Both the position numbers and the translations under genes were made by a program. Positions 1-64,000 of a DNA stretch of 64,000 nt are shown here, one piece after another (positions within the stretch are counted from its first letter, which is position 1; each line of letters begins with the position of its first letter). The stretch is from Micromonospora sp. KC213 (GTDB taxonomy: Bacteria > Actinomycetota > Actinomycetes > Mycobacteriales > Micromonosporaceae). The DNA lies in the NCBI RefSeq assembly GCF_004348325.1, contig NZ_SMKF01000001.1:62001-126000 (forward strand), read 5' to 3'. The notes below the pieces were generated by a model. That model had not been told where the DNA came from, ran no database searches, and saw nothing but the letters and a program-made list of their open reading frames with translations.

Positions 1-61
1 CGACGCCGATGTCTCCTGCGCAGCCTTCACCTGCGTCATCCCCGCGTGGACCGTTCCGGCG

Positions 62-1039
62 ATGACGGTCGGTAGCCCTCCTCCGTTGGACGCGGAACTG
101 GCCAATCCGCTGCGGGCCATCTTGGCCGACCTACCGCCCCTGACGCTCGAGAGCATCCCCGACCGGCGGGCCCGAACCGCAGCGACCGGGATGACCGACG
201 ACGAGATCCGTCGTGGCGGCGCCTTCGAAGTGCGATGGCTCGACCTGCCGGCGGCCGGCGGCGACGGCACGATGAGGCTGCTGGTCTGCCGGAACACGGC
301 CGCGCGCGAGCCACATCCCGCGATCTTCAACATTCACGGCGGCGGCATGGTGGCCGGCGATGCGCGGTGCGCCGACCTCGGTGGCGAGTTGCGGCGGGCC
401 GAGGCACTGCGGCTGTCGGTCCTCGCCATCGAGTACCGTCTGGCCCCGGAGCATCCCGATCCGGCCCCGGTGGAGGACTGCCACGCCGCGCTGCGGTGGA
501 TCGTGGAGCACGCCGACGAGCTGGGCATCGACCCCCGCCGCATCGTCGTCAGCGGTAACAGCGCCGGTGGGGGTCTCGCTGCCGGGGTGTCGCTGCTCGC
601 CCGAGACCGGCGCACCGCACGGCCGCTGGGGCAGATGCTCCAATGCCCGATGCTCGACGACCGGTGCGACACCGAGTCGGCGCGCCAGATGGAGTCCGTG
701 GGCCTCTGGCACACCGGATCCAACCGGACCGGCTGGCGGGCGCTGCTCGGGGACCGGCAGGGCGGCGCCAACGTGTCCTGCTATGCGGCGCCTGCCCGCG
801 CATCCGATCTGCGCGGTCTTCCACCGACGTTCGTCGACGTCGGCGCAGTGGAGTCGTTGCGGGACGAGGCGATGCTGTTCGCCATGCGTCTGTGCCAGGC
901 GGGGGTCGCCACCGAGCTGCACGTGTGGTCTGGCGCGTTCCACAGCTTCGACCAGTGGGTGCCCGAGGCGGAGGTGTCCCGGGCGGCAGAGGCGGCCCGG
1001 CTCTCCTGGCTCCGCCGGCTCCTCAACCAGACAGGATGA
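62..1039 (+). CDS. alpha/beta hydrolase, hormone-sensitive-lipase (HSL) type
   Basis: A 325-residue alpha/beta-hydrolase of the HSL/acetyl-esterase group. It shows the oxyanion motif HGGG near residues 92-95, the nucleophile elbow GNSAGG near residue 165, a late acid (VESLRDEA) and a catalytic His in GAFHSFDQW. Such enzymes cleave small esters or acyl groups, probably in the cytoplasm since no signal peptide is seen. The reading frame is open to the left edge, so the protein may start further upstream. ATG 62 is preferred because it would overlap, as ATGA, the stop (63-65) of another open frame entering from the left. Its own stop overlaps an ATG at 1036, placing it at the head of the visible sugar-enzyme operon. 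Its substrate is unknown; a deacylase or transacylase in the cluster is a guess. Confidence 0.85.
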   Translation: MTVGSPPPLDAELANPLRAILADLPPLTLESIPDRRARTAATGMTDDEIRRGGAFEVRWLDLPAAGGDGTMRLLVCRNTAAREPHPAIFNIHGGGMVAGDARCADLGGELRRAEALRLSVLAIEYRLAPEHPDPAPVEDCHAALRWIVEHADELGIDPRRIVVSGNSAGGGLAAGVSLLARDRRTARPLGQMLQCPMLDDRCDTESARQMESVGLWHTGSNRTGWRALLGDRQGGANVSCYAAPARASDLRGLPPTFVDVGAVESLRDEAMLFAMRLCQAGVATELHVWSGAFHSFDQWVPEAEVSRAAEAARLSWLRRLLNQTG

Positions 1040-1062
1040 GAACGGCTCCACGAGGAGGCCCG

Positions 1063-2220
1063 ATGCGTCAACCCAAGCTAAGTCTGATCATCCCGTACGA
1101 GAGACGGCTGGACAATCTGCGGCTCGCCCTGCAGGGCCTCGCCCGGCAGACGATGTCACCGGCGGACTTCGAAGTCGTCGTCGGCACCACGAAGTACGAC
1201 GACGACTACGTCGCCACCTGCCGGGAGGTGGTCGACCGGATCAACCTGGTGACCGTCATGTCCGACGAGCGGTTCGAGATCCCGCGAGCCCGGAACCTGG
1301 CCATGCGACAGGCCACCGGAGACGTTATCGTCAACATCGACGCCGACACCCTGCTGCCGCCCCACGGCCTGCAGCACCTTTACGAGCGGCACTACGCCTT
1401 CGGACAGAACGCGTGCGTCGTGGGGCAGGTCGTGGGGTACGGCAACAACTACGACGGCGATGTCTCGCACGTCGTACCGGAGCCGTTCGAGATCTGGCAG
1501 AAGCGCCTGGAGGACCTGCACGGCATCGTGGAGCGACCACGTGATCCGCGGTTCCAAGTCGAGCACGTCATACCGTGGAGCTTCGCCTGGACGGGCCTCG
1601 TGGCGCTGCCGGCCGGGTTGGTCAGGAAGCACGACCTCTACTTCGACGAGTCGTTCATCGGATGGGGCGTCGACGACATCGAGTGGGGCTATCGCATCGC
1701 GGCCACCGGTACACCGATCCTGTTGCGTCCGGACGCGTACGCCATACATCTCCCCCACGTCCGGGACAGTGCCGCCAACTTCGTCACCGAGGCGATCACG
1801 TACCGCCAGTTCCTCCGCAAGTGGCCAGGCCCGGACGTGGAGCTCGCGGCGGCGTTCAGCGACTACGAAGCGAACGGCCTCTACCTGGACTACCTCGCCG
1901 CAGTGCGAGCCGTCCTCCGGGACGGCGCAGACCTGCTGGGCACGGTGCGCGTCGTGACGGATGGCACCGCGTCGCTGTTTCTCGGCGTGCCCCTCGATCG
2001 CGAGCATCACATTCTCGACGCCGAGGTCCGCGACGTCACGCGGTCGGCAGCCTCGGTGGAGATCCTGCCGCTGGCCGGGCTGGCTGTGCCGTACGAAGAC
2101 GGTAGCGCGGCGAACTGCCGCGTCCTGCCCACGATCGACCGCCTGCCCGCCAAGTATGTGGCCAAGGTCCGGGCCACCGCCCGGCGCCTGGTCGGCGCGG
2201 ACGCCGAGGGGGCGCGATGA
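1063..2220 (+). CDS. glycosyltransferase, GT2 fold with GT7-like C-terminal motif
   Basis: A 385-residue GT-A glycosyltransferase. The N-terminus (LSLIIPYERR) is the usual first strand of family-2 enzymes. NIDADT near residues 91-95 supplies the metal-binding DxD, and FIGWGVDDIEWGYR near residue 197 matches the galactosyltransferase/chondroitin-synthase C-terminal signature that binds the acceptor sugar. ATG 1063 is chosen because GAGG at about 1053 is well spaced; an in-frame ATG at 1036, overlapping the upstream stop, would add nine residues. The stop overlaps the next gene (ATGA). With the adjacent phosphatase and PIG-L deacetylase it could transfer an N-acetylhexosamine that is later deacetylated, as in aminoglycoside pathways. 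Donor and acceptor cannot be read from the sequence. No membrane segment is seen. Confidence 0.85.
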   Translation: MRQPKLSLIIPYERRLDNLRLALQGLARQTMSPADFEVVVGTTKYDDDYVATCREVVDRINLVTVMSDERFEIPRARNLAMRQATGDVIVNIDADTLLPPHGLQHLYERHYAFGQNACVVGQVVGYGNNYDGDVSHVVPEPFEIWQKRLEDLHGIVERPRDPRFQVEHVIPWSFAWTGLVALPAGLVRKHDLYFDESFIGWGVDDIEWGYRIAATGTPILLRPDAYAIHLPHVRDSAANFVTEAITYRQFLRKWPGPDVELAAAFSDYEANGLYLDYLAAVRAVLRDGADLLGTVRVVTDGTASLFLGVPLDREHHILDAEVRDVTRSAASVEILPLAGLAVPYEDGSAANCRVLPTIDRLPAKYVAKVRATARRLVGADAEGAR

Positions 2221-3017
2221 CGCTGCCGGCTCCTCCGTTGGCCAACGCGGACCTCAACGAGTTGCTCGCACTCGGGATCGACCTCGCCGTGCGGGCGGGC
2301 GAAGCGATCGGCGCGGAGCACGATGGTCGGCGCAGCCTTCGGGTGAAGTCCACCCCGACCGACCATGTCACCGCCGCGGATCTGGCCAGCGACGCCGCCA
2401 TCCGGGCCGGGCTCGCCGGGAGGCGCCCGCGCGACGGAATCCTCTGCGAGGACGGCGACGACATCGAGTCCGCCACCGGGCTGCGCTGGGTGGTGGACTC
2501 GCTCGACGGCACGGTCAACCATGTGCACGGTGTTCCGCACATCTCGGTGAGCATCGCCTGCGAGGCGTACGTCGGCCGGGTCTGGTCGGCCGCCGTCGCC
2601 GTCGTACTGGACGTCGCCCGTGGCGAGCTGTTCACCGCGGTGCGAGGCGGTGGTAGCCGGCTCGACGACAGGCCGATCGGCGTCACTGATCCGGTGCCGA
2701 CCGGGCAGGCGTTGGTGGCGACCGAGTTCGGTTACTCGTCGGAGAGCCGGCAGCGCCAGGCGGCCACCCTCGCCCGCGTCGCGCCGCTGGTCGGTGACGT
2801 CCGCGCCACGGGGAGTTCCGCACTCGACCTCTGCTGGACCGCGGCTGGCCGGCTCGACGGCTACTACGAGGACGAGCTGTCCCGCTGGGACTGGGCCGCC
2901 GGACGCCTGATCGTGGAGGAGGCTGGCGGGATCGTCACGGAGCTCGGCGCTGGCGTGCTGGCTGCCGGGCCCCAACTGCATCGCGCGATGCGCAGTCTGC
3001 TCGACGCGGCGGCCTGA
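2217..3017 (+). CDS. inositol monophosphatase family protein
   Basis: A 266-residue member of the Li-sensitive Mg-dependent phosphomonoesterase superfamily. It has the acidic patch CEDGDDIE, the metal site DSLDGTVNH (family consensus DPxDGTxNF) and the C-terminal signature RWDWAAG followed by EEAGG. These residues bind the Mg ions that attack inositol-1-phosphate, sugar phosphates or related alcohol phosphates. The start overlaps the glycosyltransferase stop as ATGA, so translation is probably coupled. The Pro-to-Ser change in the DPxDGT motif is a mild departure. In this context it probably removes a phosphate from a cyclitol or sugar intermediate; histidinol-phosphate or PAP phosphatase activity cannot be excluded by eye. 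Confidence 0.85.
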   Translation: MTLPAPPLANADLNELLALGIDLAVRAGEAIGAEHDGRRSLRVKSTPTDHVTAADLASDAAIRAGLAGRRPRDGILCEDGDDIESATGLRWVVDSLDGTVNHVHGVPHISVSIACEAYVGRVWSAAVAVVLDVARGELFTAVRGGGSRLDDRPIGVTDPVPTGQALVATEFGYSSESRQRQAATLARVAPLVGDVRATGSSALDLCWTAAGRLDGYYEDELSRWDWAAGRLIVEEAGGIVTELGAGVLAAGPQLHRAMRSLLDAAA

Positions 3018-3077
3018 CGGGACAGCCACCGCCTCGACCGCGAGACGTCACGAGTAAACATCTGGAGGCAGCCAGCC

Positions 3078-3842
3078 ATGTCCGGCACCGTATCGCCGCT
3101 GATCGACCGCCGTTGGCGAGTCGTGGTGATCTCCACCCATTTCGATGACGCCGCCCTGTCCCTTGGCGGTTTTCTCCTCGGGATCACGGTACCCAAGGCC
3201 GTCGTGACCGTGCACGGCGGCGCACCGGAATCCGGGACACAGCTCGCCAGCTGGGACCGGGACTGCGGCTTCACCACGGCGACAGAGGCCCACGCCACGC
3301 GCCTGGCGGAGGACGACCGGGCGTGCGCGATCCTGGGCGCCGACCAGGTGGCTCTGAACAACCCCGACAACCCGTACCGATCCGGCGGGCCGCTGATCGG
3401 CCTACGCGAGCTTTTCGCGAGCCTGGACGCGGACGTGCAGGTGCTGCTGCCGCTGGGCATCAACCAACCGGATCACGGCGTCGCGCGGGACGCGGCCCTC
3501 GCGGCGCTCGACAGCACCGGCCATCGTCGTGTGGGGATGTACGCAGACCTGCCGTACGCCGCCGCGCTCGTCACCGACTGGGCCTCCGCGCCCGCGGAGG
3601 CGCTCGCGTCGGAGTTGGCGGCCCACGACGCCGGCTATCGTGCCCTTCTGGCACGCTACGACCTGAGAATCTCGCACAGCATCACGCTCGGCCCGTCCGA
3701 GTGGTCGCGGAAACGCGATGCTGTGCTCTGCTACGCCTCGCAGCTCAGCCTCGTCGGCGCGATGGGCGAGGTGCGGCACATGGGTGCTCTGCTCGGCTAT
3801 CCGGGTGCCATGCAGCGAGAGCTCATCTGGTCTGTCGGTTAG
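3078..3842 (+). CDS. PIG-L / LmbE-type N-acetylsugar deacetylase
   Basis: A 254-residue member of the zinc-dependent LmbE/PIG-L family, which removes N-acetyl groups from GlcNAc-inositol (MshB), lipid II-like or aminoglycoside intermediates. The N-terminal metal and catalytic motif reads STHFDDAALSLGG, where the family consensus is xxHPDDxxLxxGG; the usual Pro is Phe. A later NQPDHGVARDAAL carries the third metal ligand (HxxH/DH region). ATG 3078 has GGAGG about 11 bases upstream. The gene lies 60 bp after the phosphatase gene and ends the + strand operon, followed by a 13-bp hairpin. Together with the glycosyltransferase and phosphatase it suggests formation of a free amino sugar. Confidence 0.85.
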   Translation: MSGTVSPLIDRRWRVVVISTHFDDAALSLGGFLLGITVPKAVVTVHGGAPESGTQLASWDRDCGFTTATEAHATRLAEDDRACAILGADQVALNNPDNPYRSGGPLIGLRELFASLDADVQVLLPLGINQPDHGVARDAALAALDSTGHRRVGMYADLPYAAALVTDWASAPAEALASELAAHDAGYRALLARYDLRISHSITLGPSEWSRKRDAVLCYASQLSLVGAMGEVRHMGALLGYPGAMQRELIWSVG

Positions 3843-3877
3843 TCCCCGTCTTTCCGCTGCCCGCCACTGAGGCGGGC

Positions 3878-3917
3878 CCGGCTGGTCGTGACGGTCAGCG
3901 CCGCCACGACCAGCCGG
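3878..3917. terminator. bidirectional hairpin terminator
   Basis: A perfect 13-bp stem (3878-3890 with 3905-3917) and a 14-base loop sit between the convergent stops at 3842 and 3932. The position suits termination of both operons. There is no strong T-tract, which is common in high-GC actinomycetes. Confidence 0.6.
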
Positions 3918-3931
3918 TCCACGGCCGCGAG

Positions 3932-4297
3932 CTACGGCTGGGTGGCCGTCGTGTGTGCGCTAGGCGGGAAGATGAGCTCCACCTGAGACGTCTCTTGCTC
4001 GTAGGTGGCCGAATGCTCCACTGACGTCGGCACATGGAACCAGTCGCCGGGCCCGTAGTGCCGCTCATCGCCGTCGATGGTCAGCCGCACCAGACCCTTG
4101 GTCACCACACCGGCGATGTCCAGGTCGTCGTGACGGTGCGGTGCCAGGGTGAGGCCGGCGGGGTAAGTGGCGAAGACAACCTCACAGCCCTCCGCCGCCA
4201 GTTTCCGGGCAGGGATTTTCAGGCCGTTCTGAACCACCCAGTTCTCGTCGGTCGGAAACCGTTCGATATGTGCAGGAAAAGCGGAGTCAATGACCAT
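3932..4297 (-). CDS. small cupin-domain protein
   Basis: A 121-residue single-domain cupin. Motif 1 is seen as APHRHDDLDIAGVV and motif 2 as YGPGDWFHVPTSVEHSA, giving the His/Glu-type metal site of the beta barrel. ATG 4297 is chosen, with GGGAG about 11 bases upstream; a TTG at 4315 is the longer alternative. It is the last gene of the - strand PKS-cupin-cupin operon. Small cupins in biosynthetic clusters act as isomerases, epimerases, cyclases or dioxygenases, or only bind ligand. Nothing here fixes which. It is not a close copy of the neighbouring cupin, so the two probably do different jobs or form a heteromer. Confidence 0.8.
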   Translation of the reverse strand: MVIDSAFPAHIERFPTDENWVVQNGLKIPARKLAAEGCEVVFATYPAGLTLAPHRHDDLDIAGVVTKGLVRLTIDGDERHYGPGDWFHVPTSVEHSATYEQETSQVELIFPPSAHTTATQP

Positions 4298-4344
4298 GGC
4301 GCTAGCTACTCCCAATCATCGTGCTGGCGGGGCAACGGCAGCGG

Positions 4345-4716
4345 TCAGCGGTAATGACTGGCCTTACCGCGATCGGCGATGGCGAACGTGAAGCAGCGCA
4401 CGGAGTCGTGCTCGCTCACCGGTTCAAGACTGTGCACCACATCAGACGGAATGTGGACGAGATCGCCGGGGACGACGATACGTTCGTCGTCCCCGACCCT
4501 CATTCGTCCCCGGCCGTGCAGCACGTAGTAGAACTCGACCGACGGGTGTTGGTGGGGCTCCACCAGGTCGCCGCCGGCGACCTCGAACTCGGTGACGTAC
4601 TCCAGATAACCGCCCTCGGTCACCCCGCGCAGTTCCTCCGGCCGCACCAGCCACCAGACGTCGATTGTGTTGTGCGACTTTTCCCGGACGCACTGATCTG
4701 TTGAACGTAGATCCAT
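4345..4716 (-). CDS. small cupin-domain protein
   Basis: A 123-residue cupin with both conserved blocks: EPHQHPSVEFYYVLHG (motif 1, two His and one Glu as metal ligands) and VVPGDLVHIPSDVVHS (motif 2, third His). The ATG at 4716 lies 55 bp after the PKS stop in the same direction, so the genes are probably co-transcribed. The intact HxH...E...H set makes a metal-dependent role (oxygenase, isomerase or cyclase) more likely here than simple ligand binding. The substrate may be the ACP-bound or released product of the adjacent PKS, but this is inference from position only. Confidence 0.82.
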   Translation of the reverse strand: MDLRSTDQCVREKSHNTIDVWWLVRPEELRGVTEGGYLEYVTEFEVAGGDLVEPHQHPSVEFYYVLHGRGRMRVGDDERIVVPGDLVHIPSDVVHSLEPVSEHDSVRCFTFAIADRGKASHYR

Positions 4717-4771
4717 GTGGATATCTTATCGGCGCGCGGCCGCTGCGCGACCGTACGTCGAACCACCAACC

Positions 4772-7738
4772 TCACTCGCCCTGGCGGTTCAGCGCCTCGG
4801 TAACGAGCGCGATGTGTCCGTCCAGCGTCCGCGCCGCGAGAAGGCCGCGCAGCGGCAGCGTGACGCCGGTCGTTGCCTTGATACGACGGGCCAGATGAGT
4901 CACGAGCATCGAGTCCCCGCCACGGTCGAAGAAATCCGCGGTGCCCGGGTAGTTGTCTGGTCCGAGGAGGCTGGACCACAGGTCTCGGACCAGGCTCGCG
5001 GCGTCGAGAGTCTCAGCGCCGACGGTGTGCGGCGCGGCCAAAGCGGACGCCTCGGCGACGGTTTCGCCTTCCGAACCTTTGTCCGTGGACGGTTTCGGGC
5101 GCCGACCGTCCGGCCCGACCGGCGCGGCGAGCTCCGGCGTCAGGAACCTGTCCCCGGCGAAATGGTAACCGGGAAGATGGACCGCCCTTCCCTGCCCGAC
5201 CAGGCCGGCCAACCGGACGGGGTGGCCGGCGACCCACAGCGTTCCGATGGCACCGAGCGGCCCGAGTGCCGCGCCGCCGCGGTTGTCGTCGAGCGGAATC
5301 GCCGCTATGCCGGAGTACTGCGCCATGGTGGTCAACGCGGAGCCCGGCCCCACCTCGATGGCCGTCACCGCACCGAAGTGCTCGGCCAGGCTGCCGAGCG
5401 CACCGGCGAACAGCACGGGACGCCGAATCTGTTCGACGAGCGCGCCGGCAGGCAGTCGCGCACCCGCCGGCAGCAGTGTCCCGGTGAAGCCGGAGGCGAA
5501 CGCCATCCGGCTGGGCAGGAGGTCACCAGGTGCCAGCGCTGTTTCGAGCGCTCGGACGGCCGGCTCCATCATCGTGGTGTGGAAGGCATGACTTGTTCGC
5601 AGGATCCCAGACCGGACCTTACCGTCGATCGCCTGGCGCAGCTCGGCCACCGCTCCGGCCGGTCCCGCCATGACACACATCGCCGAGCCGTTCACCGCTG
5701 CCAGTTCGAGTGGCAGCGCCGCCTGCTCCGCGAGCGCGAGTGCCGTCTGCTCGTCGCATTCCAGCCAGAGCATGCCACCCGGCGCGCAGTCCCGCATGGC
5801 CTCCGCGCGCGCGGTGACGAACGCCGCCGCCGTGGCGACGTCGAGCATCCCCGCGATGCAAGCGGCAGTGACCTCGCCGAGGCTGTGCCCCGCGACGGCA
5901 GTGGGAACGAGCCCCAGATCGTCGACGATGGTGCGGGCCAAGGCGTACTCGGTAGCGAAGAGGGCAGGCTGGGCAAGACCTGTGTCTCGCATGTCGTCGG
6001 CGCAGGACGATGGATCGAACAGGGCCCGACGCAGCCGGCCCGCTAACGGCTCGGCGAATGCCTCGATGCATCCCTCCAGCGCCGCTCGGTAACCGGGTAG
6101 CGCCTCGGCGAAGGTCAGCGCCATGCCGGGCCGCTGGGCACCCTGCCCCGGAAAAAGGAACACCAGGGGTGACGGAGCGTACCCCGGTGACCGTTCACCG
6201 GCGAGGTCCGCCTCAGCGGACAGCGTGGCCGCGGCACCGATCGGATCATCGGCGACCGCCACCATCCGAACTGGCAGTTCGGCACGCCCGCGCGCCAGCG
6301 TGTACGCCACGTCTTCGATCGCGACCGGGGTGGTGTTCAGGTGATCGCTCAGGCGCCGGGCCGCGCCGTGCAGACTCCGGGCGTCCATGGCGGACAGTGC
6401 CAGTAGCCGCGGACCGGCCGACGGGTGGCGCGGTCGTGACGGCGCTGGCGCCTCCTCCACGATGACGTGAGCGTTGGTACCGCCGATGCCGAACGAGCTG
6501 ACGCCCGCCCGGCGCGGTCCCGGGCCGCCCCACGCCTTCGGTGCGTCCGGCACGTACAGGGGCGAGCCGTCGGTCTGCAGCAGTGGATTGAGCCGCTGGA
6601 ATCCTGCCACGGGGGGCACCGTGGCCTCCCGCACGACCCGGAGCGCTTTGATGAGCCCCGCGATCCCGGCAGCGGCGTCCAGGTGACCGATGTTGGCCTT
6701 GAGCGCACCGACGGCCACCGTTCCTGGGGCCGCATCCAGGCCGGACAGCGCCGCAGAGGCGGCCGACCATTCGATCGGATCACCGATCCGCGTCCCCGTG
6801 CCGTGGGTCTCCAGATAGCCGGTCTGCGTGGCGTCAATGCCGGCCGTCGCGTAGGCGGCCCGGATCACGCTCTCCTGGCCCTCAGGCGAGGGCGCGAAGT
6901 ATCCCGCCCTGGCGGCACCGTCGTTGTTCACCGCACTGGCCACGATCACGCCGTGCGGCGGCGGGCCGTCGCCCAGCGAGTCCGCGAGCCGCCGGAGCAC
7001 CACGCAGGCGACGCCCGCGCCAGGAACGACGCCGTCCGCCGCCGCGTCGAAGGGGCGGCAGACGCCCGTCCGCGACAAGACGCCACCGGGCAGATACAGG
7101 TGGCCACCCTGCGGATAGCCGATGCCGGCGGCCACGACGACCGCCTGGTCGCATTCCCCGTTGAGCAACGCCTGCACCGCGAGGTGAACCGCCACCAGAC
7201 CGGACGAGCAGGCGGTCTGTACAGCGATGGCGGCGCCGGTCAGGCCCAGCTTGTAGGCGATAAGGCTGGCGATGAAGTCCGGCTCGGTACCGTGCAGCGC
7301 CTGGTCCAGCCGCGCTGGGTCGAGCGGCCCGCGCGTCAGCATGGCGCGGAGATAACCGCTGCCGCTGGCGCTGGTGAAGACGCTCGTCACGGGCGCGTCC
7401 CGACCAAAGCCGGATGCCGCGTCCTCCAAGCCCGCCCAGGCAGCCTCCAACATCAGCCGGTGCTGCGGATCCATCACCTCCGCGTCCCGGGGCGTGATCC
7501 GGAAGAGCGTGTGAGCGAACCTGTCGGCGTCGGGCAGGTAGCCACCTGCGGGTACATAGTCGGGGTCGTCGACGAGATCGGCGGGCACCCCTGCGGCGAG
7601 CAGCGCCTCGCGGGTGTGCGTCGTGATGAGCCGCTCGGCCCGGCAGACGGCCGACCACAGACCGTCCACGTCCCGGCGGCCGGGGAACCATCCCGCGACA
7701 CCGACGACGCCAATGTCGAGTGAACGGTCACGTGTCAT
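4772..7738 (-). CDS. type I polyketide synthase, single module KS-AT-ACP
   Basis: A 988-residue modular PKS. The KS occupies roughly residues 8-430 with active-site QTACSSG (Cys near 176) and the two His motifs ETHGTGTRIGDP and KANIGHLD. The AT follows with FLFPGQGAQ, the Ser elbow GHSLGE near residue 618, and HAFH, the signature of malonyl-CoA rather than methylmalonyl-CoA specificity. The C-terminal ACP carries FDRGGDSM (phosphopantetheine Ser near residue 940). There are no reductive or thioesterase domains. ATG 7738 is chosen because AAGGGAG lies about 6 bases upstream; an ATG at 7900 has an N-terminal extension with no domain and would overlap the divergent NRPS. One malonyl extension of an NRPS- or CoA-bound starter is the likely reaction. 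It shares a 160-bp divergent promoter region with the NRPS gene. Confidence 0.93.
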   Translation of the reverse strand: MTRDRSLDIGVVGVAGWFPGRRDVDGLWSAVCRAERLITTHTREALLAAGVPADLVDDPDYVPAGGYLPDADRFAHTLFRITPRDAEVMDPQHRLMLEAAWAGLEDAASGFGRDAPVTSVFTSASGSGYLRAMLTRGPLDPARLDQALHGTEPDFIASLIAYKLGLTGAAIAVQTACSSGLVAVHLAVQALLNGECDQAVVVAAGIGYPQGGHLYLPGGVLSRTGVCRPFDAAADGVVPGAGVACVVLRRLADSLGDGPPPHGVIVASAVNNDGAARAGYFAPSPEGQESVIRAAYATAGIDATQTGYLETHGTGTRIGDPIEWSAASAALSGLDAAPGTVAVGALKANIGHLDAAAGIAGLIKALRVVREATVPPVAGFQRLNPLLQTDGSPLYVPDAPKAWGGPGPRRAGVSSFGIGGTNAHVIVEEAPAPSRPRHPSAGPRLLALSAMDARSLHGAARRLSDHLNTTPVAIEDVAYTLARGRAELPVRMVAVADDPIGAAATLSAEADLAGERSPGYAPSPLVFLFPGQGAQRPGMALTFAEALPGYRAALEGCIEAFAEPLAGRLRRALFDPSSCADDMRDTGLAQPALFATEYALARTIVDDLGLVPTAVAGHSLGEVTAACIAGMLDVATAAAFVTARAEAMRDCAPGGMLWLECDEQTALALAEQAALPLELAAVNGSAMCVMAGPAGAVAELRQAIDGKVRSGILRTSHAFHTTMMEPAVRALETALAPGDLLPSRMAFASGFTGTLLPAGARLPAGALVEQIRRPVLFAGALGSLAEHFGAVTAIEVGPGSALTTMAQYSGIAAIPLDDNRGGAALGPLGAIGTLWVAGHPVRLAGLVGQGRAVHLPGYHFAGDRFLTPELAAPVGPDGRRPKPSTDKGSEGETVAEASALAAPHTVGAETLDAASLVRDLWSSLLGPDNYPGTADFFDRGGDSMLVTHLARRIKATTGVTLPLRGLLAARTLDGHIALVTEALNRQGE

Positions 7739-7898
7739 CGCCAACTCCCTTCCTGTGGATGAGAACACCGTCAACGGCGGGCATCGGCCGCTATGCGCCG
7801 ACGCGCCGGACAAATGAGGCGTGCGCTCGCTTCCCCGCCCCGTCCTTCGGCGTACTGGCTTATAGTCCACCACGAATGGCTCGTCGACGGGGGATGGC
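7739..7898. promoter_or_regulatory. divergent PKS/NRPS promoter region
   Basis: 160 bp between the start codons of the PKS (-) and NRPS (+) genes. It contains Shine-Dalgarno sequences for both: AAGGGAG for the PKS near 7746 and GGGGGA for the NRPS near 7889. No clear regulator palindrome was recognised, and no regulator gene lies in this part of the cluster. Confidence 0.5.
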
Positions 7899-10800
7899 AT
7901 GCGGGCTGGCTCATTGGTTGCATCGAACCTGCCGGGTTGTCGAGGCAGCCTTCACGACATGGTCGCCGCGACAGCACGTACCCGCCCCGACGCCACGGCA
8001 TTGGTGGCCGGCGATCACCGGCTTTCGTATGCGGATCTTGACCGTACGGCCGCAGCCTGGTCGGCGGATCTGACCCGGCGCGGGGTCCGGCCCGGTCATC
8101 TCGTCCCCATCGTGCTGCCGAAAGGCGTCGAGCTTGTCATCTCGCTGCTGGCGGTACTCAAGGCGGGCGCCGCCTATTCCCTTCTGAGGCCCGGTTGGCC
8201 GGCTTCCCGCCTGACGCAGATACTCGGTCAGCTCGACAGCCCGATCACCGTCGCCGCCGACCTTCCGCCGTCGGTCGCTGCCACCGTGTGGACGCCGCCA
8301 ACCGCTGCCGCCTCGCCCCCACCTGGCTGGCGCAGCGCATCCACTCATGACACCGACCCGTGCTGCGTTTTTTTCACCTCCGGCACCACGGGCCCGCCAA
8401 AGGGAGCGCTCACCACCCACCGTGCCATCTCCCGCCTGTTCCGCGCGGGGGTACTGCCCGGCCTGACCGATCGGGTCGTCGTGCCCCTCGGGGCACCCAT
8501 CCCGTGGGACGCTTTCGCCCTGGAGCTGTGGTGGGCCCTGCTCACCGGAGGTACGGCCCTGCTTGACGACGAGCCCTACCTCACGGGTACAGGCTTGCGC
8601 CGGGCCGTCGCCGGACACGGCGCAACGGTCACCTGGCTGACCAGCAGTCTGTTCAACATGATCATCGATGAGGACATCGACTCGTTCGCCGGCTTGCACG
8701 CCGTCGTGGCCGGTGGCGAGGCGCTCTCGCCACGGCACGTCCGCCGGTTCCTGGACCGGCACCCCGAGATCCCCCTGTGCAACGGGTACGGCCCGGTGGA
8801 GTCGACGGTGTTCACCACCCTGCACCGCGTCCGGCCGGCGGACTGCGACCTGCCGGATGGAATCCCCCTGGGCCGGCCGGTGCCGGGCACCGAGGTCCAT
8901 GTCCTCCACGGTGACCAACCGTGCCCTGCCGGGGTCGTGGGCGAGATCTGCGTCTCCGGCGAAGGCCTCGCGCTGCGTTATGTGGGCGACCCCGCGCTCA
9001 CCCGGACAAGGTTCGAGTCGGTGTCGGTGAACGGGCGCGACACCCGGGTCTACCGCACAGGTGACCTGGGCATGCTCGCGTCGGACGGCGTGCTGCACTT
9101 CCGGGGGCGCGCCGACCGGCAGGTGAAGATCCACGGGCATCGGGTCGAGCCGGCCGAGGTGGAGCACCAGATCGAGGCGTCACTCCCGGTCCGCGCATGC
9201 CGCGTGGTCCCCGCGCCCGGTCGGGACGGCCGGCCCGACCGCCTTATCGCGTTCTGCGTGCCGCAGCGCACGGGCGACGCGCTAGACGATGCCCTCGGCG
9301 TGTTGCGCGCGACCATGGTGCCGTACCAACTGCCGGCAGCCGTTGTCAGCGTCGAGGCTTTCCCGTTGACCGCCAACGGAAAACTCGACGAGGTCAGCCT
9401 GCTGGCCGCCACCTCGGGCCAGGACAATCTGCTCCGCGCAGCCCGTACACCATTGGCGGACGGGGCTCCGCGGCCGGGTGCCGCCACCGGGCAGGGAACG
9501 GTCGCGATCGTGGCCAGGGTGTTCGATGAGGTCCTCGGGACGTCGACGCCCCGCGGATCGTCCTTCTTGAGTCTCGGTGGGTCCTCGCTCGATGCCGGCA
9601 GAATCTGCGCACGCCTGAGCGCGCTGGTGGGGCGTCCGGTGCCGCTGTCACGGCTCTACCAACATCCGAGCGTCGAGGAGCTCGCTGGGTGGCTGGACCA
9701 GGCGCCGACGCACGACCGCGACCATCGCCCCGACTGCCCGGACAGCTCGGTTCCGCTGACGGCGATGCAGCGGGTCTTCCTGACCCGGTTCCTCGCCAAT
9801 CCGGCCGACCGGACCGGACACTGCCTGCTGACCTGGGTCGTCGAGGGCCATGTGGATCGGGCGGCCCTGATGGCCGCTGTGACTGCCGTGCACCGGCGTC
9901 ACACTCCACTGCGCGCCGGGTACCTGCCTGACCCCTCGCCGCGGATGCTTCTCGTGGACATCGAACCGCCACCGCTGGAGGAGCTTCCCGGCCAGGCGTC
10001 CGTCGAGGCCGCCGTCGCGGCGGTGCGAGACGCCTTCGACGAGGACCTCGACGTGACGGTGGCCGACCTGTGGCGCGTCGCACTCGTTCCCGTCGGCGGC
10101 GACACCGCGGTGCTCGGCATCGTGGTCCATCACATCGCGTTCGACGGGCGATCCCAGTCGGTGCTGGCCACGGACCTCGGCGCCGCATACCGCCGTGCGT
10201 TGGCGGGCCGCGATGCCCACGAGTCGCCGACACCTCTGGATCTGACCTACCGCCATTGCGCGGGCGAGGCCAACGAGGCCGCCGATGCCGAGGTGGCGCG
10301 ACGGCTCCGCGGCGCACCCGACCTGGTCTGGCCCAGGCCCCCGGCAGGCAGGCCGCCGGGCGCGCCAGCGACCGGACTGGTCACGACGGCCATCCGAGCC
10401 TCAACGGTGGATGCGCTCAAGGGGTACGCGAAGGTGCTCGGCACGTCACCCTACGTCGCGCTCCTCGCCTGTTACGGCGCGGCCGTCGCTACCGTCACCG
10501 GGCACGGCGACTTCGTCGTGAGCTCGCCGATGAGCCAACGCTCCAGTTCCGAGACCAGCGACGTCGTCGGGTGTCATATCGCGATGGTGTTCGTGCGGCT
10601 GCGTGGGTCGATGCTCGCCGGCGACCCGTCGGCTGTGCGCGCCGTCGCCGCCGCCGTCGCCGCGGCGCGGGGCGCACAGGATGTTCCGCTGGGGAAAGTA
10701 CTCGATCTCACGGGCGCGCGGCGCAGTTCCCGCCCGCCGCTCGCGCAGACCCTGTTCGCGCTCCAGGACGATCCGGTGCCGCGGCTGGACCTGGTGGGCG

Positions 10801-11024
10801 CGACGACCACCCTCGTGCGCCAGCCATACCTTGACCTGCCGGCCGACCTCCACGCCGAGCTCTGGCCCGGCGAGCACGGGGAACTGGCGGTGGATGTCTC
10901 GTACCGCATCGATGCGGTCGCCGTGGAGACGGCAGAAGATATCGCACACAGGTTCGTCGCGAGCGTCGACGCGCTCGTGGGACCGGCATCGTGGGGTGAT
11001 GACGATCGAGGCCGTCGTGGATGA
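7899..11024 (+). CDS. nonribosomal peptide synthetase, A-PCP-C
   Basis: A 1041-residue NRPS. The adenylation domain (about 20-505) shows FFTSGTTGPPKG, NGYGPVEST, YRTGDLG and LTANGKLD. Reading the pocket by alignment to GrsA gives D-A-L-W-V-G-G-V-F, close to known valine codes (DALW-GGTF-type). The PCP has LGGSSLDAG (Ser near 561). A condensation domain follows, with HHIAFDGRS near residue 744. C last is the reverse of the normal C-A-PCP order, so Val-S-PCP is probably the donor and a free or trans-acting amine the acceptor; this could serve as the release step, as no thioesterase is present. GGGGGA lies 5 bases before ATG 7899. The stop lies inside the P450 gene, showing tight coupling with a likely tailoring enzyme. 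Confidence 0.92.
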   Translation: MRAGSLVASNLPGCRGSLHDMVAATARTRPDATALVAGDHRLSYADLDRTAAAWSADLTRRGVRPGHLVPIVLPKGVELVISLLAVLKAGAAYSLLRPGWPASRLTQILGQLDSPITVAADLPPSVAATVWTPPTAAASPPPGWRSASTHDTDPCCVFFTSGTTGPPKGALTTHRAISRLFRAGVLPGLTDRVVVPLGAPIPWDAFALELWWALLTGGTALLDDEPYLTGTGLRRAVAGHGATVTWLTSSLFNMIIDEDIDSFAGLHAVVAGGEALSPRHVRRFLDRHPEIPLCNGYGPVESTVFTTLHRVRPADCDLPDGIPLGRPVPGTEVHVLHGDQPCPAGVVGEICVSGEGLALRYVGDPALTRTRFESVSVNGRDTRVYRTGDLGMLASDGVLHFRGRADRQVKIHGHRVEPAEVEHQIEASLPVRACRVVPAPGRDGRPDRLIAFCVPQRTGDALDDALGVLRATMVPYQLPAAVVSVEAFPLTANGKLDEVSLLAATSGQDNLLRAARTPLADGAPRPGAATGQGTVAIVARVFDEVLGTSTPRGSSFLSLGGSSLDAGRICARLSALVGRPVPLSRLYQHPSVEELAGWLDQAPTHDRDHRPDCPDSSVPLTAMQRVFLTRFLANPADRTGHCLLTWVVEGHVDRAALMAAVTAVHRRHTPLRAGYLPDPSPRMLLVDIEPPPLEELPGQASVEAAVAAVRDAFDEDLDVTVADLWRVALVPVGGDTAVLGIVVHHIAFDGRSQSVLATDLGAAYRRALAGRDAHESPTPLDLTYRHCAGEANEAADAEVARRLRGAPDLVWPRPPAGRPPGAPATGLVTTAIRASTVDALKGYAKVLGTSPYVALLACYGAAVATVTGHGDFVVSSPMSQRSSSETSDVVGCHIAMVFVRLRGSMLAGDPSAVRAVAAAVAAARGAQDVPLGKVLDLTGARRSSRPPLAQTLFALQDDPVPRLDLVGATTTLVRQPYLDLPADLHAELWPGEHGELAVDVSYRIDAVAVETAEDIAHRFVASVDALVGPASWGDDDRGRRG

Positions 11025-12309
11025 CGCCATCATGGATCCGGGGCGGCTGACCGATCCGGCCGTGCACGCCCGTGGCGAGACGCGGGCTGTGTGGCGCTGG
11101 ATGCGTCGACATGCGCCGGTTCACTGGCACGAGCCGGGAGTGTATCCGGGCTTCTGGTCGGTGACCCGATACGCCGACGTGCGGCGCGTGTACCTCGACC
11201 ATGCCACCTTCAGCTCGGCACATGGGGTGATGCTGCGGCCCGTCACGGCCGGCGCTGACCCTGGCTCCGGCCTGACGCTGGCGCTGACCGACCCACCTCG
11301 GCACACCGCGATCCGCGCCCTTGTCGCCGACGCCTTCTCCGGCCGGCAGGTACGGTCATTTGAGGAGAGCGTGCGGCGGTCGGCCCGCGCCGTGCTCGAC
11401 GCGGCGCGGGAACGCCAGACATGCGATTTCGTCCACGACGTTGCGGCGCATCTGACCGTCGCCGTGATCGGTGCCATCCTGGGCATACCGGCTTCGGATC
11501 ACGACGACGTGCTGCGCTGGACCAGCGAGTCGTTTGCTGCCGGCCGATCACTGGCCACGCACCACGAGCTGATGCGGTACGTGATCGAGCTCATCGACCT
11601 CTCGACAGCGGACCCGGGCGACGACGTCGTCGGCCGGCTCGTGGCCGGCACAGTCGACGGGGATCCGCTCTCCGACGTCGAGATCCTGCTGAACTGCGAG
11701 AACATCATTGGAGCGGCAGAGAACTCCGGGCTTTCGATCGCGGCCGGCATCGTCGCGTTCGCCGAGCACCCGGACCAGTGGTCGCTTCTCGTCCAGCGCC
11801 CGGATCAGTTGCCGAGCGCCGTCAACGAGATCCTCCGCTGGACCTCCAGCGCCAGTCACAGCATGCGGACGGCCACGGCACCGGTGTTGCTCGGCGACCA
11901 CACGATCGCACCCGGCGACCGGGTCGTCGTCTGGTTGCCGTCGGCCAATCGCGACGAGGAAGTGTTTGTCGCGCCCGACGAGTTCCGGGTGACTCGACGC
12001 CCCAACCGCCACCTCAGCTTCGGCGCGGGGCCGCACGCCTGCATCGGTGCCGCGTTGGCCCGCATCCAGACCACCGTGCTCTTGTCTGAACTGCTCGATG
12101 CTGGCCTGCGGGTCGAGCCTGCCGGCCCCGCGGTGCCGGTGGCTTCCATCGTGGTGAGTGGCCCGGCCTATCTGCCGGTTCACATCGTCGCAGGCGGCCC
12201 GGGTGATGGTACGGAGGTGCCGCGGGCTCCCGTCGACACAAGCCCCAACCACAGCCAGAGTAGAACAGACTCCACAAAAATGAGGGAACGAGGCCAATGC
12301 TCGACATAA
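10999..12309 (+). CDS. cytochrome P450
   Basis: A 436-residue soluble bacterial P450. The heme-binding loop is FGAGPHACIGAALAR (Cys near residue 348) and the K-helix ExxR is in NEILRW. The I-helix reads IIGAAENSG, where most P450s have AGxxT; the proton-relay Thr appears replaced by Asn-Ser, a feature of some substrate-assisted or carrier-protein-bound oxidases. ATG 10999 overlaps the NRPS by 26 bases; ATG 11032 is a shorter alternative, since the Shine-Dalgarno (GTGGGG) is weak. The tail after the heme domain is long and polar. Coupled to an A-PCP-C NRPS, it may hydroxylate the PCP-bound amino acid at the beta position or tailor the released product. Confidence 0.92.
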   Translation: MTIEAVVDDAIMDPGRLTDPAVHARGETRAVWRWMRRHAPVHWHEPGVYPGFWSVTRYADVRRVYLDHATFSSAHGVMLRPVTAGADPGSGLTLALTDPPRHTAIRALVADAFSGRQVRSFEESVRRSARAVLDAARERQTCDFVHDVAAHLTVAVIGAILGIPASDHDDVLRWTSESFAAGRSLATHHELMRYVIELIDLSTADPGDDVVGRLVAGTVDGDPLSDVEILLNCENIIGAAENSGLSIAAGIVAFAEHPDQWSLLVQRPDQLPSAVNEILRWTSSASHSMRTATAPVLLGDHTIAPGDRVVVWLPSANRDEEVFVAPDEFRVTRRPNRHLSFGAGPHACIGAALARIQTTVLLSELLDAGLRVEPAGPAVPVASIVVSGPAYLPVHIVAGGPGDGTEVPRAPVDTSPNHSQSRTDSTKMRERGQCST

Positions 12310-13169
12310 CCGCTGATATCGTGCGCTCTCTGATTGACGAGCAATTCCCTGACTGGCGCGACCTGCCGATCGTCCCGGTGCCGCGCCAGGGTTGGGACAA
12401 CAGGACGTTCCGCCTCGGTGACGAGCTGGCGGTGAGATTACCCAGCGCCGAAGGGTATGTGGCGGCCGTGGAGAAAGAGGAGCGGTGCCTGCCCATCCTG
12501 GCCAAGCACCTGCCCCTGCCGGTGCCGGAATCGCTTGCCATCGGCTCGCCGTCGACGGTGTACCCGTTCCCTTGGTCGGTCCGCCGCTGGTTGCCAGGTG
12601 AACCGGTCGACAGCAGCCCGGCCGTCGACCGGACGACACTGGCACGCGATCTCGGCAGCTTCCTCACCGCGCTGCGCGACGTGCCGACCCGGCACGGCCC
12701 GGCCGGCGGCCAGCACTCGTACTTCCGAGGTTGCCACCCGAGTGTCTACAGCGAGCAGGTGGAAACGGCGCTGAGTCGCCTGGGCGACGCGGTCGACGTC
12801 AGCGCCTGCCAGACGATCTGGGCCGAAGCGCTGATCACCGCGTGGCCGCTCGCGCCCGTGTGGTTCCACGGCGACGTGGCCGCCGGCAATCTGCTGGTCG
12901 ACGATGGTCGGCTCGCCGCCGTCATCGACTTCGGCACGTGCGGGGTCGGTGACCCCGCTTGCGACCTCGTCATGGCGTGGACCTACTTTAGCGGCGACGA
13001 ACGGAAGGCTTTCGCAAACGCGGTGGGCCTTCCCCCCGACACCTGGCGCCGGGCCCGCGGGTGGGCGCTGTGGAAGGCGCTGGCCACGATGGCCGGCCTG
13101 TCCAGCCCCGACCCCGAGGGCTTCCAGACAAAGGTACTAGTCCAGGTACTTGCCGACCCGGTCGTCTGA
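12297..13169 (+). CDS. aminoglycoside phosphotransferase (APH) family kinase
   Basis: A 290-residue APH/choline-kinase fold protein. The Brenner motif is WFHGDVAAGNLL (catalytic Asp, Asn for Mg) and the DFG equivalent is VIDFGTCGVGDPACDL. The N-lobe has the nucleotide-binding region with RQGWDNRTFRLG. ATG 12297 overlaps the P450 stop by 13 bases, with GAGG upstream, so it belongs to the NRPS operon. Members phosphorylate hydroxyls of aminoglycosides, macrolides, nucleoside antibiotics or small metabolites. In a cluster with glycosyltransferase, phosphatase and deacetylase genes it may be a self-resistance kinase whose product is later dephosphorylated, or a sugar kinase; the sequence cannot decide. 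Confidence 0.88.
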   Translation: MLDITADIVRSLIDEQFPDWRDLPIVPVPRQGWDNRTFRLGDELAVRLPSAEGYVAAVEKEERCLPILAKHLPLPVPESLAIGSPSTVYPFPWSVRRWLPGEPVDSSPAVDRTTLARDLGSFLTALRDVPTRHGPAGGQHSYFRGCHPSVYSEQVETALSRLGDAVDVSACQTIWAEALITAWPLAPVWFHGDVAAGNLLVDDGRLAAVIDFGTCGVGDPACDLVMAWTYFSGDERKAFANAVGLPPDTWRRARGWALWKALATMAGLSSPDPEGFQTKVLVQVLADPVV

Positions 13170-13238
13170 CCGGCGGCACGACGCGCCGCAGTCACCAACC
13201 AGCTGGCATCCACGGCACCCTGTCACGGAGGAGCAAAG

Positions 13239-14183
13239 ATGTCGATCGATCATCGGGACCTGTCGCGCCACCTCGCCGAACTTCGGCAGGTGGCGGCTGC
13301 CAAAGTCGAGCAGGACCGGCTGCCCACCGGCCTCGAGGCCGGCCTTCAGGTACGGAAGGATCTGAGCAAGCTTGGGCTGGACAGCTATGCCGTCGACCTG
13401 GAGACCAACGGGTATACGGTCCTTCCGCCGCACGTCGCCGGCCCTCCGGACCTCTGGCCCAGGCTACGGGACCTGATCCTGGCAATCGACGAGGAGGAGC
13501 AGCCCGACGCGCCCGAGCCAGGCCACTCCCGCGGCCGGAACCTCTGGCACCTGCTGCCCCGGGACCCAGTATTCGAACAGGCCCTCATGGCACCGGCGCC
13601 TCTCGCCCTGGTGGCGTATCTGATGGGATACCGGGCAAAGCTGAGCCAGTTCCGGGGAATCGTCAAGGACGACACGTCCGTGCTGCCCATGGAGATCCAC
13701 GCCGACCACAGCCGAAAGGTTCCTGCGCCCTGGCCGAGCGACGCTCAGTACTGCACGGTCACCTGGGTGCTGAGCGAATACACCAGGGACAACGGCGCGG
13801 TGTGCGTCTTCCCCGGCACGCACAAGCTCTGCACCGATGTGCCTCGCGAGTTCGAAATGGCGCATGACCATCCCGATCTCGAGGTGATCGAGGCGGAGGC
13901 CGGCTCGGTCATCATCTGGCATGGTGGCCTCTGGCACGGCGCGGTTCCGCGTACCGCGCCGGGCAAGCGCGTGACCCTCGTGATGCCGATGGTCCGCTAC
14001 CACCTGCTGCCGCAGGAGGTGTTCTTCGCTTCGACCACGCGCGAAATGCTGGAGCGCAACTCGTCCCGCTTCGCCGCGCTCATGGGTCTTCTCGGCGCGT
14101 GGCCGTGGGGTGCCGACGGTCCGGACACCGCCTACAAGCGACCAAGTTGGCTGTCGACGTCACGCGAAAACCGGTTCGCCTAG
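13239..14183 (+). CDS. phytanoyl-CoA dioxygenase (PhyH) family oxygenase
   Basis: A 314-residue Fe(II)/2-oxoglutarate oxygenase of the PhyH family. The iron triad is visible as MEIHADHS (HxD near residue 155) and the distal His in LWHGAVPR near 232, with the 2-oxoglutarate-binding Arg in KRVTLVMP. VFPGTHKL is the usual PhyH loop. GGAGGAG precedes ATG 13239 at 5-6 bases. It follows the kinase gene by 69 bp and overlaps the convergent MazG-fusion gene at the stop codons. In natural-product clusters PhyH enzymes hydroxylate or halogenate free or carrier-bound amino acids or polyketides; HxD (not HxG/A) indicates hydroxylation rather than halogenation. Confidence 0.9.
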   Translation: MSIDHRDLSRHLAELRQVAAAKVEQDRLPTGLEAGLQVRKDLSKLGLDSYAVDLETNGYTVLPPHVAGPPDLWPRLRDLILAIDEEEQPDAPEPGHSRGRNLWHLLPRDPVFEQALMAPAPLALVAYLMGYRAKLSQFRGIVKDDTSVLPMEIHADHSRKVPAPWPSDAQYCTVTWVLSEYTRDNGAVCVFPGTHKLCTDVPREFEMAHDHPDLEVIEAEAGSVIIWHGGLWHGAVPRTAPGKRVTLVMPMVRYHLLPQEVFFASTTREMLERNSSRFAALMGLLGAWPWGADGPDTAYKRPSWLSTSRENRFA

Positions 14184-15184
14184 GGCGGTGTTGCCCGGCT
14201 GGCCGCGCTGCGCTTCGCCTCCGCCCACAGCTCGCGGAGCCGCTTGGGCGAAGCAGCCGCCAGATCTTCTCCGCGGGCGTCGATGTAGTCGAGCCGGGCA
14301 ACGAACCGCCCTACGGCGCCGATGAGTACGTCGTCGGGATCGACGCCGAGCTGCCGTGCCACCTGCACCGCCGCGAACAGGATGTCGCCGACCTCGGCCG
14401 CGTTGGGATCGGCGCGGGCTTCCGCCACCTCATCCTCGACGTCGGCGAGGGCGGCGGCCAGATCCGGCAGCCCGAAGCCCATCCCCGCGCCGCGGTGCTG
14501 GGCACGCAACGCCGCGGCGAGAGCCGACTCGCTCCCAAACGCTCCATTGTGGATATACAGTGATGAGTAGGGGCCAATGTCGATGTATTCGAGATCGTCC
14601 CAGGTGACCGGCGCCACCGACTCGCCCGGCATGCCTAGACGATGGGCGACGGTGACCGGCGTGGCCGCCTCGATGTCAGGCAGTCTGGCGGCAGCCGATA
14701 TCCATCGCGGAGTCAGCTCCGCCACGACAAGTCCACCCTGGCGCACCGAGGCAGCGTTGACCTCGGCGGCTCGCCGCACCCGGACAGCACGGTGGAACGG
14801 ATCAATTCCGATGCGCTGCCACAACAGGTCGAGGAAGGATGTGCCGGGAATGACACGAAGTACCGCCCGGTGTCGTTTCACCAGCCACGCCACAACCGGC
14901 TCCAAGACGTACGGCGAGCCAGGTACAGCGAGCACCGACGGCGATCCCGCTCTGGCCGCGGCATCCAGGAGCAGGCGCGCGGCGGCCGGCGGATCGGTCG
15001 ACGGCAGGGCAACGCAATCCGAAACGATCGACATCGCCGGGTGCTCGGGCGCGGTCGTGAACACGCTGCCGGCCGTCCGAACGGCGTCCACCGCGGCCCC
15101 GCACGCCATGTCGCGCGGCCCCGGACCGAGGCCGACAACGGCAATCCGGTGCTGATCCAACGGAACGGCCTTTCCCGAGGGCAT
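14180..15184 (-). CDS. tetrapyrrole-methylase-like / MazG fusion (YabN-like)
   Basis: A 334-residue two-domain protein. Residues about 13-215 resemble the tetrapyrrole (SAM) methylase fold: AVVGLGPGPRD, the LAVPGSPYVLEP loop and VIPGTSFLDLLW. Residues about 235-320 are a MazG NTP-pyrophosphohydrolase helix bundle, with VEDEVAEARADP and EVGDILFAAV supplying the Mg-binding acidic residues. The order matches Bacillus YabN. Actinomycete housekeeping MazG proteins usually carry a GCPWDxxQTH motif that is absent here. ATG 15184 is used; its Shine-Dalgarno is weak. It faces the dioxygenase gene, the stops overlapping by four bases. It could hydrolyse NTPs or dNTPs, methylate a substrate, or both. 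Inclusion in the cluster is likely by position but not proven. Confidence 0.8.
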   Translation of the reverse strand: MPSGKAVPLDQHRIAVVGLGPGPRDMACGAAVDAVRTAGSVFTTAPEHPAMSIVSDCVALPSTDPPAAARLLLDAAARAGSPSVLAVPGSPYVLEPVVAWLVKRHRAVLRVIPGTSFLDLLWQRIGIDPFHRAVRVRRAAEVNAASVRQGGLVVAELTPRWISAAARLPDIEAATPVTVAHRLGMPGESVAPVTWDDLEYIDIGPYSSLYIHNGAFGSESALAAALRAQHRGAGMGFGLPDLAAALADVEDEVAEARADPNAAEVGDILFAAVQVARQLGVDPDDVLIGAVGRFVARLDYIDARGEDLAAASPKRLRELWAEAKRSAASRATPP

Positions 15185-15280
15185 GCCGGGCCATCCGGCA
15201 GTTCAAAGACGACGATATACACACGGGCTGTGTGCTCCCTGACCCGGGACACAGGCCCTCGCGAGAACGGAGTCAGGCGC

Positions 15281-16066
15281 ATGTCGAGCCTCGAAAGTGA
15301 TGCCCGCCTTCTGGCGTGGTGGAGATTTGAGGAGGGGGCGGGAGACGTTGTCGAGGACTCCTCCGGCAACGGCCACACCCTACGCCTCGTTGGCGACCCC
15401 GCCTGGGTCCGCGGCAAGCCCGGCGGCGCAGTCGCCCTGAACGGCAAGGATCAGCATCTGGAAACGGCCGGACCGGTACTGCGCACCGACGAAAGCTTGA
15501 GTGTGGCCGCGTGGCTGCGCCTGGACCGCGCGGTTGTCGGCGACTACCTTGCCTTTCCACCCGGGTGGTACGCCTTCACTGCTGTCAGCCAGCCAGGACC
15601 GGCGGCCGGGTCACTCACTCACTCGCCGTTCTATCTGGGCGTACGGGCGCGCGACGAGGACACCCCAGAGGTGATGAAGTGGTGTCTGGAGGTAGCGCCG
15701 GTCGACGGTGACCCGCCCGGTCCACCGTGGCCGTTTGTCTGGGAGAACGCCTTTTCTCCCGGTCAGCTCGACTCGTCGGTGCTCGATCGTTGGGTCTTCG
15801 TCGTCGGCGTCGTGGACAAGGAGTCACTGACCACTCACCTCTACCTGCCGGCGACCGGCGAGCACGGCACCGCGACGCTTGTCTCCCATTGGCCATTCTG
15901 GCAGGCCGACGCGCCCCTGCAGATCGGGCGGGCGTACTGGCGCAACGAGCCGGTCGACCAGTGGCCCGGGTCCGTCGGGCCGATCCGGCTGTTCGAGGGT
16001 GTGCTCACCCAGGACGACGCACAGCGGCTCTATCGCGAGGATCTGGGCGGCGACGAACCCGGCTGA
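15281..16066 (+). CDS. LamG/concanavalin-like carbohydrate-binding protein
   Basis: A 261-residue protein with the start of a LamG-like jelly roll: LLAWWRFEEGAGDVVEDSSGNG, then GAVALNGKDQHLE and ESLSVAAWLRLD. The C-terminus (GPIRLFEGVLTQDDAQRLY) is the usual closing strand of such domains, which in catalogued proteins reads as a 'rlydgaLsadEi' pattern. No signal peptide, membrane segment or catalytic domain is visible, so it would act inside the cell or leave by an unknown route. ATG 15281 has CGGAG about 10 bases upstream. It diverges from the MazG-fusion gene across 96 bp. It may bind a sugar or glycan; a role in the preceding cluster or with the following glycosyltransferase is speculative. 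Confidence 0.7.
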   Translation: MSSLESDARLLAWWRFEEGAGDVVEDSSGNGHTLRLVGDPAWVRGKPGGAVALNGKDQHLETAGPVLRTDESLSVAAWLRLDRAVVGDYLAFPPGWYAFTAVSQPGPAAGSLTHSPFYLGVRARDEDTPEVMKWCLEVAPVDGDPPGPPWPFVWENAFSPGQLDSSVLDRWVFVVGVVDKESLTTHLYLPATGEHGTATLVSHWPFWQADAPLQIGRAYWRNEPVDQWPGSVGPIRLFEGVLTQDDAQRLYREDLGGDEPG

Positions 16067-16259
16067 GCGCCACCACGCCGCGTAGCCACGTCGACGAACG
16101 GTTGCTCGACGTCTCGAACCAGCAAAGTCATGGCCGACCGGGCAGGTTCGCAGTTGAGCAACCGCCAGCGACCAATTTTGTGAAGACCAACCGCGTGCGG
16201 GTGTCGAACGACGGTAACGGGCCCGTGGGGCGGGGCCCGCCAACAGACGCGAAGGGGTT

Positions 16260-18113
16260 ATGCGCGTGACCAGTAACGGGACGCTGGCGGCAAAGGCATC
16301 GACCGTGGCCACGGGCCGTGGCGAGCGGAACCGAGCGCTGGTCTATACCGGCACCATCGGCGTCACCACCGTGGCATTGGCTGGACTCATGGGATGGCTC
16401 ACGCGGTCGCTGGGCGGCGGGGCCGTGCTCGCGTGGTGGGCAGGACTTCTGGCGGTACCGGTGACCAGTCGGATCGCCCAGCAGGCGGTGCACACGGTGC
16501 TGCAGGCCATCCTGCCGGACGCCGCGCCGCTGTCGGACCTGGATGCTCAGGCGACCGAGGCCGCGGTCGCCAGAACCTGCTTGGTGTATCCCGTCATCGT
16601 GCACGATGAGCAGGACGTCGAGGATCTCCTGACGACAATGCGCGATTCGCGGCGGGACGCCGGATCCGGGTTCGTCGCCCACGTGGCACTGGTGGACTTT
16701 GCCGACGGGAACTCCCCCACCCATCCCGGGGACGAAAAGCTGAGCCGTCTCATCGAAGAACGCATCCGGGTCGCGCATGACTGTGCTCCCGGCCCACCGA
16801 TGTTCGCGCTTTTCAGAGCCAGGAAGTGGAATTCGGCCGACGGCGTCTGGATGGGTTGGGAGCGCAAGCGCGGCAAAATTGTGGAATTCGTGCGCGTGGT
16901 CAACGGGTCACAGGACACGACGTTCCTGGCCAACCGGACGGCCACGGCAGCGCTTCGAGGTGTGCGGTTCGTCATCACGCTCGACGTGTGTAGCCGACTG
17001 TGTCCAGGTAGCGCTCGGCAACTCGTCGCCACGATCGCCCATCCCGACAACTGCCCGGTCGTCGACCGGGAGACCGGTCAGGTCGTGTCTGGTTTCACGT
17101 TTCTCCGCCCGCTCATCGCTTCCAGACGAGCGCGGACCCTCTTCGCTTGGGCGACTCGAGCCAAGCAGCGCTCAGCCAAGATCACGGTCATGCAACAGCT
17201 CTTCGGCCGGGATCATTTCTTTGGCCAGGGAATCTTCGAGATCACCGCATTCGCAGCCACCTTGAACGACAGCCTCCCGGAAAACGCCGTACTCAACCAC
17301 GACAAGATCGAGGGCATGTACGCTCGCGCGGCCTACGAGAGCCGCGCAATGATCATCGAGGACTCCCCCGAAGACTACCTGGCCTCCCGACTTCGCGACC
17401 ATCGATGGGCACGAGGAGACATTCACCTCGTCCCCTGGCTCCTCGCCGGTCCGAAGTCAACATTGCGACGACTCCCACTGCTGGACCGATACCGTGTGCT
17501 CGACGACGCCGTGGGTCACCTGTTGCCACCGGTGAGCTTGGCGCTGTTGGCCTGCGGCTGGCTGGCCCTGCCAGGCGCCCGAGCGGGGCTGTTCGCCGCC
17601 GTGGTGGTGCTGGTGCCACTGCTGGCTGGTCACGTGCTGTTCCGCCCAATACTGGCGATCGCCCGACCGTTTCGGCGACGGTTCATATCCGCCCCGACGA
17701 CGGAGTTGGTGGGGCATCCGTTCCTTCGAGATCACTACAGACACGTCAGACACAAGACTCTTGCGGAGTTGGCGAGCCTTCCGACGGGAATCCTGCTCAT
17801 GGCGGACCGGGCGGTCACCCTCACCGATGCGGTGGTGCGAGCGGGGTACCGCACCGTCGCTAGCCATCGGGGAATCCTGCAGTGGACAGCAGCGCGGACG
17901 CAGACCCGACAGCTGAGGGACGGCGTATGGGTGCGCTATCGCACGATGAGGGCGTCCTGCGTGCTCAGCCTGGTTCTCGCCGGCGTCATTTGGTCGGTCA
18001 ACCCATCAGCGTTGCCATTCGCGGCGCCGCTGCTCATGCTGTGGTTGGTGGCGCCGCTCGCGGTCTACTACTCGGCCAAACCCACCGTCCGGATACCGTT
18101 CACGACTCGATGA
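16260..18113 (+). CDS. membrane GT84-type (cyclic beta-1,2-glucan synthase-like) glycosyltransferase
   Basis: A 617-residue membrane protein matching the glucosyltransferase (GT84) core of cyclic beta-1,2-glucan synthases such as NdvB. Shared landmarks are KWNSADGVWMGWERKRGK (near 189-206), FVITLD (near 237), QLFGRDHFFGQGIFE, ENAVLNHDKIEGMYAR and DHRWARGD. Hydrophobic segments lie near residues 28-70, 420-465 and 560-605. It is far shorter than NdvB (about 2,800 residues) and lacks the GH94 phosphorylase region. The family DxD motif (LDADT) reads LDVCS here, so the metal site is altered and activity is uncertain. AAGGGG lies just before ATG 16260. Two ABC half-transporter genes follow 97 bp later, suggesting synthesis and export of a saccharide. 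The product linkage is unknown. Confidence 0.75.
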   Translation: MRVTSNGTLAAKASTVATGRGERNRALVYTGTIGVTTVALAGLMGWLTRSLGGGAVLAWWAGLLAVPVTSRIAQQAVHTVLQAILPDAAPLSDLDAQATEAAVARTCLVYPVIVHDEQDVEDLLTTMRDSRRDAGSGFVAHVALVDFADGNSPTHPGDEKLSRLIEERIRVAHDCAPGPPMFALFRARKWNSADGVWMGWERKRGKIVEFVRVVNGSQDTTFLANRTATAALRGVRFVITLDVCSRLCPGSARQLVATIAHPDNCPVVDRETGQVVSGFTFLRPLIASRRARTLFAWATRAKQRSAKITVMQQLFGRDHFFGQGIFEITAFAATLNDSLPENAVLNHDKIEGMYARAAYESRAMIIEDSPEDYLASRLRDHRWARGDIHLVPWLLAGPKSTLRRLPLLDRYRVLDDAVGHLLPPVSLALLACGWLALPGARAGLFAAVVVLVPLLAGHVLFRPILAIARPFRRRFISAPTTELVGHPFLRDHYRHVRHKTLAELASLPTGILLMADRAVTLTDAVVRAGYRTVASHRGILQWTAARTQTRQLRDGVWVRYRTMRASCVLSLVLAGVIWSVNPSALPFAAPLLMLWLVAPLAVYYSAKPTVRIPFTTR

Positions 18114-18210
18114 GGGCTCCTACCGACATCGAGCGCCTTCGCGATCATCTGCGAGAGCCGCATCGTCCCATCGACGATCAACTAACTTCAACGAGCCAGG
18201 GGGTTCGGGC

Positions 18211-20088
18211 ATGGCGGTCGAGGATGCGGCGCAGCCACCGGCGCTGCTGGACTTCCGAGTATCAGCGCTCTTGGCGACTGCGGCTGAGCGAATTCGGCTG
18301 GCACGGCTGCTGGCGTTGGCCGGTCCTGGGCTAGTCACCGGGATCATCGCGGCGGGAGTCGCCATGGCGACGTCGGCACCGCTGACGGCGTTGGGTACCG
18401 GCGCTGTGGTCGAGAGCGTCGTCGCCGGCAGGGGCATTGCCCAGATGGTGGTGCCGCTCGCGATGGTGGCTGGCGGCGTCCTGTTGCGTCATATCGGCGA
18501 GTCGCTGCTGGAGTTGCTCAACTGGCTGGCCACCCGCCGGATTGACAGTGCGGCGCGCAGTCGGGTGAGGACAACGGCGTTGAGCCCGGCGTTCATCGAC
18601 CACCTGGCCGATCCTCGCTTCGCCGCGGAGGTGACCCGAGCCTCAGACCAAGGTGAGACGTGGCGTCTCCGGTCACCCGGCACCGCGGCGACCGGCCAGG
18701 TGGTACTGCTGGCTCGGCTGGTGTCGGCGGTGGGTGCCGCCGTCGTCGTCGCGGCCTACTTTCCGTGGCTGGCGGTGGGGCTGCTGGCAGGTTCCCTGTT
18801 GATCCGGGCGATCACCCGCCGGCAGTGGATCTACCTGGAGCGGTTGGTTGATGGTTTCGCCGATGCGCAGCGCCGGGCTGAGTACTGGACTGAGCTGGCC
18901 GCGGGGCCGGCCGCGGCAAAGGAGATCCGGCTGTTCGGGCTGGCGCCGTGGGTCGTGGGGCGCCGGCGAGAGGCTCATTCCGCCTGGGCGACGCCGTACT
19001 CGACGGAGGTGCGCGGAATCCTGCGGCGGCAGTGGGTCACGATCCTCATCGCCGCCGGTGCCAGCCTGGCCGCGCTACTGATCCCCGGGTTGGCCGCTCT
19101 TGATGGACGGCTGAGCCCCAGTGGGCTGGCGGAATGCCTGGCCGCGGCGTGGGCCATTTTCAGCATCAGCTTCATGGGCGTTGAGGCGTTGAACGTCGAG
19201 TACGGTGTCGGTGCCGTGCATGCGTTGGATCGGCTGGCCGCCCGCTACGGCACACCGGCACCCAGGACGAGTGCTACGGACACCGCCGGGGCCACAGCAG
19301 CCACAGTCGAGCCGGGCCCGCCCAGGGTGGGCTTCGAGCAGGTGCGGTTCGGTTATCCGACTGGCGACCGGCTGGTGCTGGATGGGCTGGACCTCGACAT
19401 CCACCCGGGTGAGGTGCTTGCCATCGTCGGCCTCAACGGTGCTGGGAAGACGACGCTCATCAAGCTCCTGGCCGGCTTGCACCGTCCGCAATCCGGCCGG
19501 GTCACGGTGGACGGGGTTGACATGGCCCGCCTGGATCCCGTGGCATGGCGGCGTCGCATGGCCGTGGTTTTCCAGGATTTCGTGCACTACCCCTCCACAT
19601 TGCGCGACAACATCCGGATGTCGGCGCCAGAGGCGTCCGCCGACGATGAGGCGATCATGGCGGCTCTCGAGGCTGCCGGTGCGCGGGAGATCATTGAGCG
19701 GCACGGGGAAGGTCTGGACACCCCACTGTGGCGTGCTGACGCCGGCGGCACCGACCTGTCCGGCGGACAGTGGCAGAAGATCGCCATCGCCCGGGCGATC
19801 TTCGCGGTCCGCCACGGCCGCACGGTCCTGGTGTTGGACGAACCCACGGCCCACCTGGATGTCGCGGCCGAGGCTGAGTTCTACCGGCAGGTCGTCGCGG
19901 CGGTAGGTGATGTGTCGGTCGTCCTGATCTCGCACCGGCTGTCGACGATCCGTGACGCTGACCGGATCGTCGTGCTGTCCGACGGGCGAGTCGCCGAGGC
20001 GGGCAGCCACGAGGAACTGATGCATCTCAACGGAACCTACGCGCGGCTGTTCCGGCTGCAGGCGGACCGCTTTGCGGGTGTGTCATGA
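18211..20088 (+). CDS. ABC transporter, fused permease-ATPase half-transporter
   Basis: A 625-residue exporter half-transporter: an N-terminal membrane domain of about six helices (roughly 30-340) and an ATPase domain with Walker A GLNGAGKTTL, signature LSGGQWQKIAIARAI, Walker B VLVLDEPTAHLD and switch His in SHRLST. KEIRLFG marks the coupling-helix region typical of actinomycete exporters. CAGGGGG precedes ATG 18211. Its stop overlaps the next half-transporter as ATGA, so the two probably form a heterodimer. Both ATPase halves look catalytically competent. The substrate is not evident; the preceding glycosyltransferase suggests a saccharide, and peptide natural products are the main alternative. 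Confidence 0.9.
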   Translation: MAVEDAAQPPALLDFRVSALLATAAERIRLARLLALAGPGLVTGIIAAGVAMATSAPLTALGTGAVVESVVAGRGIAQMVVPLAMVAGGVLLRHIGESLLELLNWLATRRIDSAARSRVRTTALSPAFIDHLADPRFAAEVTRASDQGETWRLRSPGTAATGQVVLLARLVSAVGAAVVVAAYFPWLAVGLLAGSLLIRAITRRQWIYLERLVDGFADAQRRAEYWTELAAGPAAAKEIRLFGLAPWVVGRRREAHSAWATPYSTEVRGILRRQWVTILIAAGASLAALLIPGLAALDGRLSPSGLAECLAAAWAIFSISFMGVEALNVEYGVGAVHALDRLAARYGTPAPRTSATDTAGATAATVEPGPPRVGFEQVRFGYPTGDRLVLDGLDLDIHPGEVLAIVGLNGAGKTTLIKLLAGLHRPQSGRVTVDGVDMARLDPVAWRRRMAVVFQDFVHYPSTLRDNIRMSAPEASADDEAIMAALEAAGAREIIERHGEGLDTPLWRADAGGTDLSGGQWQKIAIARAIFAVRHGRTVLVLDEPTAHLDVAAEAEFYRQVVAAVGDVSVVLISHRLSTIRDADRIVVLSDGRVAEAGSHEELMHLNGTYARLFRLQADRFAGVS

Positions 20089-21860
20089 GGCGGATGCTGG
20101 GCATCACCGCGGTATCGCTGCGGCTGACCTGGCGCGCGTACCCGCTGGGCACGGTGCTGGGGGTCGGCCTGACCGTGGCGCTGGCCGGCGTGGCTGCCGG
20201 TACCGCCGTCAGCCAGCGCTGGCTGATCGATTCCGCAGGTATGGGCATGCTGCCGAGCTTAATCAGCGCGGTTGCGTTGGGTGTCGCCGTGCACATCGTC
20301 ACCTTGACCCTCGGCCGGATAGCGGGCAACCTGCGGGTTGATCTCGCCGACCGGGTCGCGGCGACACTCGTCGAGGACATTCTGACCGCCACGGCCAAGG
20401 TGCCCGACATTGAGCATCTTGAGCGGCCCGAGCACCTTAACCGGTTGTCGCTGCTGCGTCGCGGCGCCTGGGCGCTGGCCTGGTCATGCTGGTCACTCGC
20501 GGAGACAGCCTGCGCGGTCGCCAGCCTGGCCCTGAGCGCGTGGCTCCTCGTCGACATCCACCCGGTACTGATTGTCCTCGTCATCGGGACCGCGCCGGTG
20601 CTGCTAGCGGGGCGGCGAGCGCAACGTTTGCTCGGGCAGGCGCGCGACGAGGTGGCCGGGCCGCTACGGCAGGAGGCCCAGCTACACGATCTGTGTATCA
20701 AGCCCGACCCTGCCAAGGAAGTGTGGATCGCCGGAGCCGGCCCCGAGTTGGACCGAATGGCGCGTGCGGCGTGGCAGACGGCAACTCGCCGGGAGGTTGC
20801 CGCCAGGCTGCGGGGTCTGGTCTGGTCGTACGCCGGCTGGGCGACCTACGCCGCTGGGCTCGCAGTGGCTGTCATCGTGGTGGCTGATGCCGCGATGCAC
20901 CACCGCGCCTCGGTGGGTGACGTGGTGCTGGTACTGAGCCTGTCGAGGGAGCTGCGCTCACAGGCGGCCGGGACGATCGGCGGTCTCGGGGCCGTGGCGG
21001 AGGCCGGTCGGATCGCCGGCCACTACAACTGGCTCCGGCAGTACGCGGCTTCCCGGCAACGGAGTGGCGCCACCGCCCCGGACCGCCTGACGAGCGGAAT
21101 CCGACTGCGTGGCGTAACTTTCTGCTATCCCGGCACCGACATCCCGGTGTTGCAGGATGTCGACATGGATCTTCCGGCGGGGGCAACGATCGCCCTGGTC
21201 GGCATCAACGGCGCCGGGAAGAGCACCCTCATCAAACTCCTGTGCGGCCTGTACCAACCCGACCATGGCGTCATCACGGTGGACGGGACTCCGCTCGCTG
21301 ACCTGGACCCGGCCAGCTGGGCGGCACGCTGCTCCGGCGTTTTCCAGGACTTCGGCAAACTGCAGCTGCCCGTCCGCACGGCGGTCGGCGTGGGAGATCT
21401 CCGGCGCATCGATGTCCCGCAGGCTGTCCCGAACGCGGTCGAGCGGGCCGGCGCTGCCGGCCTCGTCGCCGCGTTGCCTCAAGGGCTGGACACCCAGCTA
21501 GGACATGTGTTCGGCGGTGTGGAACTGTCGCACGGTCAGTGGCAGAAACTGGCTCTGGCCCGCGCTTTCATGCGTGAGCAGCCGCTGCTCCTGGTGCTCG
21601 ACGAGCCGACAGCGGCGATGGATCCACAGGCCGAACACGACCTGTTCGAAACCTTCGCCCAGCAATCGCGGGCGGCATCCACCCGCTCCGGAGCGGTAAC
21701 GCTTCTGGTCTCCCACCGATTCTCCACGGTGCACATGGCTGACCGGATCTTTGTGCTGTCTGACGGGAGAATCGTCCAATCGGGGACACACAGCGAGCTC
21801 CTGGCGGCCACCGGTCCGTACGCAACCCTCTACACGGCGCAAGCCCGGGCGTACGGGTGA
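20085..21860 (+). CDS. ABC transporter, fused permease-ATPase half-transporter
   Basis: A 591-residue partner of the preceding exporter. The membrane domain (about 15-320) is followed by an ATPase with Walker A GINGAGKSTL, signature LSHGQWQKLALARAF, Walker B LLLVLDEPTAAMD and switch motif SHRFST. The signature has LSHGQ in place of LSGGQ, a small change often found in one half of asymmetric heterodimers. The start overlaps the upstream stop (ATGA at 20085-20088), indicating coupled translation and equal stoichiometry. It ends the + strand operon; the downstream methionine aminopeptidase gene is convergent. Confidence 0.9.
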   Translation: MRRMLGITAVSLRLTWRAYPLGTVLGVGLTVALAGVAAGTAVSQRWLIDSAGMGMLPSLISAVALGVAVHIVTLTLGRIAGNLRVDLADRVAATLVEDILTATAKVPDIEHLERPEHLNRLSLLRRGAWALAWSCWSLAETACAVASLALSAWLLVDIHPVLIVLVIGTAPVLLAGRRAQRLLGQARDEVAGPLRQEAQLHDLCIKPDPAKEVWIAGAGPELDRMARAAWQTATRREVAARLRGLVWSYAGWATYAAGLAVAVIVVADAAMHHRASVGDVVLVLSLSRELRSQAAGTIGGLGAVAEAGRIAGHYNWLRQYAASRQRSGATAPDRLTSGIRLRGVTFCYPGTDIPVLQDVDMDLPAGATIALVGINGAGKSTLIKLLCGLYQPDHGVITVDGTPLADLDPASWAARCSGVFQDFGKLQLPVRTAVGVGDLRRIDVPQAVPNAVERAGAAGLVAALPQGLDTQLGHVFGGVELSHGQWQKLALARAFMREQPLLLVLDEPTAAMDPQAEHDLFETFAQQSRAASTRSGAVTLLVSHRFSTVHMADRIFVLSDGRIVQSGTHSELLAATGPYATLYTAQARAYG

Positions 21861-22066
21861 GCGCCCGGACAAGCCGAATCGCTTCCGGTCAAGAGGCTGT
21901 CCATCTCAGGCCGAACGTGCCCGTGCGCCCTGCCGACAGGTGTCAGGGCAGATCTGAAGTCAATGGCCAGCGCGGACCAGGGTGGCCCCCGGCGTGTCGG
22001 GCCAGAAACACCTCCGTGACACGGTCCCGGTGACCCGCCTGCGACATGGTCGGTCAGGGCAGTGGG

Positions 22067-22885
22067 TCAGGAGGCTGTGGCGGGCTTTCTGGTGGCGTCG
22101 GCCGAGGTGACGCCGCGCGTGAGGCGGCGGGTGAGGACCTGGGGGCCAGAAGCCGTGATGGCGACGGTGTGTTCGGAGTGTGCGGCGCGGGAGCCGTCGG
22201 CGGAGCGGATCGTCCAGCCGTCGTCGTCGAACCTGATTTCGTCGGTGGAGCGGCAGAACCAGGGCTCGATGGCGATGGTGAGGCCGGGTTGCAGTTTCAT
22301 GCCGCGGCGGGCGCGGCCGTTGTTGGCCACGTGCGGGGCCTCGTGCATGGTGCGGCCGATGCCGTGGCCGCCGAACTCGGCGTTCACGCCGTAGCCGTAG
22401 GAATGGGCGACCTCGCCGATCGCGGCGGAGATGTCGCCGAGGCGGCCGCCGGGCTGGGCGGCGGTGATCCCGGCCTCCAGTGCGACCTCGGTGGCCTCGA
22501 TCAGCTTCAGGTCGGCCGGGTCGGGGGTGCCGACGATGACGGAGAGCGCGGAGTCGGCGACCCATCCGTCGATGCCGACTGCCATGTCGATGCTGAGCAG
22601 GTCACCGTCCCGCAGACCATAGTCGTGCGGCAGGCCGTGCAGCACCGCGTCGTTGACCGACAGGCACAGCACGTTGCGGAACGGGCCGCGGCCGAACGAA
22701 GGGGCGTAGTCCCAGTAGCAGGATGTCGCGCCGCGTTCGGTGATCCGGCGGCGGGCGTGGTGTTCGAGGTCCATCAGGTTGACGCCGACCGCGGCGACAT
22801 CGCTCAGCTCGGCGAGCAGTTCGCCGACGAACTGGCCGGTCACCGCCATCCGGCCGATCTCCTCGGCGGACTTGAGCTCGATCAC
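22067..22885 (-). CDS. map: type I methionine aminopeptidase
   Basis: A 272-residue type I methionine aminopeptidase, the cytosolic enzyme that removes N-terminal Met from new proteins. All metal ligands are visible: SIDMAVGIDGWVADSA (two Asp), FGGHGIGRTMHEAPH (His), IEPW (Glu) and HSEHTVAI (Glu). The length is standard, without the SH3-type N-terminal extension of other actinobacterial paralogues. The start is GTG 22885 with a strong GGGGGAGG upstream. It is probably a second copy, since the housekeeping map usually sits in the ribosomal operon. It diverges from a small HTH gene, and two adjacent palindromes 22-49 bp upstream of its start suggest regulation by that protein. Confidence 0.93.
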   Translation of the reverse strand: MIELKSAEEIGRMAVTGQFVGELLAELSDVAAVGVNLMDLEHHARRRITERGATSCYWDYAPSFGRGPFRNVLCLSVNDAVLHGLPHDYGLRDGDLLSIDMAVGIDGWVADSALSVIVGTPDPADLKLIEATEVALEAGITAAQPGGRLGDISAAIGEVAHSYGYGVNAEFGGHGIGRTMHEAPHVANNGRARRGMKLQPGLTIAIEPWFCRSTDEIRFDDDGWTIRSADGSRAAHSEHTVAITASGPQVLTRRLTRGVTSADATRKPATAS

Positions 22886-22906
22886 GACAGCCTCCCCCTC
22901 CGATGC

Positions 22907-22934
22907 GGTATTTCTATACCGGTATTTTTATACC
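22907..22934. promoter_or_regulatory. tandem 14-bp palindromic operators
   Basis: Two directly adjacent palindromes, GGTATTTCTATACC (22907-22920) and GGTATTTTTATACC (22921-22934), differ at one base. They are strikingly AT-rich in a GC-rich genome and lie between the divergent aminopeptidase and HTH genes. They probably hold the promoters and the operator pair bound by the HTH protein. Confidence 0.7.
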
Positions 22935-22973
22935 ATGCCAGGTCGGGACGTCCGAAGGGGATATCCTGCTGGC

Positions 22974-23240
22974 ATGGTTCGCCAGCCACTCACCGCCGAA
23001 CAGATCGCAGCGGGCCAGCGCCTCGGAACCGCCCTGCGGGCCGCGCGGGCCGGCCGCAGCCTCGTCGAGGTTGCCCTGGCGGCCGGCATCTCCCCCGAGA
23101 CGCTACGCAAGATCGAGGCGGGCCGCCTTCCGGCTCCGGCGTTCGGCACTGTCGTCTGCCTCAGCCAGGCCCTGGAGATTCCCCTCAGCGACCTGGCCGA
23201 CGTCTGGCTGGCCGACACGCCCATCCGCCAAGCGTCCTAG
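22974..23240 (+). CDS. small XRE-family HTH regulator
   Basis: An 88-residue protein that is almost entirely one helix-turn-helix domain: LGTALRAARAGRSLVEVALAAGISPETLRKIEAGRLPAP contains the five-helix XRE/lambda-repressor pattern (shown by LVEVALAAGISPETLRKIE). There is no effector domain, so it may sense through oligomerisation or a partner. ATG 22974 lies 40 bp from the tandem operators; the Shine-Dalgarno (GAAGGGG) is rather far upstream, so a nearby start is possible. Divergent from map, it is likely an autoregulator that also controls the aminopeptidase. Confidence 0.85.
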   Translation: MVRQPLTAEQIAAGQRLGTALRAARAGRSLVEVALAAGISPETLRKIEAGRLPAPAFGTVVCLSQALEIPLSDLADVWLADTPIRQAS

Positions 23241-23450
23241 CCTGGGTGATTCACCCTGATCGCCGAGGTGGACTGTTCACCGGCACGCACCTGAGCAGGG
23301 TTGCCCGCCCGCGAGAGACCCAGGACCGTCCGGTCAGTTCAACGCGCCCGGGCGCCTGGTGTATCGGGCCTGGCCACGCCGAAGCTGATCAAGCGGTTCT
23401 GGGCCTTGCCGCGTCCTGCCTGCCGGGGTGACCGATGCGGGGCAGACGAA

Positions 23451-23471
23451 CGGCCGCCACGGTGGCGGCCG
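23451..23471 (-). terminator. hairpin after the sigma/ABC operon
   Basis: CGGCCGCC (23451-23458) pairs with GGCGGCCG (23464-23471) around a 5-base loop, 16 bases beyond the stop of the last - strand gene (23487). The 246 bp between the HTH stop and this operon hold no supported gene. Confidence 0.5.
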
Positions 23472-23486
23472 ATGCCCGAGAGTGAA

Positions 23487-24086
23487 TCAGTGGATGTACT
23501 CGGCGGCCTCCCGCCCGGCCGGCCCGGCGAACGACCAGGCGACCAGCCCGCCGAGCGCGAGCACGCCCGCCGTCACCGCGGCCGCCGTGTTCTGCGGCCC
23601 CTGCGCCTGCCACGTCACGACGGCACCCCCGGTCCCGTCCTGGGGATACACGGCCGCGATGGTCGTCCAGAGCAGGGGCAGCAGCCACGCCCGGGCGGCG
23701 CCGAACGTCGCGGTGCCCAGCGCGGTCAAACCCAGCAGACCGGCCGCGTCGCGGACGACCAGTGCGGCCGGGCCGAACCGGGCCGCGGTCGGCAACGTGG
23801 CGGACAGGACGAGCGAGACGACCAGCAGGGCGGCAACCAGGTGCACGGCCCGCCGCCAGGGCCAGCGCATCGCCGCGATACGTTCCAGGTGGTCGTCCGG
23901 TCCGGCCAGCGTGGTCGACAGCACCGCGACCATCAACAGCACGGTCAGCACGACCGTGACGCGGGCGGCGTCCCGGCTGTCCGCGAGCGCGAGCCACAGG
24001 CCCCAGATGAGCACCGCGCCACCGACGCTCACCGCCAGCGCGAGCGGGACCCGCCGCGAGCGCAGGTACAGCAGGGTCCAGGTCAT
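23487..24086 (-). CDS. integral membrane protein, putative ABC permease subunit
   Basis: A 199-residue hydrophobic protein with about five or six membrane segments (for example LALAVSVGGAVLIWGLWLAL and TVVLTVLLMVAVLS). No known motif is seen. ATG 24086 overlaps the upstream stop as ATGA. It is the last gene of the sigma/anti-sigma/ABC operon, so it is probably the second membrane subunit of the transporter or an accessory protein. The function is otherwise unknown. Confidence 0.75.
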   Translation of the reverse strand: MTWTLLYLRSRRVPLALAVSVGGAVLIWGLWLALADSRDAARVTVVLTVLLMVAVLSTTLAGPDDHLERIAAMRWPWRRAVHLVAALLVVSLVLSATLPTAARFGPAALVVRDAAGLLGLTALGTATFGAARAWLLPLLWTTIAAVYPQDGTGGAVVTWQAQGPQNTAAAVTAGVLALGGLVAWSFAGPAGREAAEYIH

Positions 24087-25420
24087 CGGGCGCTCCGGGA
24101 CAGCAGTCCGGCGCTGTCCGCGCAGGCCCGGACGGCGCGGTGGACGGCCGTCACGCGGGCTAGCGCCTCGTCCTCGGGCAGTTGCCGCAGACCCTGCCAC
24201 AACTGGACGGCTTCGGCGTTCAACGCCGGGTCCTCGGAGAGGGCACCGGGGATGACGCCGACGTCCGACCGTGGCTCCTGCCCGAGCAGCCAGTAGGCCG
24301 CCGCCCGCTCGACCACCGGGTCGCGGTCGCGGCAGTCCCGGTCACTCTCGACGCCCAGCCCGGCAACGATCTCCGGCACCACCGCGCCCGGATGGGCGAG
24401 CCCGCCGTGGTCGTCGGTCCGGACCGGGATCCGTACGACGTCGTCGCGCCGGGGCGGCTGGGGTGTGCCGGCATCGTACGTGCGGGTGTCCTCGTGCACC
24501 GCGCTCGGCGCACCCGGCAGCCGGGCCAGCCGGGCCAGGCCGTCGCGGGCCAACGGGGTGAGCGCCGCGAGCACGTGGGCGTTGACCCGGCTGACACAGA
24601 CCTTCGGCGCGTCGTCGGTACACACCAGTTGCCGTGCGACCGGGTCGATCGGCGTGTCCAGGGCTGCCGCGTCCCGGGGCACCACCGCGCTCGCCGCGGT
24701 CACCCCGAGCAGCACCGGCAGCAGTGCGGCCGTACGGAGACGCCAGTCGCCGGCCACGACCAGCACCACACCGGCGACCGCGAGCGCGGCCATCCAGATC
24801 GCGTGTGCGCCGCTGACCCGGTTGTCGATCGTCTGGAAGGCATGGTGCTGACTCGTGCCGTAGATCGGCGACAGCACCGCAGCCAACCAGTCCGGCCGGA
24901 TCTGCGATCCGAACATCGTCAGCAGGACACCGGCCACACCCAGCGCGGGAGCGGTCGCCAGGGCGGGCAGCAGCCGCCCTGTCCCCAGGCCGAGCCACGC
25001 CGCACCGATCAGGGACAGCACGCCCACCGCCGTGACGACGGTGAAGTTCACCACCGGGAAGTAGCGGGCGGTGGTGATGATCCAGGCGGCGCCGGCCAGG
25101 ATCGTCAGCAGGTACCCGGCCGCCAGCGCGACGGCCATCGCACCGAGGACCGGTGCCATCCGCTGCCCGCGGGGGCGGGGCGTGGTCGCGAACAGTTCGC
25201 CGACCTTCGCCCGGTGCTCCCGGCGGCCCTGCCAGGCGCCGGCGGCGAGGGCGAGCGGCCACAGGAGCAACGTGTACTCGCGCGCGGTCATGGCCAGCGA
25301 CATCCAGCCGCTCGCCCACCGGCCTGGCGCGACGTAGAGGGCGGCGACCGCGATCACCAGCATGATCAGCGCCGCGCCCGGGGCGGCGGACCGGCGCAGC
25401 TCGACTCCGAGGACGTTCAT
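24083..25420 (-). CDS. ABC transporter permease-like membrane protein
   Basis: A 445-residue protein. The first 250-270 residues contain about six membrane segments, as in ABC-2-type permeases. The remainder is a soluble, presumably extracytoplasmic, region with two Cys close together (LVCTDDAPKVCVSR) and no recognised catalytic motif. ATG 25420 overlaps the ATPase stop (ATGA) and its own stop overlaps the next gene. The soluble tail could bind substrate or a partner protein. It is the likely main permease for the adjacent ATPase. Confidence 0.8.
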   Translation of the reverse strand: MNVLGVELRRSAAPGAALIMLVIAVAALYVAPGRWASGWMSLAMTAREYTLLLWPLALAAGAWQGRREHRAKVGELFATTPRPRGQRMAPVLGAMAVALAAGYLLTILAGAAWIITTARYFPVVNFTVVTAVGVLSLIGAAWLGLGTGRLLPALATAPALGVAGVLLTMFGSQIRPDWLAAVLSPIYGTSQHHAFQTIDNRVSGAHAIWMAALAVAGVVLVVAGDWRLRTAALLPVLLGVTAASAVVPRDAAALDTPIDPVARQLVCTDDAPKVCVSRVNAHVLAALTPLARDGLARLARLPGAPSAVHEDTRTYDAGTPQPPRRDDVVRIPVRTDDHGGLAHPGAVVPEIVAGLGVESDRDCRDRDPVVERAAAYWLLGQEPRSDVGVIPGALSEDPALNAEAVQLWQGLRQLPEDEALARVTAVHRAVRACADSAGLLSRSAR

Positions 25421-26220
25421 CGGACGGCCTCCGCGCGGTGCCGGCGCAGGACAGCCGAGTAGCCGCGTTCGGCGGCACTGTCTCCGGCGTGGTTCGGGTC
25501 GCCCTGCCCGGATAGGTCCGCGGCAGTGCCCTGCCACACCAGCCGGCCCTCGTTGACCAGGACGACCTCGGTGCAGGCGGCGGCCACGTCCTCGACCAGA
25601 TGGGTGGAGACCAGCACGCAGGTGTCCGTGCCGAGGTCACGCACCAGTTCCCGGAAGTCGAGGCGCTGCTCCGGGTCGAGGCCGACCGTCGGCTCGTCAA
25701 GCAGCAGCAGGCGTGGATCGTTGACGATGGCCTGGGCGATGCCGGCCCGGCGCAGCATGCCTCCGGACAGCGTCTTCATCCGGGCGTCGGCCTTCGCGGT
25801 CAGCCCCACCCGGTCGATCGCCCGCTGTACCGCCGCGGCCAGTCCGGCCTTGGGCATCTCCTTGAGCCAGGCCATGTATCCGACGAACTCACGGACCGTG
25901 AACCGCGGGTAGAAGCCGAAGTGCTGAGGCAGGTAGCCCAGCTGACGGCGGACCAGCCGGAGGTCGGACCGACCGTCCACCGGGTGCCCGAGCAGCGCCA
26001 GCCGTCCGCCGGCCGGGTTGGTCACCGTGGCCAGGGCCCGCATCAGGGTGGTCTTGCCGGCACCGTTCGGGCCCAGCAGACCGTACACGCCGGCGCCCAG
26101 GGCCAGGTCGAGACCGTCCACCGCCAGGTGCCGGCCGGCGCGGACCCGTAGCCCCTCGGCGTGGACAGCCCAGGGGTGGGTGGTGGCGACCGTCTCGGCC
26201 GCGCTCACCGCACGCATCAT
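25417..26220 (-). CDS. ABC transporter ATP-binding protein
   Basis: A 267-residue ATPase of the ABC-2/CcmA-like group. Walker A is GPNGAGKTTLMRAL, the Q-loop YLPQHFGFYP, the signature LSGGMLRRAGIAQAI, Walker B LLLLDEPTVGLDP and the switch His in VSTHLVED. GAGGGG lies 5 bases before ATG 26220. It sits between the anti-sigma gene (125 bp upstream) and two membrane-protein genes with which it overlaps. The set is likely an ECF-controlled exporter or envelope-stress pump; the substrate is unknown. Confidence 0.9.
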   Translation of the reverse strand: MMRAVSAAETVATTHPWAVHAEGLRVRAGRHLAVDGLDLALGAGVYGLLGPNGAGKTTLMRALATVTNPAGGRLALLGHPVDGRSDLRLVRRQLGYLPQHFGFYPRFTVREFVGYMAWLKEMPKAGLAAAVQRAIDRVGLTAKADARMKTLSGGMLRRAGIAQAIVNDPRLLLLDEPTVGLDPEQRLDFRELVRDLGTDTCVLVSTHLVEDVAAACTEVVLVNEGRLVWQGTAADLSGQGDPNHAGDSAAERGYSAVLRRHRAEAVR

Positions 26221-26345
26221 CGTTTCCCCTCATTTCGGATGCGCTTCGCCGTCGGCCGTTGCCGTGGGGCACGTGCCGCTGTCGCAAGCGCTGGATTGGT
26301 CGGTTGCTGGTGGACAGTCGGCGCCCGGGGGCGCCTCGGTCGGGG

Positions 26346-27140
26346 TCAGTTGCTGTTGGACAGGCGCCGGAAGCTGCCGGCGCGGGTTGTCGCCCAGCCG
26401 GCGAGCAGCACGGTGGTCAGTGCCCACAGGCCGGCGCTGTCCGCCTGCAGCAGCACCGGCAGCCGCGCGGTGGCCAGGCTGGGCAGCACGACGGCGAGCG
26501 TCCAGGAGGCGGCCAGGCCGACGGCGGCACGGCGCACGCCGACCAGGGTGCCGAGCAGGAGGGTGGCGACGGTGAACGCCAGGCAGGGCAGCAGCATCAG
26601 CGCCAGCGAGGCGCCGGTCCCGGCACCGACGGCGGCGAGCGCCGGGATGACCAGGACCAGGGCGGCCACGGTGCGCCGCAGCACCATCGTCAGCCCGGCG
26701 GCCGGGGTGCCCGCGATGAGCTCCCAGCACGGATCGGTACGCCGGCTCCAGGCGGCGGCCACCCCGGGCAGCGGTGCCACCGGGGCGAGCAGCAGCACCA
26801 GCGATGGCAAGCCGGTCTCCAGGATCGTGAGCAGCGCCGCGCAGCCGAGGACCGCGCCCGTCATGACCAGCCACGGCAGCAGGACCACCGTCATCCACCG
26901 ATACCGCAGCTGCCGGGCGCGGCCGGCCGGGACGGGGCCGGCGGAGATCTCCCGGTCCAGCCCGGTCGCCACCCGGTCGATCAGGGCTCGGCTCTGCGGG
27001 GTCGTGCTGCCGGCCAGCCGGGCGCGACAGTCGGCGCAGTCCTCGAGGTGGACCTCGACCGACCACACGGTGGCCTCATCGAGCCCAGGGTCGGCGGTGG
27101 CGTACCGGTCGATCACCGTAAGGGTGGGATGGCGGGTCAC
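26346..27140 (-). CDS. zinc-finger (zf-HC2) anti-sigma factor, membrane-anchored
   Basis: A 264-residue protein. The N-terminus has the anti-sigma zinc site HLEDCADCRARL (HxxxCxxC, near residue 30), and the rest holds about six hydrophobic segments, so it is a polytopic membrane protein rather than the usual single-pass form. The GTG start at 27140 overlaps the sigma-factor stop as GTGA, giving the expected coupled 1:1 synthesis. It presumably sequesters the adjacent ECF sigma factor until a membrane or redox signal arrives. Confidence 0.85.
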   Translation of the reverse strand: MTRHPTLTVIDRYATADPGLDEATVWSVEVHLEDCADCRARLAGSTTPQSRALIDRVATGLDREISAGPVPAGRARQLRYRWMTVVLLPWLVMTGAVLGCAALLTILETGLPSLVLLLAPVAPLPGVAAAWSRRTDPCWELIAGTPAAGLTMVLRRTVAALVLVIPALAAVGAGTGASLALMLLPCLAFTVATLLLGTLVGVRRAAVGLAASWTLAVVLPSLATARLPVLLQADSAGLWALTTVLLAGWATTRAGSFRRLSNSN

Positions 27141-27688
27141 GACAGGGCCTCCCGCAGGGCGATCCGGGCACGGCGTATCCGCGACTTGACGGTGTTCTCC
27201 GGTACGCCCAGTAGCACGGACGTCTCCCGGACGGTGAGCCCGTCCAGGACGGTGGAGCGAAGCACCTGCCGCACCTCCAGGGGCAAAACGAGCAGCGCCT
27301 GTTCGAGTTCCTGGCCGACGCGGGCGGCCATCACCTCGTCCTCGGCCGCCGGGACCGTGCTCTCCGCCAGTGTCACCGGGGGTGTCCGCGCCTGTCGGGC
27401 CCGCCGGCGGAAGGCGTCCACGAGACGGTGCGCGGCGATGGTCCACAGCCAACCCACGGTGCTGCCCCGGGCGTCGGTGCCGGCGAAGCCGCCCGCGGCC
27501 CGCCACACCGCCAGGTACGTCTCCTGCAGCACATCGGCGACCACGTCGGGGTCGGCGCACCGGCGCCGCAGCCGAACCTCGAGCCACGGAGCGGTACGCC
27601 GGTACAACTCGTCGAACGCCTGCCGGTCCCCGCGGGCAACGCGGCGTACGAGGTCTTCCTCGTCAGTCGCGTCCAGGTGTCGTTTCAC
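27137..27688 (-). CDS. ECF-family RNA polymerase sigma factor
   Basis: A 183-residue ECF sigma factor. Region 2 is seen as DRQAFDELYRRTAPWLE through DVLQETYLAVWR and WLWTIAAHRLVDAFRR; region 4 as LPLEVRQVLRSTVLDGLTVRETSVLLGVPENTVKSRIRRAR (recognition helix around VPENTVKSRI). GTG 27688 is chosen because it gives the standard ECF length; the nearest strong Shine-Dalgarno (GGGGGAGG) is about 14 bases away, so the exact start is uncertain. It heads the operon with its anti-sigma factor and an ABC system, which are probable targets. Confidence 0.88.
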   Translation of the reverse strand: MKRHLDATDEEDLVRRVARGDRQAFDELYRRTAPWLEVRLRRRCADPDVVADVLQETYLAVWRAAGGFAGTDARGSTVGWLWTIAAHRLVDAFRRRARQARTPPVTLAESTVPAAEDEVMAARVGQELEQALLVLPLEVRQVLRSTVLDGLTVRETSVLLGVPENTVKSRIRRARIALREALS

Positions 27689-28077
27689 ACCCGGTAAGAC
27701 GACCTCCCCCGTCGGATCGGTGCGGGACAGGGTGTGACCCGCGTCACGACCGCCTCCCACCTCCCCGCCGACGTCACCCGCCTCGCCACCACTCTCGGTT
27801 CGCCACCCACGACGCGGCCAAGGCTGGGAGGAGGTGTGCCGCCAGGCCGCAGCCAACATCCGCACCTGATGGATCAAGCAACGCCGGTACCGGGCGCCCC
27901 ACGGTTACCGACTCCCTGGCCCTACCAATCGCGTCCACAGGCGAGCGCTGTCCGGACCGCTCGCGGGCACCGTACGCCGATCAGCGGCGTCGCGATCACT
28001 CAGCCCGCGCCATGAACAGCCACTACGCCCGCACACCCGCACGAGCCATGATCGAAGTCCTCGACTGGAGTGCCGCC
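27689..28077. other. 389-bp intergenic stretch
   Basis: It contains the presumed promoter of the sigma/anti-sigma operon near its left end. No supported gene, RNA or clear repeat was found in the rest. Confidence 0.5.
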
Positions 28078-28534
28078 TCACCCCAGCCCGGCGTCAACCA
28101 GCGCGCGTTGGGCGATACGGGCTCCCACCGGGTCGGGAGCGTATCCGGCGGTGCTGGATCTCGAACTGCGGATCCCGGGGCAGCAGATTCTCACCTCGAA
28201 CGAGCGCACCAGCACCCAGACCCTGCCCGTGGCCACGGAGGCACCGGCTCCTCGCGAAGCCGAGTAGTCGGGCATCACCGACGGTGACGCATGCCTCTTC
28301 GAGCATCTCACGACGCAGCGTTCTCGAAGAGGGTCTCGGAACCCCACGGGGCGGCCGGCCGGGAAACCCCAGTGTCTGGCGTCGTGACTGATCAGCACCA
28401 GGTGGCCGTCGCCGGTGACGCAGACACCGGCCCGCACCGTGCGACATCCCCGGCGGTGGCTCGGCGCCCGCATGCCAGGTCACGACCCAGTCCTGACCGT
28501 TCGAACTGTGGGCGCACCGTCCGCCCCACGTCAC
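28078..28534 (-). pseudogene. frameshifted NUDIX hydrolase remnant
   Basis: Pieces of a NUDIX hydrolase are spread over different - strand frames. One frame gives RAGVCVTGDGHLVLISHD and HWGFPAGRP, the strands before the Nudix box. A second frame gives LRREMLEEACVTVGDARLL, which is the REUxEE part of the box. The first frame resumes with VWVLVRSFEV and later ALVDAGL. At least two frameshifts are needed to join them, so no intact enzyme can be made. Family members hydrolyse nucleoside diphosphates linked to other groups. Sequencing error is the main alternative, but two or more shifts within 460 bp favour real decay. Confidence 0.7.
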
Positions 28535-28537
28535 ACG

Positions 28538-29269
28538 TTACGGCCGGGTGGCGGTCAGGAGGCGGCTGGTCGGATTCTCGGCGCACTGCCGGGCCCGTTC
28601 GAGGTCCTCGGGCGCGACAGACTCCGCCACCGCCACCGCATGCCAGGTGAACCCGGTGAAACCGGCCGACTCGAGGACGCTCACGATGCTTTCGCTGGGC
28701 CAGTGGTGGACCCAGACATCGGTGGGCGGCGTCGTCAGCACCGAGACGCGGAAGCGTTCGCCCTCCCGCGGATTGTCCGGACGGTGGGTGCGGAAGCCAC
28801 TGGCCTCCTCCGACCGCGCGCTGGATTCCGCATTGGCCAACAACGCCACGAGCCGGCCGCCCGGAGCGAGGTTGGCGAACATCCGCTGCGCCAGGTGGGC
28901 CATGCTCTCCCGACTGTCGGCGTAGTGCAGCACGTGGACGGCGGTCACCACGTCGAAGGCTTCCAGCGCCGGCATCGTCACCATGTCCTGGACGAGGTAC
29001 TCGATACCGAGCGGCTCGCGGGCCTCGATCGTCTGGGCGAGCTTGATCATGCCCTCGGACTGGTCAATTCCGACCACCCGCCGGGCGCCCTGCCGCATGA
29101 TCATGCGGGTGAACGTGCCTTCCCCGCAGCCGACATCCAACACCTGCTTGCCCGTCAGGGGCCCGAGGGCCCGCCGGAACGACGGGAACTCTAGATTCTC
29201 CCGAACGAAGCGGATGACGCTCTCCACCTCGTCGAAACTCCTGGCGATGTCGTCGTACTGGTCGGACAC
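28538..29269 (-). CDS. class I SAM-dependent methyltransferase
   Basis: A 243-residue Rossmann-fold methyltransferase. Motif I is VLDVGCGEGTF, motif II VVGIDQSEGM, and the post-I region EYLVQDM with VTAVHVLHY (motif IV) completes the SAM site. GTG 29269 is chosen because GGGGAGG lies about 7 bases upstream; GTG 29335 is a longer alternative. It diverges from the AMP ligase-CDPS pair over a 302-bp region. Methyltransferases that alkylate diketopiperazine N or O atoms or side chains are frequent partners of CDPS genes, so it is a candidate tailoring enzyme; this is inferred from position. Confidence 0.85.
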   Translation of the reverse strand: MSDQYDDIARSFDEVESVIRFVRENLEFPSFRRALGPLTGKQVLDVGCGEGTFTRMIMRQGARRVVGIDQSEGMIKLAQTIEAREPLGIEYLVQDMVTMPALEAFDVVTAVHVLHYADSRESMAHLAQRMFANLAPGGRLVALLANAESSARSEEASGFRTHRPDNPREGERFRVSVLTTPPTDVWVHHWPSESIVSVLESAGFTGFTWHAVAVAESVAPEDLERARQCAENPTSRLLTATRP

Positions 29270-29571
29270 GTGCGCTCCTCCCCACCGGCGGCGCATTACA
29301 GCCAAAACTTCGTCGCGTATCCTGCGGGCATTCACCTGCGTGAAACCATACGGTCGATGATGCTATCACTCAACCGTCACGGCTCGCTGGCCCACCGCTC
29401 GAAGAGCGCTCAAAAACGCAGGTTGGAACCCCATTTTTGCCGATTGGACGCATCACAGCCGTCCCGGAAAATACGTGGGCTCCCGCCCCAGAGTCGACCT
29501 TGACGAATACCTCCTCACGGCAATACGGTATCGACCGTTGCGACTGTCGGGAGCCGGAAGGCGAGGGAACG
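29270..29571 (+). promoter_or_regulatory. divergent methyltransferase / ligase-CDPS control region
   Basis: A 302-bp region without a gene and less GC-rich than its flanks. A sigma-70-like candidate for the + strand operon is TTGACG (29500-29505), 18 bases, then TACGGT (29524-29529), about 40 bases before the GTG start. No regulator palindrome was recognised. Confidence 0.4.
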
Positions 29572-31185
29572 GTGGCGAATCTCAAGCTATGGGAAACCAG
29601 CGTCGGCCTCCTCTTCGACCGCAGGGCCGAAGTGGGAAAGCCGATGATCTTCCGCCCCAGCCGACCGTTGGACATCGATCCAGCGAGACAGGAAGTCCTC
29701 GATCTGGAGGCGATTGCCAAGATCGTGCGCAAGACTGCCGGGGCGCTGTACGCGGCGGGACTTCGTTCCGGCGACCGGTTCGTCGTCTACAAGGACAACC
29801 ACTTCGACTGCCTGCTGCTCGCCTCCGCCGGAATCAGGATCGGCGCGATCCCGGTCATGGTGTCGGGTCTGCTGCCACCCGATCCGACGCAGGCGCTGCT
29901 CCAGCGGGTCGAGCCGAAACTGCTGGTGAGCAACCAACGGCTCCTGGCGGGCAAGGGCAGCGACGGCGCCTCGCCCGCCGCGTTCGCGGAGCAGAGCGTC
30001 TCCCTCGACGGGGGCGATTCCAACGCACTGCCCTTCGCCGAGCTCTACGGGGCCACGGATCCGTCGCCCACCCCGCGTGCCGACGACGAGCTGATGATGC
30101 TCACACACACGTCCGGCACCACCGGCGTACCGAAGCTCATCATGTATACGCCGGCCAAGCTGCAGCGCCAGATGGCTCGGCTGGAATGCCGCCACCTACC
30201 GCCCATCACGTTCACGCGCGACGACGTCGTGGCGATGTTCACGCCTTACGTGCATGCTCGCGCATTTACCTGGATCTACTCGACACTCACATTGTCCCCC
30301 ACCAAAGTCCTGGTGATGAGCGACAGTGACCCCGAGATTGTGGGTCCGATGTTTGAGCAGCATCGGCCCACCGTGATCGAGGCGCTGCCAATCGATTACT
30401 TCCGGCTCGAGAAACTCGCCAAGGAGCCGGGCCGAAAGGCGTTCTCCTCGGTTCGCATGTTCATCAGCAACTTCGACGGGGTGCGTTGGTCCACAATCCG
30501 TCCCTTCCTGAACGCCTCGCGGCATCCCTTCCCTCTTTGGCGAGAGGGGTACGGGCAGTCGGAGACCGGCGGGATGGGAATGACGTTCGTGAGTCGGCGC
30601 ACGGCCAACAAGCGGCGCGAGGAGCTTCCCGGGCCGCGGCGGGTGGGCCGGCCCATGCCCGGCTTCGTCACCCTGAAGGTGGTCGATCCGAAGACCTTCC
30701 GGCCGGTGCCCAACGGTGAGCCAGGGCTGGTGCTCGCCCGCACGAAGGCCCGCTGCGTCGGCTACTACAAGGAACCCGAGCGTTGGAACGAGAAGGTTGT
30801 GGGCGAGTGGTGGAACACCGGTGACATCGGCATCAAGACCAGGACGGGAGCGCTGATGCTCATCGACCGGGAGGTCAACCACGTCCCGGGAAGCAGCAAC
30901 CTCGAACAGGAGGACGTGCTCGTCGATCGCCTGCCAGGCGGGCACGACGTGGCGCTGCTACCGGTGACCGGCGGGCCGCCGGTGCCGATCGTTGCCACAC
31001 CAGACGGCACGCTGGACAAAGATCTGTGGCAGCAGGTGATTCGCGGTCGTCCCCCGATGGCCGAACCAATCGTGATCGATGCCGGGGACATGCCCCGCAC
31101 CGGTACCGGGAAGATCATCCGGGAGGAACTGCGCCGGCGGTACCTCGACGAGGCCGAGCATCCTGGAAGCGGCCGGTGGACCTGA
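29572..31185 (+). CDS. AMP-forming acid ligase (ANL superfamily), CDPS-coupled
   Basis: A 537-residue adenylate-forming enzyme. The phosphate loop is HTSGTTGVPKL (A3), A5 is YGQSETGG, A7 NTGDIG, and the C-terminal Lys motif is PRTGTGKIIREEL (A10). The hinge region (LIDREVNHVPGSSNLEQED) departs from the usual GRxxDxIK form. There is no carrier-protein domain and none is encoded nearby, so it is closer to acyl-CoA or amide/ester ligases than to an NRPS module. GTG 29572 is chosen (GCGAGGGA upstream); the frame is open further left. Its stop overlaps the CDPS start as TGATG, so the two proteins are probably made together. It may activate an acid to be joined to the cyclodipeptide, but its substrate is unknown. 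Confidence 0.85.
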   Translation: MANLKLWETSVGLLFDRRAEVGKPMIFRPSRPLDIDPARQEVLDLEAIAKIVRKTAGALYAAGLRSGDRFVVYKDNHFDCLLLASAGIRIGAIPVMVSGLLPPDPTQALLQRVEPKLLVSNQRLLAGKGSDGASPAAFAEQSVSLDGGDSNALPFAELYGATDPSPTPRADDELMMLTHTSGTTGVPKLIMYTPAKLQRQMARLECRHLPPITFTRDDVVAMFTPYVHARAFTWIYSTLTLSPTKVLVMSDSDPEIVGPMFEQHRPTVIEALPIDYFRLEKLAKEPGRKAFSSVRMFISNFDGVRWSTIRPFLNASRHPFPLWREGYGQSETGGMGMTFVSRRTANKRREELPGPRRVGRPMPGFVTLKVVDPKTFRPVPNGEPGLVLARTKARCVGYYKEPERWNEKVVGEWWNTGDIGIKTRTGALMLIDREVNHVPGSSNLEQEDVLVDRLPGGHDVALLPVTGGPPVPIVATPDGTLDKDLWQQVIRGRPPMAEPIVIDAGDMPRTGTGKIIREELRRRYLDEAEHPGSGRWT

Positions 31186-31910
31186 TGGCGGGGCACGGGA
31201 GAACAGCCCAGGACAACGAAACCCGGACGCTTCAACAGGGGGCCTTTGTCGTCGAACCACTCACCGACGTCAGCCGGGTGATCTGGGAGCAGCGCAAGCA
31301 CGTGGTGTGCGGGGTGAGCCCCGGCAACAGCTACTTCCAGGTGCCGCGGCTGGCCAGCCTCCTCGGCTGGCTCCGCGCCGAGTTCGAGCGGGTGGACGTG
31401 ATCATCCCGGACTCGGCCCTGCACCACACGTACCTCGCCCTCGGCTACGAGCCGCAGCGAGCGGTTCGCAAGGCGCGCGGCGAGACAAACGTGTTGTACA
31501 ACCGGGTGGTCCGGGCTTGGAAGACCCACGGTGGGCCCCGGGAACTCGACGGCCTCCAGCGCATGTCGGACCTGGTATCCAACGAGGTCTACCGCGAAAG
31601 GTTCGTGGAGTGCGAGCAGGCTTTGAAGGAGGACCGCGCCCTGTGGGAGACGTGCCAGGAGATGAGTGAGGAGGTGCTCGCCACCCGGGGGTATGACGGC
31701 CCTCCCGACACCGCACGCATCGAGCGGGCCATGCAGTATCTCCTCGCCGAACTTCCGTTCTTTCTGGCCTCGGCCGACATCTTCGGCGCCCCGTCGTCGC
31801 TGAACTTCTACCACCAGCGACTCGCGCTGGCGGAGCTCATCTTCTCCGGCGGTTCTGTACTCGAGCCGTCGCCGCGTCAGGGGTACGCCACCATCTACCC
31901 CGCTGCGTGA
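31185..31910 (+). CDS. cyclodipeptide synthase (tRNA-dependent)
   Basis: A 241-residue CDPS, the usual length. These enzymes take two aminoacyl-tRNAs and form a cyclic dipeptide through an aminoacyl-Ser intermediate. CGVSPGNSYF places the catalytic Ser at residue 45 and Asn at 48 (AlbC Ser37/Asn40). YLLAELPFF gives Tyr185 and Glu189 (AlbC Tyr178/Glu182), and FYH gives Tyr209-His210, so all three marker residues of the NYH subfamily are present. A basic helix (RAVRKARGE and NRVVRAWK) would contact tRNA. The ATG overlaps the ligase stop (TGATG), and a perfect hairpin follows. The amino acids used cannot be predicted by eye. With the ligase and divergent methyltransferase it forms a small tailored-diketopiperazine cluster. 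Confidence 0.93.
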   Translation: MAGHGRTAQDNETRTLQQGAFVVEPLTDVSRVIWEQRKHVVCGVSPGNSYFQVPRLASLLGWLRAEFERVDVIIPDSALHHTYLALGYEPQRAVRKARGETNVLYNRVVRAWKTHGGPRELDGLQRMSDLVSNEVYRERFVECEQALKEDRALWETCQEMSEEVLATRGYDGPPDTARIERAMQYLLAELPFFLASADIFGAPSSLNFYHQRLALAELIFSGGSVLEPSPRQGYATIYPAA

Positions 31911-31940
31911 GGCCCCTGTCTGCCTCAGACAGGGGCCTCA
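31908..31940 (+). terminator. perfect hairpin terminator of the ligase-CDPS operon
   Basis: A perfect 15-bp stem (31908-31922 with 31926-31940) around a CCT loop begins at the CDPS stop codon itself. A classic strong hairpin, though without a T-tract. Confidence 0.8.
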
Positions 31941-32332
31941 CCACACCCCCGTCGGCGTGGAGGACGTGATCGCCCAGTACCCGCCGCCGACCGGTGGCCT
32001 GCCCCCGGTCGGCGGCGCGTTTGTCCAGGAGGGCATCGACCGCCGACCTGGTGGCGGCCCGTCCGGACGCCCCGCAGTGCGTGCCGGCGGTGCGGCGAGG
32101 TGCACCGCCGGCTGGTCGACGAGGTGCTGCCACACGAGGCAGCCGAGGCCATGCGGAGGCAGCCGGCTGATGGATGAGATCGGTGGCCACCCGGCGCGGC
32201 ACCCGGACGGCCGGCTGCGCCCTGAGACGGCACCGGACCTGCTGGCCGCGCAGTACGGCTAACGCCGTGCTCTGCCTGCGCCACCGAGGAAGCGAAGGGT
32301 TCTTTTCCCTCAGCCCCGCCGACACTGCGCCC
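31941..32332. other. 392-bp stretch without a supported gene
   Basis: A short + strand frame (about 32088-32170) reads CRRCGEVHRRLVDEVL and then HEAAEAMRRQ before a stop; it looks protein-like, with a CxxC, but has no proper start or continuation. It may be a remnant of a small actinomycete gene. Nothing else is seen. Confidence 0.3.
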
Positions 32333-32387
32333 CGCTGACCATCCCCGACGCGCCGATCGGACAGCGCGCTACCGGGGATGGTCAGCG
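32333..32387 (-). terminator. long-stem hairpin after the GH43 gene
   Basis: A perfect 15-bp stem (32333-32347 with 32373-32387) with a 25-base loop directly follows the stop of the - strand GH43 gene (32388). Confidence 0.7.
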
Positions 32388-34469
32388 TCACGGTGTCGTC
32401 AGGACGAACCGGCGCACCGTCACCGCTCCGCCCAGTGACCCGGTGGCGTAGTTGAAGATGCCGAACCGGTATCCCATGAAGAACTGCCAGGCGTTGTTGA
32501 GGGTCAGCGCGTTGCCCAGCGGAACGAACGTGACCCCGTCGGTGCTGTACGAGAACGTTGCCTGCCGGCCTGAGCCGGGTCGGATGTCGGCGTTGGCCCG
32601 CAACCAGATCCGCCCGCCGGACACCGGAGCGCTGGCGATCTCGGTCCCGGTACTGCTGGTGTCCCAGTTGGTGTTCATGGCCAGGCCGTTGGTCATGACC
32701 ACGCGCGTGGCGCCGTTGTCCCGTCTGATGCCGATCCATGCCGACCTGTCGCGCAGCATCGCGAGCCCGGCCCGGTCACCGTCACGCATCGTGGAGTAGT
32801 CCAACTCGATGGTTCCGGTCGAGGTCGGGCCCTGGATCCGATGGGTGAGCGTGTTGCGGGCCCGGTAGAGGTCGTTGGTCACCGACGCGGTCTGCAGGCG
32901 CAGCCCGTTGTCCACCGACCACCGGCTGTTGTCCGGGTTGTGGTTCCACTCGTACTGGACGCCGAGGGTGGTCCCGTCGAAGGTGTCGGTGCCGGTGAGG
33001 GGCTTCACCGGACGCAGCGGCAGGGGGTTGGGGTAGTTGACGCCCCAGGAGCCGTTGACCGCCTGCACCTGCGGCCAGCCGTCACTGGTCCAGGTGATCG
33101 GCGCCAGCGTCGGCATCCGTCCGCCCGGGTAGGCGTCGGTGAAGGCCATGTAGTACCAGGCGCCGTTCGTGGTCTGCACCAGTCCGCCCTGGTGCGGCAC
33201 GCCGCCGCCGGGGATCGGGCCGGGCATGTTGAGCAGCACCTGCCGCTGTTCGTAGGGGCCGAACGGGCCGTTGGTCGACTTGAGCACGTACTGGCCGTTC
33301 GCCGGTCGGGTGAGCCAGATGTAGTACGCACCGTTGCGCTTGTAGAAACGGGCCCCCTCGAGGGTGCCGATGGTCGACGGCGTCTGGTAGACCTGCTGGG
33401 CCCGCACCTGGGAGCGTCCGTCGGCGGACAGCTGGGCCACGCTGATCGTGCCGTTGCCGTACGCGATGTACATGGTGTCGTTGTCGTCGATCAACATCCC
33501 GGCGTCGTAGTAGCAGTTCGGGATGGTGGCGTGCCGGTTCCAGGTGCCGTCGACGGCGGACGCGGTGTAGATGTGCGTCTGGGCGAAGTCGATGCAGCCA
33601 GCCCAGTAGAAGGTCCGGTTGCTCGGTCGGTAGTTCAGCGTCGAGGCCCAGATGCCGTCGACGTACGCCTGGCTGCCGTTGGCCATGTCGTACTTCGAGC
33701 CGAAGTCCAGCCGGGGTACGGAGTGCCCGGCGAACTCCCAGTTCACCAGGTCCCACGAGCGCAGCACCGGGGCACCCGGCGAGTAGTGCATGGTGGAGGC
33801 GGACATGTAGTAGACGTCGCCGACCCGGATGATGTCGACGTCGGCGAAGTCCTGCCAGACGACCGGGTTGGTGAAGGTGCCACCGGGGGTGCCGCTGTCG
33901 TCGACCCGGACGAGTTGCCACTGCTGGTGGGTGCCGTTGAAGTCGTCGTACTGCACGATGTTGCCGCCGTCGGAGGTCGAGGCGCCCTGCACCTCGATGG
34001 CCTTGTTGGAGTTGCGGTTGATCAGTCGTACGTGGCCGTCAGTCGAGTCGGCGAGGCGGAACTGCTGGTTGGCGCCATTGTGGTCGGTCCACTGCACAAT
34101 GGCCGCGCTGTTGGCGGTGGAGAAGTTGTAGACGTCGAGCACCTTGCCCGAGTGCCGGGACTTGAGCCGGTAGTAGCCGCCACCGGAGTCGACAAACTGC
34201 CACTGCTGCCAGTTGCCGCCGTGTCGCGACCACTGGGTGATCCGCGCACCGTCGTTCGTGGCCATGTTGTAGACATCCAACGCCTTGCCGCTGTTGCGGT
34301 TCACCAACACGTACCACGCGTTGGGGTCCACCGTCGCCGCAGAAGCCGGCGACGGCGCGACGCCCACCAGGGCACCAGCCACCACCACCGTCACCACCGC
34401 CGCGACGACCCGCGACAACCACCCACGCCGACGCGGCGCGGCCAGCGAAAGCCCACCGATGGCAACCAT
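32388..34469 (-). CDS. secreted GH43 glycosidase with N-terminal ricin-type lectin
   Basis: A 693-residue secreted enzyme. The N-terminus is a signal peptide (Arg-rich, then VVAAVVTVVVAGALVGVA, cleavage near ASA-AT). A beta-trefoil ricin-B domain follows (about 45-195) with repeated NRNSGKALDVYN/QQWQF patterns. The GH43 five-blade propeller starts at FTNPVVWQDFADVDII (general-base Asp) and has GTLEGARFY (acid Glu). The last 190 residues form a jelly-roll typical of GH43 beta-xylosidases. GAGGAGG lies 5 bases before ATG 34469. Expected activity is beta-xylosidase or alpha-L-arabinofuranosidase on plant polysaccharide; the lectin would anchor it to galactose- or xylose-rich chains. A LacI-type palindrome lies about 88 bp upstream. 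Confidence 0.9.
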   Translation of the reverse strand: MVAIGGLSLAAPRRRGWLSRVVAAVVTVVVAGALVGVAPSPASAATVDPNAWYVLVNRNSGKALDVYNMATNDGARITQWSRHGGNWQQWQFVDSGGGYYRLKSRHSGKVLDVYNFSTANSAAIVQWTDHNGANQQFRLADSTDGHVRLINRNSNKAIEVQGASTSDGGNIVQYDDFNGTHQQWQLVRVDDSGTPGGTFTNPVVWQDFADVDIIRVGDVYYMSASTMHYSPGAPVLRSWDLVNWEFAGHSVPRLDFGSKYDMANGSQAYVDGIWASTLNYRPSNRTFYWAGCIDFAQTHIYTASAVDGTWNRHATIPNCYYDAGMLIDDNDTMYIAYGNGTISVAQLSADGRSQVRAQQVYQTPSTIGTLEGARFYKRNGAYYIWLTRPANGQYVLKSTNGPFGPYEQRQVLLNMPGPIPGGGVPHQGGLVQTTNGAWYYMAFTDAYPGGRMPTLAPITWTSDGWPQVQAVNGSWGVNYPNPLPLRPVKPLTGTDTFDGTTLGVQYEWNHNPDNSRWSVDNGLRLQTASVTNDLYRARNTLTHRIQGPTSTGTIELDYSTMRDGDRAGLAMLRDRSAWIGIRRDNGATRVVMTNGLAMNTNWDTSSTGTEIASAPVSGGRIWLRANADIRPGSGRQATFSYSTDGVTFVPLGNALTLNNAWQFFMGYRFGIFNYATGSLGGAVTVRRFVLTTP

Positions 34470-34556
34470 GATCCTCCTCGGATTGACAGGCACTGAAGGG
34501 CTTGCGGGCCGTCGTTACGGCTTCCGGGCCAACTGGCCTGCGACTCCACCAGCGAA

Positions 34557-34570
34557 TGTGACCGCTAACA
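34557..34570. promoter_or_regulatory. LacI-type operator-like palindrome, site 1
   Basis: TGTGACCGCTAACA, an imperfect match to the palindrome TGTTAGCGCTAACA bound by LacI-family sugar repressors in actinomycetes. It lies about 88 bp upstream of the GH43 start. Confidence 0.55.
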
Positions 34571-34670
34571 AACACGTCCTCCGCCCATGCGGCTTGTGCT
34601 GTCCGCATGAGCTACGGGGAACGGCCGTGAGCCCTGTCCGCCGCGTATGCCGACCGTTCCATCCATCGAC

Positions 34671-34684
34671 TGTGAGCGATAACA
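34671..34684. promoter_or_regulatory. LacI-type operator-like palindrome, site 2
   Basis: TGTGAGCGATAACA, matching site 1 at 12 of 14 bases and in the same orientation, 114 bp away. It lies about 250 bp upstream of the galactosidase start; the pair may allow looping. Confidence 0.55.
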
Positions 34685-34929
34685 GGTGGTTAGTCAAGAC
34701 GCAACACACAGCGCCGGTCCAGACTCGACAGCCATTTACATAGATGGATGGTAGCTGATAAGATGTATGACGTCTTACCGCCGCACCCTGCGCGACACCA
34801 GGAACGGCACGGACCAGGCGTGACGGCCACCCCCGCCGGCCTCGACCCGGCGTCGGTCCCGCGATGTTCGTATCTCGGTGCCGGCAGCCGGAGTACCGGT
34901 GCCGGTCACCCTCGACCGAGGAGGATCAC

Positions 34930-36582
34930 GTGCGCAAGCCGAGGAAATGGCTGACGTCTGTCCTGGGTGTCCTGGCGGTGACGCTCGCGACGACAGTTGG
35001 CGGCGGCGTTGTCGCGCCCCGCACGGCCCAGGCATTGGAGAACGGTGTGGCCCGCACTCCACCGATGGGTTGGAACACCTGGAACACGTTCGGCTGCAAC
35101 ATCAACGAGACGCTCATCCGCCAGATGGCCGACGCGATCGTCAACCACGGCCTGCGCGACCTCGGCTACAAGTACGTCGTGGTCGACGACTGCTGGTTCA
35201 ACCCGGACCGGGACGCGCAGGGCAACCTCCAGGCCCATCCACAACGATTCCCGAGTGGAATGAAGGCTCTGGGCGACTATCTGCACTCCCGGGGTCTGCT
35301 GTTCGGCATCTACCAGGCCCCGCTGGACAAGACCTGCGCTCAGTACTTCAACGCCTTCCCCGGCGCCACCGGCAGCCTCGGTCACGAGTACCAGGACGCC
35401 CGGCAGTTTGCCGCCTGGGGTGTGGACTACCTGAAGTACGACTGGTGCTCCCCCACCGGGACCATCAACGACCAGGTGGCGAGGTTCGGCCTCATGCGCG
35501 ACGCGCTGGCGGCCACCGGCCGGCCGATCGTCTACAGCATCAACCCGAACAGCATCCACGAGAAGACCGGGCCGCAGCGCAACTGGAGCGACGTGGCGAA
35601 CCTCTGGCGGACCACCGAGGACATCACCAACAAGTGGGACACCGGCCAGACCAACGGCTACCCGATGGGCATCCAGAACATCGTCAACGTCAACGTGCCG
35701 CTGGCCGGGTACGCCGCCCCGGGCGGGTTCAACGACCCGGACATGATGGAGGTCGGCAGAGGCGGTATGACCGACACCGAGATGCGCAGCCACTTCGCGC
35801 TCTGGGCGATCATGGCGGCCCCCCTCATGATGGGCAACGACCTGCGCTCGGCCGACGCGGCGACGCTGACGATCCTGAGGAACGAGCACCTCATCGCCAT
35901 CAACCAGGACACCCTCGGCCGTCAGGCCGTCCAGGTGTCCCACGACGGCACCCGGCGGGTCCTGGCCAAGCGGCTGGCCAACGGCGACGTCGCGGTGGCC
36001 CTGTTCAACCAGGGCGCCTCCACCACAACCGTCTCCACCACCGCGGCGGCGATCGGCAAGACCGGCACCTCGTTCACCCTTCGGGACGTGTGGACCAACG
36101 GCACCGTCACCACCACCGGGGCCATCTCCGCGAGCGTCCCGGCGCACGGCACGGTGGTGTACCGGGTCAGCGGCGGCACCACCACCGAACCACCGACCCC
36201 CACCACCTTCCGACTGCGCAGCGAGTCGGCCGGGCGGTGCCTCGACGTCGACAACTCCTCCACCGCCAACGGCACCGCGGCCCTGATCTGGGACTGCCAC
36301 GGCGGCACCAACCAACAGATCAGCCAGCAGGGCCAGACGCTGCGGATCCTCGGCAAGTGCCTGGACCTGCCGACGAACGCGGTCAACGGCACACGGGTGC
36401 AGATCTGGGACTGCCACGGCGGCACCAACCAGCAGTGGACGTTCAACGGCAACGGCACGATCAGCAACGGCCGCTCCCCGTCCCTGTGCCTGGACGTCAA
36501 CAACGGCGGCACCGCGAACGGCACCGCAGTGATCGTCTGGGGCTGCCACGGCAACGCGAACCAGCGATGGAACCGGGCGTGA
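34930..36582 (+). CDS. secreted GH27 alpha-galactosidase with C-terminal ricin-type lectin
   Basis: A 550-residue secreted glycosidase. The signal peptide runs to about residue 35 (AQA-LE). The GH27 barrel begins TPPMGWNTWNTFGCNINE and contains VVDDCWF (substrate-binding Asp pair), YLKYDWC (nucleophile Asp) and FNDPDMMEVG (acid/base Asp). An antiparallel C-domain is followed by a Thr/Pro linker and a ricin-B trefoil with three QXW repeats (GGTNQQWTF, ANQRWN). It would release alpha-galactosyl residues from galactomannan or raffinose-type sugars; some GH27 members instead act on beta-L-arabinopyranosides, but the DD pair favours galactosidase. GTG 34930 has GAGGAGG upstream. It diverges from a GH43 gene and is followed 105 bp later by another. 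Confidence 0.92.
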   Translation: MRKPRKWLTSVLGVLAVTLATTVGGGVVAPRTAQALENGVARTPPMGWNTWNTFGCNINETLIRQMADAIVNHGLRDLGYKYVVVDDCWFNPDRDAQGNLQAHPQRFPSGMKALGDYLHSRGLLFGIYQAPLDKTCAQYFNAFPGATGSLGHEYQDARQFAAWGVDYLKYDWCSPTGTINDQVARFGLMRDALAATGRPIVYSINPNSIHEKTGPQRNWSDVANLWRTTEDITNKWDTGQTNGYPMGIQNIVNVNVPLAGYAAPGGFNDPDMMEVGRGGMTDTEMRSHFALWAIMAAPLMMGNDLRSADAATLTILRNEHLIAINQDTLGRQAVQVSHDGTRRVLAKRLANGDVAVALFNQGASTTTVSTTAAAIGKTGTSFTLRDVWTNGTVTTTGAISASVPAHGTVVYRVSGGTTTEPPTPTTFRLRSESAGRCLDVDNSSTANGTAALIWDCHGGTNQQISQQGQTLRILGKCLDLPTNAVNGTRVQIWDCHGGTNQQWTFNGNGTISNGRSPSLCLDVNNGGTANGTAVIVWGCHGNANQRWNRA

Positions 36583-36687
36583 CCCGCAGGTGCCCGCCGA
36601 GCGGTTAGACCTGCCGTCCGAGGACGCCGGTTTGCCCGCCGGCCCCACGCCACCGACGACGTACCGCTGCACACCCTGGGGGAAGCC

Positions 36688-38094
36688 TTGACGTTGACAG
36701 CTGCACACCGGGGCGGCGCGAAGTTCAGGCGCGCCGTCGCCGCACTCGCCGGCCTGCTCTGCGCCGTCGCCCTGCTGCCTGGCACAGGGCGGGCCGACAA
36801 CCCCATCGTCCAGCACATCTACACCGCCGACCCGGCGCCGCTGGTACACAACGGCAGGGTGTACCTCTACACCGGACACGACGAGGACGGCTCGACGTAC
36901 TTCACCATGCGTGAGTGGCGGGTTTTTTCCTCCGCCGACATGGTCAACTGGACCGATCACGGTGTGCCCATGAGCCTGGCGACCTTCGCCTGGGCGGACG
37001 CCGACGCGTGGGCCGGGCATGTCGTTCCCCGCAACGGGAAGTTCTACTGGTACGTGCCGGTACGCCAACGGTCGAACAAACAGATGGTCATCGGGGTTGG
37101 CGTCGCGGACAGCCCCACCGGCCCGTTCCGCGACGCGCTCGGCCGCCCACTGGTCGGTAACGGCGAGATCGATCCGCACGCCTTCATCGACGACGACGGG
37201 CAGGCATACCTGTACTGGGGCAACCCGAACCTGTGGTACGTGCGGCTGAACCCCGACATGATCTCGTTCTCCGGCGGCCCGACCCGGATACCGCTCACCA
37301 CCGCCGGATTCGGCACCCGCACCGGCAACCCCAGCCGCCCGACCCTCTACGAAGAAGGACCGTGGGTCTTCAAGCGCAACGGGCTCTACTACAACGTGTT
37401 CGCGGCGGAGTGCTGCTCCGAGTTTATCGGGTACTCGACCGCGCCCGGCCCGACCGGGCCGTGGACCTACCGGGGAACGATCATGCCTCGGCAGGGCAGC
37501 AGCTTCACCAACCACGCCGGAATCATCGACTTCAACGGCGCCTCGTACTTCTTCTACCACAACGGGGCGTTGCCCGGCGGTGGTGGCTACACCCGATCCG
37601 TCGCGGTGGAAAGGTTCACCTACAACGCCAACGGCACCTTTCCCACCATCAACATGACCACCGCAGGGGCTCCCCAGGTCGGCGTGCTCAATCCGTACGC
37701 GCGCCAGGAGGCCGAGACGATCGCCTGGGGATCCGGCATCGAGACGGAGCCGTCCAGTGCGGGCGGCATGAACGTCGGCTGGATCGAGAACGGGGACTAC
37801 ATCAAGGTCAAGGGCGTCGCCTTCGGCGCCGGTGCCACGTCCTTCTCAGCGCGGGTCGCCTCCGCCACCAGCGGCGGCCGGGTCGAGGTGCGGCTCGACA
37901 GCCCTGGCGGGCCGGTCGTCGGCACCTGCGCCGTCGGGAGCACCGGCGGCTGGCAGAACTGGACGACCACCACCTGCGGGGTGAGCGGAGCCACCGGTAC
38001 GCGAGACATGTACCTGCGCTTCGCCGGCGGCAGCGGCTACCTGTTCAACGTCGACTGGTGGCAGTTCGGCGGCGGCACCGCGCCGACGTCGTAG
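36688..38094 (+). CDS. secreted GH43 arabinofuranosidase/xylosidase with CBM6
   Basis: A 468-residue secreted enzyme. After a signal peptide (FRRAVAALAGLLCAVALL, cleavage near GRA-DN) the GH43 propeller shows YTADPAPLVHNGRVYLYTGHD (base Asp region), EIDPHAFIDDDGQAYLYWG (pKa-modulating Asp) and YEEGPWVFKRNG (acid Glu). The last 130 residues are a family-6 carbohydrate-binding module (RQEAETIAWGSG ... GDYIKVKGV ... FNVDWWQF). The start is TTG 36688, with GGGGGAA 5 bases upstream; no in-frame ATG precedes the signal peptide. The architecture matches XynD-type arabinoxylan arabinofuranohydrolases. It is probably co-expressed with the upstream galactosidase. Confidence 0.9.
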   Translation: MTLTAAHRGGAKFRRAVAALAGLLCAVALLPGTGRADNPIVQHIYTADPAPLVHNGRVYLYTGHDEDGSTYFTMREWRVFSSADMVNWTDHGVPMSLATFAWADADAWAGHVVPRNGKFYWYVPVRQRSNKQMVIGVGVADSPTGPFRDALGRPLVGNGEIDPHAFIDDDGQAYLYWGNPNLWYVRLNPDMISFSGGPTRIPLTTAGFGTRTGNPSRPTLYEEGPWVFKRNGLYYNVFAAECCSEFIGYSTAPGPTGPWTYRGTIMPRQGSSFTNHAGIIDFNGASYFFYHNGALPGGGGYTRSVAVERFTYNANGTFPTINMTTAGAPQVGVLNPYARQEAETIAWGSGIETEPSSAGGMNVGWIENGDYIKVKGVAFGAGATSFSARVASATSGGRVEVRLDSPGGPVVGTCAVGSTGGWQNWTTTTCGVSGATGTRDMYLRFAGGSGYLFNVDWWQFGGGTAPTS

Positions 38095-38344
38095 GGGATG
38101 AGCAACCGCACCAGTGGCCAGCACCGTTACCTGGTCGCCACGCTCACCGCCGTCACGACCGGCCTGCACCCATCCTCGACGAGACGGTCAGCGTTCGCAG
38201 GTTGCGGCAGGTTGCGGTGTCGGGCAGTCCAGACACGCGATCTGCCGCACGCGGAGTGGATCATGCAGGGCCGGTCTGCTCCGGCCCGGCCCGTCCCGGG
38301 CACCTGCCCCGGCGGGCCGCTGTCCACATCGGCGGGTGCGTCGG

Positions 38345-41300
38345 TCAGCCGTGCGGTACGCCGCTGCGGTCCCCGAGTTCGGCCGTGAGCTGTTCCTCGG
38401 TGAGAGCCTCGACCTCCAGGTAGATCTCCGCGGTGGCCGTCAGGACCGCCGGGTCGGCAGCCCGGCGCAGCAGTGCGTCCGCGAGTCGGGCGACGGTCAG
38501 CGAGCCGAGCACGTCGTGCACGCGCACGTCGTCGGTGTCGAGGGCCGCGCGCAGCCGCGCCGTGATGGCCGTGGCGAGCACGGAATCGCCGCCGAGCTGG
38601 AAGTAGTCGTCGTGCAGGCCGACCGGGCCCGACTGCAGGGCCTGTGCCCAGACGTGGGCGACGAGCTGCTGCAGGGGTGTCTCGGGGAGTACCCGGGCCC
38701 CGTCAACCGGACGCGCCTCGGCGAGGGCCGTGAGCGCCTTGCGGTCGACCTTCCCGTTCGGGGTCAGCGGCAGCTCCGACGTGACGACCAGAGGGTCGGG
38801 CACCATGTGCGGCGGCAGCCGGAGGGCGGCATGCGCGGCCAGGTCCACGGCGCTGACGTCGGAAGTGACCGCGACGGCGGCCAGGCGCGGCGCGCCCGAA
38901 CCGCGCAGGACGAAGGCGATCGCCTGCCGGACGCCGGGATGGTCGGAGAGGGCCGCTTCGACCTCGCCCAACTCGATCCGGAAACCGCGGATCTTCACCT
39001 GGTCGTCGGCGCGGCCGAGGAACTCGATCGTGCCGTCGGGCCAGTACCGGGCGCGGTCGCCGGTCCGGTACCAGCGCACGCCCCCGACGGTGACGAACCG
39101 GTCGGCCGTGCGGTCCTCGTCGGCGCGGTACCCGTCGGCGACACCGGCACCGCCGATCCACAGCTCGCCGGGGACCCAGTCCGGGCAGTCGCGGCCCTGC
39201 GGGTCGACCACCCGGCACTGGACGTTGCGCAGCGGGGTGCCGTACGGCACGCTCGTCCACCCCTCCGGCACCAGGCCGCCGTGGACCTCCTGGACCGTGG
39301 AGTGGATCGCCGTCTCGGTCGTACCGCCCAGGGCGAGGAACCGGCAGCCGGGCACCTGGGCGTGCAGGCGCCGGGGCAGGTCGGTGCCCACCCAGTCACC
39401 GCCGAGCAGCACCGCGCGCAGGCTGCCGCCCAGCGGCTCGGTGCGGCCCGCGGTGAGCAGCATGTCGAGCAGGCTCGGCACACAGTTGAGTACCGTCACG
39501 GCGCGGTCGCGGACGAGAGTGGCCCAGGCCGTGGCGTCGCGGCGGGTCGCCTCGTCCACCACGACGACGGCACCGCCGACGGACAGCGGCGCGAACAGGT
39601 CGAAGACCGACAGGTCGAAGTCCAGCGCGGACAGGGCGAGGGTGCGGTCGTCGGCGCCCAGGCCGAGCCGCTGCACCAGGTCGTCGACGGTGTTGGCGGC
39701 GGCCCGGTGGGACACCTCGACGCCTTTCGGCTCACCGGTGGAACCGGAGGTGAACAGCACGTACGCCACGTCGGTCGGATCGGCCAGGACGGGGGCGGGA
39801 GCGGGGTGATCGGCGGCGACCGCCGAGGCGTACCCGATCTCGTCGTCGCCGGCGGGGGCCTCGGCGACGACGACGGTGACGCCGGCCCGCTGGCGGATGC
39901 GGTGTACCCGTGCCGCCGGCTGGTCCCTCCCGATCGGCACGTAGTGGGCGCCGGCCGCCAGCACGCCGAGCACGGCGACGACCTGCTCCGGGCCCTTGGG
40001 CAGCCGGACGGCCACGGCGTCACCGGGCCGGACGCCCCGGTCGGTCAGGGTGCGGGCGAGGCGCAGGGCGGCGTCGGCCAGCTGGCCGTACGTGAGGACG
40101 GTGCCGGCTGCGCCGACGACCGCCGGCCGTCCCGGCTCGCGGCCGGCGCGGGCGAAGAAGGCGTGGTGCAGTGGGTGTTCCGGCACCGGCCCGGCGGTGG
40201 CGTTGACCTGTTCGCGCACCGATCGGCACGCGGCCGGGCGCAGATCGCCCACCGGCTCATCCCAGGCCGTTCCGTCCGCGACGCGGCCGAGCAGGTCACC
40301 GAACGCGGCGAACATCGCGTCGGCGACGCCGTCGGGCAGCGCGTCGGCGCGGACGTCCCAGTTGACGAGCAGGCCGCCGTGCAGCTCGGTCACCTGGGCG
40401 TCGAGCACGACCTGCGGGCCCTGGGAGATGATGTGGACCGGTTCGCCGAGGACACCTTCGACCTCCGCGCCGAACAACTCGCCGAGGTCGAGCGCGCTGG
40501 TGAAGACGACGGGGGCGAGCACCTGCGTGCCGTGCTCGCGGGAGAGGTCGCGCAGCACGTCCAGGCCGGGGTACGAGGAGTGCGCGACCGCGTCGTGCAT
40601 CGACTGCTGCACGTCCTGGGCGCGCTCGGCGAACTCGACGGGTTGGGAGACGTCCACCGGCAGCAGCACCGAGCTGGTGAAGTCGCCGACGAGGCGCTCC
40701 ACGTCGGGATGGATCGGCTGACGGTCGAACATCGGGACGTTGAGCAGGAAGCGCGGTACGCCGCTCCACGCCCCGAGCACCTCGGCGAAGACCGTGGCGA
40801 CGGCAACGGCGGGGGTGACGGCGTGGCGGCGCGCCTGGCGTACCAGGCCCGCGCGGGTCCTGGGGTCGAGCCACCGGTGCAGCCGGACGACCCGGTGCGG
40901 GTCGCTCCTGCGGTTGTCGGGTCGCGCCGGCAACTCGGGGGCGCCCGGCAGGTCGGCGAGCCGCTCCTGCCACCACCGCACGTCCGCGGGTCGCGGCGGT
41001 TCGGTGCGCCGGTCGGCGAGGTACTGCGCGTACTGGTAGTCGAGGGCCGGCAGCGGCTGCTCGGGGTGTTCGTAGAGCCGCACCAGGTCGGCGAGGAGCA
41101 TCCGGTAGCTGCGCGCGTCGGCGGCGAGCATGTCGATGTCGACGTGGACCCGGGTGCGGCCCTCGGGCAGCAGGGTGACCCGTACGTCGAGCATCCGGCC
41201 CTGGTCCACCGGCAGGAGCTGGTGGGACATCCTCTCGCGCAGGGCGGCGGTGGCCGCGGCGACCTCGTCCGGGGCGGCGTCGCGCAGGTCGAGGACGGGC

Positions 41301-41809
41301 ACCTCGGTGCCGTGCCGCCACGGCTCGACGACCTGCCGGCCGTCGTCCAGGATGCGGGCACGCAGCATGTGGTGATGCCCGGCGAGCGTGGCGAGGGCGA
41401 CGCCGAGCCGGGCCGGGTCGACGCCGTGCCCGTCAAACTCGGTGTAGAGGTGCGCCGCGACCGCGCCGAGCTGCTGGGTCGCCTCGCGCCCCACCCAGTA
41501 CGCGTGCTGCATCGGCGCGAGGGGGAACGGTTCCCCCTCGGTGACGGTGGCCGGACCCGGACGTTCGGTCGCGGTGGGTCGGCCGGGTGGCGTGGCGGTC
41601 GCGAGCAGCGCCGACCAGGCGCCGAGGGTGGGGGTGGCGATGAGGTCGGCGAAGCTCACCCGTACGCCGCGCTGGCGGAGCAGGCCCGCGATGCGCATCA
41701 GCTTGAGCGAGTCGAGACCGAGCGCGATGAGGTGGTCGTCGTCGGCCGGGGGAATGTCCCCGCCGAGCAGCTCGAACACCAGTCGCCGCAGGTCATCCAC
41801 AGTGGACAT
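38345..41809 (-). CDS. siderophore NRPS ArCP-Cy-A-PCP (MbtB/PchE-like)
   Basis: A 1154-residue NRPS. An aryl carrier domain (LGLDSLKLM, Ser near 32) is followed by a heterocyclisation domain with its DxxxxDxxS motif as DMLAADARS, which replaces HHxxxDG. The A domain shows VLFTSGSTGEPKG, YRTGDRARY and LTPNGKVDRKAL; the pocket read against GrsA is D-L-F-N-L-G-L-I-H, between known Cys (DLFNLSLIW) and Thr (DFWNIGMVH) codes. A PCP (QLGGDSVLA, Ser near 1073) ends it. It would join salicylate to Cys, Ser or Thr and close a thiazoline or oxazoline ring. ATG 41809 has GAGGG upstream. The divergent promoter with the aryl-AMP ligase holds an iron box. Confidence 0.93.
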   Translation of the reverse strand: MSTVDDLRRLVFELLGGDIPPADDDHLIALGLDSLKLMRIAGLLRQRGVRVSFADLIATPTLGAWSALLATATPPGRPTATERPGPATVTEGEPFPLAPMQHAYWVGREATQQLGAVAAHLYTEFDGHGVDPARLGVALATLAGHHHMLRARILDDGRQVVEPWRHGTEVPVLDLRDAAPDEVAAATAALRERMSHQLLPVDQGRMLDVRVTLLPEGRTRVHVDIDMLAADARSYRMLLADLVRLYEHPEQPLPALDYQYAQYLADRRTEPPRPADVRWWQERLADLPGAPELPARPDNRRSDPHRVVRLHRWLDPRTRAGLVRQARRHAVTPAVAVATVFAEVLGAWSGVPRFLLNVPMFDRQPIHPDVERLVGDFTSSVLLPVDVSQPVEFAERAQDVQQSMHDAVAHSSYPGLDVLRDLSREHGTQVLAPVVFTSALDLGELFGAEVEGVLGEPVHIISQGPQVVLDAQVTELHGGLLVNWDVRADALPDGVADAMFAAFGDLLGRVADGTAWDEPVGDLRPAACRSVREQVNATAGPVPEHPLHHAFFARAGREPGRPAVVGAAGTVLTYGQLADAALRLARTLTDRGVRPGDAVAVRLPKGPEQVVAVLGVLAAGAHYVPIGRDQPAARVHRIRQRAGVTVVVAEAPAGDDEIGYASAVAADHPAPAPVLADPTDVAYVLFTSGSTGEPKGVEVSHRAAANTVDDLVQRLGLGADDRTLALSALDFDLSVFDLFAPLSVGGAVVVVDEATRRDATAWATLVRDRAVTVLNCVPSLLDMLLTAGRTEPLGGSLRAVLLGGDWVGTDLPRRLHAQVPGCRFLALGGTTETAIHSTVQEVHGGLVPEGWTSVPYGTPLRNVQCRVVDPQGRDCPDWVPGELWIGGAGVADGYRADEDRTADRFVTVGGVRWYRTGDRARYWPDGTIEFLGRADDQVKIRGFRIELGEVEAALSDHPGVRQAIAFVLRGSGAPRLAAVAVTSDVSAVDLAAHAALRLPPHMVPDPLVVTSELPLTPNGKVDRKALTALAEARPVDGARVLPETPLQQLVAHVWAQALQSGPVGLHDDYFQLGGDSVLATAITARLRAALDTDDVRVHDVLGSLTVARLADALLRRAADPAVLTATAEIYLEVEALTEEQLTAELGDRSGVPHG

Positions 41810-41866
41810 CGCCAACCCTCCGTCATGGTGCGGGAAGCTCCGCCGCCGGCCACCACCGGCCAATGG

Positions 41867-41885
41867 TTAGGTTAACCTAACCTAC
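41867..41885. promoter_or_regulatory. iron box 1 (IdeR/DmdR1-type operator)
   Basis: TTAGGTTAACCTAACCTAC matches the 19-bp actinobacterial iron-box consensus TTAGGTTAGGCTAACCTAA at 16 positions. It is embedded in a perfect 18-bp palindrome (41865-41882) in the divergent promoter of the ArCP-Cy-A-PCP NRPS and the aryl-AMP ligase. Confidence 0.85.
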
Positions 41886-41943
41886 TGTCCGAGGATGTTC
41901 CTCGGGTCCCCCTCACCTGCCGTGCCGTTAAGGAGAAGCAGCG

Positions 41944-43575
41944 ATGCGCGTACCGGACGACCTGGTCGCCCCTCTACCCTCCGGCCTGACACCGTGGCCC
42001 CGGGAGCTGTCCGAACGCTACGTCGAACGCGGCTACTGGGACGGGCGTACCCTGGGCCGGTTGCTGCGGGACTGGACGGCGGCGCACGGCCGCCGGCTCG
42101 CCCTGGTCGCCGGCGAGCAGCGGCTGACGTACCGGCAGCTCGACGAGCGGGCCGACCGGATGGCCGCGGGCCTCGCCGACCTCGGCATCCGCGCGGGTGA
42201 CCGGGTCCTCGTCCAGCTGCCCAACACCGGATCCTTCCCGCCGCTGCTGTTCGCCCTGGCGCGGATCGGTGCCATCGCGGTGCTGACGTTGCCGGCGCAC
42301 CGGTTCACGGAGATCTCCCACCTCGCGAAACTCTCCGGTGCGGTCGCCTACGTCATCGCCGACGAGGTCGCCGGGTTCGACTACCGACAGCTGGCCGGTC
42401 AGGTGACCGCGCACGCGCCGGAGCTGCGCCACGTGCTCGTCGACGGTGACCCGGGGCCGTACCCGGCGCTGGCGTCGATCGACGCCCCGCCGCGCGAGTT
42501 CGCCGAACCGGACCCGGCCGACATCGCCCTGCTGCTGGTCTCGGGCGGGACGACGGGTGTGCCGAAGTTGATTCCGCGTACCCACAACGACTACGGCTAC
42601 AACGCCCGGGCCAGCGCCGAGGTGTGCGAGCTGGACCGCGACACGGTCTACCTGGCCTGCCTGCCGATCGCCCACAACTTTCCGCTCGCCTGCCCCGGCA
42701 TGCTGGGCACGTTCTCGGTCGGAGGCACGGTGGTGCTCTCCCCCTCTCCCGCGCCCGACGACGCGTTCCCGCTCATCGAGGCCGAGGGCGTCACCCACAC
42801 CGCCCTCGTCCCACCTCTGATCCCGTTGTGGATCGAGACCGCGGCCTGGGATCCGGCGGACCTGTCGACGTTGGAGATCCTGCAGGCCGGCGGGTCGAAG
42901 CTGTCCGCGGAGCTGGCGCGGCGCATTCCCGACGCGCTCGGCTGCCGGGTCCAACAGGTGTTCGGGATGGCGGAAGGGCTGCTGAACTACACCCGCGGCG
43001 ACGACGACGAGGACATCGTGACGAGCACCCAGGGCCGGCCGATGTGCCCGGACGACGAGCTGCGCGTCGTCGACGCCGACGGAGCGGACGTGGCCGCGGG
43101 CGAGGTGGGCGAGCTGCTGGTGCGTGGCCCGTACACGCTGCGCGGGTACTACCGGGCACCCGAGGTCAACGCGACGGCGTTCACGCCGGACGGGTACTAC
43201 ACCACCGGAGACCTGGTCCGGGCACTGCCGTCCGGTCATCTCGTGGTCGAGGGCCGGGTCAAGGACACCATCGACCGCAACGGTGAGAGCGTCTCGGGCG
43301 AGGAGATCGAGAGCCACCTGCACGCCCACCCGCTCATCGACCGGTGCGCCGCGGTGGGCGTGCCCGACGGCGCCGAAGGGCAGCTGATCTGCGTGGCGCT
43401 GCGGCCGCCCGCCGGAGCCGCCCCGCCGCAACTGGCGGACGTGCGCGCGTTCCTGCTGGAGCGTGGCGTGGCCGCGTTCAAACTGCCGGACCTGCTGGCC
43501 GTCGTCGACGACCTGCCGTTGACCGCCATCGGCAAGATCGACAAGCGGGCGCTGGCGGCGGCCGTCGCGCCGTGA
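41944..43575 (+). CDS. salicylate (aryl acid)-AMP ligase, MbtA/DhbE-like
   Basis: A 543-residue stand-alone adenylating enzyme for aryl acids. It shows LLLVSGGTTGVPKL (A3), GMAEGLLNYTR (A5), YYTTGDLVR (A7) and the C-terminal Lys in AIGKIDKRAL. In DhbE, Ser240 and Val337 line the pocket for 2,3-dihydroxybenzoate; here the matching residues are Cys (HNFPLACPG) and Leu (EGLLNY), the pair seen in salicylate-activating relatives. It would load salicyl-AMP onto the ArCP of the divergent NRPS. AAGGAG lies well placed before ATG 41944. No salicylate synthase gene is present in the window. Confidence 0.92.
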   Translation: MRVPDDLVAPLPSGLTPWPRELSERYVERGYWDGRTLGRLLRDWTAAHGRRLALVAGEQRLTYRQLDERADRMAAGLADLGIRAGDRVLVQLPNTGSFPPLLFALARIGAIAVLTLPAHRFTEISHLAKLSGAVAYVIADEVAGFDYRQLAGQVTAHAPELRHVLVDGDPGPYPALASIDAPPREFAEPDPADIALLLVSGGTTGVPKLIPRTHNDYGYNARASAEVCELDRDTVYLACLPIAHNFPLACPGMLGTFSVGGTVVLSPSPAPDDAFPLIEAEGVTHTALVPPLIPLWIETAAWDPADLSTLEILQAGGSKLSAELARRIPDALGCRVQQVFGMAEGLLNYTRGDDDEDIVTSTQGRPMCPDDELRVVDADGADVAAGEVGELLVRGPYTLRGYYRAPEVNATAFTPDGYYTTGDLVRALPSGHLVVEGRVKDTIDRNGESVSGEEIESHLHAHPLIDRCAAVGVPDGAEGQLICVALRPPAGAAPPQLADVRAFLLERGVAAFKLPDLLAVVDDLPLTAIGKIDKRALAAAVAP

Positions 43576-43593
43576 CGCCGCCGCGCGCCTTCT

Positions 43594-43632
43594 GACGCCC
43601 CGCCGTCGCGAGCCTCGCGACGGCGGGGCGTC
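43594..43632. terminator. bidirectional 17-bp hairpin terminator
   Basis: A perfect 17-bp stem (43594-43610 with 43616-43632) and a 5-base loop separate the convergent aryl-AMP ligase and MbtH genes, ending both transcription units. Confidence 0.8.
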
Positions 43633-43634
43633 GG

Positions 43635-43844
43635 TCATCCCTGCGCGATCAGGCTGGCCGGGCGCAGATCCGTCCAGTGCGTCTGCACGTACTCGAGACA
43701 GCCCTGGCGGGAGTCCTCGCCGTGCACGACGGACCAGCCCGCCGGCACGGCGGCGAAGGCGGGCCAGAGCGAGTGCTGGTTCTCGGCGTTGGCCAGCACC
43801 AGGTAGCGGGCGTCGTCGTCCTCGAACGGGTTCGTGGCAGCCAT
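43635..43844 (-). CDS. mbtH: MbtH-like NRPS chaperone
   Basis: A 69-residue MbtH-family protein, which binds NRPS adenylation domains and supports their folding and activity. Diagnostic residues are NPFEDDD at the N-terminus, [10 protein letters not shown], the Trp in PAGWSVVHG, and the C-terminal [10 protein letters not shown] 43844 has GGAG about 6 bases upstream. It is the last gene of the long - strand siderophore operon, 31 bp after the N-hydroxylase gene, and is followed at once by a strong hairpin. It presumably serves the NRPSs of this cluster. Confidence 0.95.
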
Positions 43845-43874
43845 CGGTACTCCTTCGGTGAGGGCGGGTGGGGA

Positions 43875-45221
43875 TCAGCCGGGATGGACGGCGGTGGCCA
43901 GACCGGCGGTGGCCGCGCGGCGCTGCACCAGCGAGTCGCAGATCTCGCCGGAGCGGACCGCGAGGGTCGACAGCAGGGACGCCGTCAGGCCGTGGCTGTG
44001 CTCGGTACCGGCGCCCTGGACGTAGAGGCCGGCCCGGATCCAGTCGGAGGTCAGCACCCGGTGATCCCGGCCGATCCGCGGGCGCCCGAGCACGTCGGTG
44101 GTGCACTCGTCGGCGAGCGCTCCCAGCAGCTCCCGCCAGTCCACGGGGGCATAGCCGGTGGCCAGCACCACGGCATCCGAGTCGAGCGGGTACCGCTTCC
44201 CCGTGGTCAGCGAGCGGAGCACGCACCGCACCCCGTCGGCGGACTCGTCGACGGACTCCAGGGCGGTGGTGTTCAGGATCCGCAGCCGCTGCACACCCGC
44301 CACCTTCTCCTGGTACACGATCCGGTAGAGCTGCTCGATCAGCTCGCCGTCCACCACCGAGTAGTTGGTGTTGGCGTGGTAACTCAACAGCGTCTGCTTC
44401 ACGTCCTCCGGCGCGGTGTAGAAGTCGTCCACGGCGGCCGGGTCGAAGATCCGGTTCGCGAACGGGCTGTCGTCGGCCGGGCTGTAGCCGTACCGGGCGA
44501 AGACCGCGCACACCTCCGCGTCCGGGAAGGTGCGGTGCAGGTACTCGGCCGTCTCGGCGGCGGACTGCCCGGCTCCCACGACGATGAACCGCCGGTGCCG
44601 GCGCTGTCTGAGCTCACGCGTTCGGAAGAGCAGATCACGGTTGTGCCACACCCGTGGTCCCGCGGTGACGCCGGCGGGCATCCGGGGCCGCAGGCCGGTG
44701 CTGACCACCACGTTGCGGGCACGTAGCACCCGCTGCCGGCCGTCGGCGCGCGACACCACCACGTCGAGGTGGTCGACCGGCCCGACCCCGGTGGCCGCCG
44801 GGCGGATGGCGACGGCCGTCTCGCCGTAGGCCACCATGTCGTCCACGGCGGCGGCGCACCAGCGTAGGTAGTCGTGGAACTCGATGCGGGTCGGGAAGAA
44901 GCTCTTCTGGTTGATGAAGTCCGGCAGTCGCCCCTGCTCGTGCAGGTAACGCAGGAACGTGAACCGGCTGCCGGGGTCGCGCATGGTCACGAGGTCCTTG
45001 AGGAAGGACACCTGCATCGTCGCGCCCTCCAGGAGCATCCCGGAGTGCCAGCCGAACTGCGACTGCTGTTCGACGAACGCGGCACGTACCGCGTCGGTGT
45101 GCGGCCGCCGCGCGTTGTGCTCGTGGATGGCGACGGCGAGCGCCAGGTTCGCGGGGCCGAATCCCACGCCCACCACGTCGTCGACGTGCTCTGCCGGAGA
45201 GCCTGAGTCCCGTGCTGACAT
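43875..45221 (-). CDS. L-ornithine/L-lysine N-hydroxylase (siderophore)
   Basis: A 448-residue class B flavin monooxygenase of the SidA/PvdA/IucD family, which hydroxylates the side-chain amine of ornithine or lysine with FAD, NADPH and O2 to make the hydroxamate precursor. The FAD site is GVGFGPANLALA, MQVSFLKDLVTMRDP is the substrate loop, and FIVVGAGQSAAE is the NADPH site. SPFANRIFDP and SYHANTNYSVVD are further family blocks. The length suits either substrate; ornithine versus lysine cannot be settled by eye. It lies 7 bp after the thioesterase gene. No N-acyl- or N-formyltransferase gene is visible, so a free or NRPS-acylated N-hydroxy amine is expected. Confidence 0.93.
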   Translation of the reverse strand: MSARDSGSPAEHVDDVVGVGFGPANLALAVAIHEHNARRPHTDAVRAAFVEQQSQFGWHSGMLLEGATMQVSFLKDLVTMRDPGSRFTFLRYLHEQGRLPDFINQKSFFPTRIEFHDYLRWCAAAVDDMVAYGETAVAIRPAATGVGPVDHLDVVVSRADGRQRVLRARNVVVSTGLRPRMPAGVTAGPRVWHNRDLLFRTRELRQRRHRRFIVVGAGQSAAETAEYLHRTFPDAEVCAVFARYGYSPADDSPFANRIFDPAAVDDFYTAPEDVKQTLLSYHANTNYSVVDGELIEQLYRIVYQEKVAGVQRLRILNTTALESVDESADGVRCVLRSLTTGKRYPLDSDAVVLATGYAPVDWRELLGALADECTTDVLGRPRIGRDHRVLTSDWIRAGLYVQGAGTEHSHGLTASLLSTLAVRSGEICDSLVQRRAATAGLATAVHPG

Positions 45222-45228
45222 GCCGGTC

Positions 45229-46026
45229 CTACCCCTTCCTGTGTGCGTGCATGAACATCGGCTGCAGACCGTGGCCGCGCAGCGGCTCGACGGCGGCGTG
45301 CAGTACGGCGGACCGCTGGTCGAGCAGGTAGAAATGGCCGCCCGGGAAGGAGCGGACCCCGGCGAACCGGTCGGTCACCTCGGCCCAGCGGGCGGCGTCG
45401 TGGCCCGGCGTCGCCTGGTCCTGCTCGCCCCGCAGGACGTGCACCGCGGTCCGCAGGCGGCTGCCCGTCTCGTCCGGCCGATACGGTTCGAGGACGGCCA
45501 GGTCGGCACGGAAGGCGTCGACGACCAGCTGGCGCAGCTCCGGGTCGTCGAACAGCTGCGCCGGCGTGCCGCCGAGGTCACGCAGGTACACCGCGAGCCG
45601 GTCGTTGTCGTACGCCGTGAGAGACGACCGTCGCTCCCGCAGTCGGGCGGGGCTGGCGCAGCCCGACACGACCAGGCCCGCCAGCGAGCCACCCGCCGCC
45701 TCGACCCGCCGGCCGACCTCGTAGGCGACGGCGGCGCCCATGCTGTGCCCGAACAGGGCGGTCGGGCGATCCCCCAGCGGGCGCAGCGCCTGGGCGACGG
45801 CATCGGCCAGGGACTCCAGGTCGGTCGCCGGTGGCTCGGCGCTGCGCTGCTCACGGCCGGGCAGCGTGACGGCGAGGACCTCCACCCCGGCAGGCGCGGT
45901 CCGCGCCCAGTCGAGGTAGAACGACGGCAGGCTACCGGCCGGAGTGAAGCAGACCAGCCGGCCCGTCGCGTCGGGCTTGGGTACGTACCGGCGGAACCAG
46001 CGCGCCCAGTCGTCGGTCAGCAGCAT
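45229..46026 (-). CDS. type II thioesterase
   Basis: A 265-residue stand-alone thioesterase of the type II family, which clears misloaded carrier domains. The motifs are LVCFTPAGSLPSFY (oxyanion region), the elbow GHSMGAAVAYE, and the catalytic His in GGHFYLLD with the Asp before it in LRGEQDQ. Nearby AGGAA precedes ATG 46026. It sits between the siderophore-binding lipoprotein and the N-hydroxylase genes. It is unlikely to be the product-releasing domain of the NRPS, which should lie at the end of the last NRPS beyond the window. Confidence 0.92.
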   Translation of the reverse strand: MLLTDDWARWFRRYVPKPDATGRLVCFTPAGSLPSFYLDWARTAPAGVEVLAVTLPGREQRSAEPPATDLESLADAVAQALRPLGDRPTALFGHSMGAAVAYEVGRRVEAAGGSLAGLVVSGCASPARLRERRSSLTAYDNDRLAVYLRDLGGTPAQLFDDPELRQLVVDAFRADLAVLEPYRPDETGSRLRTAVHVLRGEQDQATPGHDAARWAEVTDRFAGVRSFPGGHFYLLDQRSAVLHAAVEPLRGHGLQPMFMHAHRKG

Positions 46027-46086
46027 CGATCGCTTCCTCTCGCAGGGTTTCCGCGCCCCGCCACGGCTGGCGGGGCGCGTCCGACG

Positions 46087-47121
46087 TCACGGCACGACGG
46101 TGGCGTCGGCCTTCGCGATGGCGGCGGTGGTGTCGGTCAGGACCTTCGTGAACCGCTGGTACGTGAACGGCGTCTGGGTCTGCCAGTCGATGACCTGGTT
46201 GGCCTTGACGGCGGGGCTGTTCTGCCAGGCGGGGTACGTGGCCAACTGCGTCGCGTCCAGGCCGCCTTCGGGGCGGGCGTCCTCCATGATGAGGTCGGCC
46301 TGGTAGCGGCCGGCCTCCTCCCAGCTGAGCGACTCGAAACCGGCCTCGGGCTTCGCCGGCTTGACGAACTGCACCCCGAGCTGCTGCAGGAACTTCACGT
46401 CGCCGTGGAACTCGGGGTCCGCGACGAAGAAGTTCTCCTTGGTGCCCGAGACAACCTCCACCGACAGTCCGGGCTTCGCCGCCACCGCGGTCCTCAGGGC
46501 GTTGGCCGCGGCCTCGAATCCGGTCTTGGCCCGCTGGATGGCCGGACTGTTCGGATCCGCGCCCAGGGCCGCGGACAGCTCACCGAAACGCTTGACAGCG
46601 TCCGGGACCGCGACGCCCATCAGCTGGATGACCGCGATCGGGGCGACCTTCTCCACCTTCGCCCGCACCTCGTCGGGGATGTACCAGAGCATCGGACCGT
46701 AGGCCACGGTGACGATCAGGTCGGGCTTGAGGGCGATCAACTTCTCCAACTGGAACTCGCCGAACGCGGTACCGACCGACTCGACGCCGGTGAGGTCGAG
46801 GTTGCCGATCTGCGGGCTCGGCTTGCCGTCGGAGGTTCTCTGCGGGCCGAACACACCGACCGGCTTGATGCCGAAGTCGTACAGGGCGGCCGCCGGGTGG
46901 GACTGCGCCACGATCCGGGTCGGACGCTTCGGCAGGTCGATCTTCGTACCGCGGTCGTCGGTGAAGCTCCACGGCCCGTCGGAACTCGCGGACCCCGCGC
47001 CGGCCGTGGACGGGGCCGGGTTACCGGTGGCGCAGGCACCCAGCAGGACCGTCATGGCGACAGCGGCACCCACGGCGAGCAGCTTCTGCCCGACCCGGAC
47101 GGGATGACCGATCATTGACAT
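46087..47121 (-). CDS. iron-siderophore ABC transporter substrate-binding lipoprotein
   Basis: A 344-residue FhuD/FecB-type lipoprotein. The signal ends in the lipobox LLGAC (Cys near residue 30), then comes FTDDRGTKIDLPKRPTRIV, the usual first strand of class III binding proteins, and the lobe-joining helix QLEKLIALKPDLIV. It would bind the ferric siderophore at the outer face of the membrane and deliver it to the adjacent permeases. AAAGGAAA precedes ATG 47121; ATG 47115 is an alternative. It is 68 bp after the ATPase gene in the same operon. Confidence 0.93.
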   Translation of the reverse strand: MSMIGHPVRVGQKLLAVGAAVAMTVLLGACATGNPAPSTAGAGSASSDGPWSFTDDRGTKIDLPKRPTRIVAQSHPAAALYDFGIKPVGVFGPQRTSDGKPSPQIGNLDLTGVESVGTAFGEFQLEKLIALKPDLIVTVAYGPMLWYIPDEVRAKVEKVAPIAVIQLMGVAVPDAVKRFGELSAALGADPNSPAIQRAKTGFEAAANALRTAVAAKPGLSVEVVSGTKENFFVADPEFHGDVKFLQQLGVQFVKPAKPEAGFESLSWEEAGRYQADLIMEDARPEGGLDATQLATYPAWQNSPAVKANQVIDWQTQTPFTYQRFTKVLTDTTAAIAKADATVVP

Positions 47122-47189
47122 GGTGCGTGTTTCCTTTCAGCAGGCGCCGCGGGGCGTTCCGCCCGGCGGCGTCGGTAGGTCATCGAGGA

Positions 47190-48005
47190 TCAGTGGGCCG
47201 CGGGGACGCTGTGGTGACGGCCGTACGGGACGACATGCGGCCCACCGCTGACCGGGTCGTCGACGACGACGCACGCGAGACCGAAGACGTCCTCGACGAG
47301 CTGTCGGGTGATGACCTCACGCGGAGGTCCGGCCGCGACGACCCGGCCGCCGAGCATGGCGATGACGTGGTGGGCGTAGCGCGCGGCATGGTTCAGGTCG
47401 TGCAGGACGAGCACGACGGTGCGGCCCTGTGCCCGGTTCAGGTCGGCGATGAGGTCGAGGATCTCGATCTGATGGGCGAGATCGAGGTGGTTGGTGGGTT
47501 CGTCCAGCAGCAGCACACCGGTGTCCTGGGCCAGCGCCATGGCGATCCAGGCACGCTGACGCTGCCCCCCGGACAGCTCGTCGACGCTGCGCTGCGCCTC
47601 GGCGAGCAGACCGGTCGCGGTCAGCGCGTCCCGTACGGCGCGCTCGTCGGCGGCGGACCACTGCCGCCACCACGACTGGTGCGGGCTGCGGCCGCGACGG
47701 ACCAGGTCCAGTACGGTGATGCCGTCCGGCGCGGCCGGGTCCTGCGGCAACACACCGAGCAGCCGGGCAAGCTCCTTACCGCGCAGCGTGTCGATCGACC
47801 GGCCGTCGAGCTGCACGGTGCCGGCCGCCGGGCGCAGCAGCCTGGCCAGGCCCCGCAGCAAGGTGGACTTGCCGCAGGCGTTGGCCCCGACGATGGCGGT
47901 CACCCGGCCGGGCGGGATCGTCACGTCCAGGCCGTCCACCACTCGTCGGCCGGGATACCCGAGGGTGAGTCCCTCAGCGGTGAGCCCGTGCGCCAGCACA
48001 TCCAT
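47190..48005 (-). CDS. ferric-siderophore ABC transporter ATP-binding protein (FecE/FepC type)
   Basis: A 271-residue ATPase. Walker A is GANACGKSTLLRGL, the signature LSGGQRQRAWIAMAL, Walker B VLLLDEPTNHLD and the switch His in LVLHDLNHAARYA, the form characteristic of iron-siderophore importers. It powers the two FecCD-type permeases encoded just upstream; its ATG is immediately after the second permease stop. Import of the finished ferric siderophore is the expected role. Confidence 0.94.
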   Translation of the reverse strand: MDVLAHGLTAEGLTLGYPGRRVVDGLDVTIPPGRVTAIVGANACGKSTLLRGLARLLRPAAGTVQLDGRSIDTLRGKELARLLGVLPQDPAAPDGITVLDLVRRGRSPHQSWWRQWSAADERAVRDALTATGLLAEAQRSVDELSGGQRQRAWIAMALAQDTGVLLLDEPTNHLDLAHQIEILDLIADLNRAQGRTVVLVLHDLNHAARYAHHVIAMLGGRVVAAGPPREVITRQLVEDVFGLACVVVDDPVSGGPHVVPYGRHHSVPAAH

Positions 48006-48006
48006 G

Positions 48007-49083
48007 TCAGCCTCCTACACCGGAACGGTTCGCACGGCCCAGCAGCCACAGCAGGACAGGTGCGCCGAGTACGCCCGTCACCACGCCGACGGGTAATTCG
48101 ACGCCGGGCAGCGCCTCCCGGGCGAGCACGTCACCGAGAAGCACCACCGCGGACCCGACCAGGCCGGACGAGACCAGCGCGGGGCCGGGTGCCCCGACGA
48201 GCCGTACGGCGATCTGCGGACTGATCAGGGCGACGAAGGCCACCGGGCCGGCGGCGGCGGTGCCGATCGAGGCGAGCGCGGCGGCCACCGCCAGCAGGGC
48301 GACCCGGGCCCGGTGAACGGGAAGGCCGAGGGCCTGGGCGGGGGTGTCGCCGAGCTGCAGGCCGGACAGCCACGGTGCGAGCACCGCGACGGCGGGCGCG
48401 AGGACAGCGAGGCCGACCACGAGCGGGCCGACGTGCTCCCAGCCACGGGCGTTGAGGCTGCCGGTCAGCCACATCAGGGCCTGCTGCGCCTGGTACACCC
48501 CGGCCCTCAGCAACAGGTAGGTGGTGACGCTGCCGCACAGGGCGGCGACGCCGATGCCCACCAGGACGATCCGGAAGCCGCTGGTGCCGCCGTGATACGC
48601 CAGCAGGTAGATCAGCAGGGCCGATCCCAGCCCGCCGAGCAACGCCACCGTCTGCAGGCCGAGCCCGGCGCCGGCGCCGATGAGCAGTCCCGCCGTGGCG
48701 GCGGTGCCGGCACCGGCGGACACGCCGATCACGTCGGGACTGGCGAGCGGGTTGCGGGTGAGTGACTGGAAGACCGCCCCGGAGACGCCGAACGCGGCGC
48801 CGACGAGCAGGCCGACCAGTGCCCGAGGCAGGCGCAGGTCGTGTACCACCAGGCCGGTCACGTCGTCACCGCCGGTCACCAGGGCCGCCGCCACATCCGA
48901 CAGCGGTAGGTCCAGCTCGCCGACGGCGACGGCGAGCAGGAAAGCCGCGGCGACCACCGCCGCGAGCAGCAGGCTCACCACCATGGCGCGGGGGCGCACC
49001 AGCCAGCATGCCCGGGTGCCCGGCAGACGGATCACGACCCCCGGGGCAAGAGCCCTGGCGTTCTCTGCGGCAGACACGGTCAC
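48007..49083 (-). CDS. iron-siderophore ABC permease (FecCD family)
   Basis: A 358-residue FecCD-type permease with about ten membrane helices. VHDLRLPRALVGLLVGAAFGVSGAVFQSLTRNPLASPDVIG is the family signature region (core GAVFQSLTRNPLA), and GPVAFVALISPQIAVRLVG is the conserved coupling loop region. The GTG start at 49083 overlaps the upstream permease stop as GTGA; a second GTG at 49077 is possible. It forms a heterodimer with the preceding permease. Confidence 0.92.
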   Translation of the reverse strand: MTVSAAENARALAPGVVIRLPGTRACWLVRPRAMVVSLLLAAVVAAAFLLAVAVGELDLPLSDVAAALVTGGDDVTGLVVHDLRLPRALVGLLVGAAFGVSGAVFQSLTRNPLASPDVIGVSAGAGTAATAGLLIGAGAGLGLQTVALLGGLGSALLIYLLAYHGGTSGFRIVLVGIGVAALCGSVTTYLLLRAGVYQAQQALMWLTGSLNARGWEHVGPLVVGLAVLAPAVAVLAPWLSGLQLGDTPAQALGLPVHRARVALLAVAAALASIGTAAAGPVAFVALISPQIAVRLVGAPGPALVSSGLVGSAVVLLGDVLAREALPGVELPVGVVTGVLGAPVLLWLLGRANRSGVGG

Positions 49084-50123
49084 AGCTCCCGGAGTCCGCG
49101 GCGGCGGACCAGCGCGACGAAGAACGGCGCACCCAGCGCCGTCACGACGATCCCCACGGGTAGTTCGTCGGGCCGGGCGACCAGCCGGCCGGCGATGTCG
49201 GCGGCAAGCAGCAGGCACGGCCCGAGCAGCGCCGAGTACCACAGGATCCATCGGTGGTCCGGGCCCGTGAAGGCACGCACGACGTGGGGTACGAGCAGGC
49301 CGACGAAGGCGATGGGTCCACACAGCGCCACGGCGGCACCGGCGAGGAGGGTCACCGCGGCGGCACCGCGCAACCGGGCGAGGCCCACGCGCTGCCCGAG
49401 ACCGCGGGCGACGTCCTCGCCGAGCGCCAGGGTGTTGAGCGCGGGCGCGGTGGTGGCGGCGAGCACGGCGCCGGCCGCGAAGAAGGGCAGGACGGGCCCG
49501 AGCATCGTGGCGGGCTGGCCGGTAAGGGCTCCCACCGCCCAGAACCGGAAATCGCCGAGAGCCGCGGCATCGACGAGCAGGGCTGCGTTGACCAGCGACT
49601 GCAGCAACGCGGAGACGGCGGCACCGGCGAGGGCCAGCTTGGCCGGTGTGGCGCCACCGCCGCCGGCCGAGCCGAGCAAGTACACGAGAGCCGTCGCGGC
49701 GAGGGCACCGGCGAAGCCGAACCACACGTAGCTGTAGACCGACGCGATGCCGAGCACAGTGGTCGTGACGACGATACCGATGGAGGCACCGGCGGTGACG
49801 CCGAGGATTCCTGGATCGGCGAGCGGGTTGCGGGTCAGCCCCTGCATCAGTGCGCCGGCGATCGCCAGCGCCGCCCCGGCCAGCAACCCGAACAGCGTCC
49901 GCGGCACCCGCATCTGGTGGACGATGGCGGCCACTTCCGATCCGTCTGGGTGCAGGAGCAGGGTGAGGACCTGATCGGGGGGGATCCATCGGGTGCCGAG
50001 CGCCACGGACGCCAGGCAGAGCACCAGCAGAAGGGCCAGGCAGCTCAGCGTGGCCCACGCGTGCGACCGGACGGCAGGCGACGCCGACCGGCGGGGCACG
50101 ACGCTCGTCGCCTCGATAGTCAC
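49080..50123 (-). CDS. iron-siderophore ABC permease (FecCD family)
   Basis: A 347-residue FecCD permease with about ten helices. MRVPRTLFGLLAG followed by GALMQGLTRNPLADPGILG is the signature region, and GPIAFVGLLVPHVVRAFTG the coupling region. It is the first gene of the import-biosynthesis operon that runs to MbtH. The start is taken as GTG 50123, but only four bases separate it from an iron box and no Shine-Dalgarno is seen, so the mRNA may be leaderless or begin inside the MFS gene, or the true start may lie slightly downstream. Confidence 0.9.
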   Translation of the reverse strand: MTIEATSVVPRRSASPAVRSHAWATLSCLALLLVLCLASVALGTRWIPPDQVLTLLLHPDGSEVAAIVHQMRVPRTLFGLLAGAALAIAGALMQGLTRNPLADPGILGVTAGASIGIVVTTTVLGIASVYSYVWFGFAGALAATALVYLLGSAGGGGATPAKLALAGAAVSALLQSLVNAALLVDAAALGDFRFWAVGALTGQPATMLGPVLPFFAAGAVLAATTAPALNTLALGEDVARGLGQRVGLARLRGAAAVTLLAGAAVALCGPIAFVGLLVPHVVRAFTGPDHRWILWYSALLGPCLLLAADIAGRLVARPDELPVGIVVTALGAPFFVALVRRRGLREL

Positions 50124-50127
50124 CGAG

Positions 50128-50146
50128 GTAGGATAGCCTCACCTAA
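50128..50146. promoter_or_regulatory. iron box 2 (IdeR/DmdR1-type operator)
   Basis: GTAGGATAGCCTCACCTAA matches the iron-box consensus TTAGGTTAGGCTCACCTAA at 16 of 19 positions. It fills the gap between the MFS stop (50147) and the permease start (50123). Confidence 0.85.
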
Positions 50147-51475
50147 CTAGGATTGGACAGTCGCGGTCCTCACGTCGTCGCACGGCGGTTCCGCGACGTC
50201 CCGACCGGCCTTCGGTCCGGCGCCGACCGCCCGGTGCCGCCACAGCTGCGGGTAGCACCATCCCACCAGGACGGTGGCCCCGACGCAGAGCGCCCCACCG
50301 AGAGCGACGGCTGCCGACGGGCCGGTCAGCCCTGCCGCCAGCCCGAGCAGTACGCCGCCGAGCGCGGGTGCGGTCATCGCCTGCGCGAGCCAGAGACTGC
50401 CGACCCGCCCCTGCAGGTGCGCGGAGGTGTGTTGCATGAGAAGGGTGCGACGCAGGATCTCCGAGATGGTGTCCGCGGCACCGGCCAGGGCCAGGAAGGC
50501 GAGGCCGAGGCCGAGCACCGGGCTGGCACCGAAGCCGATCGTCACCAGTCCGTAGGCACCGACCACGCCGAGCAGGACCCGTCCGGGCCGGCGCAACCGT
50601 CCCGTCCAGCCCGACAGCAGGGAGGCGACGGCGGCGCCGGCGGCAGGAGCGGCGGTGAGCAGGCCGACCGCGCTCGGGCCGGCGGCGAAGACGCGCTCCG
50701 CGAACTGCGGAAACAGTGCCGCCGGGGTCGCGAACAGCGCACCACAGAGGTCCACCACGAGCACAGCGGCGACGATCCGGCTGCGACGGATGAACGCCAG
50801 ACCCTCCCGCAGCGCGGGCCACCAGGCGGCACGGCCGGCCGGCGCGACGGACTCCGCGTCGCCGGGCGCCTGCGGCGGTAGCGCGCCCAGCCGGGCCAGC
50901 AGCGGAACGGCGCCCGCCGCGCCGAGCGCCGCCAGCGCGTACGTGGTGGCCAGTCCCGGACCGGCGACGAGCGCTCCGCCCACCACCGGACCGGTGATGG
51001 CGCCGACGGTGGTCGTGACGGTCACCAGCGCGCCCGTCGCCGGTAGCTGGTCGGCCGGCACGAGGCTCGGCACGACGGCGGTCAACGCACTCTCGGCGCA
51101 GCCCTCGGTGAGGCCGAAGAGAGCGCCGAGCAGGTAGATGACCCACAACCGCGGGTGGTCGGCTGCCGCGTTGAGCGCCAGCGCGCCGAACGTCACGACC
51201 GCCCAGCCACTGCCGAGCAGGATCAGGGACCGGCGTTCCCGGCCGTCGGCGAGCACCCCGCCGGCGAGCAGACCGACCAGCAGGCCCGCGCCGAGCACCA
51301 GACTGACCATCGCCACCTGGAACGACGAACCGGTCAGCGCGTAGACCTGCACGACGACGGCGACGGACGTGAGTCCGATGCTGAGCAGTCCCAGCAGCCG
51401 GGCGGCGAGCACCCAGGCCAGCCGCGAACCGCCCCGCAGCGGACGCAGATCCAAGCCGAACTCACGGACGCGCAC
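50147..51475 (-). CDS. MFS transporter, EntS-like siderophore exporter
   Basis: A 442-residue major facilitator with about twelve helices. The cytoplasmic loop motif between helices 2 and 3 reads GGVLADGRERRSLIL, and the family resembles EntS-type enterobactin exporters (GLTEGCAESALTAVVPSLV in helix 4-5). Start GTG 51475 has GGAGGTGG upstream. It diverges from the first large NRPS across a 91-bp region containing an iron box, so export is induced with synthesis under iron limitation. It may be read through into the import operon. Confidence 0.88.
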   Translation of the reverse strand: MRVREFGLDLRPLRGGSRLAWVLAARLLGLLSIGLTSVAVVVQVYALTGSSFQVAMVSLVLGAGLLVGLLAGGVLADGRERRSLILLGSGWAVVTFGALALNAAADHPRLWVIYLLGALFGLTEGCAESALTAVVPSLVPADQLPATGALVTVTTTVGAITGPVVGGALVAGPGLATTYALAALGAAGAVPLLARLGALPPQAPGDAESVAPAGRAAWWPALREGLAFIRRSRIVAAVLVVDLCGALFATPAALFPQFAERVFAAGPSAVGLLTAAPAAGAAVASLLSGWTGRLRRPGRVLLGVVGAYGLVTIGFGASPVLGLGLAFLALAGAADTISEILRRTLLMQHTSAHLQGRVGSLWLAQAMTAPALGGVLLGLAAGLTGPSAAVALGGALCVGATVLVGWCYPQLWRHRAVGAGPKAGRDVAEPPCDDVRTATVQS

Positions 51476-51500
51476 GCGCCACCTCCACCCGTCGCTATGG

Positions 51501-51519
51501 CAAGATTAGGCTAACCTAA
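51501..51519. promoter_or_regulatory. iron box 3 (IdeR/DmdR1-type operator)
   Basis: CAAGATTAGGCTAACCTAA matches the iron-box consensus at 16 of 19 positions, with the 14-base right part perfect. It sits in the divergent promoter of the MFS exporter and the first large NRPS. Confidence 0.85.
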
Positions 51520-51566
51520 GTTAGGGTCCCTCCGGTTGACCCGGCGCAATCGGAGGTGACAGGAAC

Positions 51567-54500
51567 GTGCCCAACATGGACGGCGACGGCAACGCCGACC
51601 TGGCGGCCCGGCGGAGAGAACTCGTCCGCCGCAGACTCGCGGAGCGGGGCATCGCCCGTCGGCCGGAGATACCGTCGACCGTCCCCCGCGTCACCGGACC
51701 GGCTCCCCTGTCCGCGGCGCAGCGCCGGATGTGGCTGCTGCACCAGCTCCGGCCGGAGGACACCGCGTACCACGTCTGCGTCGGCGCGCGACTGTGCGGT
51801 GCGCTGTCGGCGCCGGACCTCGCCCGGGCGCTGCGCGACGTCGTGCAGCGCCACGACGTGCTGCACTCGGTCTACCGGGTCGGCGAGGACGGCGAACCGC
51901 ACCAGGTGGTCGTACCGGTCGACGGGCTGGAGCTGACCACCACCGACCTGACCTCGCTGGCGCCCGAGAAGCGCGAACCCGCCGTCGACCGGGCCGCCGC
52001 GCGGCTCGCCGAACGCCCGTTCGACCTGACGACCGAGCTGCCGATCCGGCTGGAGATCCTCCGGCTCGCCGCGGACGAGCACGTCCTGCTGCTGGTCGCG
52101 CATCACATCGCCTGGGACGACGCGAGCTGGCAGGTGCTCCTGCACGACCTCGGTGCCGGGTACACCGGGCGGGACCTGCCCCACCTGCCGGCGCAGTACG
52201 CCGACCTGGCCGCCGCGGAACACCGCACGCCGCCGTGGACCGCCACGGACCTGGACCACTGGCGCGCCCGACTGGCCGACCCACCGGCCCCGGTACCGCT
52301 GCCCACCGACCGGCTGCGCACCACCGACGGGACCGCGACGGGCGGCCGGCTCACCCGGCGGCTGCCGGCGGCGCTGCGCGAACGACTGCACGCCGTCTGC
52401 CGCGCCGAGGGCGTCACCCCGTTCATGGCACTGCTCGCCGGGTTCACCGGTCTCCTGCACCGCGTCGGCGGCGTGCCGGACCTCATCGTCGGGTCCCCCG
52501 TCGTGACCCGCACCGACCCGGGCGCCGACCGCCTCATCGGCAACTTCGGCAACACACTCGCCCTGCATACGCGGGCGACCCCGGCGACGACGTTCCGCGC
52601 CTTCCTGCAGCACGTCCGTGAGCAGTGCCTCGCCGCGTACGCCCACCAGCGGGTGCCGTTCGACACCATCGTGCAGGAGCTGCGCCCGGATCGCAGCGCC
52701 GGGAACCACGTCTGGTTCGACATCCTGTTCTCGGTACGCAGCGACGTCTGGGCGGCCCTCGACCTGCCGGGCGTCACCGTGACGGAACGGCGCGTCGACA
52801 ACGGGGCCGCGGCGTTCGACCTGGCCGTCGCCGCGGTGCTGGAACCCGACGGCACGCTGGGTCTGGACGTCACCTACCGCGCCGACCGGTACGACGCCGG
52901 CACCGTCGACGGCCTCGTCGGCCGCTACGCGCGGCTGCTCGACGCCGCCCTGGCCGACGTCGACGCCCCGCTCGGCGACCTGGACCTGCTCGCTCCCGGC
53001 GAGCGGGAACTCGTGCTCACCGGCTGGGGCAGCCGCGCCCGGCCGGTGGACCGGGCCACCATCGCCGAGTTGTTCCGCGCGCGGGCCCGACACACACCCG
53101 ACGCGGAGGCACTGCGTTGGGAGGACGGTGGAACGCGGACCCTGAGCTACGCCGAGTTGGACGAGCGTTCGGACGTCCTCGCCGGCGCACTCGCCGCGCG
53201 CGGCGCCGGACCCGAGACCGTGGTCGCCGTCGCGCTCCCCCGCTGCGGTGAGTTTCTCGTCTGCGCGCTGGCCGTGCTGAAGGCCGGCGCGGCGTACCTG
53301 CCGATCGACCCGGAGTACCCACCGGAGCGGATCGCGCTGATGCTGGACGACGCCCGACCCATCCTGCTGGTGAGTGACACCGCGACCGTGCCGGCGCTGC
53401 CGGCCGCCGCGCCGCCGGCGTTCCTCATCGACCAGGACACCACCGCCGGGTGCGTCCCCAAGCCGTGCCCAGCCGGGCCGGAGCAGGCCGCCTACGTCAT
53501 CTACACCTCCGGATCGACCGGCCGCCCCAAGGGTGTCGTGGTCACCCACGAGGGCATCCCCAGCCTCGTCTCGACGATGGTCGACGAGCTGGGCGTCGGA
53601 CCCGGGCACCGGGTGCTGCAGTTCGCGTCGATGAGCTTCGACACGTCGGTGTGGGAATGGACGATGGGCCTCCTCACCGGCGCCACGCTGGTGGTCGTGC
53701 CGGCGGAGCAGCGCCTCGGCCCCCCGCTGGCGGACTTCTGCGCCCGCCACGGCATCACCCACCTGACGCTGCCACCGGGGGTGCTCGCCTCCCTGCCGGA
53801 CGAGCACGCGCTCCCGGCCGGCGTCACCCTGATCGTGGCCGGCGAGGCGTGCCCGCCCGAACTGATGCGGCGCTGGGCGGCGACCTGCCGCATGTTCAAC
53901 TCGTACGGGCCCACCGAGACCACGGTGGACGCCACCCTGTGGGCGTGTACGCCGGAGCACTCCGGGCCGGTGGTGCCGATCGGGGGGCCGGTGCACAACA
54001 CCGCCGTCCGGCTGCTCGACGAACGGCTGCACCCGGTCCCGCCCGGCGCCGCCGGTGAACTGTACGTGGCCGGCGACGGCCTCGCCCGCGGATACCACGA
54101 CCGGCCGGCTCTCACCGCCACCCGCTTCGTCGCCGACCCGTACGGTCCGCCGGGCAGCCGGATGTACCGCACCGGCGACCTGGCCCGCTGGAGCGCGCAC
54201 GGCGTGCTGGAGTACCTCGGCAGGGTCGACCATCAGGTCAAGATCCGCGGCTTCCGGGTGGAACCGGGCGAGGTGGAGCAGCTGCTGCGCGCCCATCCCA
54301 CCGTCGCGCAGGCCGCCGTCGTGCCCCGCGAGGACACGCCCGGCGACGTGCGGCTGGTCGCCTACGTCACCGGGACGGACCCGTCACCCCAACAGCTGCG
54401 CGACGGCCTGGCCCGCGCGCTGCCCGCGCATCTCGTTCCGGCCGCGGTCGTCGTGCTGGACCGGCTGCCGTTGACCAGCAACGGCAAGCTCGACCGCCGG

Positions 54501-57500
54501 GCCCTGCCCGCGCCGGTCTACTCCGCCGCGACCGGACGGGCGCCCGCCTCGGCGTTGGAGGCGCGGCTGTGCGCGCTGTACGCGGACGTCCTCGACGTGC
54601 CCGCCGTGGGGCCCGACGACGACTTCTTCGCCCTCGGCGGCCACTCGATGCTGGCCGCCCGGCTGATCACCCGGGTGCAGGCCGAACTGGGCGTGCGTCC
54701 CCTCCTGCGGTCGCTGTTCGACGGCCCCTCGCCCGCCGCGCTGGCCCGCACGCTGGCCCCGGCCGCGGCACCCGCCGAGGACCTGCCGCCGCTGGCGCCG
54801 CGCGGCGACGACGGCCCGGCCCCGCTGTCGTTCGCACAGCTTCGGCTGTGGGTCCTGCACCGCCTCGAGGACGCCGGCGCGGCGTACCACATCCCGCTCG
54901 GGCTGGCCCTGGACGGACCGCTGGACGCCGGCCTGCTCGATGCCGCACTGCGGGACGTCGTCGCGCGGCACGAGATCCTGCGCACCGTCTTCCCCGAGCG
55001 CGACGGGACACCCCAGCAGGTCGTCCTACCGGCCGGAGGACGCCTGGCCGTCCGAGACGTCACCCCGGCGACGCTCGACGCCGAGGTCTCGTCAGCCGCC
55101 GCGCAGGTGTTCGACCTCGCTCGGGAAACCCCGCTGCGCGTCACGCTGTTCCGACTCGCACCCGACCGGCACGTCCTGCTGCTACTGCTGCACCACATCG
55201 CCGGCGACGGGCGGTCGCTGCCCGTGCTGGTCCGCGACCTCGCCTCGGCCTACACGGCCCGGCGCGCCGGCGCGGCGCCCACGTGGACCCCGCTACCCGT
55301 GCAGTACGCCGACTACGCCGTCTGGCAGCGCAAGGCCCTCGGGCACACCGACGACACCGGCAGCCGCGCCGCCCGGCAGGCGGCCTACTGGCGGCAGACC
55401 CTGGACGGCGCGCCGGCCGAACTGCGCCTGCCCACCGACCGGCCCCGGCCGGCCGAGTCGTCGTACGCCGGCGGGCTCACCCGGTTCACCATCGACGCCG
55501 GGCAGGCGCAGGCCGTCCGTGAGCTGGCCGCCCGGCTCGGGGTCACCCCGTTCATGGTGTACCAGGCCGCCGTGGCGGCACTGCTCACCCGGCTCGGCGC
55601 CGGTGACGACATCCCGCTCGGCACACCCGTCGCCGGTCGCGGCGTCGCACCCCTCGACGACCTGGTCGGCTTCTTCGTCAACACACTGGTGCTGCGCACC
55701 GACACGTCCGGCTCACCGACCCTCACCCAGCTGCTGCACCGCATCCGGCGAAGCAACCTGGACGCCTACGACCACCAGGACCTGCCCTTCGAGCGGCTCG
55801 TCGAGATTCTCAACCCGCCGCGGTCCACCGCCCGACACCCGCTGTTCCAGGTGATGGTGGTGCACCAGAGCGGCACCGCTTCGCGGCTGCCCGTTGCGGG
55901 GCTGGTCAGCCGCCCGTACGTCGTCGCCACGCAGACCGCCACCTTCGACCTGAGCCTCACCTTCATCGAGGACTTCGACCCCGAGGCACCGGGAACGGTC
56001 GGCGGGTTCGCCGAGTACAGCGCCGACCTGTTCGACCCCGGCACCGTGGAGGCCCTGACGGCGCGGCTGGTGCAGCTGCTCACCGCCGCCGTCGCCGCAC
56101 CGGACCGGCCGATCGACGACCACGAGCTGCTGTTCGCCGCCGAACGCTCGGCGCTGGTGGCGCCGCCCGTGCCGGCCCCCGCCGCGCCGCCGCTGCCGGA
56201 CGCGTTCGCCCGGCAGGTCACCCGTACCCCGGACGCCGTCGCCCTGGTCGTACGCGCCGCCTCCGGCGAGCTGTCGCGGCTGACCTACGCCGACCTGGCC
56301 ACGGAGGTGGACCGGATCGCGCGGTTGGTCACGGCACACGACGCCGGACCCGACCGAGTGGTGGCACTTGCGCTGGCGCGCCGCGACGTGGTGCCCGCGA
56401 TGCTGGGCACGCTGCGCGCCGGTGCCGCCTTCCTGCCGCTGGACCCCGCGTACCCGCAGGACCGTCTGGCGGCGATGCTCGCCGACGCCCAGCCGGTCTG
56501 CCTGCTCACCACCCGGACCCTCGCGGCGACCCTGCCGCACCCGCCGGGCCTGCCGATGGTGTACCTCGACGACGACCCGCCGCCCGCGACGGCGTGCGAT
56601 CCGCGCCCGCCGGCCCCCGACAGCGCGGCGTACGTGATCTACACCTCCGGCTCCACCGGCATCCCGAAGGGTGTGGTGGTCAGCCACGCCAGCCTGGCGA
56701 ACCTGTTCGCCGCCCACACCTCGGCGCTCTTTCCGCCCGAGGTGGCCGCGGTCGGCGGGCGACGGATCCGGGTCGGCCACGTGGCGTCGTTCGCGTTCGA
56801 CGCCGCCCTCGACCCGGTGGTCCTCATGGTGGGCGGTCACGAACTGCACGTCCTCGACGAGGCGAGCTACCCCGACCCGGCAGCCGTCACCGCGTACGTG
56901 GCCGACGAGCGCATCGACTACCTCGACCTGACCCCGACCCACCTGCAGCAGCTCATCCAGCACGGCCTGTTCGCCCCGGGCCGCCACCGGCCGGCACTGC
57001 TCGGACCGGGCGCCGACGCCATGCCCGACGCGCTGTGGCGCGACCTCGGTGCGCGGCCCGGCCTGCACGCGTGGAACTTCTACGGGCCGACCGAGTGCAC
57101 CGTCGACGCCGTCGTCGCCCCGGTCACCGGCGAGGGTGCCCCGCGTATCGGCCGGCCCATCGCCGGCATGACCGCGTACGTGCTCGACGCCCGGCTGCGA
57201 CCGGTACCACCCGGTGTCACCGGCGAGCTGTACCTGGCCGGCGCCGGCCTGGCGCGCGGTTACCTGCGGCGCCCGGCGCTCACCGCCGAGCGGTTCGTCG
57301 CCGACCCGTTCGGGCCACCCGGCACCCGCATGTACCGCACCGGCGACCTGGCCCGCTGGGTCGACGGCGACCTGGAGTGCCTCGGCCGCGCCGACGACCA
57401 GGTGAAGATCCGCGGGTTCCGGATCGAACCCCGCGAAATCGAGGCCGTCCTCAGCCGACACCCGGGCGTCGCCGACGTCGCCGTCGTCGCCCGCGACGAC

Positions 57501-59396
57501 CTGCCGGGCTCCCGCCGGCTCGTCGCCTACGTGGTGCCCGCACCCGGCCACCCGGCCGACCCGGACGGCTGGCGGGCGCACGCCGCCGCGGCGCTGCCCG
57601 ACCACATGGTGCCGTCGCTGTGGATGGCCCTCGACCGGCTGCCGGAGACCACGAACCGCAAGCTCGACCGCGCGGCCCTCCCGGTGCCGCAGGTGCCCGC
57701 CGCGGACAGCGGACGGCCCCCCGTCGACGCCGGCGAGACCCTGTTCTGCGACCTGTTCGCGGCGCTGCTCGACCACGACCGGGTCGCCGCCGACGCGAAC
57801 TTCTTCGAACTGGGTGGGGACAGCATCGTCGCCCTGCAGCTGGTCAGCCGGGCCCGGGCGGCCGGGTGGACGATCGAGCCGCGCGACGTCTTCCGCCACC
57901 AGACACCGGCCGCCCTCGCCACCGTCGCCCGGGCGGTCCCCGGCCCGACCACCCCACCGGCGGACGACGGCGTCGGCGCCATCGCCGAGACGCCCATCGT
58001 CGGGTGGCTGCGCGAACTGGCCGCAGCCGGCCAGCCCGCGGCGGCCGACAGCTACAGCCAGGGCATGGCGCTACGCGCCCCGGCCGGGCTGACCGTCGAC
58101 CAGCTGACCGGTCTGCTCCAGCAGGTCCTCGACCGGCACCCGGCACTGCGCGCCAGGCTCGTGACCACGGCGAAAGGTCGCTGGGATCTGGTGGCCGCGC
58201 CTCCCGGCGCGGTGCGCGCCGGTGACCTGCTGCGCGTCGGCGACGGCGCCCCGGCCGACGAGGCACGGGCCGCCGCGCAACGACTGCGACCGGCGGACGG
58301 CGTGCTGCTGCAGGCGGTCTGGCTGCCCGCGCGCGAGCAGCTGGTGCTGGTGGCGCACCACCTCGTGGTGGACGGGGTGTCGTGGCGGATCCTCTGCGCC
58401 GATCTGGCCGCCGCATGGCGTGGTACCGCGCTGTCGCCGGCGGGCACCTCGCTGCGGGCCTGGTCCGCGCGGCTGCGCGAGTACGCCGATCGGCCGGCCA
58501 CCCGCGAACAGGCGGCACAGTGGACGAGCGCCCTGGCCGCGCCGGGACCATTCGGTCAAGGCCAGCTCGACCCGGCCCGGGACATCACCGGCACGCAGCA
58601 GCGCCGGGTCGTCACCCTTACCGCGGACGTCACGCAAGCGCTGCTGACGCGGCTACCCACCGCGTTCCGGGCCGACCCGGCCGACGCCCTGCTGACCGCC
58701 CTGGCGCTCGCCGTCGCCGAGTCCCGCCACGGCAGCGGATCCGACACGGCCCTCACCGTGGCGTTGGAGGGCCACGGCCGGGAGGTAGCGATCGCCCCGG
58801 GCACCGACCTGGCCGGCACCGTCGGTTGGTTCACCGCCCTGTACCCCGTCCGCCTCGACCCGGGGCCGGTCGATCTCGCCGCGGCCCGGGCCGGCGGCGT
58901 GGAGATCGGTCGTGTCCTCAAGGCCGTCAAGGAACAGGTACGCGCCGTACCCGACGGTGGCCTCGGCTACGGGGCCCTGCGGCACCTGAACCCGCAGGCG
59001 GCCCCGCGGTTGGCGCGGCTGCCCGTACCGGCTGTCTGCGTCAACTATCTGGGTCGCCTCGTCGGCGGTGGCGACGCTTTCTGGGAGCCGACGGACGACG
59101 GGCTGTTCCACCACGTCGACCCGGCGCTGCCGCTCGCCCACCAGTTGGAGATCGACGCCTGGATCCGGCCAGGCCCCGGTGGCGCGGCACTGCACGCCAC
59201 CTGGTCCTGGGCCGGTGCCGCCCTCGACCCGGCCGACGTGCACACCCTCGCCGACCACTGGGCCGCCTACCTGACCGCTCTCGCCACACACGCCGCAGAC
59301 CCGGCCGCCGGTGGTCTCACCCCCTCCGATGTCTCCCTGATGGCGATCAGCCAGGACGAGATCGACGACTTCGTCACCGATTGGAGCCTCTCGTGA
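51567..59396 (+). CDS. siderophore NRPS, C-A-PCP-C-A-PCP-E
   Basis: A 2609-residue two-module NRPS. C1 (about 45-470) has HHIAWDD instead of HHxxxDG. A1 (about 490-985) has [11 protein letters not shown]; its pocket read against GrsA is D-T-W-T-I-A-S-V-D, whose final Asp suits a basic side chain, perhaps ornithine or its N-hydroxy form. PCP1 Ser is near 1026 (LGGHSML). C2 has HHIAGDG near 1209. A2 has [11 protein letters not shown] and the atypical pocket D-A-D-D-L-P-F-V-D. PCP2 Ser is near 2085 (LGGDSIV) and an epimerisation domain with [10 protein letters not shown] (near 2263) ends the protein, so the second residue should be D-configured. GGAGGTGA precedes GTG 51567; ATG 51576 is an alternative. 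The stop overlaps the next NRPS as GTGA. Confidence 0.93.
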
Positions 59397-62300
59397 CCGG
59401 CCGTCCCGCGCTCGACGACATTCTCCCGCCGACCCCGCTGCAGGAGGGTCTGCTCTTCCGCGCCGAGCTGGACGCCGAAGGCCCGGACGTGTACGCGGGA
59501 CGGCTCGTGCTCACCCTGCGCGGCCCGGTGGACGCCGACCGGCTGCGCGCCGCCGCACAGGGGTTGCTCGACGCCCACCCCGCGCTGCGCAGCGCGTTCC
59601 GCCGTAACCGACAGGGACGGGCCGCCGCGCTGGTGGCCCGGCACGTCCCCGTGCCGTGGGAGTACGCCGACCTCGGCGCGCTGCCCAGTGGTGAACGGGA
59701 CGCCGCCGAGCGACGGCTCGCCGAGCAGGACCGCCGGCGGCGGTTCGACCTGGGTCGCCCGCCGCTGGTGCGGTTCGCGCTGATCCGGCTCGCCGACGAC
59801 CTGCACCGGTTCGTCCTCGCCGCCCACCACATCGTCCTCGACGGATGGTCACAGCCCCTGCTGGTACGGGAGCTGTTCGCCCGGTACGCCGGCGACCCGC
59901 CACCGGCGGCAGCGGCACCGCGACGCTACCTCGAGTGGCTCGCCGGGCAGGACCGCGCCGCCGCCGAGACGGCGTGGCGGGAAGCACTGTCCGGACTCGA
60001 CGCCCCGACGCTCGTGTCGCCGGGCGCCGACAGCGGCGTGCGGGAGCACCCGCAGCGTGTCGTCGTACACCTCGACGCCGCCACCACCACGCAACTGACC
60101 GCGACCGCGAGGGCGCACGGCCTGACCCTCGGCACGGTCGTCCAGGGGGCGTGGGCCCTCACCCTCGGCCGGACCCTCGGCCGCGACGACGTGGTGTTCG
60201 GCACCGTGGTGTCCGGCCGCCCGGCCGACCTGCCCGGCGCCGAGTCGATGATCGGCGCGTTCGTCAACACCGTCCCGGTGCGGGTCGGTCTGCCGCCGGC
60301 CGAGCCGTACGCCACCGCCCTGCGCCGCCTGCAGGACCAGCAGTCGGAGCTGGTGGCGCACCAGCACCTGGGGCTGGCCGACATCCAGCGCGTCGCCGGC
60401 GGGCGCGAGCTGTTCGACACCCTGGTCACGGTGGAGAACTACCCCTTCGACCCGGACCGTCTCGCCGACCTCGCCCCCGGCCTGCGGCTGGCCGGGTTCT
60501 CCGGCGAGGAGGGCGTGCACTATCCGCTCGCCGTCACGGTCCTGCCCGGCGAGCGGCTCCGGCTGGAGGTGGGACACCGCCCCGACGCCGTCACCGAGCC
60601 GCAGGCGCGACGGGTGGCCGAGCGCCTCATCCGGGCACTGACCGCGTTCGCGACCGCGCCCACCGTGCCGCTGGGCCGCGTCGAGGTGCTCGACGTCGCA
60701 GAGGTGGAGCCGCTGGTCGGCACCGCCGCCGCCGTACCGGACACGACGGTGACCACGCTGCTCGCCGAACAGGCCGCCCGCACGCCGGACGCCACCGCGG
60801 TGGTCGCCGACGGCGTCCGGCTCACCTACGCCCAGCTGCACGACCGCGCCGGGCGGGTGGCCGCCCTGCTGGCCGCGCACGGCGTCGGTCCCGGCGGTGT
60901 GGTCGGGGTGGCCCTGCCCCGCTCGGCCGACCTGGTCGTGGCGCTGGTCGCGGTGCTGCGCGCCGGCGCCGCGTACCTGCCGCTCGATCCCGACTACCCC
61001 GCCGACCGGCTCGCCCTCATGGTCGCCGACGCCAGGCCCGCCGCGCTGCTCACCGACACCGCGACCCGCGCCGCCCTGCCGGTCGACGCGACCGCGGTGC
61101 TGGCGCTCGACAGCGCCGTCCTGCCGGAGGCCGCGCCCGGCGGCCCGGGCGTACAGCCGTCGGACCCGGCGTACGTCATCTACACCTCCGGCTCCACCGG
61201 CCGCCCGAAGGGCGTGGTCGTGTCCCACCGGGCAATCGTCAACCGGCTGCTCTGGACGCAGGGCGAGTACGGGCTCACCCCGCACGACCGGGTGCTGCAG
61301 AAGACCCCGTCGAGCTTCGACGTCTCGGTGTGGGAGTTCTTCTGGCCGCTGATCGTCGGCGCCACGCTGGTCGTGGCCCGGCCCGGAGGCCATCGCGACC
61401 CGCGCTACCTGGCCGGCCTCGTTCAGCGGGAACGGGTCACCACCGTGCACTTCGTGCCGTCGATGCTGCGGGCCTTCCTGGCCGAGCCGCAGGCGGCAGC
61501 GTGTACCGGCCTGACCCGGGTGCTGTGCAGCGGCGAGGCCCTGAGCGTCGACCTCGCCGAGGCCTTCCACGAGCGGTACGGCGGCGGCGTCGAGCTGCAC
61601 AACCTGTACGGGCCCACCGAGGCCGCCGTGGACGTCACCGCGTGGCCGTGCCCGCCCGGTGCCGCCGCCGTGCCGATCGGCCGGCCGGTGTGGAACACCG
61701 CCCTGTACGTGCTCGACGCGGCGCTGCGGCCGGTCCCCGCCGGGACGCCCGGCGAGCTGTACCTGGCGGGCCGGCAGCTCGCCGACGGGTACCTCGGCCG
61801 CCCGGCGCTGACCGCGGAACGCTTCGTCGCCGACCCGTTCGGCCCACCCGGCACGCGCATGTACCGCACCGGTGACCTGGTTCGCCGCACCGCCGACGGC
61901 GTCGTCGAGTATCTCGGCCGCACCGACACCCAGGTCAAGATCCGCGGGTTCCGGGTGGAGCCGGGCGAGGTCGAGGCGGCCCTGCTGGGGCTGCCCGGCG
62001 TCCGCGCGGCGGCGGTCGTCGCCCGACCGGAGCTCGGGCTGGTCGGTTACGTCGTCGGCGAGGCACTCGACCCGGCCGGCGTACGGCAGGACCTGGCCAC
62101 GACACTGCCCGCACACCTCGTACCGGCCACCGTCGTGGTGCTCGACGCCCTGCCCGCGACGCCGAGCGGCAAACTGGACCGGGCCGCGCTTCCCGCGCCG
62201 ACGCGGCAGCCGGCCGACGCGTCACGCCGGCCGCGGACTCCCGCCGAGGAGCTGCTCTGCGAGTTGTTCGCCGAGGTGCTCGGGGTGGAGACGGTCGGCA

Positions 62301-64000
62301 TCGACGACGACTTCTTCGCACTGGGCGGCCACTCACTGCTCGCCACCCGCCTGGCCAGCCGCGTCCGCACGGTGTTCGGGGCGGAGCTGGCGCTGCGTAC
62401 CGTGTTCGACGAGCCCACGGTGGCCGCGCTGGCGACCCGGCTCGACGCGCGGGACACCCGGCCGGTGCTGCGGGCCGGGGTCCGACCCGACCTGTTGCCG
62501 CTGTCGTACGCCCAGGCCCGGATGTGGTTCCTGTACCGGCTCGACGGCCCCAACCCCGCGTACACCATGGCCTTCGCCGCGCGCATCACCGGCGACCTGG
62601 ACGTCGCGGCGCTGCGCGCGGCGCTCGGTGACCTGGCCGACCGACACGAGGCACTGCGCACGGTGCTGGCGGACGAGGCGGGTGCCCCCCGTCAGGTCAT
62701 CCTGCCCGCCGCCGCGGCCCGGCCGGCGCTGCCGGTGACCGCCGCGACCGACGGTGAGCTGGCGGGCCTGCTGGCGGCGGCCGCCCGCCGGCCGTTCCGG
62801 ATCGACGCCGAGCCGCCGTTCGCGGCCGAGCTGTTCGAACTGGGCCCGGACGAACACGTGCTGCTGCTGACGGTGCACCACGTCGCGGCGGACGGGTGGT
62901 CGGCCCTGCCACTGCTGCGCGACCTCGCCACGGCCTACACCGCCCGCACCGGCGGGCACGAGCCCGGCTGGTCCCCCCTACCGGTGCAGTACGCCGACCA
63001 CGCGATCTGGCAGCGGGAGCTGCTCCGCGACGACGACGACCCGGACTCGCTGGCCGCCCGCCAGCTCGGGTACTGGCGCAAGGCACTCGACGGGCTGCCG
63101 GAGGAGCTGACCCTGCCCACCGACCGCCCGCGCCGCGCGGTGCCGAGCCTGCGCGGGGCCGGTGTGGAGGTCACCGTCCCGGCCGGGGTGCACCGGGCGG
63201 TCCGGGCGCTCGCGCGGCGGTGCGACGCCAGCGTCTTCATGGTGCTGCACGCGGCGCTCGGGGCCCTGCTGACCCGGCTGGGCGCCGGCACCGACATCCC
63301 GGTCGGCACGCCGATCGCGGGACGCACCGACGACGCCGTCGACGACGTGGTCGGCTTCTTCGCCAACACGCTGGTGCTGCGGACCGACACGAGCGGCGAC
63401 CCGACGTTCCGCACCCTGCTGGCGCGGGTCCGAGAGACCGACCTGGCCGCGTACGCCCACCAGGACGTGCCGTTCGAGCGCCTCGTGGAGGTACTCAACC
63501 CGGCCCGGTCGATGGCGCGGCACCCGCTGTTCCAGGTGATGCTGAGCCACCAGGTCCGGCCGGACCTGCGGCTGCGGCTCGGCGAGTGCCGGGTGGTGCA
63601 GGAGAAGGTGGACACCGCGACCGCCAAGTTCGACCTGGCGTTCGAGGTCGTGGAGGAGCCGGGCCGGGCCGGGATGATGGTGGGCGTCGAGTACAGCACC
63701 GACCTGTTCGACGCCACCACCGCACACAGCCTGGCGACCGGCCTCGTCCGGCTGCTCGACGCCGTCACCCGGGAACCGGAACGCCCCGTCGGCAGCCTGG
63801 AACTGCTCAGCGCCGACGAGTACGAGCGGGTGCTCGCGCAGGGTGCCGGGCCGGTGGTCGACACACCGCGGCGCACCCTCGTCGAGCTGTTCGAGGACCA
63901 GGTGGCCCGCACACCGGACGCCCCGGCGCTGGTGTGCGGCGACATCGCGTACACGTTCGCCCAGCTGGACGCCCGCAGCGCCGAGCTGGCACGCCTGCTC
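59393..64000 (+). CDS. siderophore NRPS, C-A(Ser)-PCP-C-A..., truncated by window end
   Basis: At least 1536 residues, with no stop before the right edge. GTG 59393 overlaps the preceding stop (GTGA). C1 opens with [13 protein letters not shown] and has HHIVLDGWS near 145; it follows an E domain, so it should be a DCL-type domain accepting a D-configured donor. A1 has [21 protein letters not shown] and YRTGDLVRR; its pocket is D-V-W-H-L-S-L-V-D, a textbook serine code. The PCP is [10 protein letters not shown] (Ser near 979). C2 has HHVAADG near 1161, with [11 protein letters not shown], and a second A domain begins at about residue 1490 ([19 protein letters not shown]) and is cut by the window. 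The release domain of the assembly line is expected beyond the edge. Confidence 0.92.

Follow-up and report, generated by a model that had tools for sequence, protein, structure and literature searches.

A ligase-cyclodipeptide synthase gene pair in Micromonospora sp. KC213 and its relation to a ditryptophan diketopiperazine locus

In the DNA analyzed here, a 64,000-nucleotide stretch from Micromonospora sp. KC213 (the window), genes for a methyltransferase (MT), an AMP-forming ligase and a cyclodipeptide synthase (CDPS) lie together, with the following features.

28538..29269, minus strand: SAM methyltransferase gene (243 aa, GTG start at 29269, PF13649)
29270..29571, no strand: intergenic region separating the divergent MT and ligase genes, read from the sequence
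29572..31185, plus strand: stand-alone AMP-forming (ANL) ligase gene (537 aa, GTG start, stop included, PF00501)
31183..31187, plus strand: TGATG overlap of ligase stop and CDPS start, read from the sequence
31185..31910, plus strand: CDPS gene (241 aa, NYH subfamily, PF16715/TIGR04539)
31907..31941, plus strand: hairpin with a perfect 16-bp stem and a 3-nt loop, the CDPS stop codon lying inside

The ligase stop codon (TGA, 31183-31185) and the CDPS ATG (31185-31187) overlap as TGATG, just as an earlier note on this DNA had read. The longest open reading frame of the ligase begins with TTG at 29437, and GTG at 29572 was adopted as the start because a start codon occupies the aligned place in most orthologs; the ortholog starts were picked as those nearest to the window's, and the alignment thus supports GTG 29572 rather than proving it. 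The listed MT frame begins at 29335, but an AGGAG precedes the GTG at 29269 and the M. okii MT has an in-frame stop upstream of the aligned start, making 28538-29269 the more likely gene. The promoters of MT and ligase would both be expected within 29270-29571. The hairpin that the earlier note placed at the end of the pair was found after the CDPS, its final gene, with arms at 31907-31922 and 31926-31941 and a computed energy of -34.1 kcal/mol for 40 nt. No T-run follows it in the sequence, and it is therefore not a textbook intrinsic terminator.

The CDPS matched PF16715 (E 9.4e-72) and TIGR04539 (E 9.6e-73), and its Ser45, Asn48, Tyr185, Glu189, Tyr209 and His210, all named as kept in the earlier note, aligned with AlbC residues 37, 40, 178, 182, 202 and 203. 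These SNYEYH residues (Ser37/Asn40/Tyr178/Glu182/Tyr202/His203, AlbC numbering) and the profiles place the enzyme in the NYH subfamily. Its pockets read VGIPMFFN (P1) and MEVTQLA (P2), by a position mapping that returned the published motifs VGVTMLFN, LGVPLLLA/ASVGKID, LGLAWIGC/VAYHRLA and LGLPWFLF/IRVTRSP exactly. We compared the pockets of 134 distinct CDPS rows, with identical cores collapsed and matches of fewer than 150 aligned residues left out; a tree was made from those 66 rows whose identity to the window CDPS was 34.6% or higher. The P1 pattern [V/L]G[V/I]P[M/I]FFN was present in all 21 distinct ligase-linked rows; of the remaining 113 rows fetched, one had it. According to published text, Trp-accepting CDPSs 73-75 have Pro as the fourth P1 residue, and cWW enzymes have Phe186 plus a hydrophilic residue 200. 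The window CDPS shows this cW1X/cWW type of P1, with V/I at 65, Pro in fourth place, Phe186 and a hydrophilic residue at 200, and because of this Trp-type first pocket a cyclo(Trp-Trp)-type product is predicted. The second residue of the product is less sure, since position 207 of P2, where Pro is named for cWW synthases (PMC6173783), is Ala in the window CDPS and in two same-genus relatives; the missing Pro is not decisive, however, because the published Trp-accepting P2 motif MQFKTLA likewise ends in Ala. Judged from its pockets, the enzyme is likely to make a Trp-containing product.

It is improbable, in our estimate, that the product is something other than cyclo(Trp-X), for instance cyclo(Tyr-Tyr) with a side chain modified by the ligase. 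The best PDB sequence match of the CDPS was 2x9q (E 1.3e-34), known as the cyclodityrosine synthase Rv2275, and its Asn200 and P2 Gln-Leu also occur in the cYY motif; position 207 has Ala instead of Pro. Yet the cYY model reached 155.9 bits, below its cut-off of 300, Pro67 and Phe185 of P1 are found where cYY enzymes carry Thr and Leu, and the CDPS shares 65% identity with the cWW synthase of the presumed A. mirum locus. The possibility that the ligase activates the side chain of a Glu or Asp in the cyclodipeptide was likewise considered and was ruled out by the NYH-type CDPS with its Trp pocket.

Locus L125, which we take to be the A. mirum ditryptophan locus, has the three gene families in common with the window and a Trp-type P1 pocket as well; its ligase, CDPS and MT, in that order, are 70, 65 and 46% identical to their window counterparts. 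The two differ in that P2 of the window CDPS ends in Ala, not Pro, and that the window MT, which lies divergently, represents a second subtype, with 61% identity to the MT of L106 versus 46% (45.6%) to that of L125. This divergent gene, already recognized in the earlier note as a SAM methyltransferase, matched Methyltransf_25 (PF13649) with an E value of 1e-19, and its product, counted from the GTG at 29269, is 91.8% identical to the M. okii MT. By homology, it is probably a diketopiperazine ring N-methyltransferase of the Amir_4628 kind, a role countered by its identity of just 46% to the presumed Amir_4628. We regard it as very probable that the window holds a ditryptophan diketopiperazine locus of the A. 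mirum type.

The earlier note had not recognized the ligase as a CDPS partner, but this association is in print. Aravind and colleagues (2010) gave a CDPS, a UbiE-type MT and an acyl-CoA ligase for Actinosynnema mirum and the same association for Streptomyces sp. AA4, and proposed that the ligase supplies aminoacyl-CoA (PMC2922099); 'ACS' also stands in the figure key to CDPS clusters of a 2014 review (PMC4159871). In the account of that review, Amir_4627 is a strict cyclo(Trp-Trp) synthase and Amir_4628 a ring N-methyltransferase, the pathway depends on tRNA, the CDPS alone makes cWW, and the end products, mono- and dimethyl cWW, are made without the ligase (PMC4159871). We found no test of the ligase in the literature searched, although the pairing was noted in 2010. 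The ligase is thus an orphan enzyme of a known cluster type, and the window a further example of that type. A Trp-accepting kind of CDPS is also described for the DmtB/C diketopiperazine-terpene loci of Streptomyces, where, unlike in the window, the partner is given as terpene prenyltransferase-like, with no ligase in that description (PMC6173783). At locus L109, a ligase-free relative has the P1 type of the window CDPS and an adjoining SQS_PSY gene.

We found the ligase-CDPS pair in 22 genomes from four actinobacterial families, without exception in the order ligase to CDPS, which disposes of the doubt in the earlier note that it might be peculiar to this genome. In 21 of the 22, the ligase stop is overlapped by an in-frame ATG or GTG, by 1 or 4 nt; the exception is G1233 (L199), where the ligase ends in TAG and no overlapping start occurs. 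The overlapping codon was tested separately, because the script did not pick the overlapping CDPS start in every case (offsets -1, -4, -10, +17, -40 and -376). Open frames of 764-790 aa had looked like ligase-CDPS fusions, and their junctions turned out to be overlapping separate genes. Wherever ligases of at least 59% identity were found in the three families surveyed with the ligase, a CDPS adjoined (15/15 genomes), and the same held for ligases of the CDPS-linked clade in a scan of named genomes (11/11). Two of the ligase searches took in the same two families. The neighbor check covered matches with a fetched locus; those outside it were at or below 41% identity among the matches listed, and 24 listed matches (hand count), none above about 216 bits, lie outside the fetched loci. 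The next listed ligases, at 32-48% identity, form a separate and common paralog group. These data showed that ligase and CDPS are a fixed module, one ligase clade per CDPS clade, and the constant adjacency indicates a role of the ligase in the same pathway. Between the window and M. okii, dN/dS was 0.17 for the ligase, 0.43 for the CDPS and 0.27 for the MT. By this ratio, the ligase is under purifying selection; together with the 22 genomes, the values bear out the view of a selected, translationally coupled pair.

Clustering of neighbor genes returned ligase, CDPS, MT and DUF3050 as the only families in three or more pair loci, and no recurring acyltransferase beside the pair. In five genomes inspected, two of them with short or cut contigs, no MT was seen close to the pair. 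At one locus, L026, a membrane acyltransferase gene follows the CDPS. The lack of a recurring acyl acceptor or acyltransferase in the clustered loci, and an A. mirum pathway that is complete without the ligase as described (PMC4159871), would suit a ligase that leaves the cyclodipeptide alone, makes an acyl-CoA or adenylate for self-protection, export or regulation, and stays next to the CDPS so that the two are co-expressed or can act as physical partners. We consider this unlikely, since the clade ligases adjoin a CDPS in every genome of both counts given above.

The ligase matched PF00501 (E 3.2e-43), had no carrier domain reported, and carries an A3 loop (THTSGTTG) and the A10 lysine, Lys514, as expected of an ANL enzyme; Lys514 and the A3 residues H179 and S181-G185 are invariant in the 19 linked and 11 paralog ligases compared. 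The hinge residue in A8 of ANL enzymes is Asp or Lys. The window ligase has DREVN instead, with Asn436 in 19/19 linked ligases versus Asp, in a related DREVD, in 11/11 paralogs. The hinge is thus atypical, as the earlier note had remarked, and the Asn, peculiar to CDPS-linked ligases, would slightly lower the claim to a CoA ligase. The 11 paralogs otherwise share with the linked ligases the DREV of the hinge, a C-terminal (R/K)WT and invariant H228, R230 and D302, and differ in having no CDPS beside those examined. The comparison gave 37 positions that are fixed across the 19 linked ligases but missing from the 11 paralogs; about ten lie within or close to the A4/A5 motifs. This pattern suggests a single conserved substrate. 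The window ligase belongs to a distinct clade and is not a housekeeping acyl-CoA synthetase; placement among the latter would, by the earlier note, have told against its reading.

As to the substrate, Ala229, after His228, stands in the motif alignment and in the alignment to 4CL2 where NRPS A-domains have an A4 Asp that we take to be Asp235, the residue for alpha-amino groups, and the NRPS-type mark of alpha-amino acid adenylation is thus missing. Arg230 and Asp302 are invariant in the presumed acid pocket, and a charged or amino-bearing substrate is therefore conceivable. These two residues could bind an amino acid, which is one point for the view that the ligase feeds the CDPS an aminoacyl-AMP or -CoA of (modified) tryptophan, replacing aminoacyl-tRNA or alongside it. 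The fixed gene order and the frequent stop/start overlap, found even where no MT was seen nearby, would also fit, and a CDPS working without tRNA has been reported (PMC8084100). Nevertheless, we judge such supply quite unlikely, given the Ala at the place of the NRPS Asp, the L109 relative that has the same P1 pocket and no ligase, and the tRNA-dependent A. mirum pathway in which the CDPS makes cWW unaided (PMC4159871). The non-standard aminoacyl donor of the earlier note, close to the 2010 suggestion (PMC2922099), is conceivable but loses ground on the missing Asp.

A model of the ligase has the fold of acyl/aryl-CoA ligases. Its best structural matches were the nitrite-activating CmaA6 (Z 39.0) and Tri17 (Z 38.4), followed by FadD13 (37.0), feruloyl-CoA synthetase (36.8) and MatB (36.3), and CmaA6 ranked first in Foldseek as well. 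The ligase shares a stand-alone ANL fold with these two enzymes and with the amide bond synthetases McbA and ShABS, for all of which PDB titles, a listing and a review point to carrier-free chemistry; it differs from them in having 18-21% identity by structural alignment and no specific sequence kinship. The structural ranking, and the many amines and hydrazines that Tri17 accepts according to the review, raise the idea of a nitrite-activating, N-N bond-forming ligase that would nitrosate one of the nitrogens in the Trp-Trp scaffold. In the profile search (threshold 1e-10), however, 4CL2 and other CoA ligases scored higher (128.8 bits) than Tri17 (106.9) and CmaA6 (102.4), the AvaA6 diazotase model NF058622 reached 55.2 bits where its cut-off is 975, and in the clustering no family besides the four named above recurred in three or more pair loci, so that we hold such a route to be very improbable. 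The structural likeness to CmaA6 and Tri17 is a matter separate from the NF058622 outcome.

Taken together, we find moderately probable, as the best explanation of the whole, a ditryptophan locus whose MT carries out N-methylation and whose ligase acylates the scaffold. In this pathway, the CDPS is predicted, with good support, to convert two Trp-tRNAs into cyclo(L-Trp-L-Trp), or at least cyclo(Trp-X), and the divergent MT, by homology, would methylate the ring nitrogens. The ligase, co-translated with the CDPS, might then adenylate a small non-alpha-amino carboxylic acid from general metabolism, and the acyl group might pass to the Trp-Trp scaffold directly or via CoA, perhaps onto an indole or ring nitrogen or a hydroxyl provided by another enzyme. 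An acylating, tailoring role of the ligase is put forward tentatively: it is countered by the lack of a recurring acyltransferase, by a cyclo(Trp-Trp) without amine or hydroxyl and by A. mirum end products that, in the review, arise without the ligase (PMC4159871), and its reading as an acid ligase by the N-N bonds that its two best structural matches form. The earlier note envisaged an acid joined to an amine or hydroxyl of a side chain. This idea is weakened, since both the pocket motif and the relative in A. mirum point to cyclo(Trp-Trp), a product that offers indole and ring N-H only. It is possible, though doubtful, that ligase and CDPS, with neither carrier nor separate acyltransferase, build an N-acylated or, at its boldest, N-nitroso hybrid diketopiperazine. 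If so, the published A. mirum end products would be intermediates only. The cyclo(Trp-Trp) prediction sharpens the puzzle of an acid-activating enzyme beside a known product with no acid or easy acceptor, and the module could reveal new diketopiperazine chemistry.

The neighbors of the paralogs (UbiA, FAD amine oxidase, DegT aminotransferases or aminobenzoate/anthranilate genes) were considered as a guide to the acid and were too varied to name one. A plasmid search with the ligase returned paralogs alone among the best 20 of 30 matches (best 41.7%; all 30 below 60%). In plasmid records, several paralogs carry the name 'class I adenylate-forming enzyme'.

A stand-alone AMP-forming ANL ligase and a cyclodipeptide synthase (CDPS) are encoded in tandem in the window beside a SAM methyltransferase gene, and all three family assignments were upheld by Pfam and NCBIfam.

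29572-31185, plus strand: ligase
31185-31910, plus strand: CDPS
28538-29269 (most likely extent), minus strand: methyltransferase

As the earlier note had claimed, the ligase stop and the CDPS start overlap in TGATG at 31183-31187, and the perfect hairpin that it described was recovered with a 16-bp stem lacking any mismatch; no T-run follows the hairpin in the window sequence. The source genome has a size of 6.43 Mb, and its closest named relative, judged on the ligase, is Micromonospora okii (92%).

When public genomes were searched with the ligase, 21 loci were matched. A CDPS gene lies directly downstream in 11/11 loci with at least 69% ligase identity versus none beside the ligase in the 10 loci at 39-43%. 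In a survey of Micromonosporaceae, the CDPS query matched 5 of 354 genomes, three of which carry the pair, the source genome included. Ligase queries yielded 8 of 346 Pseudonocardiaceae genomes (at least 60% identity), 4 of 394 Streptomycetaceae, and 3 of 130 Nocardiopsidaceae (E < 1e-150), with a CDPS adjoining in every case; the next ligases were at 32-48% among the matches listed for Pseudonocardiaceae and at 46% for Streptomycetaceae. The pairing, proposed from a single sequence, is conserved outside this genome, being present in 22 genomes across the scan and the surveys (source genome included; M. okii and G211, whose contigs are equally long, entered as one). Of the 22 pairs, 21 have an in-frame ATG or GTG in an overlap of 1 or 4 bases with the ligase stop; the sole exception is genome G1233 (locus L199), whose ligase gene closes with TAG and has no start codon at either of those two places. 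Since the C-terminal tail WT of the ligase also occurs in all 11 paralogs compared (32-48% identical ligases), part of the overlap motif may be older than the pairing.

The earlier note had regarded the ligase as an unrecognised CDPS partner. This did not stand: PMC2922099 already reports the gene association for Actinosynnema mirum and Streptomyces sp. AA4 and suggests aminoacyl-CoAs as the CDPS feed. PMC4159871 lists ACS in the key of its CDPS cluster figure, gives cyclo(Trp-Trp) (cWW) as the sole product of Amir_4627, and describes Amir_4628 as an N-methyltransferase acting on cWW. The locus is therefore ordinary in kind, the cluster type having been published. Locus L125 shows the gene order ligase-CDPS-methyltransferase, and we take it to be that of A. 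mirum DSM 43827. No later test of a CDPS-linked ligase was found in the literature searched, which reached few subscription papers.

To read the substrate pockets, 134 distinct CDPS rows were aligned with AlbC and Rv2275, and P1 positions were picked so that Rv2275 yields its published cyclo(Tyr-Tyr) motif VGVTMLFN. The P1/P2 mapping then exactly reproduced other published motifs, LGVPLLLA/ASVGKID (L152), LGLAWIGC/VAYHRLA, and LGLPWFLF/IRVTRSP; the fourth P1 residue is position 119 in the paper's text and 67 fits our mapping, the motif being unaffected. The window CDPS has VGIPMFFN in P1 and MEVTQLA in P2. The P1 pattern [V/L]G[V/I]P[M/I]FFN is present in 21/21 ligase-linked rows and in 1 of the remaining 113, that of locus L109. 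According to PMC5816076 and PMC6173783, Trp-accepting and cWW-forming CDPSs carry Phe186, Pro at the fourth P1 place, and a hydrophilic residue at position 200. Because P2 position 207 is Ala rather than Pro in the window CDPS, the call of cWW as its product is not firm. What stands out is one conserved ligase for which the predicted pathway product holds no obvious substrate.

On a 66-row CDPS tree, the 21 ligase-linked enzymes are explained by one change and all fall within a 27-row clade with support of 100/97; the exact branch is weakly supported (31/21) because L109 may fall inside. The L109 CDPS (61% identity) has a squalene/phytoene-synthase-like gene in place of the ligase, as does L116, both loci resembling those for terpene-diketopiperazines.

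L109, 3838-4779: squalene/phytoene-synthase-like gene beside a same-clade CDPS, no ligase
L116, 3863-4918: squalene/phytoene-synthase-like gene beside a same-clade CDPS, no ligase

We infer that the ligase was gained once and perhaps replaced once.

The ligase has dN/dS values of 0.17 against M. okii and 0.13 against genome G200; those of the CDPS are 0.43 and 0.36, and that of the methyltransferase is 0.27 (M. okii). Most ANL landmarks are retained in the ligase, including Lys514 and the A3 loop. Pfam detected no C-terminal AMP-binding_C domain at E 0.1, yet a folded C-terminal part is present in the AlphaFold model, which was built from 21 sequences (mean pLDDT 86, pTM 0.89). At 37 positions, 19 linked ligases share a residue that none of 11 paralogs has; among these are Asn436 (Asp in 11/11 paralogs) and, in the A5 region, Tyr327, Gly334, Gly336, and Met337. 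Ala229, directly after His228, occupies what we take to be the place of Asp235 in NRPS enzymes. Arg230 and Asp302, invariant in the 19 linked ligases and 11 paralogs, align with Tyr239 and Ala310 of the CoA ligase 4CL2 (4CL2 numbers counted along the alignment). The best structural matches of the model were two nitrite-activating N-N bond-forming enzymes, the diazotase CmaA6 (Z 39.0) and Tri17 (38.4), ahead of further ANL enzymes at Z 34-37; by sequence profile, 4CL2 leads, and CmaA6/Tri17 rank 13th to 15th. We read these matches as showing an ANL fold without assigning a substrate, with nitrite activation as a minority option. Paralogs of the ligase (loci L017-L025 and L027, and matches at 32-48%) are common, E 1e-70 matches occurring in 116 of 346 Pseudonocardiaceae genomes (CDPS-linked ones included); in the loci examined, the paralog has as a neighbour a UbiA prenyltransferase, an FAD amine oxidase, or a pair of DegT aminotransferases.

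A METHYLTRANSFERASE gene is close to the pair in 15/22 genomes, the flanks of G938 and G1233 being too short to judge; no methyltransferase was seen near the pair in G200, L010, L015, L016, and L026, the last two lying on short or cut contigs. It follows the CDPS in the same direction, is divergent, or lies upstream, and two subtypes occur, the window enzyme being 61% identical to that of L106 and 46% to that of L125. Locus L099 (3093-3755 and 5733-6455) encodes a distantly related CDPS (36%) and, roughly 2 kb from it, a methyltransferase of the same type (47-50%), so that a further CDPS group may share this kind. In three Streptomycetaceae loci, a DUF3050 (haem-oxygenase-like) gene adjoins the CDPS, assigned by Pfam for two and through 89% identity for the third.

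L008, 10491-11414: DUF3050 gene
L009, 4615-5466: DUF3050 gene
L012, 10036-11181: DUF3050 gene

Such an iron enzyme could possibly provide an extra oxidation step. A membrane acyltransferase gene (Acyl_transf_3 with an SGNH domain) follows the CDPS in L026 of Nocardiopsis halophila (1793-3862), alone among the pair-locus neighbours run through Pfam.

Beyond the methyltransferase in the window, two minus-strand genes encode an ECF sigma factor (27137-27877) and the ATPase of an ABC transporter (25417-26220). Sugar-polymer genes, apparently unrelated to the CDPS, follow it closely at 32388-38094; they encode two GH43 enzymes and a melibiase-type alpha-galactosidase, and ricin-type or CBM6 modules occur in these proteins. 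The region 38345-51475 resembles a siderophore cluster, perhaps of the hydroxamate type: it encodes an NRPS with carrier, condensation, and adenylation domains, a Lys/Orn N-monooxygenase, a stand-alone AMP ligase, a thioesterase, a periplasmic binding protein, a FecCD permease, and an MFS transporter.
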